Shown here: piece after piece, positions 1 to 64,000 of the stretch
Numbering within the stretch: the first letter of the stretch is position 1
How the letters are laid out: each line of letters opens with the position of its first letter
Source of the DNA: Adineta ricciae
Taxonomy: Eukaryota; Rotifera; Eurotatoria; Adinetida; Adinetidae
Reading direction: 5' to 3'
DNA: 64,000 bases
NCBI GenBank assembly: GCA_905250025.1
Contig: CAJNOJ010000013.1
Coordinates: 744,001 to 808,000 of the forward strand
Notes under the pieces: model-generated
Database searches by the model: none
The model's input: the letters and a program-made list of their open reading frames with translations, nothing else
What the model was told of the DNA's origin: nothing
Position numbers and translations under genes: made by a program

Positions 1-49
1 TTAACAAAACAATAGTCTCGATCAATAAAAAAAAAGAACGAATTTTTAC

Positions 50-941
50 CGGCTTGTCCTTCAGTGTAATGTTCCGGCTCCAGAAGGACATCGTACAAAC
101 CAGTCCACGCACCAAAGGTTCCATACAGAAGTCCGCCAGCTGTCGAAAGAAGCACAAATGAAGGCGTCGTTAAACATTTCCAAATGTCTCTCAAAAACGT
201 TCGCCAATTATGACTTGTTTCTCCACTAGTTGGATTCTGTACGAGTAACTCCGCTGCAGCAGAAGGTGCCGTCGGTGGTTGAGCAGGAAAATAGACCAGC
301 GAAAAAACACACGCAGCAAATGCTAAACCAAAATGAATATAGAGGAGACGAGGAACATATTCAGGCTCTGAAACGATCAATGGGCTAATAGCAAAACCCA
401 CTCCCGATCCAAGATAATTCGCAAAGATAGCGACAGTAGTTGCACGTGTTCGCTCATGCGGAGCAAACCAGAGACATGATAGCTGCGAAACTGGTGCCAT
501 GACGAGAGGGCCACAAGCAGCATTCAATATTTGACCAACATGAATGAACGGTAATGCGAAAGAGCTGAAGTTTGGATGTGACGAGGAGAAAATAATCGAT
601 GGTAGTATTCGAGATAATGCTCCGAAGAAGTCAGCAATGGCTAGTAGAAGCACACAGTAGCGTAAACCATTTGCCTGATTTAGCAGAATAGAAGTCAACG
701 GTAAACATGGTATGAAAATAATCGGTCCCCAATTAAGAAGAAGATCTACAGTTGCTTCGGTCACATTGTAATAAGTCTCCGTACTTCGAGCAATAGGAGA
801 GAATGTCAACCACATTATACATTGATTGAAAGACAAAAAGGAAAACACAAACAGAATGTAGAATCGCTGTGGATAAACTCGATACGCTGCGGTTGACTTG
901 ACAGCAAGAAGCGATGTCGTTTCATTCGATTCGGGCGCCAT
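50..941 (-). CDS. SLC49A4/DIRC2-like MFS transporter, 5' exon (partial)
   Basis: First coding exon of a multi-pass membrane protein of the major facilitator superfamily. The ATG is at 941 and the frame stays open for 297 codons to a donor (CCG|GTAAAA) at 50/49, so the 3' part lies outside the window. The protein starts with a short acidic/Thr tail and then hydrophobic helices. Segments such as FNQCIMWLTFSPIA, NWGPIIFIPC, HVGQILNAACGPLVM, WFAPHERTRATTVA and a final GAWTGLYDVLL line up by memory with DIRC2 (SLC49A4), a lysosomal/endosomal SLC49 carrier related to the FLVCR haem/choline transporters. The N-terminal six helices plus the start of the second half are present. Substrate cannot be told from sequence. 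Other SLC49 members (FLVCR1/2, MFSD7) are the alternatives. Confidence 0.8.
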
Positions 942-1467
942 TGCGTATAGTTTTCAAATGACCAACTGTCGACTTGACACACCTGTTGTTATATTTTGTC
1001 TACCCTTTTACAAGTAACCAAAAGACGACTTTTAGATAAACACGTGAGAAAAGTAATATTGATATACTTTTATCTTTTCATTTAAAAGTATAAATAAACA
1101 AAAGAAAATACACTGCAAGAATATAGATATCACTCTGTATCGAATGCAATCTACGTCGGAGGTTTGATACCAATCAAGGTCATGTGAAGATAGTTCTCAT
1201 ATTTATTTTAAAATTGTCGTCATAGTTAAATAAGATTTTGACGAGAAAAGCAAATTCATCTTTTTTTTTACAACAACTGTATAAAGAAATACGAAAGGAA
1301 AAACGAGTAATCGTTGAGATTCTATTCACAAAAACATATATTGAGATTTAATTACGAACGAAGAATATGAAGACTGATATACAACATATCGAAATACAAG
1401 GAATCGAACATACAAACACATACAGACTTTTAAAAACAAATATTGATACCAATGATGAACGAAAACA
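942..1467. other. Intergenic region between transporter 5' end and DPF 3' end
   Basis: AT-rich spacer of 526 bp. It should hold the promoter of the minus-strand transporter (just above 941) and the 3' UTR of the DPF gene (below 1468). I see no open frame with coding character and no RNA gene. Confidence 0.6.
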
Positions 1468-2024
1468 TCAAGATTGAAGTTCGCCAAATTGAGCACAACA
1501 TAATTTACAACGCCAGTCACCTTCAGGTGCTTTTGATAGAGGCGGAGAACAACAATACATATGATAACCACTGAAATTGACGAGAATAAGCAAAGTTGAA
1601 ATGAAATTTTAGACGATATTTACCGATCACAATCATCGCAAAACAAAAGTTCGGAATCATTCTCAGAATTACCACATTCGGTACATGTTTTACATTCCAT
1701 ACATTGCCATGGATAAGTTTTCACTTGTCGAACCATGTTAGGAGTAAACTTGAGACATGTTGGATGTGCGCAACCGCCACAATCCTGCAAGAAAGGAATA
1801 AATAAATAGGAACTTGATTCGAAGTGGCAAAGATTCTCTTATATACCTTGCAAGTAATCATTTGTTCGGGAAGTTTTGTTGTTTTATTCTCATGCTCATC
1901 ACCAGTACAAAAATCACATTGAACGCCTGTTGTAATACCTAATGATGTATCAACATTCGACATGGGTTGCTTCAATTGTTGTTGCTGCTGTTGCTGAAAC
2001 TGCTGCTGCTGTTGTTGTTGTTGC

Positions 2025-2065
<41 letters not shown>

Positions 2066-3640
2066 CATCATCATCATATGTTGCTGATGCATCATTGGAT
2101 GTGGTGGTGGTGGTTGTTGTTGTTGTTGCTGAGAATAATAAGGATTACCAGTAGCAGGCGATGAACCCGAGAGAGCGGCAACAGTTAATGGCATCGATAC
2201 TGATGGAGGCATGGATTGATGATATGTTTGAGGAGGCATTCCATACGGTGCTTGTTGTGGAGCATGATGATTCATTGGATATGGAGGTCCTGGCATATGA
2301 CCACCTAAAGAAATAAGTCTGAAGCTTTACACACTATTGTATTTTACAATTGCGCTACCTGCAGGATTATGTGGGGCAGGCCCACCTGCTGAAGGCTGAT
2401 TTGAGTACATTGGATGCGTTTGTGGATGTTGTTGTTGCGGATGATGATCCATAGATGGATTCATATATTTTTGTTTCATAAGCGCTGCTGACGCATTGGT
2501 CGACGATGGTGATGATGATCCACAACTATCAGCAGTCGAAGGTGTCGTGGGTGACGGTCTATAGTCTGTATTAGTCTCTTTATGTTTGGCAAGATGATAT
2601 TGAAGTCCAGGTTTTGTTTTATATCGTGCCGGACAAAATTCACAAACGAACGGTAATTCAGCTAGTGTATATTGTTGTCGTCGATTTCCGGTCGGAGTTC
2701 CACCACCAGACATTCCACTTCCAGGAGCGTTGCTTCCAGCTACGAACGAGAATAAATGCATGTATAACCTACTATTTTCAAATGTGTTCAACAGTCTCAA
2801 TTACCAGTCTTCCGGGAACTCGAATTTGATAATCGCTTAGTAGAACTTCCACGTTTAGAACGCAACGCTGATGAAGAACCAGGAGATGTTGGACCACCAG
2901 GTGTTGTGGGTCCGCTGCCACCATAATCATCGTAATCGAAATCATCGGCATCATCGTCACCATCGAGAATATAATTGCTCGAATGAAGGTGATGATGGTT
3001 ATGCGTCGTAGGATGCTGAGGCCAATGCGGTTGTGAAGGTTGAACAAGAACAGTCATAGGCGGTGCCGAAGATTGAGACGATTCATCACTAGATCCACCT
3101 GTAAATCGGCCATTTCCTGCGGCAGAATTCTCAACAGTGGATATAACATGAAGATCTGAATCCGACATTCCTACAAGAAGTTCATACTTTCTAATCATTT
3201 CAACAGATGATATTTTCCGTTATCTCACCAAGGCTACCAGCTCGTACCACTGTACGTGGATCATCCTCTCCTGCATTTGTGTTGACTCCGTTTACATGCT
3301 CGTTTTTTGTTGATGACGCTGTTGATTGTTGTTCGTTAATGCCATTGGTAACGCTTACTGCTGGTGGATGTGGTCTTTTCTTATGCCACTGTTTTCTCGC
3401 ATACGATGCTACTTGATCATGACGAGCAGGTATCAAACGTTGTGTTGGACTTTTCCATAGATAATTTTGTGTCGGCGTTTGAATAATATGAGTTTGTGAA
3501 TCGACAAATGGCAAACGTAAACGAATACGTCTTTCACGTAGCAGGCGGGAATTGAATTTATTTACACTTGATACTGCATCTGTATAAGTACCTTCGGAAC
3601 CGAATGCACGTACTACACGTGATGGTAAGAGATCGATCAT
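1468..3640 (-). CDS. DPF/BAF45 (requiem, D4) family double PHD-finger protein
   Basis: Chromatin reader of the DPF1-3 type, a subunit of BAF (SWI/SNF) remodelling complexes that binds modified histone H3 tails. Six exons: 3640-3229, 3170-2805, 2739-2359, 2304-1847, 1784-1624, 1570-1468; lengths sum to 1881 nt (626 aa, longer than the roughly 390 aa of vertebrate DPFs). Exon 1 gives the requiem N-domain ([20 protein letters not shown], later KKRPHPP). Exon 2 is acidic ([14 protein letters not shown]). Exon 3 carries one C2H2 finger ([21 protein letters not shown]). Exon 4 has Pro/Met-rich and polyglutamine sequence, then PHD1 starts at CDFCTGDE. Exons 5-6 hold the remainder of PHD1 ([16 protein letters not shown]) and PHD2 ([34 protein letters not shown]). 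Domain order is exactly that of DPF2. The polyglutamine expansion is the odd feature. PHF10, which lacks the requiem N-domain, is less likely. Confidence 0.93.
1976..2065 (-). repeat. Polyglutamine-coding CAG/CAA tract in the DPF gene
   Basis: Ninety bases on the minus strand encode about 23 Gln, one Phe and 7 more Gln, preceded by four Met codons. CAG and CAA are mixed irregularly. It sits between the C2H2 finger and PHD1, in a region already rich in Gln, Pro, Met and His. Open frames on the plus strand over this tract (poly-Leu, poly-Val/Ala) are artefacts of the repeat. Confidence 0.95.
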
Positions 3641-3970
3641 TCTCTGTCAAACAAAAAACGATGCAGTTCAATTTACTAGTGCTTCATTGAGCAATGCTAG
3701 CTCCTCGCTTTAGCTTTGTTTGTATGTGGTTCATTCATTTGACGCTTACCGTTCAAAAGAATGAGCCAATGGAATTGTTGACCTCTACAGTAGACGAAAG
3801 AAAATAGAGTGCGCCTGTTCCGCGCGTTCTCTGTGTATAATTCGTTGTGAACAGGAACGAATGTAAAGAAAGAGAGGCTTTTTCAATCCTTTGTTTCTGT
3901 TTTCCAATTGATTTAAATTCTAGTCATACATAGATCTTTCGTATTAATTTTCTTGTTGGTAGCTGCAATC
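3641..3970. promoter_or_regulatory. Shared upstream region of divergent DPF and SLBP genes
   Basis: The two start codons (3640 on minus, 3971 on plus) face away from each other and are 330 bp apart, so both promoters must lie here or overlap. No convincing TATA box or other motif could be assigned by eye; the call rests on gene arrangement alone. Confidence 0.5.
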
Positions 3971-5594
3971 ATGATAACATACAGCGCCAAGCAGTTGATG
4001 AATCTTTGTTCGGATTATGCACTAGATGCACAAATTCAAAAGATTCTTTTCTCATTAGATTTATGGGTACCCAAAGCTGCTCGTGTAAGTCTATTCCTTT
4101 TAATTATCTGATTCCCTCTAATAATCTATGAACAGGAAGTACAAATTGATAATGTTGCTCAACAACAATACGCGTCTTCGATGTACTCTGGTTTTAATCG
4201 TGCAAGGTATATGCATTTTTATAGCAGAAGACTCTCCTTCAATTGACTCTTTAGATCTCCAACAAGAAATGAGAATATCATTGATACTAGTAATGTTAAT
4301 CAAAGATTTAGTCGGACATTTGCTTCACGATCGATGTCAGCTGGAGTTGTCCATCATTCAACAGACCATGGATCCTTTTGGAAAAACGAGTAAGACCACC
4401 TTCGACTGTGGTTTGTTCTCCTAGTTCTCCATTTGTTCATTTCAACTTAGTTCACGGGATGCAACGAAAACATCCTTGACAAAGAAATCCAGCAATGGCA
4501 CAGCAACTGACGAACCTACCTCAACAAATCAAGCTCAAATCAAGTTAATGCCTATTCTCGAAGGTGGAGAAACGGAAGATAAGTTATCTGAACTACCAAC
4601 TCGACCAAACAAAGGAATATCCTTAACAACTACAACACTCGATTGGACACCGAATGAGTAGATTGAATGAAACTACTAGGATATTAAGAAAATGAGTTTT
4701 TTCCCTAGAACGGAACCCTCGACCAGTGTTGGTCGCTCAACGATTGATGCGCTTTTCGAACTAAGTGTTCGTGCTGATTCAGCTCTCAAAACAGCACTAT
4801 GTGAAAATGCTGCATTATTATCAATAAACCAGTCGCAGCAAAGTAGCAATGACCGTCTTTCATTGCGTAAAAGTGTTAGTGTGATGAATCAAAAGCAAAA
4901 AGCTGGCAGCGGTCGTTCACTTATACGTGCTAAATCGGACATGGTTGGCAGTGATGCTAAGTAAATGAACGGAATCTCTTTACCTTTTGAATGAACTCAT
5001 ACTTTAATATCGTGTAGTCGAAAGCGTGCCTTGGCACATATTGCTCGTGCATCTGAACGTTACTTCAGTGATGATCCTAGAATGATTGCTGAAATTGAAG
5101 AAATCGAACTCGAATATCTGTTTAAGTAAGTATCGATTTCGATAGTTGAACAATGTTGGAACTTTTCCTCCTCTCTTGTTAAGTTACATTCGTCATTTGA
5201 AAACCTTTCCCAAATATTCAACTATGAACGAAGATGAAATCTTATTGGAAGTGGAGAGTGATCCACATACATTACGGCAGCGAACAAAAGAAATTCTCAA
5301 AGGAAAAATGTCAGATTCTTATGCTGCCTACATTGCCAAATATCCAATAAAGTATAAATGAAATTGTTCATTTGAAATATGTTTTCGCATGGCTATTTGT
5401 TTCATTGCAGAAAACAACGTCGACGCGAGCATCCGACATCGCCAAATAAATATCGTAAATGTTCTCGACGATGTTTCGATGGTCAACTGCGTACATGGCG
5501 TCGTAATTTACATCAATTCGATGAAAATAACCAACAACAGATGTCCGATGCGACCGAATTAGACCATGTCAACGAATCAACATTAGTATCTTAA
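3971..5594 (+). CDS. Histone stem-loop (hairpin) binding protein SLBP
   Basis: SLBP binds the 3' stem-loop of replication-dependent histone mRNAs and controls their processing and translation. Eight exons: 3971-4084, 4136-4206, 4255-4389, 4451-4657, 4709-4960, 5018-5125, 5184-5351, 5411-5594; 1239 nt, 412 aa. The RNA-binding domain lies at about residues 323-390: TLRQRTKEILKGK, SYAAYIAKYP, SPNKYRKCSRR, then CFDGQLRTWRRNLHQFDE. This matches the family pattern YDxYIxxVP...TPNKxxKYSRRSWDxQIxxW, with Ser in place of the usual Thr of TPNK and Cys-Phe in place of Ser-Trp. The N-terminal 320 residues are polar and unlike vertebrate SLBP. Residues 4-10 (YSAKQLM) fit the eIF4E-binding pattern YxxxxL-phi. 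Intron 1 is phase 0 and the other six are phase 2. The C-terminal call is firm; the first exons rest on splice sites and frame only. Confidence 0.85.
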
Positions 5595-6598
5595 TTCAAT
5601 GTTCAAATGCTCGAGTCTAGTAAACGTATCACGTGATAGAACAAACGATCGATTTCATTCATCTAACTGTTCTACTCAAGACAATGCTACGGTGTATCTG
5701 TTAGCTTCTTCTTTGTCTCTCATTTCACATTCATGTACAGCTTGCTTATTCATATGTATTTGTATCCTTGATTTATTTTGGATTACTCCAACTGATGGAT
5801 ATCTTTCTCTTATATAATACAAATACAAAACATTTTATCTCATTTGTATCATTGTTAGGCATATCGAGCAAAGTTGACACGATGTACAAGATTGACTTGT
5901 ACTTTTCGTAGTCTTCTCTGTTGATAGTTTTATGGTATCAGAAATAGTTAATCATTAATCTCATCGTTCGCTGAAGACGAACAGCTTTTCGGAGCTTTAA
6001 ATTATCCTGTCTTTATGTTCGATAAAAGACAACAACTGTAGTTCTTCTTCTCGATGTCTGTATTATGCAAATAGTTATTGAATCTAGTCGAATAAAGGAG
6101 TATATTCATGACGATGAAAGACAAATCGGCTGTTTTAATACATGAGAATAGGAGAAAATGAGACAATGCGATTGATTTCCATACTCTACTTTCGTCTTAT
6201 TGTCTTTCTTTTGTTTGACACCAATTCAGTTTCTATGTGTATATAGATCTCTCTCATTACCGGTGTAGACTGATAGAAAAAGGATCATATATATTGCTTT
6301 TTCCTCTCATTACACGATCCTTAGATAAACTAATCCGAGCTGCCTGTCGTACACACTCATACGCTCCGCCTCAACCTCCTTCATCGAGTGTAGCTACGTA
6401 TGTTTTGTTCACACACATTGTCAACATGAATAGTCATTCCGTATAATATCAGTTGACCTCATACAAGTGCGAGTGATTTGATCCGAACGTGTATATATTT
6501 TTCTTCTTCATCTTCATCTTCATCTTTACTTTTGTTGAACAAGAATCGATGATGTGGATAATAATGATGAATTCTTGCATTGTTTCTAAACTAAAGCT
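5595..6598. other. Intergenic region with no recognised gene
   Basis: About 1 kb between the SLBP stop and the EGF-protein start. It is AT-rich, with short pyrimidine-rich stretches and a TCATCT microsatellite near 6503-6530. Short open frames here show no family resemblance and no consistent splice structure. It must hold the SLBP 3' UTR and the promoter of the next gene. Confidence 0.5.
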
Positions 6599-8308
6599 AT
6601 GAACATGATCTCATTTGGGTGGCTAGTTGTCCTGGTCACTGAATTTACTCATGTAGCTTATGCCAATTGGATTACTGGTGAGAATTTTCGATTTTAGTCC
6701 TAGTGACACGACGCTTTTGCCTTCTTGCTTTAAAGGTAATCTATGCTGGTCGATGCCCTGTCTGAACGGCGGTTCGTGTTTTGGATCAGCATATACGTAT
6801 CTTTGTGTCTGTCCTGTCAATTACAGTGGAGCTTTGTGTGAAAGACGTCTTGGTACGCAGGATTATTCGCTTGAAAGATATCTACAATTATTGTTTTACT
6901 TTGCGTTTTTTTACATAGGTATTTGTCAAGAAAGTCCCTGTGGTAATCGAGGTCTATGCGTTGAAACTGGTTTAACTTCATTTGAATGTCGATGCTATTT
7001 TGATTACATGGGCCCATTGTGTGAAGAACATGTACCTAAGAAAAATCCTTCCGTATGGTCATGTGAGTTTACACGTTCATCGGTATATTACCATATGTGA
7101 TCGCTTTTTCTTTAGCACTTATACCTGTACATACACGAGTTCTATTCGATATTTTACAAGACGCATATCGTGCTAAAGCTCATGGTCGATCCACCATAAA
7201 TTCACGTGATGATTTCATTAACTTTTCCGAATTCTTACCTACAGGTGATAGAACATTCGTACCTATAACAACATCTCCAACATCAACTGGATTGACTTCT
7301 CTGAATCCTCCAAGTGACACAACCGAAAATGGACATACCATTCAAGCTACCGATATTCAATTACAAAACATATTTCCAGCAGTGAGTACTGCATCAATAT
7401 CAAATATGACCATACAAATTTTGTCGACACAAGAAAATATTTCTAATGATGAATACATCTCATCGACGTCCTATGAAACGGACACCACTGATTCATCAAC
7501 AACATTTGCAGAAGAACTCACTTCAATAACTAGTTCATCTGAAACTACGATGGAAAATCTCACCACAATTTCCTTCGAAGCAAATGAAACGATATCCTCA
7601 AATAGCACAGAAGCACAAGAATTCGTCAATACCACTGAACAATCTGCTGTCATACAGAACAATTCAACATATTTAGGTCAATCAAGTTACAACAGTGAAA
7701 AAAATACTATCAGTTTTACATCAGAAACTGTTTTCAATTCAACCGAACAAGCCATCATTTTTACTGTTAATGAAAACGAAGAATCAATCCTGGACACAAC
7801 TCCACAAATAATGGGCAAGATTTCATTTCAAGCAAGCAATTACTCATCGGATGACAACGATACTGATCTATTCAATACAACCGAACAAACAATCGCATCA
7901 ACCATGGGGACAGCTGATCAATCCCACACAACAGATGAGTCGTCTCATAGTCAGTTACTTTACAAATTATGTCAACAACTACTTTCGCATATTTTACCAA
8001 ATATATCATCGACCACGGCTGTCGAAGCAGCTCTGTCTTTAACCGCAGAATTACCATCAACTAAAAACAATACAGCTGAAACACTTCTTACATGGATTCA
8101 ACAAAAGTTTTCTTCAACAACAACAACCACCACTACGACTACCATCAGCACAACAACAACAACAACAACAACAGAAATTCCGTCGTCATCATTATCATTA
8201 TCTGCTGTGTTAACAAATGGAAGAAAACTTTCATTGCAACGAGTTGATATAGACGATGTGCTTTATCAAATCAATGATAACACTGATGATGGTGACCATC
8301 TACCATAG
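6599..8308 (+). CDS. Secreted two-EGF, Thr/Ser-rich mucin-like protein
   Basis: Four exons: 6599-6677, 6736-6852, 6919-7062, 7116-8308; 1533 nt, 510 aa. An N-terminal hydrophobic stretch (WLVVLVTEFTHVAYA) is a likely signal peptide. Two EGF modules follow, one per exon, each with six cysteines: C-WSMP-C-LNGGS-C...C-V-C...C, and C-QESP-C-GNRGL-C...C-R-C...C. The remaining 380 residues are rich in Thr, Ser, Asn and Glu with many N-glycosylation sequons (NST, NTT, NMT, NIS) and a near-pure Thr run around 8118-8173, typical of a heavily O-glycosylated stalk. There is no later hydrophobic helix, so it is probably secreted or matrix-bound, not anchored. EGF modules with one exon each are a classic shuffling unit. 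The specific partner is unknown; I do not recognise an orthologue. Confidence 0.82.
8118..8173 (+). repeat. Threonine-coding ACA/ACC/ACT repeat
   Basis: Imperfect ACN trinucleotide run inside the last exon of the EGF protein, encoding almost only Thr with one Ile-Ser interruption. It is in frame and extends the mucin-like stalk. Confidence 0.9.
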
Positions 8309-9289
8309 CCAGCATCCAATTTTCATCTTTTAGCGAACAGTCTGCTTTATTCGCTTGTTTGCTTGTCTTTTTTTTCATACAAGATATTTGTTTAGTAGGC
8401 CTGTTCTTCCTTGTGTTCAATGAATTGATAGAAAATATCGATTAGATCATTGTCCACCTTACATAACTCACAGTCATTTGATCTATTCAACTAGACCTCG
8501 AGTGGATCTTCTGTCACCTATATCAAATATCAATATGATTCACATCTTCTATTGAACTTAGGAGAATTTCCTTTTTTTTTCACTTTTATATGCATGGAGT
8601 TGCTGTAATTTAGATTAAAGATAAATATATCTCTACTCATCTTAACCCAACTTTAATCAAAAGTCAGTTGTACCTTACCAGTGAACTAGTTTTTCACACT
8701 ACGAGAGTAATCAATATGTTTATATCACACGTTGATAGATGGAGAGTATTCAAACATAGACAAGGCGATTGCAAAGTCGAAAGGTAATAAACCGTGACTT
8801 ATGCCCTTGAACACGATCTTGCATGAATCAATTATTCATTCGTATTTGGCACGTTTCGAACTTTAATTTCATTTACTTCGTAGGAGGATATTTCATAAAA
8901 GTCCGTAGAGATATAACCTATTCTGCGTATAAATACAGAGGGAATGTTGAGCAACTACATAGGTTCCAACATATCTGATGGTTTCTAATTACTAAGCAAT
9001 TTTTAAGTAAGCCATTTGGAACATAGTTTTTTGCATCATCTGTTGATATAGGGTAGATGAGTGAAAGGTTTGCCCTAGATTTTATGAAGGGGCACATGGT
9101 AAGCAGCGGGCTATTTCGAATGAACTGCACATTCAATTGTTTTCGATATTTTGCTTTTGTACGATGCATAATAAATGTTGCTGCCTTTGTCAGAAAATCA
9201 ACGAAATGCCTGAATTGATTGTTTAAAATGGTTGTTTCTGTTTAAGATTCATTTTCCATAGAAGTGATTCTATCTTTTACCTATACAAT
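8309..9289. other. Intergenic region with no recognised gene
   Basis: About 1 kb, AT-rich, between two plus-strand genes. One minus-strand open frame of about 80 codons (near 8918-9169) has no splice partners and no recognisable family. I see no structured RNA. Confidence 0.5.
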
Positions 9290-9620
9290 ATGAAAACCTT
9301 CTACACATATATGCTTGTAGCAGTTATTTTATTGCTTTCAACTTCCGCATTCGCTCACCCTCCTTCTACCTATGAGAACTCTTTTCCATATGAAATTTCC
9401 TCAGAAACTGATCCACAAGGGCAGATAAGCGTTCCTATCCCACCGGGAGGTATCAACAAGTGGCTCCAACAGCTTATAGCAACGATGGGTTCAGTATCGG
9501 ATGGTGAGTCATTGACTTGTGGTAGTAATTGTGATTGGAAGTGCCGTCTTTTTAGAGCGTATGCGACGTGGTTGGGGTAGTGGTCGTCGTCGTCGGTTCG
9601 CCAGCAGAAACCATGAATAA
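9290..9620 (+). CDS. Small secreted protein, candidate amidated neuropeptide precursor
   Basis: Two exons, 9290-9503 and 9556-9620, joined by a 52-nt intron with a good donor (GTGAGT) and acceptor (TTTTTAG); 279 nt, 92 aa. Residues 1-22 form a clear signal peptide (LVAVILLLSTSAFA, likely cut before His-Pro-Pro). The middle is Pro/Ser/Glu-rich. The C-terminal end reads R-M-RR-GWGSG-RRRR-FASRNHE: a short segment flanked by dibasic and tetrabasic sites with Gly just before the second, the usual layout for proprotein-convertase cleavage and C-terminal amidation. That would release GWGS-amide. If the intron is retained the frame instead ends at 9580 with a tail containing three cysteines. I recognise no orthologue. 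An antimicrobial or other secreted peptide is the alternative. Confidence 0.6.
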
Positions 9621-10260
9621 AATCTAAAGGCTACACGTACTATCTTTTTCAATACTAGCAACTTGTTATTTCTGCCTTCATTACTCATTCTTCGACAAAA
9701 TATAAGCATCTAATTTTATCAGAAATAAAATCTATTCATCGAACTTCATTTTCACCAAGTAAATAAGAAGTCAAACACTTTTTCCTTGCTTCACTCTAAT
9801 CATGCCAATGAATCAGCCATACATATCGTAGTATATGTCGAATAAAGTCATACATTTTATACTCATTGAAAGAAAACATCAACAACAGAGACTTATTAAT
9901 CTGAAAAGGCGTCGACAGTTCGTTTTCTTGCAATAGAAACACATGTATACTAATAGAAATCCTATAGATCAGCGAACGAACTATCAGATGAATCATATTT
10001 ATAAGGATACCAAGTTTCTCGTATATATTCGCAAGAAGGTTACATAAATTCTTTTAGTTTTCATGCGATGATTGTATCCAAATGGTTCGATCGTTGTTTA
10101 ATAGCATATAAGAAATCTTCTAAATGATTTTTTGAATATCGTTCGAATTATCGCACCTCTTTCTTGTTCCTGTTCTTGCATTGCGGTCAATATGTGTTAT
10201 TTTTATTGACTCCTTCATTTAACAAGTTGAAAGCAGACTAGTATTTTTCTTCGAATAGAT
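9621..10260. other. Intergenic region upstream of the small heat-shock gene
   Basis: 640 bp, AT-rich. AATAAA occurs at about 9725, shortly after the peptide gene, and could be its polyadenylation signal. I looked for a canonical heat-shock element (inverted GAA/TTC units with two-base spacing) above 10261 and did not find a convincing one. Confidence 0.5.
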
Positions 10261-11547
10261 ATGAATCGTTACTATTCAGATTCGGACGACGAATACCCCA
10301 ATCAGCGTCGAAGGTCTGATAGTGCCATGAAAACTGACTGGCAGTCATCGTCAGGAAAAAAACTTTCTCCCACATCATCGTCTTCGTCTGTAACTCGAAT
10401 CGTCGTTGAATCTCCATTTGGTTCGAAAAAATGTGATTATTCTATTGATAAATCCCAACGTGGCATATTAATTGTCAACGCACGTCGTCGGTCAAGCTTA
10501 CCATCGGATCAACGTCCATCAACAAATAAAAAACAAGTTGCTGTACAGAAGTTCACTGTTCCACACGATGCCGATGTCGATCGTTTACAATCTCATGTTG
10601 AGCCAGACACGAATCGCTTGATTATTGAAATCCCTCGCATTCAACGTTCGAGTTCGCGTGCTCAACAGCGTGCATCTTATATAAGTACGACGAGCAATAC
10701 GAATACTCGTCTGTTACGTTCACCCGACGTCGAACGAATGTTAACATCACCTACCGGTGGTCCACAATTAATCCTTGATGATTCGAAATCGAACAAGCGC
10801 AATTCCAATGGAAGTCGTAAACTTGAATATCGAATTGATTGTCATGGTTACTTTGCCGATGAGTTAGAAGTGTTCATCCAAGGTCGAGACTTGGTTGTGC
10901 AAGGAAAAACTAACACATCGAAATCCGCTGATCCGACTGAACAACGTGTATCGAAAAAGTTCACGAGAAAAATCGCTCTACCAAGTTCCGTTGATCTCCC
11001 CAAAGTTGTTTCCTATTTAGAGCACGGAGAACTACGTATTGAAGCACCAATTAAACGTGGAGTTCATCATAGTGATGAAGAAATTATCTTACCTGGACCG
11101 CCACCGACATCCATATCTGATCGTGCAAGAGCTTCAATCATAACAAATCTGGAAAATCGTGCTCTTTCGCCGACTGTTTATAGTCGACCTCATTATCGAC
11201 GCAATGAACGCGTTGGTCGTCGTCGAGATTATGATCGATCAAATAATCGGCCTGTGTCAAGTCCTACACGACGCGTACGATCTAGCGAAGGTCTTCGTTA
11301 TCCTCTTTATGTATCGCCTCGTGAACTTGACGACGACGATGATGAAGATGATAGTAAACGAAGAAAACGAGAAAGTCGACATCGACGGTCATCAGTCGAT
11401 CATCAATACCGAAAAGAGTCCGAACAACGACAACAATCGCCATATAGATTAAACTATTCTCCTATCAATAATCATACTACAACTACAACAACTGTAACTC
11501 ATCATCAGAACTATCCATCCGATGATGATAGCTATTTGAAATTTTGA
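10261..11547 (+). CDS. Small heat-shock protein with two alpha-crystallin-like segments
   Basis: Single-exon gene of 428 aa. ATP-independent chaperones of the HSP20/alpha-crystallin family hold unfolding proteins in solution. The best alpha-crystallin domain is at residues about 187-264: KLEYRIDCHGYFADELEVFI, RDLVVQGK, then KKFTRKIALPSSVDL and LEHGELRIEAP, giving the usual beta2-beta9 order and the family ending GxLxIExP. A second, more diverged copy lies at about 45-126: YSIDKSQRGILIV, QKFTVPHDADVDRLQSHV and NRLIIEIPR. The N-terminus is Ser/Arg/Asp-rich; the C-terminal 160 residues are basic and disordered with an acidic run (about 353-361) and a His/Thr-rich end. Most animal sHSPs have one domain and 150-250 residues, so this is long. 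An AATAAA follows the stop at 11553. Two-domain sHSPs are known from parasitic flatworms. Confidence 0.82.
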   Translation: MNRYYSDSDDEYPNQRRRSDSAMKTDWQSSSGKKLSPTSSSSSVTRIVVESPFGSKKCDYSIDKSQRGILIVNARRRSSLPSDQRPSTNKKQVAVQKFTVPHDADVDRLQSHVEPDTNRLIIEIPRIQRSSSRAQQRASYISTTSNTNTRLLRSPDVERMLTSPTGGPQLILDDSKSNKRNSNGSRKLEYRIDCHGYFADELEVFIQGRDLVVQGKTNTSKSADPTEQRVSKKFTRKIALPSSVDLPKVVSYLEHGELRIEAPIKRGVHHSDEEIILPGPPPTSISDRARASIITNLENRALSPTVYSRPHYRRNERVGRRRDYDRSNNRPVSSPTRRVRSSEGLRYPLYVSPRELDDDDDEDDSKRRKRESRHRRSSVDHQYRKESEQRQQSPYRLNYSPINNHTTTTTTVTHHQNYPSDDDSYLKF

Positions 11548-12927
11548 TATGTAATAAACTGAAAACGAGAGCTTTTTCTTTTAGTAATTCAATGTACTTT
11601 TTAATTCTCCACACAATACAATTTGTAAGAAACTTTATTTTAAATAAAAACGATAATCGAAAACATCTACTGATCTCGATCCGCTTGCGGATCTTACGCG
11701 ATTTTTTGGGCAATATCGAAGGGTATTCGATTCTTCTCTCTATGCATACAATTCGTATGTTACATAAACAGACTAAAGAGCAAAGAAATACGATTGATCC
11801 ATTGTACCAATATAAAAGTATAGACTATTTAACCTTGTCAAAGGATCTGATGACTCTTTATTCAATAATAAAGTACTAAATAATCGGTGGGAATAAGTCC
11901 AAAGGGTGTATGACTACATAGAAAACATTTTTTTCTCGTTTTGTTTACAAGATCCTATCGTTCAATCGTATTTCCTTCGCATGTACTGTATGAATCGAAC
12001 ATATTCAATGAAAAAATTAAAGTCAACGTATGTTGCTTGTTCATTTTTATTGTTTTAGACATCTCCTTTTTGTTACATATACTTGCAGATGTGAAGCATG
12101 TGCTGATTGTCGATTTTAGGGCTCCTTGTTCCAGAACGTCTGACACATGAAATGCAAATTGTATTTATCTTTCGAAAATGGATGTTTTCAGTTCATTTTC
12201 TGAGTGAACTTTCCGCAGGAGTTTTAATGTTTCTACTTAAAGTTATCGTAGCCACATTGCTACTATTTATTGTCTTCACTTTCGTATTTTATAGAATGAC
12301 GAGATATGACGTTTGCTCGACAGAATAATCAGAAATAATTTGATCATACGTATGATGAACAAACTTATCTATGTGAGATGTCGATTGTCGCTGCCACTTG
12401 GTCACATGTACCGATCTTTTCTTACGTCGATCGTTTCACTTCCCTATCAGTATTGTTCCTTTGATCATAAAATGCCAATCGAAAAAAAAATTGATCGATA
12501 GCTGAAGTTCGCTAGACGTCTTTAGTCTTTTACTAAACCATTTATAATCATTGTAGAGATGATTATTTTCCACTAGGAAAGAAAAAAAGAGATTTTATCG
12601 TATCTGCAATCATGATTCATTTTGAAAATGTTTCGAGTAATTAAACAGTATGTTCTTTACAACAAACGACTTCGACACGGAGAGTAACGCCATTCCGTAA
12701 TATTAATCAGTCTATGAAAATAATTTCCGTAAATGGATGCATATATTTATTCGACTGACAATTGATTCCGTTTATCGAATTGTACAATACATATTTTTAA
12801 AAAAAAACAAGCGAACACACGTAAGACAATAGATAGATGTAAATAAATAGAATTTATAATGTATGAATAGATATAGTGTCATCCAGCGACTAGTATCCAT
12901 TTGCATTGTCAAGTAATAAATATTAGA
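11548..12927. other. Intergenic region between convergent genes
   Basis: 1.4 kb, strongly AT-rich, between the stop of the small heat-shock gene (+) and the stop of the BCL-2 gene (-). It holds only the two 3' UTRs as far as I can tell. Several open frames of 60-110 codons are in AT-rich sequence and have no coding character. Confidence 0.5.
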
Positions 12928-14014
12928 TTAGACTCGTCGAAAAAAATAAAGAATCATAAAACTTGCCATCATGCCGCTAAGGAAAATGCCAAGTGTTGCT
13001 AAACGCGATTGCGGTGCTACGTCACGCAAGATAATTAACTAGAAAATTGCGATAAAGATATTCGACGAGAAGAGTCGAAGATCTTACCCAGCCACCTCTG
13101 CGTACAATCCATGGAGCGATGATTTCCCTGACAAAACGTACCGTCCATTCGATGAGAACATTTATAATTGCTGATGGTTCGTCTTTGAGTGACTAGAATC
13201 CAAAGATTTGTATCTGAATTGTAGATATTCTTAATATCTCACCTTTAGAATTAGTTTATATGTGAAATAGAACAATGTCACAATCCGTCCCCAGTTGTAG
13301 ATACCATCGCAAAATAGTTCTTTGGCTACATCACTAAATGTTTCATATGGACTGTTAATAGATACTTGATTAACCATGCTAGTAGAGAGAAAAAAAGAAA
13401 CAGTAAAACGAATGCTCATACTTTCGCAATTAAAGAAGGCATGGAAGGGAGCGTCAAGATATTAAGCAAGCAATCGATCTACTCGGACTTACCAAGAAAA
13501 TAATTAGCTTTAAATGAGTCTTTAGAGAAAGAAGAGATGATATTTATGTGCACGTGAAAATTTCCTTTATACCTGGTAATTCGTTGATCGGCATCGAGTT
13601 GATCACCAATAAGACGCAATCGACATGCGATTTGCTGGATTTGTCGGTACTGTGGAACTAAATTTTCAAGAGAAACTACATTGTCGTCTTCATATGTCAT
13701 CTATCCCACATACGTGCAGTCAGATCGACATCGATGATCGGCTTGACTAAACTCATATCGATACCATCTTCTGCGGCTCGTTCAACGATAAACTCTTCCA
13801 ATATATATCGAGTTTCTTCTGTGACATCTGCAACACTTTTACTATACGGTGAACTATCCGTATAATCCGTAGCTATAATAGAAATTATTTGGATCAAATT
13901 TTGAAGAGATTTTTTTTTGCAAAACATACGAATATATGGTACAGATGCAAAACGCATGGCATAAAAGTCTGATGCATCGGCAGAAACAATTTTTGATTGC
14001 GTTTTGGAAGGCAT
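12928..14014 (-). CDS. BAK/BAX-like pro-apoptotic BCL-2 family protein
   Basis: Six exons: 14014-13930, 13872-13714, 13675-13573, 13378-13243, 13192-13088, 13038-12928; 699 nt, 232 aa. Effector BCL-2 proteins permeabilise the outer mitochondrial membrane. The BH3 motif is at about residues 97-111 (IACRLRLIGDQLDAD; core L-x3-GD). BH1 is at about 135-153 and includes the diagnostic NWGR (GIYNWGRIVTLFYF). BH2 is at about 187-198 (APWIVRRGGW). A C-terminal hydrophobic helix (LGIFLSGMMASFMILYFF) followed by RRV is a tail anchor. The sequence around BH3, BH1 and BH2 is closer to BAK/BAX than to BCL-2/BCL-XL, but BOK or an anti-apoptotic role cannot be excluded by eye. Intron 2 is only 38 nt (13713-13676). 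Confidence 0.9.
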
Positions 14015-14534
14015 GATGCTCTATGATCACGATAATACTGCACTTATTCAAAGAAACGATCGAATTAAACAATCGTTATCTGTGTTCATTCATCGATCTT
14101 ACAATGTCCTTGGCGTATATCCAATAATAAACCTGCTGATTGAACTCGATCATTTCTTAAGGTATTCTTAATAATGAACATTTTTCGCTTGGTATAATAA
14201 TTCAAGTGCATTGTAATTCTTTCGCAAGTTATAGATGTCGCTTCTGTTAGTTGAAGTTCGATATCGAGTTTTCGGAATTATTTTCTTTCTTATTCTCTCT
14301 TAGTGTTAACAATTGTCATTGTTCAACATTTTCGAAAACGGAGAAAGAGAAAAACAAAGAATATTCTACACACACGCACGCACGTATGTACTAGGGGAAC
14401 ATTGAACAAAAAATAAAAAGCGCATAAGGCTACTGAAGATCAATCGAACGAAAAAGAAAAAAAGAATGAGAAAACAAATAAGATGTAGAAATTTTATTTT
14501 TCGCCTTTTTCTCTTAATTTCCTGGAATATTCCA
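14015..14534. other. Spacer between BCL-2 gene start and PDK1 stop
   Basis: 520 bp containing the BCL-2 gene's upstream region and the PDK1 3' UTR; both genes are on the minus strand. Includes a short CA/GCAC-rich stretch near 14371-14385. No gene seen. Confidence 0.5.
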
Positions 14535-17330
14535 TTAGAGTTCGGTCACCGGAACAGTACTAGGAGGCATAGAAGATAAGGATCCAGAAGAATAGGTTGT
14601 CGTAGTCGAGAGTTTTCGATTAGGATCTGTACTGTAGTATCGGGAATGAATTTGTGCAAGACTTTTACACCACGAAGTTGCATCTTGTTCAGGATCAGTC
14701 AAATGATATGCTCGACCAGGCTAAAATTCATAGTGAAAAAGGAAAATTTTCTTAGGTAAGAAACATTCGCTAATGAATATTTACCACATGAATAAGAAAC
14801 GTTTTCATATCTTTTTGTTCCAGGCGAAGATCCGCTGTCCTAGACAACCGAGAAAAAGTTAACAAATAAGATCGCTAATGACTTAACAAACCATGAAATC
14901 GTTCCTTTCAATTCCATGGCATCTGGGTCAACATAAAATATCGCAGGCCCTTCAGTAATCAGAAACATTCGTCGTTTAGCAAATAAGCCCTGAAAGTATA
15001 AAATACGCAACCGGGCACTTGGATCGATTCGAAATCTCATACTTTTTTCTTATCCAATATTCCTTGTTTGATAATCAGGTTATTTTGAACAAACTTATGG
15101 TACACATTCTTGGACGCTTGCTCGGATAATGAGAGGGCATAGTCTGGAGATTGCAGTCTAAATCCATGTGAAGAAAACGACAGATTATCTAGCAAATATT
15201 TCATTCAATATCAAACCTTCGCGCTGTTACTGGTGCATTATTATTAAATAATCCGTTTTGTGATGATGAACTATACAAAGATGATGCATTACTCTGATCC
15301 GACGATGAACTTTGACTATCTGTTTTATTTAAAGACGGGGTCGTTTTCGTTAGTGACATATTTGATGAGCCAGTGACAATAGCATCTAATCCACTCGGAG
15401 CATCAGCGGCCATACGTAAACCGATCAAACGTGCTTCGACACGATCATCGAAACCTGACGATATTGTTTGAAGCTAAACGATAAAAATCACAAGTGACGC
15501 TTTTTTCAAGGTACGTTTTTTTCTCCCAATGTATGCACGAAAAATTAATTCACTTTGCATCTGTAATATTCTTACCTATGATATGATTCGCGAAATATAA
15601 TATTCATAAGCATGAAATTACTCATTAGATACACATAGATTCTCGAATAGTCGGCGCGATAAGAAAAAAAAAAGCGAAATTTGATAATGCATATTTACCT
15701 CGTCATTGCTGAGTTTAGGTCTTGAACTAAGTTTTTCTTTGGCTTCGAGCGGAGATCGCTGATCTAGAAGATTACCCCATTTGTTATCGTACGAGAATTG
15801 ACTAAAAAATGGATGTAATTTGAGTTTGGCCATTCCACCCGTTTCTTCGCTTCCTAATCGTGCGCTCGGTTCAAGCACGATGAGATTTCGAACGAGATCA
15901 GCGGTAAGCGAAGGAAATTCATCAGGTAATTTATAAGCAGCACGAGAAACAGCATTATAGATGTCATATTCGTGACTAAAGCAACACAAGTGCTAGTTAT
16001 TGTTCTCAAAATAACAAAATCACGCCTACCTCCCGCGAAATAAATGTTTACCCGTAGTCATTTGATATATAATACAGCCCAATGACCATAAATCAGATCT
16101 GATAGAAAGATCGTACATAATAAAGATGAAAGAATTTCGTTTTAGGTTTTCTACGAACCCAACATGAATAGCACCACGTTTTAAGATTTCCGGTGCTACG
16201 AATTGAGCAGTACCCACGAATGAATTGGTTCGTTTCAATTTCTTTTCTTCATCACTAGATTTTCTATCATCTGATTGAGAGTCAGCTAGAAAGATCAAGG
16301 AATTGTTTTCGATCAATCTCTTTCATCAATTGACTTACCATTATTATTTTCAATAATTACACCTGAGCCAAAATCAGTTAATTGAATGTGCATATCATCA
16401 GTTAATAGTATATTTTCGGGCTAGAAATGCAAAGTGACGCTGATATGACAAACAAGCAGATTGTTCTCCTTACTTTCAGATCACGATGAACGATGTGTCG
16501 ATTGTGTAGCTGTTCAAGTGCTTCGACTAGTTCAGCTGAATAAAATCGTACTACGTCTTCTTCGAGATGACCAGCATCTGTGATATATTGTAGAAGATCA
16601 CCATTTGGACAATAAGTGAGACCAAAATCTAAGCAAAGGATCGGTTTTTATGGTAAAGACTTCACAGTTCCAGGTAAAAAAAACTTCGTCATTAGAAAGT
16701 GAGATGTTGGAATACGTTCGAGCCACTGAAGTACACTCTACTTGCTTCTATTCAAATACTTTCATTTTGTAATTTAGATGTGTGAGTTAGACGCTTCTAT
16801 TATTTTATGCAGGAAGTTTACTCCGGATCAATGATGCGAAAGAGTGCATGTTTTTTTTATTATGTTTCTTGTCTAGGTTCTCGATGGCAAAGAATCGTGA
16901 AAATACTTACAAAGGGTTTTTTCGTCTTGAAATGTACAATAAAGTTTGACAGCGTAAGGACAATCAGTGAGGCGAGCTAAAATATCCTTTTCTCGAAAGA
17001 CTTGAGAGATCTTTTTTAATCTTGTTACTAATTCTTTGGAAACCGCTTTAACTGTCAAGAAAAGAAAACAATACAGATGAGATTGAAGGTTCAAGTGTGA
17101 ACATACTCGCTAATTCACGATTACTGCCGTTTTCTATCGCGAGAAAGACCTGCAACAAAGATGCGGATTATTTTCCATGAAATAAGTCAAACATGTTATT
17201 CGAAATTTACAGTTGAATAGGCTCCATTGCCGATTTCTTTGATAAACTTAAAATCTTTCACGGTTTTCTTCGGTATCCGTGATGCAACAGGATTCGGTGC
17301 TGTCATTGTTGTTGTTTCACTCGTACTCAT
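14535..17330 (-). CDS. pdpk1: 3-phosphoinositide-dependent protein kinase 1 (PDK1)
   Basis: AGC kinase that phosphorylates the activation loop of AKT, S6K and other AGC kinases. Thirteen exons: 17330-17211, 17149-17107, 17051-16911, 16628-16474, 16420-16339, 16285-16159, 16098-16030, 15975-15699, 15473-15217, 15157-15043, 14989-14892, 14839-14785, 14720-14535; 1725 nt, 574 aa, about the length of human PDPK1 (556). Kinase domain from about residue 33: glycine loop IGNGAYST, AIKAVSK lysine, HRDLKPEN, LTDFGSG, activation loop TNSFVGTAQFVAPE, and SDLWSLGCIIYQM. A Ser-rich linker (exon 9) leads to the C-terminal PH domain: GILDKKKGLFAKRRMFLITE, FYVDP, LKGTISW, KTFLIHV, and DATSWCKSL. That PH domain, with FVGTAQ, is diagnostic of PDK1. 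The insert between DFG and the activation loop (SQSDDRKSSDEEKK) is longer than in vertebrates. Exon 7 is only 69 nt. Confidence 0.96.
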
Positions 17331-17493
17331 AGCAAAAAGAAAAACGCGGAAAAAAATTCATCAAAAAGAACATAAAACAAACAAGATTTCCCATTGGTTC
17401 TGTCCGAAGACCAATAAAAATTCTTAACAAAGCATTGACGATGATGCTTATTCTTTTCTTCTTGTACTCGACTTGATTTCGTAAGTATAGATC
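17331..17493. promoter_or_regulatory. Short bidirectional spacer between PDK1 and galactokinase
   Basis: Only 163 bp separate the two divergent start codons, so 5' UTRs and core promoters of both genes must be packed here. No motif could be assigned with confidence. Confidence 0.5.
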
Positions 17494-18900
17494 ATGACAC
17501 TAGAGAAATTAGCTACAATCGATGAACTTCAGAAGAAACTGACCGATGCTTATCGAAAGGAATTTCCAAACGATGAACCAACTCTATGTGCATTTGCGCC
17601 TGGAAGAGTTAACTTAATCGGTGAACATTCGGATTATAATGATTGTTTTGTATTTCCAATGGCTATTTCGGTTGGAACAATGATTGTCGGTAAACAGTTA
17701 GATGATACGGACGATGAAGTATGCTATTTTCAAACGTTGTCTGGTAAGTAGATGATAAAACCTAAAGTTTTTCTTGAGTAAACGGAGAATAACGAAATTT
17801 TTCATTTGTGCAGATGATATTGAAGAACCGAAATCGTTTGAAGTCGATCAGAAACAACCTATTAAGCCATTAGACTCACCCAAGTGGGGAAACTATGTCG
17901 TTGGCGTCCTTGCTCTCTTCCTTGAACGGATCAAACCGAATAGAAAACTACCATTCCGCGCAATCATAGCTACATCTGTACCTATTGGTGGTGGTCTCAG
18001 TTCATCAGCTTCGATCGAAGTGGCAATGTGTACATTTCTCGAAATTCTTTACCAAGATCAATATGCACACGATTTACAATTATCAAAAGTAGACAAAGCA
18101 TTGTTATGCTGCAAAGCCGAACAAACGTTTGCTAATGTTCCATGCGGAGTTATGGATCAATATGCGTCATGTATGGGTCAATCTGGTCATGCGATATTAA
18201 TCGATTGTCATGACAATTCATCGAGATTAATTCCAGTGAATGACAAAGATTTGTGTGTACTGGTAACGAATTCTAATGTCAAACATGAATTAACTTCAGG
18301 AAAATTCGCAGAAAATGTTCAACATTGTCAAGATGCTGCAAAGGCATTAGGTATGCTAACGGCCTATTTATTTTCAGAAGTCATCAGTGCGTTTTTTTCG
18401 GTTTAGGCCATAAGAATTTACGTGATGTATCCACTGTCGAAGAACTTGAAGAAGGCCGTAAGAAGATGTCTGAAAATGCATTCAAACGCGCGCATCATGT
18501 TGTGACTGAGCGTCAACGGACAGAGGCAGGTGCTCGTGCTTTGGAAAATAATGACTACGAAGAATTCGGTCGTCTTATGTATGAAAGTCATGATTCATTA
18601 AAGAACGATTTTCAAGTCTCATGCGAAGAATTGGATCAACTTGTTGAATTAGCACGTTCGGTTGACGGTGTATTTGGTTCACGAATGACTGGTGCTGGTT
18701 TTGGTAAAACGCGATTTTTTAAAATTCATATCTCTATAGAAGATTTTGTCTCTTCTCTAGGCGGCTGTACGGTAACATTTGTGAAAAAAGATGCTGTGAA
18801 TAAATGTATTGAAACTATTGAAAAAGGTTACAAAGGCAAAGCGAACTTTTATCAGTTTCAATCATGTGATGGTGCTCGTCCTATTAATCTCAAGAAATAG
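17494..18900 (+). CDS. GALK1: Galactokinase
   Basis: Catalyses ATP + galactose to galactose-1-phosphate, the first committed step of the Leloir pathway, in the cytosol (GHMP kinase family). Four exons: 17494-17743, 17814-18350, 18407-18703, 18761-18900; 1224 nt, 407 aa versus 392 in human GALK1. Motif 1, the galactokinase signature, is at about residues 37-48 ([12 protein letters not shown]). Motif 2, the phosphate-binding loop, reads [21 protein letters not shown] carries the catalytic-base Asp. Motif 3 near the end reads [12 protein letters not shown] and is split by the last intron. SNVKHEL matches the family's TNSNVRH. GALK2 (GalNAc kinase) is the main alternative; length and motif spacing favour GALK1. 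All three introns are phase 1. Confidence 0.95.
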
Positions 18901-19042
18901 TCATCTGATATTGATGAATTTTATTTTTTATATGTATTTTTCGTTAATGATTATTGAATAATTCCGCTCTTATCTATTTGATATTCAAGCAATTCTAATG
19001 TGATAGTTCTGTATCAACGTTTTCTTTTCTAGATCGATAATC
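18901..19042. other. Short spacer between galactokinase and ESS2
   Basis: 142 bp between stop and start of two genes on the same strand. This is close enough that ESS2 transcripts might be resolved from a joint transcript by spliced-leader trans-splicing, which rotifers are known to use. An AG at about 19031-19032 (TTTTCTAG) lies just above the ATG and could serve as an acceptor; that is inference. Confidence 0.35.
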
Positions 19043-20871
19043 ATGGCCGATGATACGTCAAGAAACGTTTCGTCTCTTCATAGTTCAACCGCAACGTCGA
19101 GTAGTTCGAAAAAGGATATAGATATCTTCCGTAAACCACTGCCACCAGTCCCTGTTGAACAGCAAACACCATCTTCGCGTCGACAGAAGCGCAAAATACT
19201 TGCTGAAGAAGAATTCGTTCGAGATTTGGGACATATTATTGAACGCGATTTTTTCCCCGATATAAAACGTTTACGAGCTCAAGCAGAATATCTGACAGCT
19301 CTCGAGAAAAACGATGTGGTTACTTTGAGAGAAATGCATGCAAAGTATAGTATTCATCGTGGTCCAAGTCCATCTCCATCAATGATGGGTATTCGAGGTA
19401 TGTCAATAGGAAATCCAAGAATTCGTCGGAATAAAATTGTCAATTTTTAGATACGCCATCGAGTTCTTTTGAGACACCGATTAATAGAGTACGTGATACG
19501 CCGAAAACAATAAAAGATGATGAACTGGATCAAGATGACTTATCTTCAAATGGTAGAAAATCTCGCGGCAATGACGATGATTTCGATAAACAGTCTGTGT
19601 CATCAACATCGTCAGTAACAAGTAAGTAGTTTCCAGTTATTTTTGAATTAACTTATCTAACGTATAAAATCGGTTTTTTTTTTCTTATAGAAAAGCCACG
19701 TGATCTTCCACTTGATCAATACTTAGCTATAAACACCAGTGAAGATAATCTTTCATTTGAACAAGTGATGGAAGAGACAGAGAAAAAAGAACGTGCCAAA
19801 GTTCATCAAGCTTGGCTTTACGAACAACAAGCATTAACGCATTCCGTATGTAATCTTTTTTCCTCTAAACAAATCGATCGATATCGATTCATTTTTTCAA
19901 ACTTCTTATAGGGTAATAATGGTGCACTGGCTCCGAATCTCCCGGTTCCATCGATCGAAGAACAAGCAAAAACGAATAATCCCGATGCCATAGAATTCTG
20001 GCCTTATACAGTCAAAAATGCTGTTATGTACGTTCCTGATGGTAAGTTGCGATACCTTGCGTCCAATATTCTAAATGCTTGTTTTCATTCAGGCGCTAAG
20101 CTGACAGCAGCAGAAAAAATCGAACAAGCTAAACATGTTCGTTCTATACATCATACGAATACTCGTTTCGAAGTCGATCCTTTTACAATTAAACCTGACT
20201 CTTCCAGCCATTCCGCAACACCAGCTGGTTCACGCCCATCAGCTCAACCCAAATTCGATATCAATGGTCAAGAAATCAAAGATTCACAAAGTCCAAAAAT
20301 AGGGGGCTATGGATTTGTTGTTACACCATCACCCATGCCAGGCGCCCATGGCGATGAATCACCTATGATGACTTGGGGCCAAATCGAAGGCACACCCTTC
20401 TGTTTGGATGCAGGCAGTGAAACTCCACGTACACTTACCAGTGGACCACAATTCAAGATTATCGAAACACCTCTACGAGAACAATTAGCTATGGAATTAG
20501 TAGAAAAAAATGCAGCACAACATCGTCAAAAGAAACTAGAAGCAATGAAAACTATTAATCGAAATTTTTCATCCTCTAGTAATACAAAGCAAACAAAAGA
20601 ATTGCTTGTATCAAATATGAGTCCAGCAGCTCAACGTCTTCTGACTAATCGTCTCGGTATTCAACGCACGCACTCCACCAGCTCACAAAGACAAAATGCA
20701 TTGACACCGTCACCCGTTGTTCGCGATGGTCTTCTTGGTGATCGAACGCCGCGAACACCGTTAAACGTTGGAATTATTAAACACACGCCAAAAGCATCCA
20801 ATTTAACGTCAACATCTACTGCGCCGTCAGCCAGTAGTTTAACAGATAACCTTCTAAACTTGAAACGATGA
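19043..20871 (+). CDS. ESS2: Splicing factor ESS2 homologue (DGCR14)
   Basis: Nuclear protein associated with late spliceosomes (C complex). Five exons: 19043-19397, 19451-19621, 19691-19845, 19912-20041, 20093-20871; 1590 nt, 529 aa, near the 476 aa of the human protein. The N-terminal family signature is KRKILAEEEFVRDLGHIIERDFFPD followed by LRAQAEYLTALE (shown here across two segments; the key features are EEEFV, IIERDFFPD and the Leu/Ala helix). Later segments LPLDQYLAINTSEDNLSFEQ, WPYTVKNAVMYVPDG and the TPLR-type Thr-Pro repeats near the C-terminus also fit ESS2. The tail is Ser/Thr-Pro rich, suggesting CDK-type phosphorylation. All other spliceosomal genes lie elsewhere; the neighbouring galactokinase is unrelated in function. 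Confidence 0.92.
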
Positions 20872-22039
20872 TAAAGCTCTTGTTTGTTTTTATGTATATA
20901 TAAATATATCATAGAATCATTCTATGTCAGAATGAAAAAAAAAACTGGAAGAATAATCTCATGTTCACAGGGTTAATTCTATTGAACAAAATCGTTGCAC
21001 TCGAAGAATCAGGTACTTGTCACAGTCGCATAATCATGTTAAATGCAAAGAGAAGGAGAAGAAGAAGAAGAAAAGAACATTGTTCGATGATTGATGATCG
21101 TTTTGGAAATGTCTTTTCATTCTTTTATAGACTTAGTCATTCGTTCAAAGCATTGAATCTTTTTTGATCTTTTAAGTAGTTATAAAGTATACATATGCAT
21201 AATTATACAACAGCGATAAAAAGAAACGAGAAGAATTATCTTTGATTTATCATATTTGATTGTAAACTTTCTTTACAATCGTTATACGGAGAACGTTCGT
21301 TGAACAGGTTTCAAAAGATTACTGTCAGTTAATATTATGTTCTTTCGATTACGATATACATTGTCACAGGCAGATGATGACTTGTAATTATTCATTCATT
21401 CCACTTCAGACACTATTCCACTTGAACATGTACGCGTGTGTTCTTCTCTGTCTTTGATCTCAATATAAAAGTGCAGCGGACTAAGTGAGTGAATGAACAA
21501 TCATATCAATGAAAATAGAAGATATATAATCGGATATATACTCTTCGAATTCCATCGACTGCATCATCATCATTATGTAAGTCTTCGTCAATCCGACGTA
21601 GGAATTTTGTTCAGAGCTTGTCTATCATTTTCTTCCTATTCAGATTTGCTTCTCACAGTCATACGTACAAATGCAATACTTATTCGAAAAGAACGATTGA
21701 GAGTCCAAGAAAAAAAAATTTGAGAGAAAGAAGGAGGAGAAGAAGGAAAGAATTTTTCTTCTTACATAGCATATGTGTCTTTATCAAGCACAAAAGAAGA
21801 AAAAGAGAAGAGTTTTGAATTACACATACTTCGACTATACACAACGTTCATCAGTGTTTGTGTGCGCATATACGTACATATATACATATACATACATATA
21901 AACTCGTTGTTCGTTCTTAACACAGTCATTTATATTTCTCGTTGGCTCCAACTGGCGGCGGCCAAGTAAGACATAGAAAAGAAAAAACGGCAAACGAACA
22001 ATTGTGGAATCAACAAAGAACTTTCGACAGTTAAAAGTC
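20872..22039. other. Intergenic region with no recognised gene
   Basis: 1.2 kb. Contains purine-rich AGAAGAAG/GGAGAAG runs (about 21050-21075 and 21725-21810) and TA/CATA-rich sequence near 21870-21905. Open frames of 60-80 codons here follow the low-complexity runs and are not supported as genes. Confidence 0.5.
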
Positions 22040-22978
22040 ATGAGTTGCTTACTCTTCTTCAATTTTCTTCTCTTATTTCTTTCCATATCACTTTTCATTC
22101 TGGGTGTAACAACATCAAGATGGCTGGTTTTTCTCGATGAGAACTCCAATTCCATGATAACCGAACGTTCAAATGGCATCCTTACATCTTGTCAACGACT
22201 CTACCGTCAAAACAATCTCGAACAATACTCGATTGTATATAATTTAACGAGCAGTAGTCGTGACATACAGAATATCTATGATGATGCCTACGTGTGTTTC
22301 AATCGATTGTTAAAATGGCATAATTCCTCGATTAGTGGACCCGACTTATTAGGTAAGTTAAAGTCCAATAAGCCTTTTTCAAAATAAACTTTGAGATTTG
22401 TACATTTATTTGTCAATGTAAAACAATCTTCTATTGAAGATATTCAACATGAGTAATCGATAAGAGAACAATTTTATATCTAAATCTAACATGAGACAGT
22501 AATTGAAGTGAACTTTAGATATCCTTCGTATACATTTGATCTATTTGTTTTACAATCTATTCCATAGATTATCAAAAAGTTCTGATCGGTGTCTCGTTCG
22601 CTTGTGTATTTGTTGGTATAATTGCCTTAGTTTTCACGCAAACAATCAACACGAATGCATCGTTCGATAATATCCGTTTTTCCAAGTGTATGATCGAATG
22701 CTTATTGATTGCTAATATACTCACAGGTATGTTACAACTTGGATATGAGTATAGTATGTTTCGTCTTTTGAATAGTTGTTCTAGCGTTGATTACATTAGC
22801 ACTGTTTCTTGGTTTTGAACGTTTGCAAACGATTACAGCATATGGTTATTCATTCTGGGCATTTGTGGCCGGTACATGTTGTGTTTTTGTCAGTTGTATT
22901 TTAACTGCTGTCTATCGTATTGATGTTGAATTCGAATTTCGTCGATACCGACATGAGTCTGTAGCGACACTCTGTTGA
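22040..22978 (+). CDS. Claudin/PMP22-like four-pass membrane protein
   Basis: Three exons: 22040-22352, 22568-22726, 22776-22978; 675 nt, 224 aa. The frame is also open for 12 codons upstream, but the first ATG is at 22040, directly before the first helix. Four hydrophobic helices are at about 2-23, 107-128, 145-170 and 182-204, with both ends inside. The large first extracellular loop has Trp28 then NGILTSC and a second Cys at 86, which fits the claudin/PMP22/EMP pattern W...G-L-x-x-x-C...C, and it has N-glycosylation sites (NLT, NSS). Loop length and helix order agree with the superfamily. Claudins form paracellular junctions; other members are structural or channel subunits. I cannot choose a subfamily. 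The short cytoplasmic tail has no obvious PDZ ligand. Intron 1 (215 nt) is longer than most here. Confidence 0.68.
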
Positions 22979-23287
22979 AACATGATCTCTCTTGAATTCA
23001 TCTTTCTTTGATATATCATCGACAAGAATCTGATTTTTGTTTCTTTTTACGTGTATTAGTAGAGCTAGCAATAAATCCACTTCCGTTTTGGCTTTTCGTT
23101 TTTCGTTTACTTCTCGTGTGTATACGCTTTTCTTATTTGTTATTTTGCGAGATGTCAACAGAACAGAAAGAAAACAAGTGCAACGATTGGTCTCTTTCAT
23201 TTGAGTAAAACTAAGTTGAAAGAAAGTCAAGTATTTAAAGAAAAAAATACTGCCGATTGTTTTCACTCGATTCACACGATCCTCACC
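22979..23287. other. Spacer between claudin-like and macro-OTU genes
   Basis: 309 bp between two plus-strand genes. It is pyrimidine-rich on the plus strand and has no supported gene. Confidence 0.45.
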
Positions 23288-24842
23288 ATGTCCGGTATGT
23301 AAGTAACTTCTCTTGCGACTAGATGCACCTTGCACTGTCGTTGATTTGTTTAGTGATATCAAGAAAATTGATGATAAGTGTACGCTATTCGTATTCACTA
23401 ATGGTTCGTTGACTGTCGCCGTTCGACAAGGTGATATTGGCAACGAAATATGCGATGCGCTTGTTAATTCTACTAATAGATGCATGAACCCAAATGGAGG
23501 AGTGGATAGTTCGATTCATATCAAGATGGGTCAGTTCTATACCGATCAAGTTGCTTCGATTCACAAAGCTATGGAAGAAAATGCTTGTCCTGTTGGACAA
23601 TCGCGAATATTTATTGCGAAGTTTGACTTGAAAGAGGAAGATGTACCATTCGTAATCAATACTGTTGGTCCGGTTTATACTGAAGCCGAAAAGGAACATG
23701 CTGCTTTCATGTTAGGGTCGTGTTATAATTCATCGTTGACACTTGCAAATATCTATCAACTAACTTCAATTGCCTTTCCTGCAATATCATGTGGAGCGAA
23801 CCACTTTCCTCCACGTGAAGCAGCGCGTGTTGCCATTGAATCTGTACGACAGTTTTCATGTAACATCAAAGATGTTCGCTTTGTCTTATTCGATCGACTA
23901 GTGTATAAAGCTTTTCTTCGCGAATGGACAAAATACGCGCAACAAGTTAATAACGAAACGCACACAACGAATTCTTTATTATCGATGACAATATCAACGG
24001 AGCCAAAGCCGGCCGGTCGATATTGTGTAATTTGCAAAGAACAACGATTACCTATCGATAGGCAATTGTTATGCTCAACTTGCTCGGACTTGACACGCTC
24101 AGAAATCTTCAGTCGATTCCTAGCAAGATTACGTATCGCTGCCGATATATCTTACAACGAACTTATTCACGAATGTGAAGTACTGAAACCGATCTTACGA
24201 TCTTACCCACTTTTCTACGCTCCGATAAAAACATTCGATGCAAACATTCATAAGCGTGACAATGTCGCTGAAGATTACCTGAGTGGTTATTGTACAAAGG
24301 AATTTCATAACTCAAAGCCAATTACCATTGTCGGTAATGGGCATTGTCTGTATGATTCATTCGTTCGATTGGTTGAAGCTGGTGGAACGGCAACATCTGC
24401 GTTAACGCCAATCGAGCTTCGCGCGAGGAATGTCGTGGAACTTATTCTTAACATTCGTGCCTATCAAGCTCAATACAGACATTTGTCAGCCGTATTGGGA
24501 AAATTTGAAGAGTATGCAATAAAAGAAATGGTTCGCGATTCAACTTTCGTATCTGCTTGGGATCTCCTTAGTCTTCCAACTGTTTTAAACATTAGCATCA
24601 CATGTGCCTATCCGAGCGTTAATGGCGAAAAAGATCGCGAATTTACGGCGCTTAACAATGCTCTTTTCATACCATTAGTCAAGGATAATGACACTAGTCA
24701 TAAATCAGCCGAAGCATCATCTGAATTAATCCAAATTAAACTACTTTTTTCGCATTCCCATCGACCTATTGTTGACTCTTCATCAAAGAACAAGACAAAA
24801 TGGACACCGAATCATTTTGTACCATTACTCGGTTTGAAATAG
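23288..24842 (+). CDS. Macrodomain - zinc knuckle - OTU-like protease fusion
   Basis: Two exons, 23288-23294 and 23323-24842; 1527 nt, 508 aa. Residues about 26-205 are a macrodomain, the fold that binds or removes ADP-ribose: TVAVRQGDI, DALVNSTNRCMNPNGGVDSSI, FVINTVGPVY, and SIAFPAISCGANHFP with REAARVAIESV. NSTN...GGVD corresponds to the NAAN...GGVD loop of MacroD-type hydrolases. Residues 237-256 hold a C-x2-C...C-x2-C pair (Cys237, 240, 253, 256), a likely zinc site. Residues about 336-504 resemble an OTU cysteine protease: VGNGHCLYDSF places Cys344 at the nucleophile (family DGNCLF) and TPNHFVPL places His500 at the catalytic His. The usual Asp before the Gly is Asn here, so activity is uncertain. 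The ATG is in a 7-nt exon before a 28-nt intron; any later in-frame ATG would cut the macrodomain. The order of domains is unfamiliar to me. Confidence 0.75.
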
Positions 24843-25449
24843 ATTCATGTATACAATGTTTTTCCTACAAATTCAAAAGACTTTCCTTGCGAAAAAAAAA
24901 AGTTGCTTCCATTATGTTAATTGCTCGTTGTTGTTCATTCGTATGACATGAAGCATACTAAATGTCTGTATGAAGTGTGTCGACGAGCTATAGACTACTT
25001 CGCCGATGTTTGTTTATCATATGTCCGCAAAACACCGTGCCTGACAACATCGATTGTTCAGTAGTTAAAGTGTGATCTTAGAAGTGTTGACATAAAATGA
25101 ACGGATCGGATTGAATATTTTCAGTTGTAAGTGTCTGGTAAAGTGCGAACTGTCTGCCGGTAATGCAAATGATTTCTAATGTATTTTTCATTCGAATGGG
25201 CGCGAAGTCGTTTCTTGTGAGTGGGAATGTTCATCATAAAAAAAGAATGCAAATGAAAATTTGTGCACATTTATTGATTTGATATTTCATATAGATTAGC
25301 AAAAGAAAAGAGACAGAGAGAAACAAAAAATAGCACCGGGTTGAAAATAAGATATACAGATACAAAACAAGACCATGAAACAACGACAAGAATAATATTA
25401 TTAATCGTAATAATTGTAAGGCACACACTGTATCCCTTGTATTTCAATA
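24843..25449. other. Spacer between convergent macro-OTU and Fat-like cadherin genes
   Basis: 607 bp, AT-rich; 3' UTRs of two converging genes. No coding or RNA feature recognised. Confidence 0.5.
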
Positions 25450-28400
25450 CTAGACTTCTGTTTGAAAAAATGAGGATAATTTCGTTGATTTTTTCCCATT
25501 GACATGCTCTTTTGTTAAATCAGATTCACTTGCATGTCGCAGACGATTGATCATTGTTGTTTTCATTGTTAATTGGCTTGTTTCATTGTTAGTCTGATTG
25601 GTGTTATAGTTGTCGTCATCGTCATCATCGGTATAACGACTATTCCGTCTCACTTTGAGGCTGTCTAATTTTCTCGGATTGATTTTCCACGAAGTTGGAT
25701 TGATCTTCGATATTTTACTTGTTGGCGTTGATGACGAGGGCAATGATGCTAATGTTGAATGTTTGTCATTATCTTGATTCGCATTGCCTTTGAAAAATGA
25801 AGTTGTTCGTGCGTAGGTTGGTGATGAGGAGAGAAGTCGCAATGGTGAACCACTCAAACGAAGACGTTCAATGGTACTCATGCCACCAGTGGAATTTTTG
25901 GATGAAGCTAAATATACGAACGAAAAATGAGATGACTCCTGTTTCTTGAAGTAGGCAATAATTACTTTTAATGATTTTGGCATACACTGGAGCTTTTTGC
26001 AGAGATGAATTTGATGCTCGTATACTAAGCGAACTACCACCATTGAATAATGAACGTTTTCGTTCTCCATTGGAGACAGGCGAGGTCAATAAAGTTTGTT
26101 CGTTATTTGACGAATCGTTCGACGAATGAGTTAATTCGATATCATTCTGATCAACAAGTTTTTCCGCGAGATTCGATAACGAATTGACACAAATTTGATA
26201 AGTATTGGAATGCTTGTCATCATGACCATTGAAGTATTCTAGAAATATACATAAAATAATTGAAGTCTAAGGAAATGCAACTAGAACGTACTTGTTGGTG
26301 ATGAGGGAACTAAAGAAACAAAGAGAAGAAACAGATAAGTCATATGGTGACCAAATAATCAACTTACAGTCAAATAGATCAGGAGATTTAGGATCAACAA
26401 GTGGCATACGTGTTGTGTCTACAAGAGCAATATAATCAGAAGGAATAAGATCAAATTTCGACATACCATAATCAATACTATTGTAATGTGCAAGAAAGTT
26501 ATCTGGAGGGATATTCATTTTTCCAATCGTTGAATAGTATTTTGGATCACTCTGGTATGAGAAAAAAACAGTTCAGACGAAATTCTTCAATGACGGGACT
26601 TACGCGTCGACGATTCAACGATTCATGAGATTCATATTGATGTTTATCAATCACGAGAGCGGATTTGTCATTTGAATCGTTGGTTTGCTAAGAGAATTTT
26701 ACACATTCGAAAGTCTTGCCACTCATTTGATCTTACCTTATCATTAAAATTATTTAATGTTGTTTGCTCAAGATTATTATCAACTAGAGCCATTGTTTCA
26801 ACAGTTTGTTTACCATTAGAATTTCGTTTGATTAACGTTGGCATTGGACTTTCAATTTGATTCGCTGGTGACAACGAAGGTGACGCTTTCTGAATCAGCA
26901 ATGGCGCCGACACTAATGGCTTATCATTGTGAATATTCAGTTTTTTCTTCTTCTCTTTTCGCTGCTGTTGACAATAGATGATCAATGACAGAAATAACAA
27001 GACCACTAATACAAATGTACAAAACGTCACTGCTAGACCAACATATAAAAGATTCTTCGTTGACATAGGCAAATTTCCTAATGATGATATACACGAATAA
27101 GAAACATTAACATCATTTGATGGAATACATTGTTCATTGAATAAACATGGATGACTTTCACATGGTTGTAAATCACGTTGACATTGTCGACCAGTAAAAC
27201 GTGGTTTCAAGCAGTTACATGTGAAACTTGAACCGTACTTCGTTGTTTGACTAACACAGATACCACCGTTATAGCATGGGTGATACAACGAACACAGATC
27301 ATCTTTGTCAGTGTATTGTCTCAGTGTACGCGATTCAATCTCGGCTAGTTGACAACCGGTGTTGGTACCGACATGTTCGATAAATGACTTATTCTCTTGC
27401 TTTTGAAGGTAGATCAATTGAGTGTTCAACGTTAGGTTACCTAGACAGCCATGAAAATCATTGCCAATATAGATTTGTTTCAGTTGATTTGTCGATATTG
27501 GTTGAAACAGTTGAATTCTATTGCTGAAAACATGATCGAGACGAAGAAGATAGTAGAAGTTTTGATTTGTTGGTGTGTAATCAATGGAAAAGTAGATATG
27601 ATGCCAGAGACCATCGTTGATGACGACTTCATTGATTCGAAAGAGAATCTTTCTATTTAGTTCAACATTAACATGATTATCCATGATTTGAATGATTAGT
27701 AGATGTTGTTTCTTTTTCTCGTCAACCGAGATCATCTTCAGCAGTTTACCTTGGCCAACCTGCGTGCGAAATGTGAACGAAATATTCGTATGCTGCGTTA
27801 AATTCATCGATGAGTTCATTCGAACAAAACTGTAACCATCGAATGTCAGAGTATTCGAAGAATCTAAAGCACAGAGCAGATCATTTACTGAAACTCTTCT
27901 CAAAAAGACAAAATTCTTACCGCGACACGTCGGTGAATTAATATTAATACAATTCAACGTTGTTTCCGGCAGAATTTCGTTCTGATTACATGGTTCATCG
28001 ATACACTGACATGTGTACAATGTAGAACTCTCTTCGATACATCTTTCCAATGGCGAACATGGATTAGACGAACATGGTGATTGATAATCTTGCTTGAATT
28101 GACAATGTTGCCCGTAGAAATGATTCAAACAAAGACATTTAATGTTCCATTGATATTTCGGTATCAGACGTTCGTATGTATTGTAATAGAAGTAGTCGTA
28201 CTGATTTTGATACAATTTGATCTGACTGGTACATCGACCGTTGTTTTCACACGATTTCGTATGACATTGGTTAATGGAAATCTTTTCAATGGATTTGATA
28301 TTTGGAATCTTTTCGAAGACATTACTAGAGTTGCGCAAGACGTTATAAAGTAATTTTTTGTGGATATATCGTGGTGGTCGTAGACGGGATGGATACCGAA

Positions 28401-31400
28401 TAACTGCGATGAGTATTTCGATTTGGTACGGAGTTTTCATATCGAATGAATAAAGATGAACATGACGCATGTGAACGCCAACGATTACAGCTAGATTTTC
28501 GCGTAGTAATGGTAATGTATGAATAATGAACTGCTCGTAAGTTGACCGAGGATCGAGATTGACAAGCAAAGATATTGTTCGATCTAACATTTCGCGATCA
28601 ATTGACCAGAGATGTACATCGATGGTTTGAGCTTTTAAGTGAGATTTGATGTCGAGTGGAAGATAAATAATTGTATTGTTGTAAAAATTCATGTTCGATA
28701 TCGGCTGGTCAACGGCAAAGACAGTTAGTTCGATTTGAAATTGTAATAAACGTTGATGTTTCTGTTGCTGAGAGTACAACTGTTGTTGATATGAATTGAA
28801 ATACAACTCCGTTTGGTTATTGGAGATTTGTTTGAGTGAAAACTGTTTATTGGCAAGTAGATTATACGACACAAATTGATAATTGGATTGATTCTGAAGA
28901 GACAATTCACCGAAATTAATCTGAGGATACTTTTCATCAAGATTAATATATCCGTCGATGGTACGTGGAATGAGTGCTGGAAGAAGAACCTGTCGTTGAA
29001 GATAGATGATATGTAAGTAAAGATCAACATAATACGCAGATGATAAGGTTTGATTATCCCAAACACGGATGATCAAATGATCCTCATGGTCGAGAAGAAT
29101 GGGCTCATTGAGGATCAATTCAGTACCGTTTTCATCTTGTCGAAGTTTGTACGATGAAAATGTATCATTGAGAATTTGAAATGTTAAGTTCGATTGATCT
29201 TTATCAATAATTTCGATCTTATGCAGAACGGTATTGACTGATGGGTGATAGAAATAAATCAGCGTAGTGAAGTTCTTTGTTAGAAACTCCGGATAATTAT
29301 CGTTGATATTTCGAATGGAGATTGTCAAATTCAGTGAAGATAATGGGACAGTCTAAAATAGACAGAGAACATCAGGTGAAATTATTGTTCTTCTCAAGTT
29401 TTTGCTTACTTGATTTTCTCGATCTTTGACAACGATTGTAACATTGTATTGACGTGGATCCGTTTCGTAGTCAAAGATTTTACGGCTAATAATCGTACCA
29501 TTTGACTCGAAGATTTGAAAAGCGTTGGTTCTATCGATTAACTCATAGACGAATTCATCGGAACTTTTACCGATTGTACAAACGATTGTTCCGATTGGTT
29601 TGTTCTCGTCGAGAATGCAATTATCTCGATTTTCTAAGTTAAAGTAATTGTTATCATCATTAATTATCGATATAAATACATTTGTTGAGTCAGTTAAATT
29701 AATTCCATCTTCGAATACTTCAACATTCACTGTTATATTCGACATTGTTGTCGGAAGTGATGTTCTCAATCGGATTATTCCTGTTTGTTCATCGATCGTA
29801 AAGAATTCCGTTGAGTTTTGCAAAGAATATCGAAAATTTCCATTCGCCACTGGATCTTCGCTTGTTGCATTCAATTGAAATATATTCGTGTTCGATCGAA
29901 TTGTTTTACTTATGTTAACAGAGTAGTAATTTCTATCGAATTTGGGTCCATGGTCGTTCAAATCGTTGATATGCAGAATTAAGGCGTCAGACAGATAATT
30001 CTCTCGATTGTTTGTGTCAATTGCCATGACTTGATAGCTGAGTTGTGGACCGTAGTGCTCCCGGTTGAGTTGTTCATAGAGAAGAATCGAACCAGTAGTT
30101 TGATCGATGAATATCTGTGAAGAAGAATTTTGTAGGTAAAATACGTAATTCGATTGGAATAGATGATCGATATCGACAAGCTGAATGCGGCCAATATAGA
30201 ATGGAGTAGGGTTGTTTTCAGTCAGATTGTAAGTTAGAGAATTTCGATCGAAAACTATTGGATTATCATTGATATTGATTAACTTAACGATTACTGATAT
30301 GGAGCAATTCAATTCATTCGGTTGTAAATCAATTGAAAATGAATAGAATGCTTTTTGTTCATAGTCTAATCGCGAGTTCGATGTAAGCAGACCTATATTT
30401 TCAAAAGCAAACAGTTTTAGAGGTATTCGGATAGGAAAGTACTACAAACAGACCTGTTTGAGAATTGAGTAGAAATGATTGTGCATCCGAATTCGTCGTA
30501 GGATTAACTTTAAATTGTAATCGATCAATCAACTCAGATGAGTTATTATTAATTGATAGTAATGTCTCTTTAACTGTGCCAATGATCGTTCCTATTGGAG
30601 ATTCTTCTTTGATCATCCACTGAATTGGTATCTAGAAAACAGCGTGCAGTTGTTTTAGTCAACGAAAACGAAATAAAGATAGCTTACCGCTGGACATACG
30701 AAGTATGACCATTTGGGCGTTCGTAGAACCGAAATATTCGTTTGACAATAGCTTAACGGTGACGAACTGATCAGAATAATCAATTGAAAATATTCATTCA
30801 CTGTTTGGTTCAGTAGTGGTGATGTCAAATAAAGTTGTCCGAAATTATTTATCGCAAACAGACCATAGGAATCTCCAGAAAGTATATAATAATTATTCGA
30901 ACTATTCTTATTCAAACTGATTTCTTGTATGATGGTTCCTGAAGTGAATTCACACATTAAAAGTCGAACATTTCTCAATTAATCGTGACTTACCTGGTAG
31001 ACTTCGATCTGAAAGTTGAATTACTTGGTTTGGACACGAGTTGATTTCCGTTGGTATTTGAAATTGCTCTCGTACATTGAATAAGATTTCAATCGAAGCT
31101 GTGCTATTCGCATTTGTTTTGTCATCCATCGCATATACATTCAATTCAATTTTATCCAAATCTTCGATCGATTTCGAATGATAGATAAATCTTAGCATGC
31201 CGTTGGTTTGATTAATAAATAATCCGTAGGAGTTACGTTGTAACTGATAACGAATTGAATTGAAACTCTGTGCAAACACTCGAAACACATCATCGTAATG
31301 GTGATCATAGACATAAAATCGGTAAACATCCGAAGAAAATGTTGGTGCTTGGGTGAAGTTTCCGAAGAGAACTTTCACTTGACTCGATGATACGCTGATC

Positions 31401-34400
31401 TGATCGGTGAGATGTAATTCAAAGAAACACAGATCGGACAGGATCGGAAAAGTTTTGAAGAAAAGTTCATTGGATTGAATGTAGAAGTTTTCGTGACAAT
31501 GATTCTGCGTTAATGATGTCGGAAGGATTTTCAGTGTTAACTTATCGATTGGAAATGTTTCAATAGGAATATTTTCCTTTAATACTTGCTTATCCAGTTG
31601 AAAGTCGTAAGATTTCTTCTCTAAATGAAATGTTCGTTCGACGAAATTGATTTGCACTGATGTTTGAATAACAAAATTCTTCCAATAGGCATTGACGGTC
31701 AGATGGTATCGGTCAGTTGGAACGAGATTTTCTTTGAGCATCAATCGATTTTCCTGGATGTCGAATAGATTTGTTTGATTTTTCAATTGGTACTTCGCCG
31801 ATTTGATCGGTTGGTTGAATGAGTCAACGATTTCAAACTGAAAAATTTCCATCGGGACACTCACTTGAGATGAGATCAGTGAAATATAATACAAATCAGA
31901 GTTAAATCTCGGTTGAGTCGAGTAAACCAATTTAACCTTTGCATAAACGATTTGATGAGCAAGATCTTTGGCTGATGCATAAAATTCGTAGACTGATTTG
32001 GTAAACGAAGTCTTATTCACTTGAATTACACCTGAGCGTGGATCAATTTCGATTCCACTGGATTGAAGATGCAGCTCATAAGTGATCTGATCATTCCGAT
32101 CGATGTCATACGCCGAGATTTGTCCAAGAACGGCTTTTGTTGGATCGTAGTCAAATACATATTCATTCGAAGAGAATTTCGGTTGATTGCCGGAATAGTT
32201 ATTGAATTGTAATTGAATGTAAGTTTTAGTTAAATACAAGCCATCGCTAACAGCAATGTTTAACTGATAGAAATCTTTGTCTAATGATTGATTCGTTCGT
32301 GTCAGAACTCCGCTGGTGTGATTGATTGAAAAGAATCGATGATCGTCTTGATTGAGGAGGTGGTATTTAAGATGAAGATTGTCGGCGAAATCGAGATCAT
32401 TTGCTGAGAATTTGGTGAGAAATGTTTGCGAGGAGGAAAGTATTAAGCTCAATGGAGGATTGAGAAAATTTGGCGGGTGATTATTATAGTCATTGATTGT
32501 TAATTTAAGAATTGATGTTTCGCTGCTCGAACGAAATTTAAGCGAATAGAATGGTTCAGTTAGGTAATTAATAAGTACAATATCACCAGATGTTGGATTG
32601 AGTTTGAACAGATTTCGATTATAATCCTCGAGTGACGAAGAATTTGTATGAAAGACAACTGAACCAGGTGGAAGAATTTCCGAAATGGTTTTCTCATAAA
32701 TGGGCGATGAAAGTTCATATGGATTGATCACATGAATTGTGACATTAATTGTCATGTTCTGTTGATAGATTAGATCGCGAGCAATGATTTGAAAATGTTC
32801 CGAAGTATTTTTATAGAATTCATTGGAAAAGTATTCCAGAGTACCATTGTCTGGATTGAGAAGGTAATATTTCGGATGATCATGACTAAATTCATAGACG
32901 AGATGACTGCGGCTCAAGTCATATGGTTGAGCAATGATTTGGCCGAGAAGAATCGAACGGTTCATGTAGTTAGACAGATTGAGGTGAAATTCGTACGATG
33001 GTTGAGAAAATAATGGTGATTGAGATGAAACGATGTCATATTGAACTAGAGTATTGTTCGGTAGTCTGAATCGACCAGAGTTCTACGTAAAGATGTCAAA
33101 TAAGAAAGGATATGTATTTGAAATGAAATGTTTTACCTCTGCAATATGGTATTTGTCGATGAATTCCGTGTGTAACTGACTTCCATTTCTAATCATTATG
33201 TACGAAACTGTCGCTTGAGTCTTTTCGACGGTTATTAAGCATTTCGAGTTTTCCAATTTAATCAGCAACAAGACATCATCGTCGATAGTTTTGTCTCGAT
33301 TTCTATAGCGTAATAAACCATACTGACGGTCAAGAATGAACAGATTATTGTAATTTAATAATTCAAATGAGTGTCGACGTGTCTGACCACAAATCGGTTC
33401 GGTTTGATTGGTATTCAAGATTTCAACGAAGCCAATCAATTGTCGGTCGGTAGAATAATCCAGATGATTTAGTACACATTCAGATATTTGGTTGATTTCA
33501 TTGATGATGATCATTTGGACACGAGCAATTTGTGAATCATCGTCTTGTATGAGAAAATCGTAGAAATTTCCATTTGTGATAAGTAGTGTTCGATTTCGAA
33601 CGAATAATCTTCCCGTTTTCTCGATGGATATCATCGGCGAGATCTGATCATTCAAAATCGTCCAATTGTTACTCGTTTTATTCAAGTGTCCAATTGTGGA
33701 ATTGTTTACAAATGGTGCAGATAATTTAAATTCATAAATCGATTGAAATGCTCTCTTCTCAACTGGAATTTCACGATTAACAACAAGATTCAAACGTGTA
33801 AATGTAATCAATGAGTGATAATTTGCATAGACAAGAAATGAATATCGCTTCAACAAACTCTCAAACGAATGGTATTTAATTAAACCAGCATATTCATCAA
33901 GTTGAAAGAAGTTCACGTGTGTTTGATTCAATAGATAGTAACTGATATCAAATGAATTTGACAAATTCTTCAAATCGATATGCAATGGTTCTTGTTGATT
34001 GTTGTAAACGAATGCAGACGAACCGAACGAACTATTCATGTAACCCGAATAGATTTCATTTGGAAAGGTGAAGTCTAAGATGTTCATTGAGTCCATAGGC
34101 GTTTGATTATCTTTCGAATGAATGGTGCATTCAGCAAGATTTGATGCTTCGCCATTCAATGGTGTAAATGGATCGAATGCACGAATGGTTAAAGAATTGT
34201 AGGGTTTGTATTGTTGTCCTGTGAGATGATCAATGCTTCTCGAAGGAGAAGATTCGTATGTGAAAAGATATGGAGATATTTTGAGATACGATGGACATGG
34301 AAAATAAATGCCAATATTCGAGATGAATAACGTCACAATTGTGGTAATTGGTTCGGACTGTGATGTGTCAATAATTGTTAAATTTAAGGGATATATATAT

Positions 34401-37400
34401 GAACGTGCATGTGACTCGTCAGTGAGGTAAAGCGATTGGTTTGATAAATCAATCGAGAATAAACCTAGCGGATCACCTAAAAGCGAAGCAAAGTTGAATT
34501 AGTTTCGGTAATTATTGAGAACATTGAAGATGATGGTTTACCTCGGAGAATTTGTGCATTCGATGGGATTCGGTTAATTCCTTCCTCGTCGTAATTAATC
34601 AATTCAAAATTCATCAAATATTTCCGTCGGTTTGCTGCCAATGATGTTTCGAAGATAACTAGATAGTTATCTTGCATAAACTGATAGGATTTCTTAGTTT
34701 GATTTGATAGATTTCTTTCATCAAGAATATTGATATGCAAATTCGTATGTGCAATTTGATAATTATGTTGACAACGATATAGAATCGTTAACAAATGTGT
34801 TTGACTCGCCGAATTCACCAGTGAATTCATGACTGTAATTGAGCCTGACGATGGATTGATACGAAATAAGTCTTTCGATTTAATTCGTTCGACTGTATCA
34901 ATAGAATAAGAACAATCGCTGGCAGGATTTTCAATTGATAGACGAGCGATTTCAGCACCGATTGGAATATTTCGTGAGATGGAACTGTAATAATCCCTTT
35001 GAGAAAATTCCATAGATGGAACGGAGTTGTTTACGATACGAATAAGAACTTTAATCGTATTCATATTCATCCAGTCATTCGTAACATTGATACGAAGATC
35101 AATGAGATTCGTTTGATTGACTAGTTCGGCAATAGGACGAATGAGAATCAGTTGACCCGTTTGGAAATCTACATGAAAATATCGCGTATGGCGAATATCT
35201 CCAATCATGATAAACCATTGGGTTGTATTATGACGATTATTCATGCCGAGATGTAATATTGTTGAACCAACTTCCGTGGTTGTTAGCAAATCGATATTGA
35301 TGGTTGAATCAATTGATGTTAACGAAGATTTATTAACATCAATACTTGGTAAAATTTGTATTTTGATCGGCAGAGAAACACGACTTGAAACGATACGCCA
35401 TTTTCCGCGGCTTGATGTCTCATCTTCTTCGTTTTCATTTGCATCCGATAGAATATCATATCGATATGCAACGGTAAATGCTTCAACCTAAAATACAAAA
35501 GTTATTGAGCAAATTTCTCCAATGTGCAAAAGTCGAGTCTTACATTAAATTCGTATGTTGTATAAGCTTTCAACGGTTGTTTTGCAGCAATGTATCCTGT
35601 TTGTCGATTGATGACAAAATGTTGATTTGAGTCGACAATCCGGTAGCGTATTTCCAGTTTTTTGCTATAGACTTTCGTATCCAAAAGTGCAACGATTTGA
35701 AATAGACGTTGCCGCAATCTGCCACTCTGACGATCGATTTCAATCATATCAATGTTATAATTCGGTGCCGAGAAAAACTTCGGTATCAATTGCCGTCGTC
35801 GAATCAGATGAATATTAACATAACAATGCGCAGATAACTTATACTGTGTATCGAATGCTACCACAGTTAGAAGATAATCGGACTTTAATCGACGATTATT
35901 ATTCTGATTCGATGAGAGTAAACTCAGCGAACCAGTTCGTTGATCGATCGAGAAGAGTTTCTCATTGTCTACGATGGAATATTGTAGATGAGAATTCTTA
36001 TTCAACGAAACCGCTTCGACGCGATGAAAAGCATGTTGACTTGCGTAATCATAGACTTTGATATTTTGATAAACATCTACGCATTGTGGGAGATAAAAGT
36101 TTTCCTGTCGTATCGATATATGAAGATGAACAAATGTATATGCTGGATGAGCACGATAACGAGTTAAACGTATTGTCAGCCAATATGATGATTTTGATAA
36201 ACCAATTAACGATTGAGTTAGACGAAGGTAACCTTAAACAAAGATTTCTGTTATTTCGAATTGTCTCATTATCGAATGTAACTCCCGAAGGAAGACACAC
36301 TTCCGTTTCCCTTTTATTCGAATTTGATAGTACATTAATTTACGCAAGTAGACTGAGAAATTTATGTAGAACTAAAACAGGAAATTAGAATGCCGAGAAC
36401 ACAAAAAAAAACATTCATGTCATTATTTGATCTGTTCAACTGTTCTTAAAGGTTATCGTTCGAAAAGAACCTGGCCATTCGATGACCTTATTTGCTAGTC
36501 ATGCGAACAAACGTCATCTGATCGTATCAATCAAATTCGTCTAGTTCTCGTCTAATCAGAAGATTATCATATATTGATAATGTAATTCGAATCGTTTGAC
36601 ATTCAATCGATTTAATCAATTCGAACAAATATTTTCTGAGAAAAGCCAAACGAGTGACAAATAATTGAATTATTAGTTCGAATAATATTGTTTTTTTTCT
36701 CGACTGATCGTCATTGACCAGATGTCCTCGATAATGTCGAACTTTTCTTTTTGATGAACATGTGTTCCCTTTCGAACATGCATCTAATGACTATTTCTTA
36801 TCATCTATCGATTAGAAAATGAGTTCGATGGGTAATTAGTGTCTGATGAAGAATAACTCAGCAGAAGAAATGAATGAGTGAGAAACAGAAGCAGCTGCCT
36901 TTCTCACAATAGAAATCGATTGATGACATGTAAAACAACAACAGCAGCAGCAGCAATCTCTTTCGTTCTATTCAGACATGCATCAAACCGACATCGGTCA
37001 CCACGCGCATCACCACGAGGGATTAAAGGAAAGGAAATTAGAATTGACTGTATAATGATGTTCACCATTGGTCACGCGCATGCATGCAGACATTCTAATT
37101 GTCGTTTCATTATATTGAGACGACAAATATACATATTGTTATGATGTAAGATTAGGAGAAGAAATGAGAATATAATACGAAAGAGAAGAATAAAATAAAC
37201 AATTGACAAACGAGACTTATTAGTCGATGAAAATCACACTCAGAAGTCTGAATATGGATTAAATTTCTTAAATCCTTTTTTGATTGAGAATGAAGACAAA
37301 GCGAATAACGTCGAAGTCATCCTACCTTGCTGATCGATGGCAAATGACGATTTAATTCCATCGTGAATGATTTCAATGAAATCAATTGTTGATGCCAACA

Positions 37401-40400
37401 ATTGCAAACGACGATAAACATTCGTTAGGATTGAGCCAGCTGCTAATGATTCATTAATAGTTAATCCATATGCCGGTTCATGTAAAAGTATAGGCTCTTG
37501 AGCATCAGGAAATGATTTAACATAAATATTAATTGTTGTTTGATTCTTATGTAAACCATCCGTCACTTGAACAGTTACATTGAACACTTGATTAACGAGA
37601 CGATGTAACTGATGTTTCAAGCGAAGATGACCTGTTTGCGTATTAATTGTTACATATGGATTTGGGCTGAGCGAATAGATTAGCTGATCGGTTTTATCAG
37701 CGTCAATCGCGTAGATTTGCCCGAATATGGAATAACGTGGCATATCCGAAAAAAGATCAAAGACATACTTGTCGACTGAGAATTGTGGAGTGTTATCATT
37801 GGTATCGTTGATGAGAACATGAACAGTTGTACATATCGATTGCAATTGTGGTTGAAGACCTTGATCCGATGCGAGAATATGCAAATCGATTGCAGAATAC
37901 TCTTCGTAATCAACCGATTTTATGCAATCAAGTTGTCCAGTTAGCACATCGATAGAAAAATATTGGTTGTAATTCAACAACGAATAATGAATTGTTCCAT
38001 TTTCACCTGTGATCAAAGAAGGAATGAATGAATGTGGAAGAGGACAAGTTCTTACCTAGATCAGGATCGAATGCTTGGATTTGTAGGAGATTTTTTTCTA
38101 TCCGATTTTCATTTAAATAGATTCTCGAATGAAATAATGAACATGTCGGTATGTTATCATTAATATCGGTTATATGAATGATGATCAAGATCTTTTGATA
38201 AAACTTCTTGGTATATTCGAAATTGATTAATGACCTGCTTTTCTTTTCACAATGATAACGTTCAGATAATTTCATCGAATAGATCGATTTGAATTTTAAT
38301 TCAATTTCAAACACGTATCGATTTTGTTTCTCGCGGTCGAGTCGATCGATCAGTTTCAAAGTTTTCGTATTTTGATCAATTATAAATGGAACGTTCGTAT
38401 CATTGATCGTATAGAAAAATAAATTATCATCTTCATCATTGATATTCAATGGAAATGAATCTGATTCAATCTTCAAACGACCGATAACCGTATTGATCTG
38501 AGCATCTTCTGAGACAGAGTACGAACTGCTATTCTCTCGAAAGCCAATATTTAGAAAAACAGTGTCGCTGCTCGATGATGACGGCGTTGTGTAAACACTA
38601 AAAGCGAAAGACAAACGACTTGCAGGTAGAACATCGTTCAATAAATGTATAGAAATTTTTCTCCACAGGGCATAGGCGAGTGTTGTAAGGAGAGTGTCTC
38701 AATGAAAATTTTGTTAACTTACTTTTGTTCGGGAACAATTGAACTCATTGTCGATGTGCTTGTCATCAAGAAACTCGATGTGGTTTTCTTTCTCCAACGT
38801 CTTGAATAAGCGCGCGTTCTTCCTAAATCTCGTTTTGATATTTTCGACGAAAGATCCAAACGAACATCTATACGACTTTCTAAGCTTATCGGTTGTCCCC
38901 AATCGAAAACAAGAATTTGTAGAGTTGCCATCAAATTCGACCGAAATGACTCTTTTCCTCTTAGCATCAATGTTCCATTGTTTGGATCGAGTAGGAATGG
39001 ACACAAAGTTTGACAATTCAATAATCGATACGTTATTCGTCCATTTGTTTCCTTGTTCTGATCGAGATCGTATGCTTGAAATTGATATGGTAATTGAACT
39101 AATTCCATCGGTGTGCTATTTCGAAACATTGGCCGATGTTTATTGATTTCTTTCACGTGAAGTTGTAGATTTGTTTCAATGGAGTATCGTCGATTGAATA
39201 ATTGAATATTGGCTTGAAGATCCAATGTATAATTTCGATATTCTAGACGTTCTGCTACGCGTAGAATACCAGTTTTCGAATCGAGATAGAACTGAAGATA
39301 TTTATCGTCATTTAATAGTTTGTAATTGATTGTTAATGATTGATCTTCATAGAGATTTGCATATGCAAGTTCAATACGTGTTATAAATGAATCGACAGGT
39401 AGATTCTCATCGAGAGAGATGATCTTCATTGGTTTAAAATGAAAATTGTATTCATTAAAATCGATTCGAGGAACGATATGATAATTTGCATATTGACATC
39501 GTCGTTGATGTTGATTGAAACAGATTAAAAATTGAAGATTATATTCTTCAATCGAATATTTATTCAAATAGACATTGTTTCCTTGGAGAAAGAGATTTTT
39601 CACATTTCCAGACGAATTTCCCAGAAGAAAAATGTCGAAGTCTTTTCCTTCCGGTTGAGTATTGATAGTTAAGATTGGTTGATGAAGGTTTAGACGATGA
39701 AATGATTTGCGTTCGAATATCTTAATTTCATAAGAAGAGATCATTTCGCTAACCTCAATCGTCTTATTGAATATCGTTTGAAAATATAGCGAAGTTCTTG
39801 GCGAATTGTTAAAACTTAATTTCACACGCGCTTTCGTTTTCATGTTATTATCCACGAGCCGTTTCTGATAACGATCATACGCATAGACATCGAATTCATA
39901 AAGCGTTGTTAAATTCTCTTTCGTGATCAGATACAAATCACCTGTAAATGGATGAAGAGAAAATGTTTCATTTAATGACGATGCTAATTCATAAAGTATT
40001 TGAGCATGTTGAATTTCATCAGCGTCACTTGCATGAATTCGTAAAAGTGCTTGCTCAATTGCAATTGATTGAGTCAAAAACGTTTGCTCGTAAATATCCA
40101 TATCAAACACACCATCATTATCATTCGAATCAGCAACGCGCAGACGAACCTATGAACGAGAGAAAGAGAAGTGTGCAGTTTATAACTTCGCTAACATAAA
40201 ACTCTTACTTCTGTTTGTTCGCTTTGATTTTCTTGTGTCGTAACGATATTGGCTTGAATACGTAGTGTATAAACATCTTGATATTCTCGATTAATATCAA
40301 ATGGTCGTGTTATATTTAGAATAAGAAAATAAAAATCTGCTAAACGTTTACTCTTTACTTCAAATAAACCATTATTCGTATCATCGACGAGATGATAACT

Positions 40401-40589
40401 AAGCGATTTAATGTTTGATGTTCGGTAGATGCCAATCGGTATTCGATTTGAGTAGAGAAATAAGGAACTAGACAGGGTATTTTCTTGACACCATAGTTCA
40501 TAGTTCGACGAAGTAAAAAAGTGTGGCTTGTTATCAGCAAATATAATTGTCAATAAAGTACAAAGAATGGAGATTTGTAATGAAGACAT
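25450..40589 (-). CDS. Fat-like giant cadherin
   Basis: One gene of 17 exons: 40589-40209, 40149-38723, 38597-38056, 38006-37326, 36232-35544, 35487-34542, 34476-33137, 33082-30994, 30938-30688, 30631-30454, 30392-29410, 29352-26737, 26687-26604, 26551-26368, 26309-26292, 26238-25966, 25907-25450. The total is 13,140 nt and the frame closes at every junction (4379 aa; human FAT1 is about 4590). Signal peptide (LQISILCTLLTIIFA), then a long series of cadherin repeats with linkers such as DTNDNTPQF, DLNDHGPKF and NINDNYPEF; many linkers are degenerate (EINKHRPMF, DYNNHPPNF). Then EGF modules (about 28270-28000), laminin G (about 27900-27380), EGF (about 27290-27170), one membrane helix (about 27055-26970) followed by a basic stop-transfer, and a Ser/Asn-rich tail ending TEV, a class I PDZ ligand. 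The EGF-LamG-EGF-TM order is that of Fat/Fat-like proteins, which act in adhesion and planar polarity. Exon 15 is only 18 nt. Intron 4 (1093 nt) is the one long intron. Confidence 0.9.
36233..37325. other. Long intron 4 of the Fat-like cadherin gene
   Basis: The donor (CAA G|GTAGG) at 37326/37325 and acceptor (TTTAAG|GT TAC) at 36233/36232 join in frame, giving Gln-Gly-Tyr-Leu. At 1093 nt this is about 20 times the usual intron here. It contains AGC/GCA runs near 36940-36955. The duplicated segment begins inside this intron, at 37060. Confidence 0.8.
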
Positions 40590-42277
40590 ACATAGGAAGA
40601 TAAAAATGAATGTGAAAAGTTTTTAAACAAATATAAATCTGAAAATGAAATCAAATGTTATTTGGCAATTCGTCGTTTTTTCTTGTGACATATTCATAAA
40701 TACATTCATATGTATTCCACTAAGAAAGGAAAAGATGTATGTATATTAAACCGGCGATGAACTGGACAATCGCGTTCGTTTGCAAGAAAGACAGAGGGAG
40801 AAGAGAGAAAGAAGAAAAAGAAAAATATATCGACGACCAGTTCGCTAACGTCGCCCGTTTTGTTCAACTTCTATTCATTCTTTTCCTCTACTCTGTCTCT
40901 CTCTCTCTCTCCTTCTCTCTTTCTCTCTAGTCGGAACGTATGAAAGATGTAAAGCGAAAGACATACAGAGAGAAAAATGCTTGGAGTATGTGTCAATGAG
41001 CTAATTAGGAGCACAAATCATATCTCGGCAAATATCTAGTTCAATCGAAATAAGAAGAAGAAAAAGAAAAGAATTGCGTACTGAATTGGATCGACTTCTT
41101 TTCAAATCATAAGATTAAGTTTTTCTTCTTCCTCACGATTCTCTCAACATATCCATGTGAACATTTCAAAACAGACGCATGATGTTTGATTGTTGTTATT
41201 GTTGAGAACAGACATGCACAGACCAATGATTATGATGATGATGGACGAGCGTCGACATGAGCATCTCCTATCTTATTACTGGTCGTTTGGATGTGTGTCT
41301 ACATGTAATAGATGCATGCACTATCTAATAAGACGCGTGTCGAACAAATTGCTACCTTCGTCCTATTCGGAAGGGTCACCTTGATCCAGTGAATAGGGGC
41401 TGGGCGAGACATCTTTATCGGTATGTGTTTGTCGCGTCACACGCCATCGTTTCGTATTTCTTTACTCGTTCTCGATCGCGATTGTTCAGACACCATTGAA
41501 CATGAGAAATTCTACGTCTGCTATTTGCATTGTTTACCTATAAAACAAAAGCATGCAAGCACATCGGCTCGTTTTTATGCGATACACATATATTCCCGCG
41601 TCGTTATACAAGCGTTTTATTGATTGACTAGTATAATACATGATATCTAAATAGTCCTATATGTAAGCACATGAATATCTCTTGGTATAAGAAATAATTG
41701 ATAACGAAATCTAACAATATGTCTTATCTATTTCTATCATATAAACAAGTATGAACGACATGATGTGAGATAATTTCATTCTTTTTTTTTTACAGTCACA
41801 CATCTCTCTTAGGGATAAATCGTATGTGTCGTATTTACCACCTGCCCAATGATTAAATTAGTGTGAAAATCTCGACAATGTCAATGGCGAGGTAGAAATA
41901 TGTGGGATATATTTGCACACAATATCCTTCTAATGCGAAAAAATTCTCTTGTAGAAATACAAATCGTTTTGTTTGTCATATCGCCTTTTTTTGTGTAACT
42001 TGGATTATGACAAGACTTCACCGACATGTTTAGAGTAAAATATTTTCTTTCGTTTTGTTGTTTATTCATGTTCATGAAACCTTTCTTACTGTTCTTTCGA
42101 GTTCATTTAAAAGTCTAGCACAACAAAACAAAATTTGTGCACGTTTAATTTCATTCACTGGTCTCATTCTTCTTGACGAATTCCATTAAGAAGACGGGCT
42201 TCTCAATTGAACAACTAAATAAGCACTCAACTAACCACTTCTTTTTTTTCTTCTTCTTCTTCTTCTTCTCTCTCTCT
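37060..42277. repeat. Direct repeat, copy A (5.2 kb)
   Basis: From 37060 to 42277 the sequence matches 42279-47497 base for base over long stretches, in the same orientation, with a few percent of substitutions and small indels by eye. It spans part of intron 4, exons 4-1 of the Fat-like gene and about 1.7 kb of 5' flank. It ends in a CTT/CT low-complexity run directly at the N. Below 37060 the sequence is unique. Confidence 0.95.
40590..42277. other. 5' flank of the Fat-like gene, copy A
   Basis: About 1.7 kb upstream of the cadherin start. Contains a CT-rich microsatellite at about 40887-40929 and a CTT/CT run at 42241-42277. Open frames of 60-65 codons are shared with copy B but have no family resemblance; similarity of the copies explains their conservation. 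The promoter of the cadherin gene should be here. Confidence 0.5.
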
Positions 42278-42278
42278 N
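42278..42278. other. Single ambiguous base (N) at the junction of the two copies
   Basis: The only N in the window. It lies exactly where copy A's 5' flank, in a CT repeat, meets the intron-4 end of copy B. A one-base gap at such a point looks like an assembly or scaffolding join. Confidence 0.95.
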
Positions 42279-45200
42279 GTTCACCATTGGTCACGCGCAT
42301 GCATGCAGACATTCTAATTGTCGTTTCATTATATTGAGACGACAAATATACATATTGTTATGATGTAAGATTAGGAGAAGAAATGAGAATATAATACGAT
42401 AGAAAAGAATAAAATAAACAATTGACAAACGAGACTTATTAGTCGATGAAAATCACACTCAGAAGTCTGAATATGGATTAAATTTCTTAAATCCTTTTTT
42501 GATTGAGAATGAAGACAAAGCGAAGAACGGCGAAGTCATCCTACCTTGCTGATCGATGGCAAATGGCGATTTAATTTCATCGTGAACGATTTCAATGAAA
42601 TCAATTGTTGATGCCAACAATTGCCAACGACGATAAACATTCGTTAGGATTGAGCCAGCTGCTAACGATTCATTAATAGTTAATCCATATGCCGGGTCAT
42701 GTAAAAGTATAGGCTCTTGAGCATCAGGAAATGATTTAACATAAATATTAAGCGTTGTTTGATTCTTATGTAAACCATCCGTCACTTGAACAGTTACATT
42801 GAACACTTGATTAACCAGACGATGTAGCTGATTTTTCAAGCGGAGATGACCTGTTTGCTTATTAATTGTTACATATGGATTTGGGCTGAGCGAATAGATT
42901 AATTGATCGGTTTTATCAGCGTCAATCGCATAGATTTGCCCGAATATGGAATAACGCGGCATATCCGAAAAAAGATCAAAGACATACTTGTCGATCGAGA
43001 ATTGTGGAGTGTTATCGTTAGTATTGTTGATGAGAATATGAACAGTTGTACATATCGATTGCAATTGTGGTTGAAGACCTTGATCCGATGCGAGAATATG
43101 CAAATCGATTGCAGAATACTCTTCGTAATCAACCGATTTTACGCAATCAAGTTGTCCAGTTAGCACATCGATCGAAAAGTATTGGTTGTAATTCAACAAT
43201 GAATAATGAATTGTTCCATTTTCACCTATGATCAAAGAAGGAATGAATAGTAGAGAATGTGGTGGAGGGAAAGTTCTTACCCAGATCAGGATCGAATGCT
43301 TGGATTCGTAGGAGATTTTTTTCTATCCGATTTTCATTTAAATAGATTCTCGAATGAAATAATGAACATGTCGGTATGTTATCATTAACATCGGTTATAT
43401 GAATGATGATCAAGATCTTTTGATAAAACTTCTTGGTATATTCGAAATTGATTAATGAGCTGCTTTTCTTTTCACAATGATAACGTTCAGATAATTTCAT
43501 TGAATAGATCGATTTGAATTTTAATTCAATTTCAAACACGTATCGACTTTGTTTCTCGCGGTCGAGTCGACCGATCAGTTTCAAAGTTTTCGTATTTTGA
43601 TCAATTATAAACGGAACGTTCGTATCATTGATCGTGTAAAAAAATAAATTATCATCTTCGTCATTGATATTCAATGGAAACGAATCCGATTCAATTTTCA
43701 AACGATCGATAACCGTATTGATCGGAGCATCTTCTGAGACAGAGTACGAACTGCTATTCTCTCGAAAGCCAATATTTAGAAAAACAGTGTCGCTGTTCGA
43801 TGGTGATGGCGTTGTGTAAACACTAAAAACGAAAGACAAACGACTTGCAGGTAGAACATCGTTCAATAAATGTATAGAAATTTTTCCCCACAGGGCATAG
43901 GCGAGTGTTGTAAGGAGAGTGTCTCAATGCAAATTTGTTAACTTACTTTTGTTCGGGAACAATTGAACTCATTGTCGATGTACTTGTTATCAAGAAATTC
44001 GATGTGGTTTTCTTTCTCCAACGTCTTGAATAAGCGCGCGTTCTTCCTAAATCTCGTTTTGAAATCTTCGACGAAAGATCCAAACGAACGTCGATACGAC
44101 TCTCTAAACTTATCGGTTGTCCCCAATCGAAAGCAAGAATTTGTAAAGTTGCCATTGAATTCGACCGAAACGACTCTTTTCCTCTTAACATCAATGTTCC
44201 GTTGTTCGGATCGAGTAGAAATGGACACGAAGTTTGACAATTCAATAACCGATACGTAATTCGCCCATTCGTTTCCTTATTCTGATCGAGATCGTATGCT
44301 TGAAATTGATATGGTAATTGAACTAATTCCATCGGTGTGCTATTTCGAAACATTGGACGATGTTTATTGATTTCTTTCACGTGAAGTTGTAGATTTGTTT
44401 CAATGGAGTATCGTCGATTGAATAATTGAATATTGGCTTGAAGATCCAATGTATAATTTCGATATTCTAGACGTTCTGCTACGCGTAGAATACCAGTTTT
44501 CGAATCGAGATAGAACTGAAGATATTTATCGTCATTTAATAGTTTGTAATTGATTGTTAATGATTGATCTTCATAGAGATTTGCATATGCAAGTTCAATA
44601 CGTGTTATAAATGAATCGACAGGTAGATTCTCATCGAGAGAGATGATCTTCATTGGTTTAAAATGAAAATTGTATTCATTAAAATCGATTCGAGGAACGA
44701 TATGATAATTTGCATATTGACATCGTCGTTGATGTTGATTAAAACAGATTAAAAATTGAAGATTATATTCTTCAATTGAATATTTATTCAAATAGACATT
44801 GTTTCCTTGAAGAAAGAGGTTGTTCACATTTCCAGACGAATTTCCCAGAAGAAAAACGTCGAAGTCTTTTTCTTCCGGTTGAATATTAATAGTTAAGATT
44901 GGCTGATGAAGGTTCAGACGATGAAATGATTTGCGTTCGGATATCTTGATTTCATAAGAAGAGATCATTTCGCTAACTTCAATCGTCTTATTGAACATCG
45001 TTTGAAAATATTGCGAAGTTCTTGGCAAATTGTTAAAACTTAATTTCACACGCGCTTTCGTTTTCATATTATTATCCACGAGCCGTTTCTGATAACGATC
45101 ATACGCATAGACATCGAATTCATATAGCGTTGTTAAATTCTCTTTCGTGATCAGATACAAATCACCTGTAAATGGATGAAGAGAAAATGTTTCATTTAAT

Positions 45201-47497
45201 GGCGATGCTAATTCATAAAGTATTTGAGCATGTTGAATTTCATCAGCGTCACTTGCATGAATTCGTAAAAGTGCTTGCTCAATTGCAATTGATTGAGTGA
45301 AAAACGTTTGCTCGTAAATATCCATATCAAACACACCATCATTATCATTCGAATCAGCAACTCGTAGACGAACCTATGAACGAGAGAAAGAGAAGTGTGC
45401 AGTTTTATAACTTCGCTAACATAAAACTCTTACTTCTGTTTGTTCGCTTTGATTTTCTTGTGTCGTAACGATATTGGCTTGAATACGTAGTGTATAAACA
45501 TCTTGATATTCTCGATTAATATCAAATGGTCGTGTTATATTTAGAATAAGAAAATAAAAATCTGCTAAACGTTTACTCTTTACTTCAAATAAGCCATTAT
45601 TCGTATCATCGACGAGATGATAACTAAGCGATTTAATGTTTGATGTTCGGTAGATGCCAATCGGTATTGGATTTGAGTAGAGAAATAAGGAACTGGATAG
45701 GGTATTTTCTTGACACCATAGTTCATAGTTCGACGAAGTAAAAAAGAGTGACTTGTTATCAGCAAATATAATTGTCAATAAAGTACAAAGAATGGAGATT
45801 TGTAATGAAGACATACATAGGAAGATAAAAATGAATGCGAAAAGTTTTTAAACAAATATAAATCTGAAAATGAAATCAAATGTTATTTGGTAATTCGTCG
45901 CTTTTTTCTTGTGACATATTCATAAATACATTCATATGTATTCCACTAAGAAAGGAAAAGATGTGTGTATATTAAACCGGCGATGAACTGGACAATCGCG
46001 TTCGTTTGCAAGAAAGACAGAGGGAGAAGAGAGAAAGAAGAAAAAGAAAAATATATCGACGACCAGTTCGCTAACGTCGCCCGTTTTGTTCAACTTCTAT
46101 TCATTCTTTTCTTCTACTCTGTCTCTCTTCTTCTCTCTTTCTCTCTAGTCGGAACGTATGAAAGAAGTAAAGCGAAAGACATACAGAGAGAAAAATGCTT
46201 GGAGTATGTGTCAATGAGCTAATTAGGAGCACAAATCATATCTCGGCAAATATCTAGTTCAATCGAAACAAGAAGAAGACAAAGAAAAGAATTGCGTACC
46301 GAAATGGATCGACTTCTTTTCAAATCATAAGATTAAGTTTTTCTTCTTCCTCACGATTCTCTCAACATATCTATGTGAACATTTCAAAACAGACGCATGA
46401 TGCTTGATTGTTGTTATTGTTGAGAGCAGACATGCACAGACCAATGATTATGATGATGATGGACGAGCGTCGACATGAGCATCTCCTATCTTATTACTGG
46501 TCGTTTGGATGTATGTCTACATGTAATAGATGCATGCACTATCTAATAAGACGCGTGTCGAACAAATTGCTACCTTCGTTCTCTTTGGATGGGTCACCTT
46601 GATCCAGTGAATAGGGGCCGGGCGAGACATCTTTATCGGTATGTGTTTGTCGCGTCACACGCCATCGTTTCGTATTTCTCTACTCGTTGTCGATCGCGAT
46701 TGTTCAGACACCATTGAACATGAGAAATTCTACGTCTGCTATTTGCATTGTTTACCTATAAAACAAAGGCATGCAAGCACATCGGCTCGTTTTTATACGA
46801 TACATATATATTCCCGCGTCGTTATACAAGCGTTTTATTGATTGAATAGTATAATACATGATATCTAAATAGTCCTATATGTAAGCACATGAATATTTCT
46901 TAGTATAAGAAATCATTGATAACGAAATCTAACAATATGTCTTATCTATTTCTATCATATAAACAAGTATGAACGACATGATGTGAGATAATTTCTTTCT
47001 TTTTTTTTAACAGTCACACATCTCTCTTAGGGATAAATCGTATGTGTCGTATTTACCACCTGCTCAATGATTAAATTAGTGTGAAAATCTCGACAATGTC
47101 AATGGCAAGGTAGAAATATGTGGGATATATTTGCACACGATATCTTTCTAATGCGAAAAAATTCCCTTGTAGAAATAGAAATCGTTTTGTTTGTCATAAC
47201 GCCTTTTTTTGTGTAACTTGGATTATGACAAGACTTCACCGACATGTTTAGAGTAAAATATTTTCTTTCGTTTCGTTGTTTATTCATGTTCATGAAACCT
47301 TTCTTACTGTTCTTTCGAGTTCATTTAAAAGTCTAGCACAACAAAACAAAATTTGTGCACGTTTAATTTCATTCACTGGTCTCATTCTTCTTGACGAATT
47401 CCATTAAGGAGACGGGCTTCTCAATTGAACAACTAAATAAGCACTCAACTAACCACTTCTTTTTCTTCTTCTTCTTCTTCTTCTTCTCTCTCTCTCT
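42279..47497. repeat. Direct repeat, copy B (5.2 kb)
   Basis: Second copy of 37060-42277, nearly the same length (5219 vs 5218 bp). It runs past the matching CTT/CT repeat into unique sequence at about 47498. The copies differ in microsatellite length: the CT tract at about 46125-46150 is shorter than its partner at 40887-40929. Confidence 0.95.
42545..45814 (-). pseudogene. Fat-like cadherin exons 1-4, second copy (5' part only)
   Basis: Four exons, 45814-45434, 45373-43947, 43822-43281 and 43225-42545, have exactly the lengths of exons 1-4 of the complete gene (381, 1427, 542, 681 nt). All splice sites are intact and all frames open. After the intron-4 donor the sequence continues for 266 bp to the N, and no further cadherin exon follows on this side, so alone it encodes only about 1010 residues with no membrane anchor. 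Exon 2 differs from its partner at about 15 amino acids of 463, mostly conservative or semi-conservative. There is no stop or frameshift, so it is not a decayed pseudogene; it is either the other allele misplaced in tandem or a very young partial duplication. It is labelled pseudogene only because the gene is incomplete here. Confidence 0.8.
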
Positions 47498-49007
47498 TTT
47501 ATCGCTCATCACCATCAGCAGAGAAAAGCACACAGAGGGATAGAGAAGTTGCTCGGTCGAGGGTCAGTTTCGTGATATGATAGTAAAAGAAGAGCAACTG
47601 AGAAAAAAAAGAAGAATAAGATACGTACGTTTACCGTTGAAGTAACATATGGGAGTTTATGACGTAATAGTAATAAGTTTTAGTATGATGATAGTTGGCA
47701 AGTATTGCTTTATAATCCTCAACGGTGTGTACATCCGACCGCCTTTGTAACTTCGTTTTACGAACCATGCGCGCGTGCCTGTATTATCAAGGATATTTGT
47801 TTGGGTTCGATGATGATGATGCGATTACGCAAGGCACTTGCACACGAGCGAACAAACGCTAGGAATGAATGAACAAGTACAGCTCGGTTGAGGAGATTAT
47901 GCATCGATATACGCATTTTCTATGCTTCTCTTACTCGGTACTATGATTATTAGTTTGTGTGAAATAAATTTTTCAATAGACAATGATCATCACATTTAGC
48001 ATCACAGTTGGAATTCTGCCGACATATGTACATAGATGGGCAGGTGATGTGATAAAAGATAGGGTGACGGAGAAAAAGTCGATTAGTGTTAAGTGATTGC
48101 TTGTGATGACTAGTGGACAATCGGTAGCAATCGTTGGACATGCCGTGAAGATTGTTTACGGTCAAGGCTAGATGCGTGCATGTCGTTGATTAAAGTAACA
48201 TGTGCAAGTGAATGAATATATGAACGAGTGAAGGGTGAGAGTTAGCAGGAAAAAGGATAATGTCTCCAACATTGTCATTTCCCAAAGGAATCACGCAGTT
48301 TTGTTCGAAAGAAACAAGAGCAAGACACCTGATCTCGGATGTACATGTGTATATAGCGATTTTCATCCATGTTGCATGCTGAGTGATGATCGATTGTGAG
48401 CGGATCTGACTGACTGACATTAGCTTGTATATTTTGTGACCGCTCAATTGACATTTTGCACTAAAGAGAAAAGAGAAAGAATCGAATAACTAAGTAAGGA
48501 GAAGCAAGCAGATGGTCACCATCCTCACTCCTATTATACGCATTGTCAATCAATTCAAGGAGAGATACGGAGAGGGAGAGTAAATGTACCGTAGGATAAG
48601 CAATTCTTTCCTGATTGTTTATTTATTCGAATTAGAAAATGCAACTGAATGATCTCTGTGCAACAACAAGTGGCACTTATTACAGTTACACATGTGTACT
48701 CATCACTCTATGCTGACCAAGGTCATCCTTTTTTTGTTTGAAGACAAGAGAAGAGAAGTAGTCTGGCGTAAACTATGAGCTTTTTTCTGCTTCCTTGTCT
48801 CGTTTTAATATGAAATGGGGTCGACCGGATGTTTAACGGTCACACATGTCAAATAGCTCAATCAAAACCGATTGACATGTGACAAAACATCATAGAAAGA
48901 AAAAAACAGCTAGTTAACAATTCTTTGAAGGAAAAGAAAACAATCTTGATTTTATTACATTTTCTTTCTCTTATTGATAAATTTTATTAAAAAAAAGCTC
49001 ATATTCG
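45815..49007. other. 5' flank (copy B to 47497) and unique upstream sequence
   Basis: 3.2 kb between the cadherin copy B start and the stop of the next minus-strand gene. Up to 47497 it repeats copy A's flank. From 47498 it is unique and AT-rich, with purine-rich stretches (about 48540-48580) and no supported gene. This unique part is the likely true continuation of the cadherin 5' region. Confidence 0.5.
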
Positions 49008-50526
49008 TCAATAATTTCGCTTTACTCGAGTTTGGCCACTAATCGTTGTTGATCGTGTTCCATTTGAATTACAACAACAGAAACCAACGCGTTTCTTCTT
49101 CAATTTCTTCTGACTCTGTTGAGCTTTTTGTTTCGCAGTATGATGCAACGCAATTGTTTGCGGCAAAAGACTTCTCTCATTCAACATCGATGAAGATGAT
49201 ATATCATGTTCAAATGGCAAATTTGCTTGCTGCTGATAATGATCATCAGGTAAAACAAATGATTGACCATATAATCCCGAATAGGCAGTGCCGTCGAATG
49301 AAGGTGATATATTACGTTTTGTTGTGCGACGGCAGAGACAAAAGAGACCGAAACAAAAGAGAAGAATGAGAATTGTAAGAGTTGCAATTATAATAATGAA
49401 AATAGTGTCTGAAAGAAACGGGTCAGAAGCAGTTGCATGAGCAATAACTTCATTTTGATGCATAAGAAATGTGCTTGTCGAAGTGAAAAGACTCGCAATT
49501 TGATAGCGCTGTCCAGTTCGATTGATTGATTTCTCTTCATCATGATGTGGTTTCAATTCGGAAGTCTTATTTGATGGAGAATACACCTAGAAAAGCAAAG
49601 AGTGTTCGCCCTCTTTTTTCTCAATTGAATTATTACAGGTGCTAAAATAATACGTTTTGATATGTATGAATAAGGTGTTGAATTTCTTTCATTAGAAATT
49701 CTGTTTGTTGCCTGTTTGCCATTAATAATAGAATCTGGAATCGGTTGTGAAACAGGAGATGCTGCTGATGGTAATGGTTGTTCAAGAGAAGAATGAACGG
49801 TTTGATTTCTATTCTCAAAAGTATGATGTTCAACGTTCGTTCGTATTATGGTTGATGATGATGAACGATCTTGTTCATGATTAAATGCCTATGAATAGTA
49901 TTAATGATTTTCTGAATGCTATTCATCAAATTTATGTGAGAAAAGATAAGCTGATGTTTGTACAGATGTGTGAGCAGCAGGACTAATCATTCATATGTAG
50001 TTTACACTATCGACTGGGAAGAGAAATTGATTATCAAATTCTGAATTTTGTCAAAGAAAAAAAGTGAAGTCGGCATTGTCGGATTAAGAGGCATTTCCTT
50101 GTCGGATTAATAGAATTTCTTTGATAGCACAAAGGAACGTTTTCAATGTCGAATCGTGGAAAATTCTACTTACAAGATTTGTTAATTGTTCTATTCCGGC
50201 TAATGACGCAATATTTGATGATTGCATAGAGTTTCTATTAAAACTCGTTTTCTCCACTGTTGATGGAGTATGATCAATCTACGAAGAATAACATATCGTC
50301 GTAATTGTTTCATGAATTATAGATTCTCCGTTTCATATTTAACTATTCTTACAAGATTTTCAGTGCTAGTCGATTTCGTTGATATAAATATTCGATACGA
50401 GGCGAGTTCCAATGGAATTTGCTTTGTCTTACACATGGTTAAACATGGATATACAAACATTGCCAAGATCTTGACGTTTTCACGCGATACATGACGAAAA
50501 TGAGAAGAATAGCAATGAAAAAAGTT
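49008..50526 (-). CDS. Single-pass membrane protein, unknown family (5' end unresolved)
   Basis: Four exons that join in phase 0: 50526-50353, 50278-50174, 49888-49637, 49586-49008, giving at least 369 codons to a TAA stop. The first three encode Ser/Thr/Asn-rich sequence with N-glycosylation sites (NQT, NST). The last exon has a strong hydrophobic helix (TIFIIIIATLTILILLFCFGL, here 21 positions with FCLCRR after; residues about 65-87 of that exon), then basic and Cys-rich sequence and a His/Gln/Lys-rich tail (QKKLKKKRVGFCCC). This is a type I layout with a cytoplasmic tail of about 110 residues. I could not find a convincing start codon or signal peptide above 50526; a 33-nt upstream exon near 50600 is possible but weak. 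The outermost exon is the least certain. I do not recognise the family. Confidence 0.55.
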
Positions 50527-51207
50527 CTACAAACAATAGGTGATTTTCTCTGATTCTCTCATCTCTCGTTTTCGTGTATTAGTTCATACGAACAGATTAT
50601 TCAATGCAAGGCGCGAAGTTAACTACCGAATGAAACTTTTCAAGCTTGTTATTCTTTCATTTCAAGGTTGTTCTTTTCTTCTCAACAATAATATCAACCG
50701 GTACTTGTCGATTCAATCATCTGTATGAGAATATTGAACATATTTATTAGCTCGAATGCATATTGAATGAAATGAATTAGATCAATTCGAGTTGAAGTAG
50801 GTGTATATGAATCTAGAAGGGTTTGATCAAAGAAAACAGAAATACATAACCGCAAGATTATTTCAAAGCATGCGATGATGCATATGAAAGAAACAAAGTT
50901 TCGTACGGGGTAATAAAATACAATTGAAAACCATCAATTCGCCATTGACGCTTTTCGATTACTTATTTTAGACCAGTATGATGGAAAAAAGACGGGAGAA
51001 AAGATTTTTTTGGCGTATATATTATATACACAGGTAGGTAAAAAGCGAATATACAATCGTCGCGCTGTAAATAGAATCTAACGTGACATCATATTTACCT
51101 TTTCATTTGCTTTTTCTTCTCGCTATATAGACACATTTGATTCTGTTTTATGAAATAATTTTTGTCAGTTAGACTTTATTTTTATTTTTCAACTTGCGAC
51201 ACTTGAG
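50527..51207. other. Region between divergent genes
   Basis: About 680 bp that must contain the missing 5' exon(s) and promoter of the minus-strand membrane protein and the promoter of the plus-strand adaptor gene. No start exon could be settled. Confidence 0.4.
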
Positions 51208-52406
51208 ATGAATGACGACACGTTCGACAACCGAATGATACCAACTAGTCGGAATAACCGACAAAGTTGTCAATTGAAATATTCTCGACATGGAGCACTT
51301 ACATGGGTAATGCCGAATCTTTCTCATCTATTCTACTTCATTTCGATGTTTTCAAGGACAAATGGACAGAATATGATTGCATATTTTTTTCATATATCGA
51401 TGCGAATGGCAATCAACAGAATCAACTTGAACTACATTCGAAAAATAATCATCATAAGCCAAATGGAAAAACAATCGATCTTCAACAACTTCAATCTCTC
51501 ACGTGTGTACATGGAAACACGAATAAGGACGAGCCGAAAGATATTATCATACTTAAAATTGCCAGTAAACGACATCGACTAGGTTTCGACAGTGTCTACG
51601 ATTACAGTCAATGGAAAAGTCTTCTAGATGGAGTGTATAATTCAACATGGGATTTGACGAATTCGAGTCAGACAAATGATAGCGTCGCTACGAATATGTT
51701 TTATGAATCGGTGAATGGTAAATAGGGAAATTTGATCACAAGAATAACAAATTGTGTTGTTATTTTTATAGCTCGACGATATCGTGTACGATTTGCTGAT
51801 CTAGAAACACAAGAAATTTTAGTATTACCATCGGGTGAATGTCAATTAGTCTTCGATGTTGATAAATTAGTTCTTGAGCAATACCATGATAAGCAGTACA
51901 CCTTTCCTAGGTCAACAATTCGCACGATGCGTTTAATTGATGATAGTACACTGGAATTAGAATTAGGCTCACGCGCACCAGTTCAGGGTTTCATACGTTT
52001 CCGTTTCTGTTCACCTGCTGATGCCCGATCATGTTATTTACAATGGAATGAAGGTATGTTGATTAGAAATCCGTGCGATCAACAACGTATATCTGTGAAA
52101 CAAACTGTACAACAATTAGAACGTAAAACTCTCTCTCTTTCAATGATACGAGCTTGTTTTATTTCTTTATAGCATCTATACATTCAACACACGTCCCCTT
52201 ACAACCACAACCTAGTTACGAGTACCAACCACCTCGACCTCCACCAAAGAATATCTCGAGTAATGCTTCGCACTTAAGAGCAATAAAGACGAACTTTATC
52301 TTTTTTTATAAAAGGTTCATATTACAATTACGAAACGTCCTCTTCATCGGTGACGACGAGTCGTTCACCACCAAGTGAATATCCTTCCTTTCAAACACTT
52401 GTCTGA
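51208..52406 (+). CDS. PH plus IRS-type PTB adaptor (DOK-like)
   Basis: Five exons: 51208-51306, 51357-51717, 51772-52122, 52173-52259, 52315-52406; 990 nt, 329 aa. Residues about 20-140 resemble a PH domain: LKYSRHGALTWDKWTEYDCI at the start and DYSQWKSLLDGVY as the closing helix with its conserved Trp. Residues about 152-270 resemble an IRS-type PTB domain: YRVRFADLE, CQLVFDVDKLVLE, FPRSTIRTMRLIDD, and FIRFRFCSPADARSCYLQW. The tail is Pro/Tyr-rich (YEYQPPRPPPK, a possible SH3 ligand; SYYNYE; SPPSEYP), suitable for tyrosine phosphorylation. DOK and FRS adaptors, which act beneath receptor tyrosine kinases at the membrane, have this make-up. Domain assignments are by overall pattern, so the name is tentative. 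Confidence 0.6.
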
Positions 52407-52631
52407 AAATGTTCCAACGAAAATTTCGAAAGAAAAAGACGAGAGACGATTTTTATTTGCTTTCTATGAAGAATTTCAAATGCGATCATCGATGTTTCGA
52501 TTGATAGAAAACAACTTCTGTTCACGTATATTTTTTTTTTAAATAATGAATTAGAAAACAAGAGGAACAACAGCAAAAAACGATTTTCTATAAAAAAATA
52601 AACTCGACCAAGACTTCTTGCTTCGCTTTTA
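52407..52631. other. Spacer between convergent adaptor and GPCR genes
   Basis: 225 bp holding both 3' UTRs, AT-rich, with a T9 run near 52530. Nothing else seen. Confidence 0.5.
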
Positions 52632-55048
52632 TCACACCGTCGATGGTACACGTTTGTTTGCTTTCAGAACTTTCAAAGATAATAATGAATCATCTCTTGT
52701 TGCACGTTGCTCTTTCTTCTGATTATACTTATTCCAAAAGCCAATGAGTAGAGCATTATTAACGTAATTGTCCGATGATCGTGGTGATGATTTTTCTACT
52801 TGTAAATAATTCAATCTGGACATTAACAATGGACTGTTGTTACACGACAGGAATGGTGACTTTTCCAGCGGTGTCCGACTTGAATGTGAGCGTGGAGGGT
52901 ACAATGTACCGAATCGTCGAGATGATCGTTCGGAATTAACGTCATAGCGATTATTATCGACCGAATAGTACGATCCTCGATGACTTGATGACGGTGGTGC
53001 TTGAGGAATAAGACCCGCACGCGCACTAAGACCCATTCCATTCATTCCTGTCGCAACTGGTATGCTTCTTCCGCCACCGAAACGCGTCGGAAAGAATAAT
53101 CGTACAAATTCTCGACGAAAAACTCGTCCCGTTAATGCATACAGGAAAAAATTACACGAATGATTGATATATTGACATAATTCAGCAATGGCTTTTCCTA
53201 TCGCTAACGGTGTTTCATAATAACCAGGTTTAATTATACTTTGAACAATTTGCATTAATGACATCGGTGCGGAAAATACACAGAATGCAATACTAACCGA
53301 TAAGAGCATAAATGTAACTCGACGACCGACACGGGCATTATTTGTCAATGTATTCGATGATATCGGAGTAACTGTTAATGTTGATGTATGTGTCGCACAG
53401 CTTAAACTTGATGCTGCTGTATATTGTCGATAACTATGCAGATGGCGTAGATTTTGTAGTTGAGCGCTGATACCTTCAGCACGAAAAACTCGTTGGATAA
53501 TCAAAATACTTAAGATAAGTAAAATACAGAACGGAATAGCAGAGTATTTCAATGCATCGATAAAGACAAAAATCTTTCCGACAAAATGTCTTGCCCATGT
53601 TTTCGGATGACAGACGCGATAATGTCCGTCGATAATTTCCAATTCTAATGTTAGAAGAAAATGTCCATCAATCAATGCAAATACGATAAACATAGCCAAG
53701 AGAACCTAGGAGAGAAAATTCAAGGCTATATACGAACATCATTAATCAATTTGATAAGATTCACTGAACAATATCTAATAGATGTTTCTTTTCAGTACAA
53801 TGAAGATGTAATGGATTTCAAACATTACGACTAGTAGAATGTCGTCGACTAGGAATGCACTTGACGTTTATGTCTGAAGTAGGTTGAGCAGTTACTTTTA
53901 AATTTATTTGCGCAGTACTAATTGCGAATGGGACCGTAGTGATCTGACTATGAAAAAGATTATTAATTTCGCCTCATAGAAAAGGAAATTAACATTTAAA
54001 ACTTCTGCATTTGTAAGTCATCGTACTTCTGTTCTCTGAAAAAGAACCTGATCTATCAATCTGAAAATGTATGTCAGAACATAATTCAATCTGCTGATGT
54101 GTCGTGAAAAGGAACATTGTCAAGTACTGTGCATTTTCCGAGTCTTCGTGTGAAAGGAAATTATTTAAAGAAATATTATTAGAAAGCTAGGAGAGTGTTA
54201 ATTGGAACCAAGAATGCCTGATGAGATATTTTTAACCTAAATATTACAACTTTCCAATGTACCTTGAAAGATAGTCAGAGGGGTGTGTGTATTGTGACTA
54301 TCAGCTGAAACCAAACGATGACAATTTGACACATATTCAGAATTGTAAACAACAGTATCCAAGAAATATATTGACATAAAGAGTAATCCGTTGTAATACT
54401 TTCTATTAAATTATCCTTCTAGAGCACTGAACTAATCGCCTTTACTAAACATACAACTCATCAGAAGCTGTCCGTTGGAGTTAAAATTCTTCTTAATCTA
54501 CTGAATGAATTATGTATAGATAGATTTGAAGATCTACAATAAATTGTATCTGATATTCACCCATTTCGCTCGTTTGGTCGTACACATTTGTGAAGCTCGT
54601 AATGGATGTGACACAGCGAAATAGCGTTCGAATGACATGCAAACAATAATCCAGACACTAGAAAGCACAAGAGAAAACAATGGTTGTCTGACAATTTTGT
54701 TCTTTACCTTGTATCTGCAAAGAAAACAAATAAAAACGGAAGTAATTTACATGTAAAATTCGACTTAGCGACAACAGTTGGAACGTGTATAATATAAAAC
54801 CATTGATTCAAACAACCTGTCCAAAGAACAAGTGTGTCGGTGACAGCTAATGCTGCCATATAGAAGCACGTTGACGATACGCGCATGCGTCGACGACGCA
54901 TAACTATGAAGGTGGTAATATTGCATATAGTGCCGAACAGGATCAAAATTGGAAATGTGACAATTTCAACGCGATAGAGAAAGGCTAATAGAGCAGCATT
55001 CTCCGTTTCATTGTACATTGTGAACGATTCTGTTTCGTTATCCATCAT
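52632..55048 (-). CDS. Rhodopsin-family (class A) orphan GPCR
   Basis: Three exons: 55048-54708, 54657-54561, 53705-52632; 1512 nt, 503 aa. The first ATG pair is at 55048. N-terminal tail with N-glycosylation sites (NET), then TM1 (FPILILFGTICNITTFIVM), TM2 (CFYMAALAVTDTLVLWTGCL), a Cys before TM3, and the TM3 end FERYFAVSHP, with ERY in place of DRY. TM6 reads SVSIAFCVFSAPMSLMQIV, lacking the common CWxP. TM7 ends NHSCNFFLYALTGRVFRREF, where NFFLY stands for NPxxY. Such features are common among invertebrate FMRFamide/thyrotropin-releasing-hormone-type peptide receptors and related orphans. The C-terminal tail is long (about 150 residues) and Ser/Arg-rich. Intron 2 is 855 nt, unusually long here. 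It is a paralogue of the receptor at 62579. The ligand is unknown. Confidence 0.9.
53706..54560. other. Long intron 2 of the GPCR gene
   Basis: 855 nt between the donor after KRAKW and the acceptor before VLLAMF, at the start of TM4. AT-rich, with no coding exon visible inside. The frame joins cleanly in phase 0. Confidence 0.75.
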
Positions 55049-58000
55049 TAACAATGTCGATTCCTTAGTTCATCTGAAAACATCTGTGAAATGATTAATA
55101 AAGAGTGTTTTTCTTTTATTAATTAAAGTGGCGACTAAAGACTGCTTTGACTCAGTGGACTATCTTGGTAAATTATGCGAATGTTACCATCTTTATCAAG
55201 TCCATTTGCGTTTTTCTACTAAAATAAACGATCCTTTTCTCAAATTGAGGCATGTCACACCCCGAACTGAGTAGCTTCTAGCAATATTCTATTAAACAGC
55301 TAATTACACATAAACGTTTTTCGTTCGTTACACAAAAATGAATAGAAGCGTTGACTTACTTGTCAGAAAATGGCGGCTTTGTTTTATGAAAATAAATGCT
55401 ATCTTTTGACTTGATTTGTTTCTTTTTCTCATTAGATATTTATATCTAGTTTATCCTTCAACTTACAGACGCCGTTACAAGCGTTGATAAAATCAAATTA
55501 AATTGATTGATAACATGTCAGTAGATAATATAATAAAGGATTAAAGGACATGTGTCAGTTTTTATAGATCTACAGCTAAACAACGCGAAATATGTTGTTA
55601 ATGAACCGTTTAGAAACATGACAAAGTCGGAGAGAGAAACCGATTGTTCTTTTCATGGTGAAAGTTACTCAATGATCAGAAGACGAAGATATAAACGACT
55701 TTAAGGGAATGTTTTTCTACTCGTGAAAATTTACTCTAAAGATCGGCCTATTCTTCTCTGGTTTAATGAAATAAGATATGCATGTTTTTGTTATTACAAT
55801 AATTGAAGAAAACGATTTTTACGAAAGCTAATTCGATACTTACATATCTCTTGAAGAAAAAGATTATATTCAGAAGGAGACGAAGAAGAAGAGGAAGAGG
55901 CAAAATGAAATGTAAAAGAGAAAAAATAAGTTGGAGTTTTTTTCTCTTCAATCTAATGAGAAAATAGAACTGATGAATAAAAGCAGCAGGAATGTTTTGA
56001 GCACAGTTTTGGTGAACAAGCCTTCGAGATTAGTTTGAATATGAATGATTTTAGTTGCTTTCAGTTTTCTTTCTGCTCTTCTAATTGTATTTCATGGATG
56101 AATGTATTTTCAAATTACCCAATGTCAACAAGAGTATCAATCTATTCATAATCAATGGAAAAACAACATCATGTACGCATTCTAACGCGTATTCTTAATG
56201 AGATATACGTGAAAATATTACAGAAAAGCAAATGCATAATATCTAATGACTGCAATGAGTTTATTTTGAAGTAATTGAGAAAAGAAGTTTCTTTTTCTTG
56301 TTATTCAGGAAGTCCAACGAGAAAAAAACCATTCTTTTCTACGAAGTCATTTAGATAATTATTTGATTCAGAATAAAAAAGAAACTAACATACGTAAATG
56401 ACACCGAACTAGAGGAGGGGGGGGGAGGCGTGGTAGGATTGAAACCATGATGTTAAACTACATAGCCTTCGACTCTATTTGAACTATTTCCTCCTGGAGT
56501 TTGACACGTTTCATAACTATTAGAAGAGTGTTTAGCATGATTCATAAGAGATTCTGCAAATGATAAGCAAATCTTATGTGCGTGTTGGATTTCCAACCAG
56601 AATAGAATGATATAAACCATTCGTCTTACTGACAGACATTCTCGTGACAATCGATTTGATCGCTTTCTCCTTTCTATTTATGCTATGTGAATAGACAAGC
56701 AAGAACACGGAGATATTTACGACTATCATCAATTATTCAGGCTAATTCTTACAGTAAGCGAACAATGTGTTAGCAGGACAAAAATAAAAAAAACCATCTA
56801 TCGAAAGGACAATAAAAGATCAATGGGGAATATATGCTCATCATTCTATTTATCGTGAAGAAAAGCTAAAATAGTTGAACAATATGTTTTCTCTCGTATT
56901 CCTCGTGAAAATATTATTACGGATCGAAAACAAAAGAATCATGGACAATAAATTCCACCCGAGATTCTTCTCCACCGAACATTTCTCGTCTCCAAATGCG
57001 AATAAACTTTGCCTCATACGATTCCAATGTAAACCAAACGTATCCACAACAAAATTCTAAAGTGTGGGTGATAGATAATTTATGGCATAGGAAAAAAATC
57101 ACATTACATAGGTTATATGCAAGGGTCAAATAGACATGAACTACATTCTGTATTCTCCCGAGTCTCGAAAGTATTCAATATTTGTTCGGTGTATTTCCTA
57201 CTGTCTTCAGCACGAAGAGGATAATCAGTATCAAGCACATAATTTTTTCGTTTATACTCAAGGTCGTCCATTTGATGATAACTTTGAGAAAAATCGATAT
57301 ATAGCAACTAAAACGATGCATTAGGTATATTCATGATCAAGTGATGTTGGAAATATTAACACATCATTATATTTGAGAATTGTTTCTCACATTATACTTC
57401 AGAACGATGTAAACTAACGAACAGTATTCTATTACTCGTAATCAGACATTTGAATGAATCGCACAAATGTATTCATTCATCTTAATTTCACCTCTCGAAC
57501 AACTGTGTCTGATGCGTTTAAAAATAGAGCCATTTTATCATCGATTCTTTTGAAACGGAAAATAGAAAATGTAATAGACTTGTTTTATTTCTTAAAAAGA
57601 AGTGGCAGTATCATTTTATAAATGAAAGAACACTTCAATTCTGCTCGTACCAATGTAAGTTCCATTTCAGTAAATGAAAAGAAAGCACAATGCAACGTAG
57701 TTCGCATCAAATTATCAGTTGTATAATGACATCTTTCTCGCGTATTTTTGTATAGTCGAATGAATTGAAAAATTAATCACAGAATGTACTTCTCCCTACC
57801 TTGTCTAGGCTGATTGCATTACTACCTGATAGGCAGCGCCGATTTTTATATAAAGCGATTGTTTCACTTCGGGCTGCAAACATAAAAGGAATTCCAATAT
57901 TTTTCGACGAGCAGTTCACATCAAGAATCAAGTCCTCTTCGGAAATACTTTCTTGTGAGTAAGTTACAAAACAATGACTGATTAGGGAAATGTTTTCTCA

Positions 58001-61000
58001 ACGTGCATGATTGATCTCACAGCTCCTAAGCAGACTTGTGAGGATAAGCTCTTTTCTTCGACTCCGAAATGTACCAGATATGCACATTAATAACGCACAC
58101 AAAGCTCATTTGAATCGACAGTCGTCTATTTTGAGAAAGAATTTGCATATTTCTAAGAAAAGCTGATTTCTTGAATAGAACGTTGATTTTAACGCACACA
58201 GGACAGCGCGCGAATTCTCTTCTAGGTTAGATAACTTCTATCCCAAATTAAAAAAAACTGTGCGCTTTTCTTCTAACATTCTCATTTGTGAAATATTGAA
58301 AACATAAAAGCATCGTTTTCTACCTTTTTCTAAGAAATGGAAAGATGATAGTCATGTGGAGATGCATCCTCTGAGTGCACACTATCTTTTTATCATTTTT
58401 CTTTTCAAAGAGAAAAGAAAGGGTTCGCACAGCTTACTCATCAATTTCAGAGAAATTAAATCGTCTCAATTCGAAGAAAATCAAGTCCGTTCGCTTTTCT
58501 CGGCATGTATTGTCACGCGCAAGCCAACTTCAGGCTCCAAATAACAAGTCAACATCGGTACTAAAAAGAAAGCATGTTATTCAAGAATGTCGAACATCTT
58601 TTAAAGATTAATTAGTTGTTATAAGAATCTTCAGGCAATCATAATAACCGTGTACTTTGTCCTGCTAAAACTTAGTTTCCAAGTAGCAGCGATGTTTGAT
58701 GAATACTTTTGTAAATATTTATTAGCACTGAGGAGCCTGTTATTAAAAGTTTTCAAACGCGTTTTGCAAGATTCTCTTTGATTTCGCGGGCGAGTATAGT
58801 GAAGGAATACCATCTTGATCCACAAGTAGAATCGATATTGTTAGTACACTTATTGTTCCAATGTGGAGAAAATGAAGATGTTGTTGTTTGTTTTTCAAGC
58901 TTTTTCCTCTAAATAACGGAAATAAGTAAACATTATAAAAGGCCGTAAGTCTTTTATGACGGAAGAACGTTTACTCGTATTCAAAAGTCGAAAGTCAATT
59001 ATGGTGCGTGACAGATGGTGTGACTCACGAGAATAAGTATCATAGATAGGAATTTCGAAGGATTGCAATCGGACTAAGGTGTGAAATGCCATATTCTTAG
59101 TATGTTCACATCGTAATACTGTCAAAAACATTCATTTGTCGGAGTGTACTGTCAGAGTAAACTACGACGCTCTCTCGATTAATTGAGAATAGATATACAG
59201 ATGTCAGAAGCGCTTGAATATGTTTGTTCTATTTTCAGAAAGATAACATTTAGACTTATCATGCAAAAAATATCACGTTTAAGAGAAGAGGAAGTATTAT
59301 TTATATTTTACATCGCTTTTCTTCGATAAAACACACCTCTTAGGTGTCATAGAACCGAAAAGACTTTACATTGTCAAGCCCTGCAAACCTATTAATTTAA
59401 GATCTCTCTGTACAGCTATACATATACTTAATGACCTACTCGTTGCTACACATTTACCTTTCGCAACATACTCAATCAACATCAATCATAAATAAGCTTA
59501 AGATTTTTACAACATAAATGGATTTTAATTCGCAATTTCTTTCGGGCTGTATGCGGATGTAATCATAGGTGTATTCATCCCCCGCGAGCTGACAAAGATT
59601 CATGAATCACCGAATGCTTCATTTCATCTTCGCAGACAGTATTGAAAGACCCGAACTGTTAATTTGACTTTGTCATGACGTGTCTGGTTAGTTGTGAAAA
59701 CGCATGTAACGGTAACCATGAGAACAATTACAGAAAATCATGGTTTTGCTTATGAAAAATTTCATGTAATTGCTATGTTATGAATAACCTTTTTCTGATC
59801 GTGCTTCCAATGACCTAGTCAAGGAATCAAGGTCGGTGATGTTTTGAGAAGAAACAGCGAATGAAGAGTATACGTCGAACTTGTCCGATAGAATGTTATT
59901 ATCGAATTTCATTTATTCTATTACATTATCATACATATTTAAATGATCAACATCTTCTTCTCATTTTTCCTAGATTCTGTTATTATCTTCAAGGTCGTTT
60001 AAGAGCAATACATACGATAGGAAAAACATTTGCATAGAAATTATCAATTAGAGCGATCGCGTAGTTATTGTGTTGACGATAACAGAAATCACAGAAGAAA
60101 ACAAAGATATGAATAATTAAACTGAACATTTAGTATTTCTTTCCTCGTTCTTTATTAAAGAAAGGATACAATAGTAGAGGTTCTCATCGTCTATATCCTC
60201 TCCAAGTTATTAATCTGTGACTGCTATCATGTGTACTTAATTGTCTACTATTAGTTGGCTACCCATCTCTTTTTTTTATAATATCTCAAGCAAATGAATA
60301 TTAACCATTCCATGACAATCTCGATACATAGTGTTGATGATGCAATTGATCATAACTGAATACTCGAACATATGTTTGTAGTCTGTTCAATATCATCATT
60401 CTTCCCCTCTTTCTCTCATTGATCTCAAGTTAAGCTAGTCGATGAACATGTAGACCTTGCCGTCTGTCATTGACTTCGAAGACACGTTCTATTTGTACAT
60501 ACGTATATATATATCGATCACTTTCTTTGTATATAATGAAGAAAGGACTATTAGCGAACGGTTTGATGGACACACCCTCAACGAATGATACACTATGTAG
60601 GGTTTGGAACTGTTCGGTTGTGATGTGCATGCATGTTAAGCTAACATAGGAATTGCCGACCGAATGCTATCTTGTTCTTCCGTTATTTATTCACTTCGTC
60701 CGTGTTTATTGGTCTCGAAGGCACATATCAACGTAATTGATATTTTTCTGCTTCTTTTATCTTAATCAAATTGACCTCGTCTCATGATCCAAAATATACA
60801 CCTCTCGTCGCGGCAGACATAGTGACATCGCATAATCTATATAGAACTCATCCCCCTTGCACGCGATACGCGTATATATAACGTCGTGTCTGACATTGAT
60901 CATTAAGAATCATACAAGAAATTTGCCGGGCGCCATGTACTTCGAAAAAGGTGCTGATCGAGAAATAAGTATCTTCGAATATGTTCGAGATTTGTTTATT

Positions 61001-62578
61001 TAAGTTAAGTATGAGAAAATGATGAGCTCTTGTGCAATCATTTCAATAATCTTGAATATATTTCTTTTCTGTTTGATCTCTTCATTGTCATTTATTCCTT
61101 TCAAGTGATGATGAGTACATCAACTTCTTCCATGTTATAAAGACAAATGAGATGCCTATTCACCCGACAAAAGAAACGCGTTGGAAATATGCATATTAAA
61201 AGCGAGAGAGAGAGGGAGAGAAAGCAAGAATTCTAATGTATTGAGCGGAAGACACACAGAGAACGAGGGAGAGACAGAAGATGCGCTTGTCTAGTTGCGC
61301 AATGTCGATAGCGAAACTGTTTTCCGACGAGATACACTACGCCCGAGTAGATATGTCGATGAGGCTGAAAAAAAAAGAATGAAGAAATGAATGAGAGTAA
61401 TTCGACTCTGTAAATCTGAATATAAGCGGAACGACCATCAAATCGTAATTTGATTTTTGCTGATAGTTTCATCTATTATAAGAACTTTGTATCTCCGTCC
61501 TTACCGCATACGCAATGAAACAAAGGAGGCAAATGATTTTCTTTTCACATTTTCCTTTTTTTCCTTTTGTTCTTGTGATAAACTTTTAACTCGTCATAAC
61601 GATTTCTATAAATATTAACGAATTTCCTCAATATCGTCTATGCAAATATACTTTAGTAAAATGTCCGAAGTTCTTCTCCCGTTTCTGCTGTATTTACTAT
61701 TAATTAAAAACATTTCTAGATTGAAAAGAGTAAGCTGTAGGCGTTCTTAAGAGAAGAGGAGGAGTTTTCTTGATAATAAATCTTTTTCCGTTGATGACAA
61801 CTAGTGTGTAGAATAATCTTATTTTGTTATTACCATACCTGAATAATACCTGGCATCTTCTAAGCTAAATTGTAAGTACGACACTGTTTCTTCTTCATTA
61901 ATTCATCTTAGACAGAAAGCGTTTCACGAACAGCTATCTATTTGATATTTTACGTAAACATTTATGTTTAGATCGATTCGAGTATGCATCTTCATTGAGA
62001 ATGAATTACGAGTTTGACGGATCAGTTTCCAAGAAAGTTCTACTCGATTGACACTATCATTCCCACACTTTCTCCATTAGTTGGTAATCGATCTACGTAA
62101 AAGAGGTCGCACTTTCGTTTAAGATTACATGTGTATGTACACAAATAGCGAGAGGAGGATGTTCGAAGCATTTGAAATCATATCGTGATTACTTGACTGA
62201 AGGAAGTCATGCTTGTATAATCTGTTCGTTGTAACTAGCGGCGTCGGTTTCATATCTCCTTCAAAGACATAGAATGTCTCCTTGAGAAAAAAATCTATTA
62301 AATAGAGATCCAGCTTCTGATATGACCATTTCTAACCTATAACCTCCATTGCGAATGTATGATAAACACGTTGCCTTCGAGTTTCTTGAAGTATGTATAC
62401 GACAAGAGACCTTCATCATTGACAACCACCTACCGAACAATACATTCGGGCGCGAAAGATATCGGATGGTATGATGATGCTCGACAACATTATCTCCCCT
62501 GCTTAGGCTTTGGCATAATTTTCTTTCTTTCTGTTCTCTAGATGTAGATATATTTATTAGAATTTCCAACGATTAGTA
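55049..62578. other. 7.5 kb gene desert between the two GPCR paralogues
   Basis: The longest stretch without a recognised gene. It is AT-rich throughout. Open frames of 60-80 codons (for example near 56453, 57113, 58375, 58895) appear on both strands at random and do not combine through splice sites or resemble any family. Local features are a G-rich run at about 56413-56427, A/T homopolymers, and GAGA-rich sequence near 61204-61225. I searched by eye for tRNA, snRNA and transposon termini and found none. Regulatory sequence or a fast-evolving non-coding RNA cannot be excluded. Confidence 0.45.
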
Positions 62579-64000
62579 ATGAACAATACAATATCTGATA
62601 AAGGTTTTGTTAAATTTGCATCACGTAGTGAAGAATTTATTCTACCATGTTTATTATTAATTGGCACAACTTGTAATACACTAACATTTGCTGTGATGAG
62701 ACGAGGTCGCATGCGACATTCATCATCATGTTTCTACATGGCTACATTGGCTATTGCTGATACGTTTGTTCTTTGGATTGGCTGTCTCAATCGTTGGTTA
62801 GAGTTGTTAGACAAGAAACGACCAATTTTAGCTTGTAACTTGTGTTGCAAACTGGGCACATTTGCATTCTTCTTCTTTGCCGATTGTAGGTAAGTGAACG
62901 GTATAGCGCATACCTTTTGCTCTTGTTTGTCTATCTTCAACTTATGACGAAACATCTCTAGGCACTGTAATACTATTACTTTCTTGTTAAAACATGCATC
63001 AGATCAAAAACAGCTTTCTAAATATACGCTCCGAAGTGCATTCCTTGAAACTTTGCAAAACAAAGACCTAGAGCAAAGATATTTTTAATTTCTCTCTATA
63101 TAAAATTCTTTTAGTGTCTGGATTACTGTTGCTATGACATTCGAACGATATATCGCTGTTTCTCAGCCATTACGTGCTAGTCAACTTTGTACAATCAAAC
63201 GTGCACGTTACATGCTGTTATTTGTATTCATCACATTTTTTTTAATCAACGCTCATTTTCTATGGACGTTTCATTTATCTCCAACGGAGTTACATTGTAT
63301 TCCATTGAATACTCAATCCTTGTTCATACGATATTTCACCTGGATTGATTCGTTCAAATACTCTTTCTGTCCATTTACACTTTTAATCACATTGAACATC
63401 TTGATTATCAAGAGTCTATTGAATGCGCGAAATGCAAATAAATATTTACAACAACAACTCTCCTCCGAAACCAGCTCAAGTCAACACGCAAGTAACTATT
63501 CGATGGCATATTCGGCAACCAATCTAAACTCGAACGTCTCGATTAAAAGAAAGAAATACACCCTTTCGCGTTCATCAAATGCGTGCCAGCAACAACAACA
63601 ACAACAACAACAACAGACTATGTCGACAAAAACTCTCGCTTGTCGACGAGTGAACCGTCGTTTGACAACAATGCTATTAGCTGTTTCATTTGCATTTTGT
63701 GTATGTTCAATGCCAATATCTATAATGCAATTAATCGATGCTATTTACTCTGACGTTGAAAATCGTTCACCAACAATGAATGCAGGTATTGCGATCGGCA
63801 AAATCATTGCAGAAATTTCGCAATATGTCAATCATTGTATGTTGATTTTATGAAAGAAAGAGGATTTCACTATAACATGTGTCTTTGCTTGTTGTTTAGC
63901 TTCCAATTTTTTTCTCTATGCATTCACGGGAAGAGTTTTTCGTCATGAACTTCGTCGATTGTTTAGTTGCCATGATTTTCTGTTTTTTACTTCGTCATCG
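62579..64000 (+). CDS. Rhodopsin-family (class A) orphan GPCR, paralogue (3' end cut off)
   Basis: Three exons visible: 62579-62889, 63115-63836 and 63900-64000 (open at the window edge); 378 codons so far. TM1 FILPCLLLIGTTCNTLTFAVM, shown here only as the span after SRSEE; TM2 CFYMATLAIADTFVLWIGCL; TM3 end FERYIAVSQP; TM5 YFTWIDSFKYSFCPFTLLI region; TM6 LAVSFAFCVCSMPISIMQLI; TM7 SNFFLYAFTGRVFRHEL. These match the receptor at 52632-55048 along the whole length, including ERY for DRY and NFFLY for NPxxY. Intracellular loop 3 is long and carries a run of about 10 Gln. Intron 1 is at the same place and phase as in the paralogue (after FFAD-x-R), but intron 2 is in TM7, where the paralogue has none, and the TM4 intron of the paralogue is missing here. 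Confidence 0.88.
63588..63616 (+). repeat. CAA repeat coding polyglutamine in GPCR loop 3
   Basis: CAG then a run of CAA codons and a final CAG encode about 10 consecutive Gln in intracellular loop 3. The paralogue lacks it. Confidence 0.9.

What the first reader, a model, noticed from the sequence alone, without database searches (positions are those of the whole stretch)
37060..47497. Probable false tandem: two haplotypes of one 5.2 kb segment joined at a single N
Copies A (37060-42277) and B (42279-47497) are the same length to within a base. Copy A continues in its intron 4 into the rest of the gene, but its 5' flank stops at a CT repeat at the N. Copy B begins inside the same intron right after the N, and its 5' flank continues into unique sequence. 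Collapsing A onto B yields one intact gene with both flanks. All four exons of B are open, as expected of an allele. A real tandem duplication would not need an N at its breakpoint.
Basis: partly seen in the sequence, partly recalled or inferred. Interest (0 to 1): 0.85.

Follow-up and report, generated by a model that had tools for sequence, protein, structure and literature searches.

The report
False tandem repeat from swapped haplotypes
The apparent doubling of the front end of a cadherin gene is almost certainly an assembly error in which the two allelic versions of one gene were glued end to end, leaving the partner scaffold with a matching hole; it is an ordinary artefact, but one that could be mistaken for a real duplication.

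Summary
Window 37060-42277 (A) and 42279-47495 (B) are 96.8% identical and abut exactly at the window's only N, 42278. The false-tandem reading is supported, mainly from outside the window. Scaffold C65 of the same assembly is the homologous haplotype, collinear at about 92-94% on both sides. It has a single N, at 318005, exactly where A and B are both missing. Three pieces of B, 3,964 of 5,219 bp, match closely only at A and B. So two haplotypes, two copies, both on one scaffold, and a hole in the other. L' (C65) ends 893 bp before B begins; A ends 259 bp before R' (C65) begins. The natural joins are A to R' and L' to B; the assembly has A-N-B and L'-N-R'. A/B dS is 0.10 and omega 0.15, with no stops or coding indels, as for alleles. 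The genome fits the bdelloid Adineta ricciae (inferred). Collapsing A onto B may leave a haplotype switch. A real reciprocal unequal exchange would give the same layout; the N at both junctions argues against it, but only reads can exclude it.

The parts
37060..42277 (-). Copy A: intron-4 part, exons 4-1 and 5' flank of a cadherin-family gene; ends at the N
42278..42278 (.). Single N joining copy A to copy B (C13:786278); only non-ACGT base in the window
42279..47497 (-). Copy B: same segment, 96.8% identical; begins inside intron 4 directly after the N
36167..37059 (.). Site P (893 bp): present between L and A, absent from C65; L' of C65 ends at its left edge and B's left end corresponds to its right edge
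   Evidence: single match in the genome
47498..47756 (.). Site Q (259 bp): present between B and R, absent from C65; A's right end corresponds to its left edge and R' of C65 begins at its right edge
40209..40589 (-). Exon 1, copy A (ATG inferred at 40589)
45434..45814 (-). Exon 1, copy B (ATG inferred at 45814)
38723..40149 (-). Exon 2, copy A
43947..45373 (-). Exon 2, copy B; Pfam Cadherin, 2 stretches
38056..38698 (-). Exon 3, copy A (5' edge not resolved; open frame given)
43281..43923 (-). Exon 3, copy B (5' edge not resolved; open frame given)
37326..38006 (-). Exon 4, copy A
42545..43225 (-). Exon 4, copy B; Pfam Cadherin, 2 stretches
26671..36233 (-). Rest of the cadherin gene as open frames (exon 5 onward; further Cadherin domains, a laminin G match below its cut-off); the frames tested, 29353-36233, occur once on C13 and once on C65, where exon 5 is cut at window 36166

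Best explanation
A and B are the two alleles of one 5.2 kb segment, the 5' end of a single cadherin-family gene, in an assembly that keeps both haplotypes apart at this locus. Hap 1 (L through P into A) broke at site Q, at a CT microsatellite. Hap 2 (B through Q into R) broke at site P, in intron 4/exon 5. That left four contig ends. The scaffolder joined the wrong partners with single-N gaps: A to B on C13 (a false tandem) and L' to R' on C65 (a false deletion). Shown: sequence layout, copies found, divergence, and an N at both junctions. Inferred: that contigs are internally phased, so that C13 and C65 swap haplotypes here; and that scaffolding software, not biology, made the joins.
For: C65 is collinear with C13 on both sides (window -13736 to 36166 at 93.9%, 47757 to 68093 at 91.5%, then further blocks at 92.6-93.1%) and has its only N in the 100 kb fetched exactly between the two. 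Site P matches only itself in the genome; for site Q only its own place matches, C65 matching from window 47757 on. Three pieces of B, 3,964 of 5,219 bp, match only A and B closely, the rest being 64-69% on C1; all candidates of these searches were scored. A search with the whole of A found no further close copy but left 1 of 8 candidates unscored and did not list C13. A/B: dS 0.10 (SE 0.014), dN 0.015, omega 0.15 over 940 codons, no stops, no gap codons; the neighbouring exons of the same gene between C13 and C65 give dS 0.18, omega 0.12 over 2145 codons. The 6 A/B gaps fall outside my exon limits. If one copy had been a neutral fragment since the split, at least 112 nonsynonymous changes would be expected against 34 seen. 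The paralogue on C1 has exons 1-4 once, directly followed by exon 5. Published A. ricciae homologues: mean KS 0.14 (PMC5916493, section 7), median divergence 4.6% (passages).
Against: A/B divergence (2.9% substitutions; dS 0.10) is lower than most of the C13/C65 flank (often about 5% or more per 2 kb; dS 0.18 in the same gene), although L/L' falls to dS 0.11 in the exon piece next to the break, and substitutions are 2.4% and 1.65% in the short partial bins (167 and 243 bp) at the two edges. A single N on C65 hides about 6.4 kb of missing sequence, so the N is not a size estimate there. No reads or depth were available. Phase across P and Q is not proven. Only 2 N runs were seen in 294 kb, both at this locus, so how single Ns behave elsewhere in this assembly was not sampled.
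Confidence: 0.94

Rival explanations
1. Real reciprocal unequal exchange between homologues: breaks at Q on hap 1 and at P on hap 2 were repaired with the wrong partners, giving a true tandem on C13 and a true deletion on C65, both kept in a clone without meiosis.
For: It predicts the same layout as seen: both copies on one scaffold and none on the other. The likely host is a desiccation-tolerant bdelloid, a group apparently without meiosis (PMC5916493, abstract), where breakage and repair are discussed (passages). The selection test does not exclude a recent event.
Against: Both junctions carry an N and these are the only 2 N runs in the 294 kb examined; a real junction would normally be read through. 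The 893 and 259 bp missing from C65 need extra loss beyond a clean reciprocal exchange.
Confidence: 0.03
2. Real tandem duplication on the C13 haplotype, with the C65 copy simply not assembled (three copies in the animal).
For: The L-X-X-R layout is what a tandem looks like, and the C65 N hides unknown sequence.
Against: The N sits exactly at the junction. It needs the third copy to have been left out of the assembly on C65 alone. Copy B would be a 3'-truncated gene, yet A/B evolution is constrained. An apparent local duplication about 91-97 kb away on C13 has no N.
Confidence: 0.02
3. Gap-filling artefact: a scaffold gap was filled from the left with one allele and from the right with the other until one N remained.
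For: Gap filling was part of the published A. ricciae pipeline (PMC5916493, passages). It gives the same allelic conclusion.
Against: Both fills would have to pass each other over the full 5.2 kb; nothing in the sequence tested here separates this from a plain contig join.
Confidence: 0.01

Closest known systems
Heterotype false duplication, false gene/exon gain (Ko et al. 2022, PMC9516828; passages seen)
   Same: Both alleles placed next to each other on one scaffold, part of a gene duplicated, a gap between the copies; the passages give ZBTB11 and NPNT in zebra finch as examples.
   Different: Here the partner haplotype is also in the assembly and shows the reciprocal hole, so the error looks like an exchange of partners and not only a left-over allele.
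Scaffolding-related breaks and linked homologous blocks in Adineta assemblies (Nowell et al. 2018, PMC5916493; section 9 read)
   Same: Homologous copies on one scaffold as a tandem, with a scaffold N; the authors say that many breaks span Ns and that some may be scaffolding errors. They report 2 tandem cases in A. ricciae.
   Different: Whether this locus is one of their cases is unknown; it covers part of one gene, whereas their blocks are runs of collinear genes.
True tandem (partial) gene duplication
   Same: L-X-X-R layout.
   Different: N at the exact junction and loss of the segment from the homologue.

Membership tests
Heterotype false duplication | Gap between the duplicated pair on one scaffold | tested here: met
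   N at 42278 exactly between the copies
Heterotype false duplication | Copies differ as alleles do | tested here: met
   dS 0.10 against 0.18 for C13/C65 in the same gene (0.11 in the nearest piece), omega 0.15 and 0.12; published homologue mean KS 0.14, SD 0.036
Heterotype false duplication | Other haplotype lacks its copy in the assembly | tested here: met
   C65 N at 318005 replaces window 36167-47756; three pieces of B, 3,964 of 5,219 bp, match closely only at A and B
Heterotype false duplication | Half read depth on each copy | not testable with these tools
   no reads
Heterotype false duplication | One-copy read k-mers; discordant pairs at the gap | not testable with these tools
   no reads
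True tandem duplication | Continuous sequence across the junction | tested here: not met
   N at the junction
True tandem duplication | Relaxed constraint on a long-standing 3'-truncated copy | tested here: not met
   34 nonsynonymous changes against at least 112 expected if one lineage were neutral; does not bear on a recent event
Adineta ricciae (bdelloid) genome | GC, homologue divergence and a diverged collinear paralogue as published | tested here: inconclusive
   Window GC 36.0% (from base counts), C13/C65 substitutions mostly 4-8% per 2 kb (range 2.2-10.6, short edge bins left out), C1 paralogue with synonymous differences near saturation, against published 35.6% GC and 4.6% median and ohnologue KS 1.27. 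Assembly size 130.5 Mb in 1033 sequences matches neither published row exactly: 174.5 Mb in 4125, 135.6 Mb in 4302.
Adineta ricciae (bdelloid) genome | Ribosomal RNA sequence | not tested
   search did not complete

The most novel reading that the evidence does not exclude
The layout is real: a reciprocal unequal exchange between homologous chromosomes, with wrong ends joined after two offset double-strand breaks, left a duplication on one homologue and the complementary deletion on the other, both kept in the same clone without meiosis.
Probability: 0.03. Interest if true: 0.75.

Novelty: not a real feature. Interest (0 to 1): 0.15.

Why it matters
As biology, little: it is one gene with two alleles. 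As a caution it is useful. Breaks in collinearity and homologous copies on one scaffold were read in the A. vaga 2013 assembly as signs of life without meiosis (PMC5916493, section 9), and this locus shows how partner swapping at contig ends can make a tandem and a matching deletion at once. The sign to look for is two single Ns at homologous places, one flanked by a full dovetail overlap and the other by a hole of the same segment. An annotation of this assembly could gain a false truncated cadherin from C13 and lose the 5' end of the gene on C65 (inference; no annotation was seen).

Tried and rejected
Chance similarity: rejected, 5.2 kb at 96.8% with both ends exactly at the N.

A clean k-mer collapse of identical haplotype stretches at P and Q as the cause of the breaks: left open. 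L/L' are identical only for the last 7 bp before the break and R/R' for the first 10 bp after it, with A/B identical for the first 121 bp; this neither shows nor excludes that P and Q are identical in both haplotypes.

Reading the single N as the scaffolder's mark for a negative gap (recalled for SSPACE-type tools): no support found. The two papers opened after the search gave no passage stating it (search; passages), and the C65 N hides about 6.4 kb, which does not fit that meaning.

A survey of other single Ns in the assembly: could not be done beyond 294 kb, which held 2 N runs, both at this locus.

Which of A or B belongs with which flank: not decidable without reads.

Full report
What is there. 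The window has one N, at 42278. On its left lies copy A (37060-42277), on its right copy B (42279-47495, or 47497 with the last CT). They are 96.8% identical in direct orientation and fill the space up to the N. The window is C13:744001-808000 of a 130.5 Mb assembly in 1033 sequences. The segment holds exons 1-4 and the 5' flank of a minus-strand cadherin-family gene: Pfam Cadherin in exons 2, 4 and 5 and in the frame at 30950-33082, no Pfam match in exon 1 or the frame at 33083-34498, exon 3 not scanned. Exon 5 onward lies to the left, once. Copy B starts about 270 bp into intron 4. The coding cores of exons 1-4 are open in both copies, and six inferred splice sites keep their GT/AG in both; the start of exon 3 was not resolved.

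The homologous scaffold. A search with the left flank found scaffold C65 at 95% over window 30000-36166. I fetched 100 kb of C65 and 80 kb more of C13, later 30 kb more of C13. Where both were held, the two are collinear: window -13736 (the end of the C65 piece held) to 36166 matches C65:368000-318006 at 93.9%, and window 47757 to 68093 matches C65:318004-297634 at 91.5%, followed by blocks up to window 94000 with small insertions and short repeated stretches. Between the two, at C65:318005, there is one N. So C65 has a single N where C13 has all of 36167-47756, both copies included. The exon 1-4 proteins have no orthologous match in this stretch of C65, only one at 34% to another cadherin repeat, while exon 5 is present from residue 22 on.

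Accounting. Three pieces of B (42279-43000, 43300-45400, 46300-47440; 3,964 of 5,219 bp) were searched in the whole genome with all candidates scored: each matches B itself, A at 97%, and, for the first two, C1 at 64-69%. A search with the whole of A listed only weak or short matches, the longest at 65-67% on C1, but left 1 of 8 candidates unscored and did not list C13 itself. The 893 bp between L and A (site P) match only themselves. The 259 bp right of B (site Q) have no second copy; C65 begins to match at 47757. The tool warns that it scores only the best candidates and skips simple repeats. Four contig ends therefore meet in two pairs: L' ends and B begins at P; A ends and R' begins at Q. 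L runs unbroken through P into A, and B unbroken through Q into R. If contigs are internally phased, hap 1 is L-P-A-(259 bp missing)-R' and hap 2 is L'-(893 bp missing)-B-Q-R. The assembly instead joins A to B and L' to R'. On this reading each piece is used once and each haplotype has one gene. If a contig switched haplotype inside P or Q the phase would differ, but A and B would still be alleles.

Divergence and selection. A/B: 940 codons, dS 0.101 (SE 0.014), dN 0.015, omega 0.15, no stops and no gap codons. L/L', the next exons of the same gene between C13 and C65: 2145 codons, dS 0.181, dN 0.022, omega 0.12, one gap codon, with dS per piece, from far to near the break, 0.21, 0.22, 0.09, 0.21, 0.16, 0.18 and 0.11. 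The lower A/B value is in line with the piece beside it, though below the gene's average; this is the main mismatch with the allelic reading. Over 2 kb bins C13/C65 differ by 2.2-10.6% in substitutions, with 2.4% and 1.65% in the short partial bins at the break. Had one copy been a neutral fragment since the split, at least 112 nonsynonymous changes would be expected against 34 seen (Poisson P 5e-18). That rejects an old, decaying truncated duplicate, not a recent event. The six A/B gaps lie outside the coding parts by my exon limits.

Outgroup. C1:692733-702438 (offsets plus 688000) carries one collinear copy of the tested exons, 44-56% identical in protein over the main matches, with exons 1-4 once and the exon 4 match followed by the exon 5 match within about 40 bp. 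Synonymous differences are near saturation (dS from 1.3 upward, not computable for some exons, by a crude method). A 7 kb piece of C1 had no listed relative closer than C13 and C65 (7 of 7 candidates scored). This looks like a bdelloid ohnologue, but that is inference.

Organism. GC 36.0% (from the base counts), haplotypes about 5% apart or more, and a strongly diverged collinear paralogue fit Adineta ricciae: GC 35.6%, median homologue divergence 4.6% (PMC5916493, passages), mean KS 0.14 for homologues and 1.27 for ohnologues (section 7); allelic heterozygosity 5.5% (PMC7953838, passages). Assembly size and sequence number match neither published row exactly: 174.5 Mb in 4125 scaffolds and 135.6 Mb in 4302 (PMC7943196, passages). 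The ribosomal RNA search did not complete. I treat the species as likely, not shown.

Why an artefact and not biology. The published A. ricciae pipeline used Platanus, SSPACE, GapFiller, SSPACE-LongRead, two RNA-based scaffolders and Redundans (PMC5916493, passages). Its authors warn that many collinearity breaks span Ns and that some may be scaffolding errors, and report two tandem cases of linked homologous blocks (section 9). Ko et al. list gaps between the copies among the main features of false duplications (PMC9516828, passages). Both junctions here carry an N, and these are the only two N runs in 294,000 bases examined: 174 kb of C13, 100 kb of C65, 20 kb of C1. An apparent local duplication elsewhere on C13 (684216-685986 against 688276-690408, 89-95%, about 91-97 kb from copy A) has no N, so the assembly can run through similar sequence without one; whether that duplication is real was not tested.

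The reading that remains open. A reciprocal unequal exchange between homologues would put both copies on one homologue and none on the other, with flanks swapped, just as seen. In a desiccation-tolerant clone this is conceivable. It needs an N at both junctions by accident and extra loss of 893 and 259 bp on C65. I give it 3%.

Verdict. The added points are the reciprocal hole on C65 and that the error is probably a change of partners, which a simple collapse would not undo. Interest is low as biology and moderate as a diagnostic for assembly checks.

Noticed in passing
C65:318005 (L016 position 5): Single N on the homologous scaffold that replaces the whole duplicated segment; exons 1-4 of the cadherin gene are absent from the C65 stretch held, so its annotation there would lack the 5' end.
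   Followed up: yes
C13:684216-685986 and C13:688276-690408: An apparent local direct duplication (two blocks, 89% and 95%) without any N, outside the window.
   Followed up: no
window 54568-54663 and 63109-63204: 96 bp inverted match at 79%; the right copy lies in a rhodopsin-type 7TM receptor frame (63104-63850, Pfam 7tm_1), and a frame at 52635-53705 has a 7tm_1 match below its cut-off, so this may be a small receptor cluster.
   Followed up: partly
window 10231-11544: Open frame with an HSP20/alpha-crystallin domain.
   Followed up: no
window 1977-2102: Imperfect TGC/TGTTGTTGCTGC repeat inside a long open frame (1724-2326, minus strand), perhaps a glutamine-rich tract.
   Followed up: no
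C13/C65 along the window and its flanks: Haplotype divergence varies from about 2% to over 10% per 2 kb, with low values at the break and the highest bins at 58-60 kb and 64-68 kb.
   Followed up: no
C1:698001-705000: The paralogous (ohnologue-like) copy has no listed close partner in the assembly, unlike C13/C65; its allele may be collapsed or missing.
   Followed up: no
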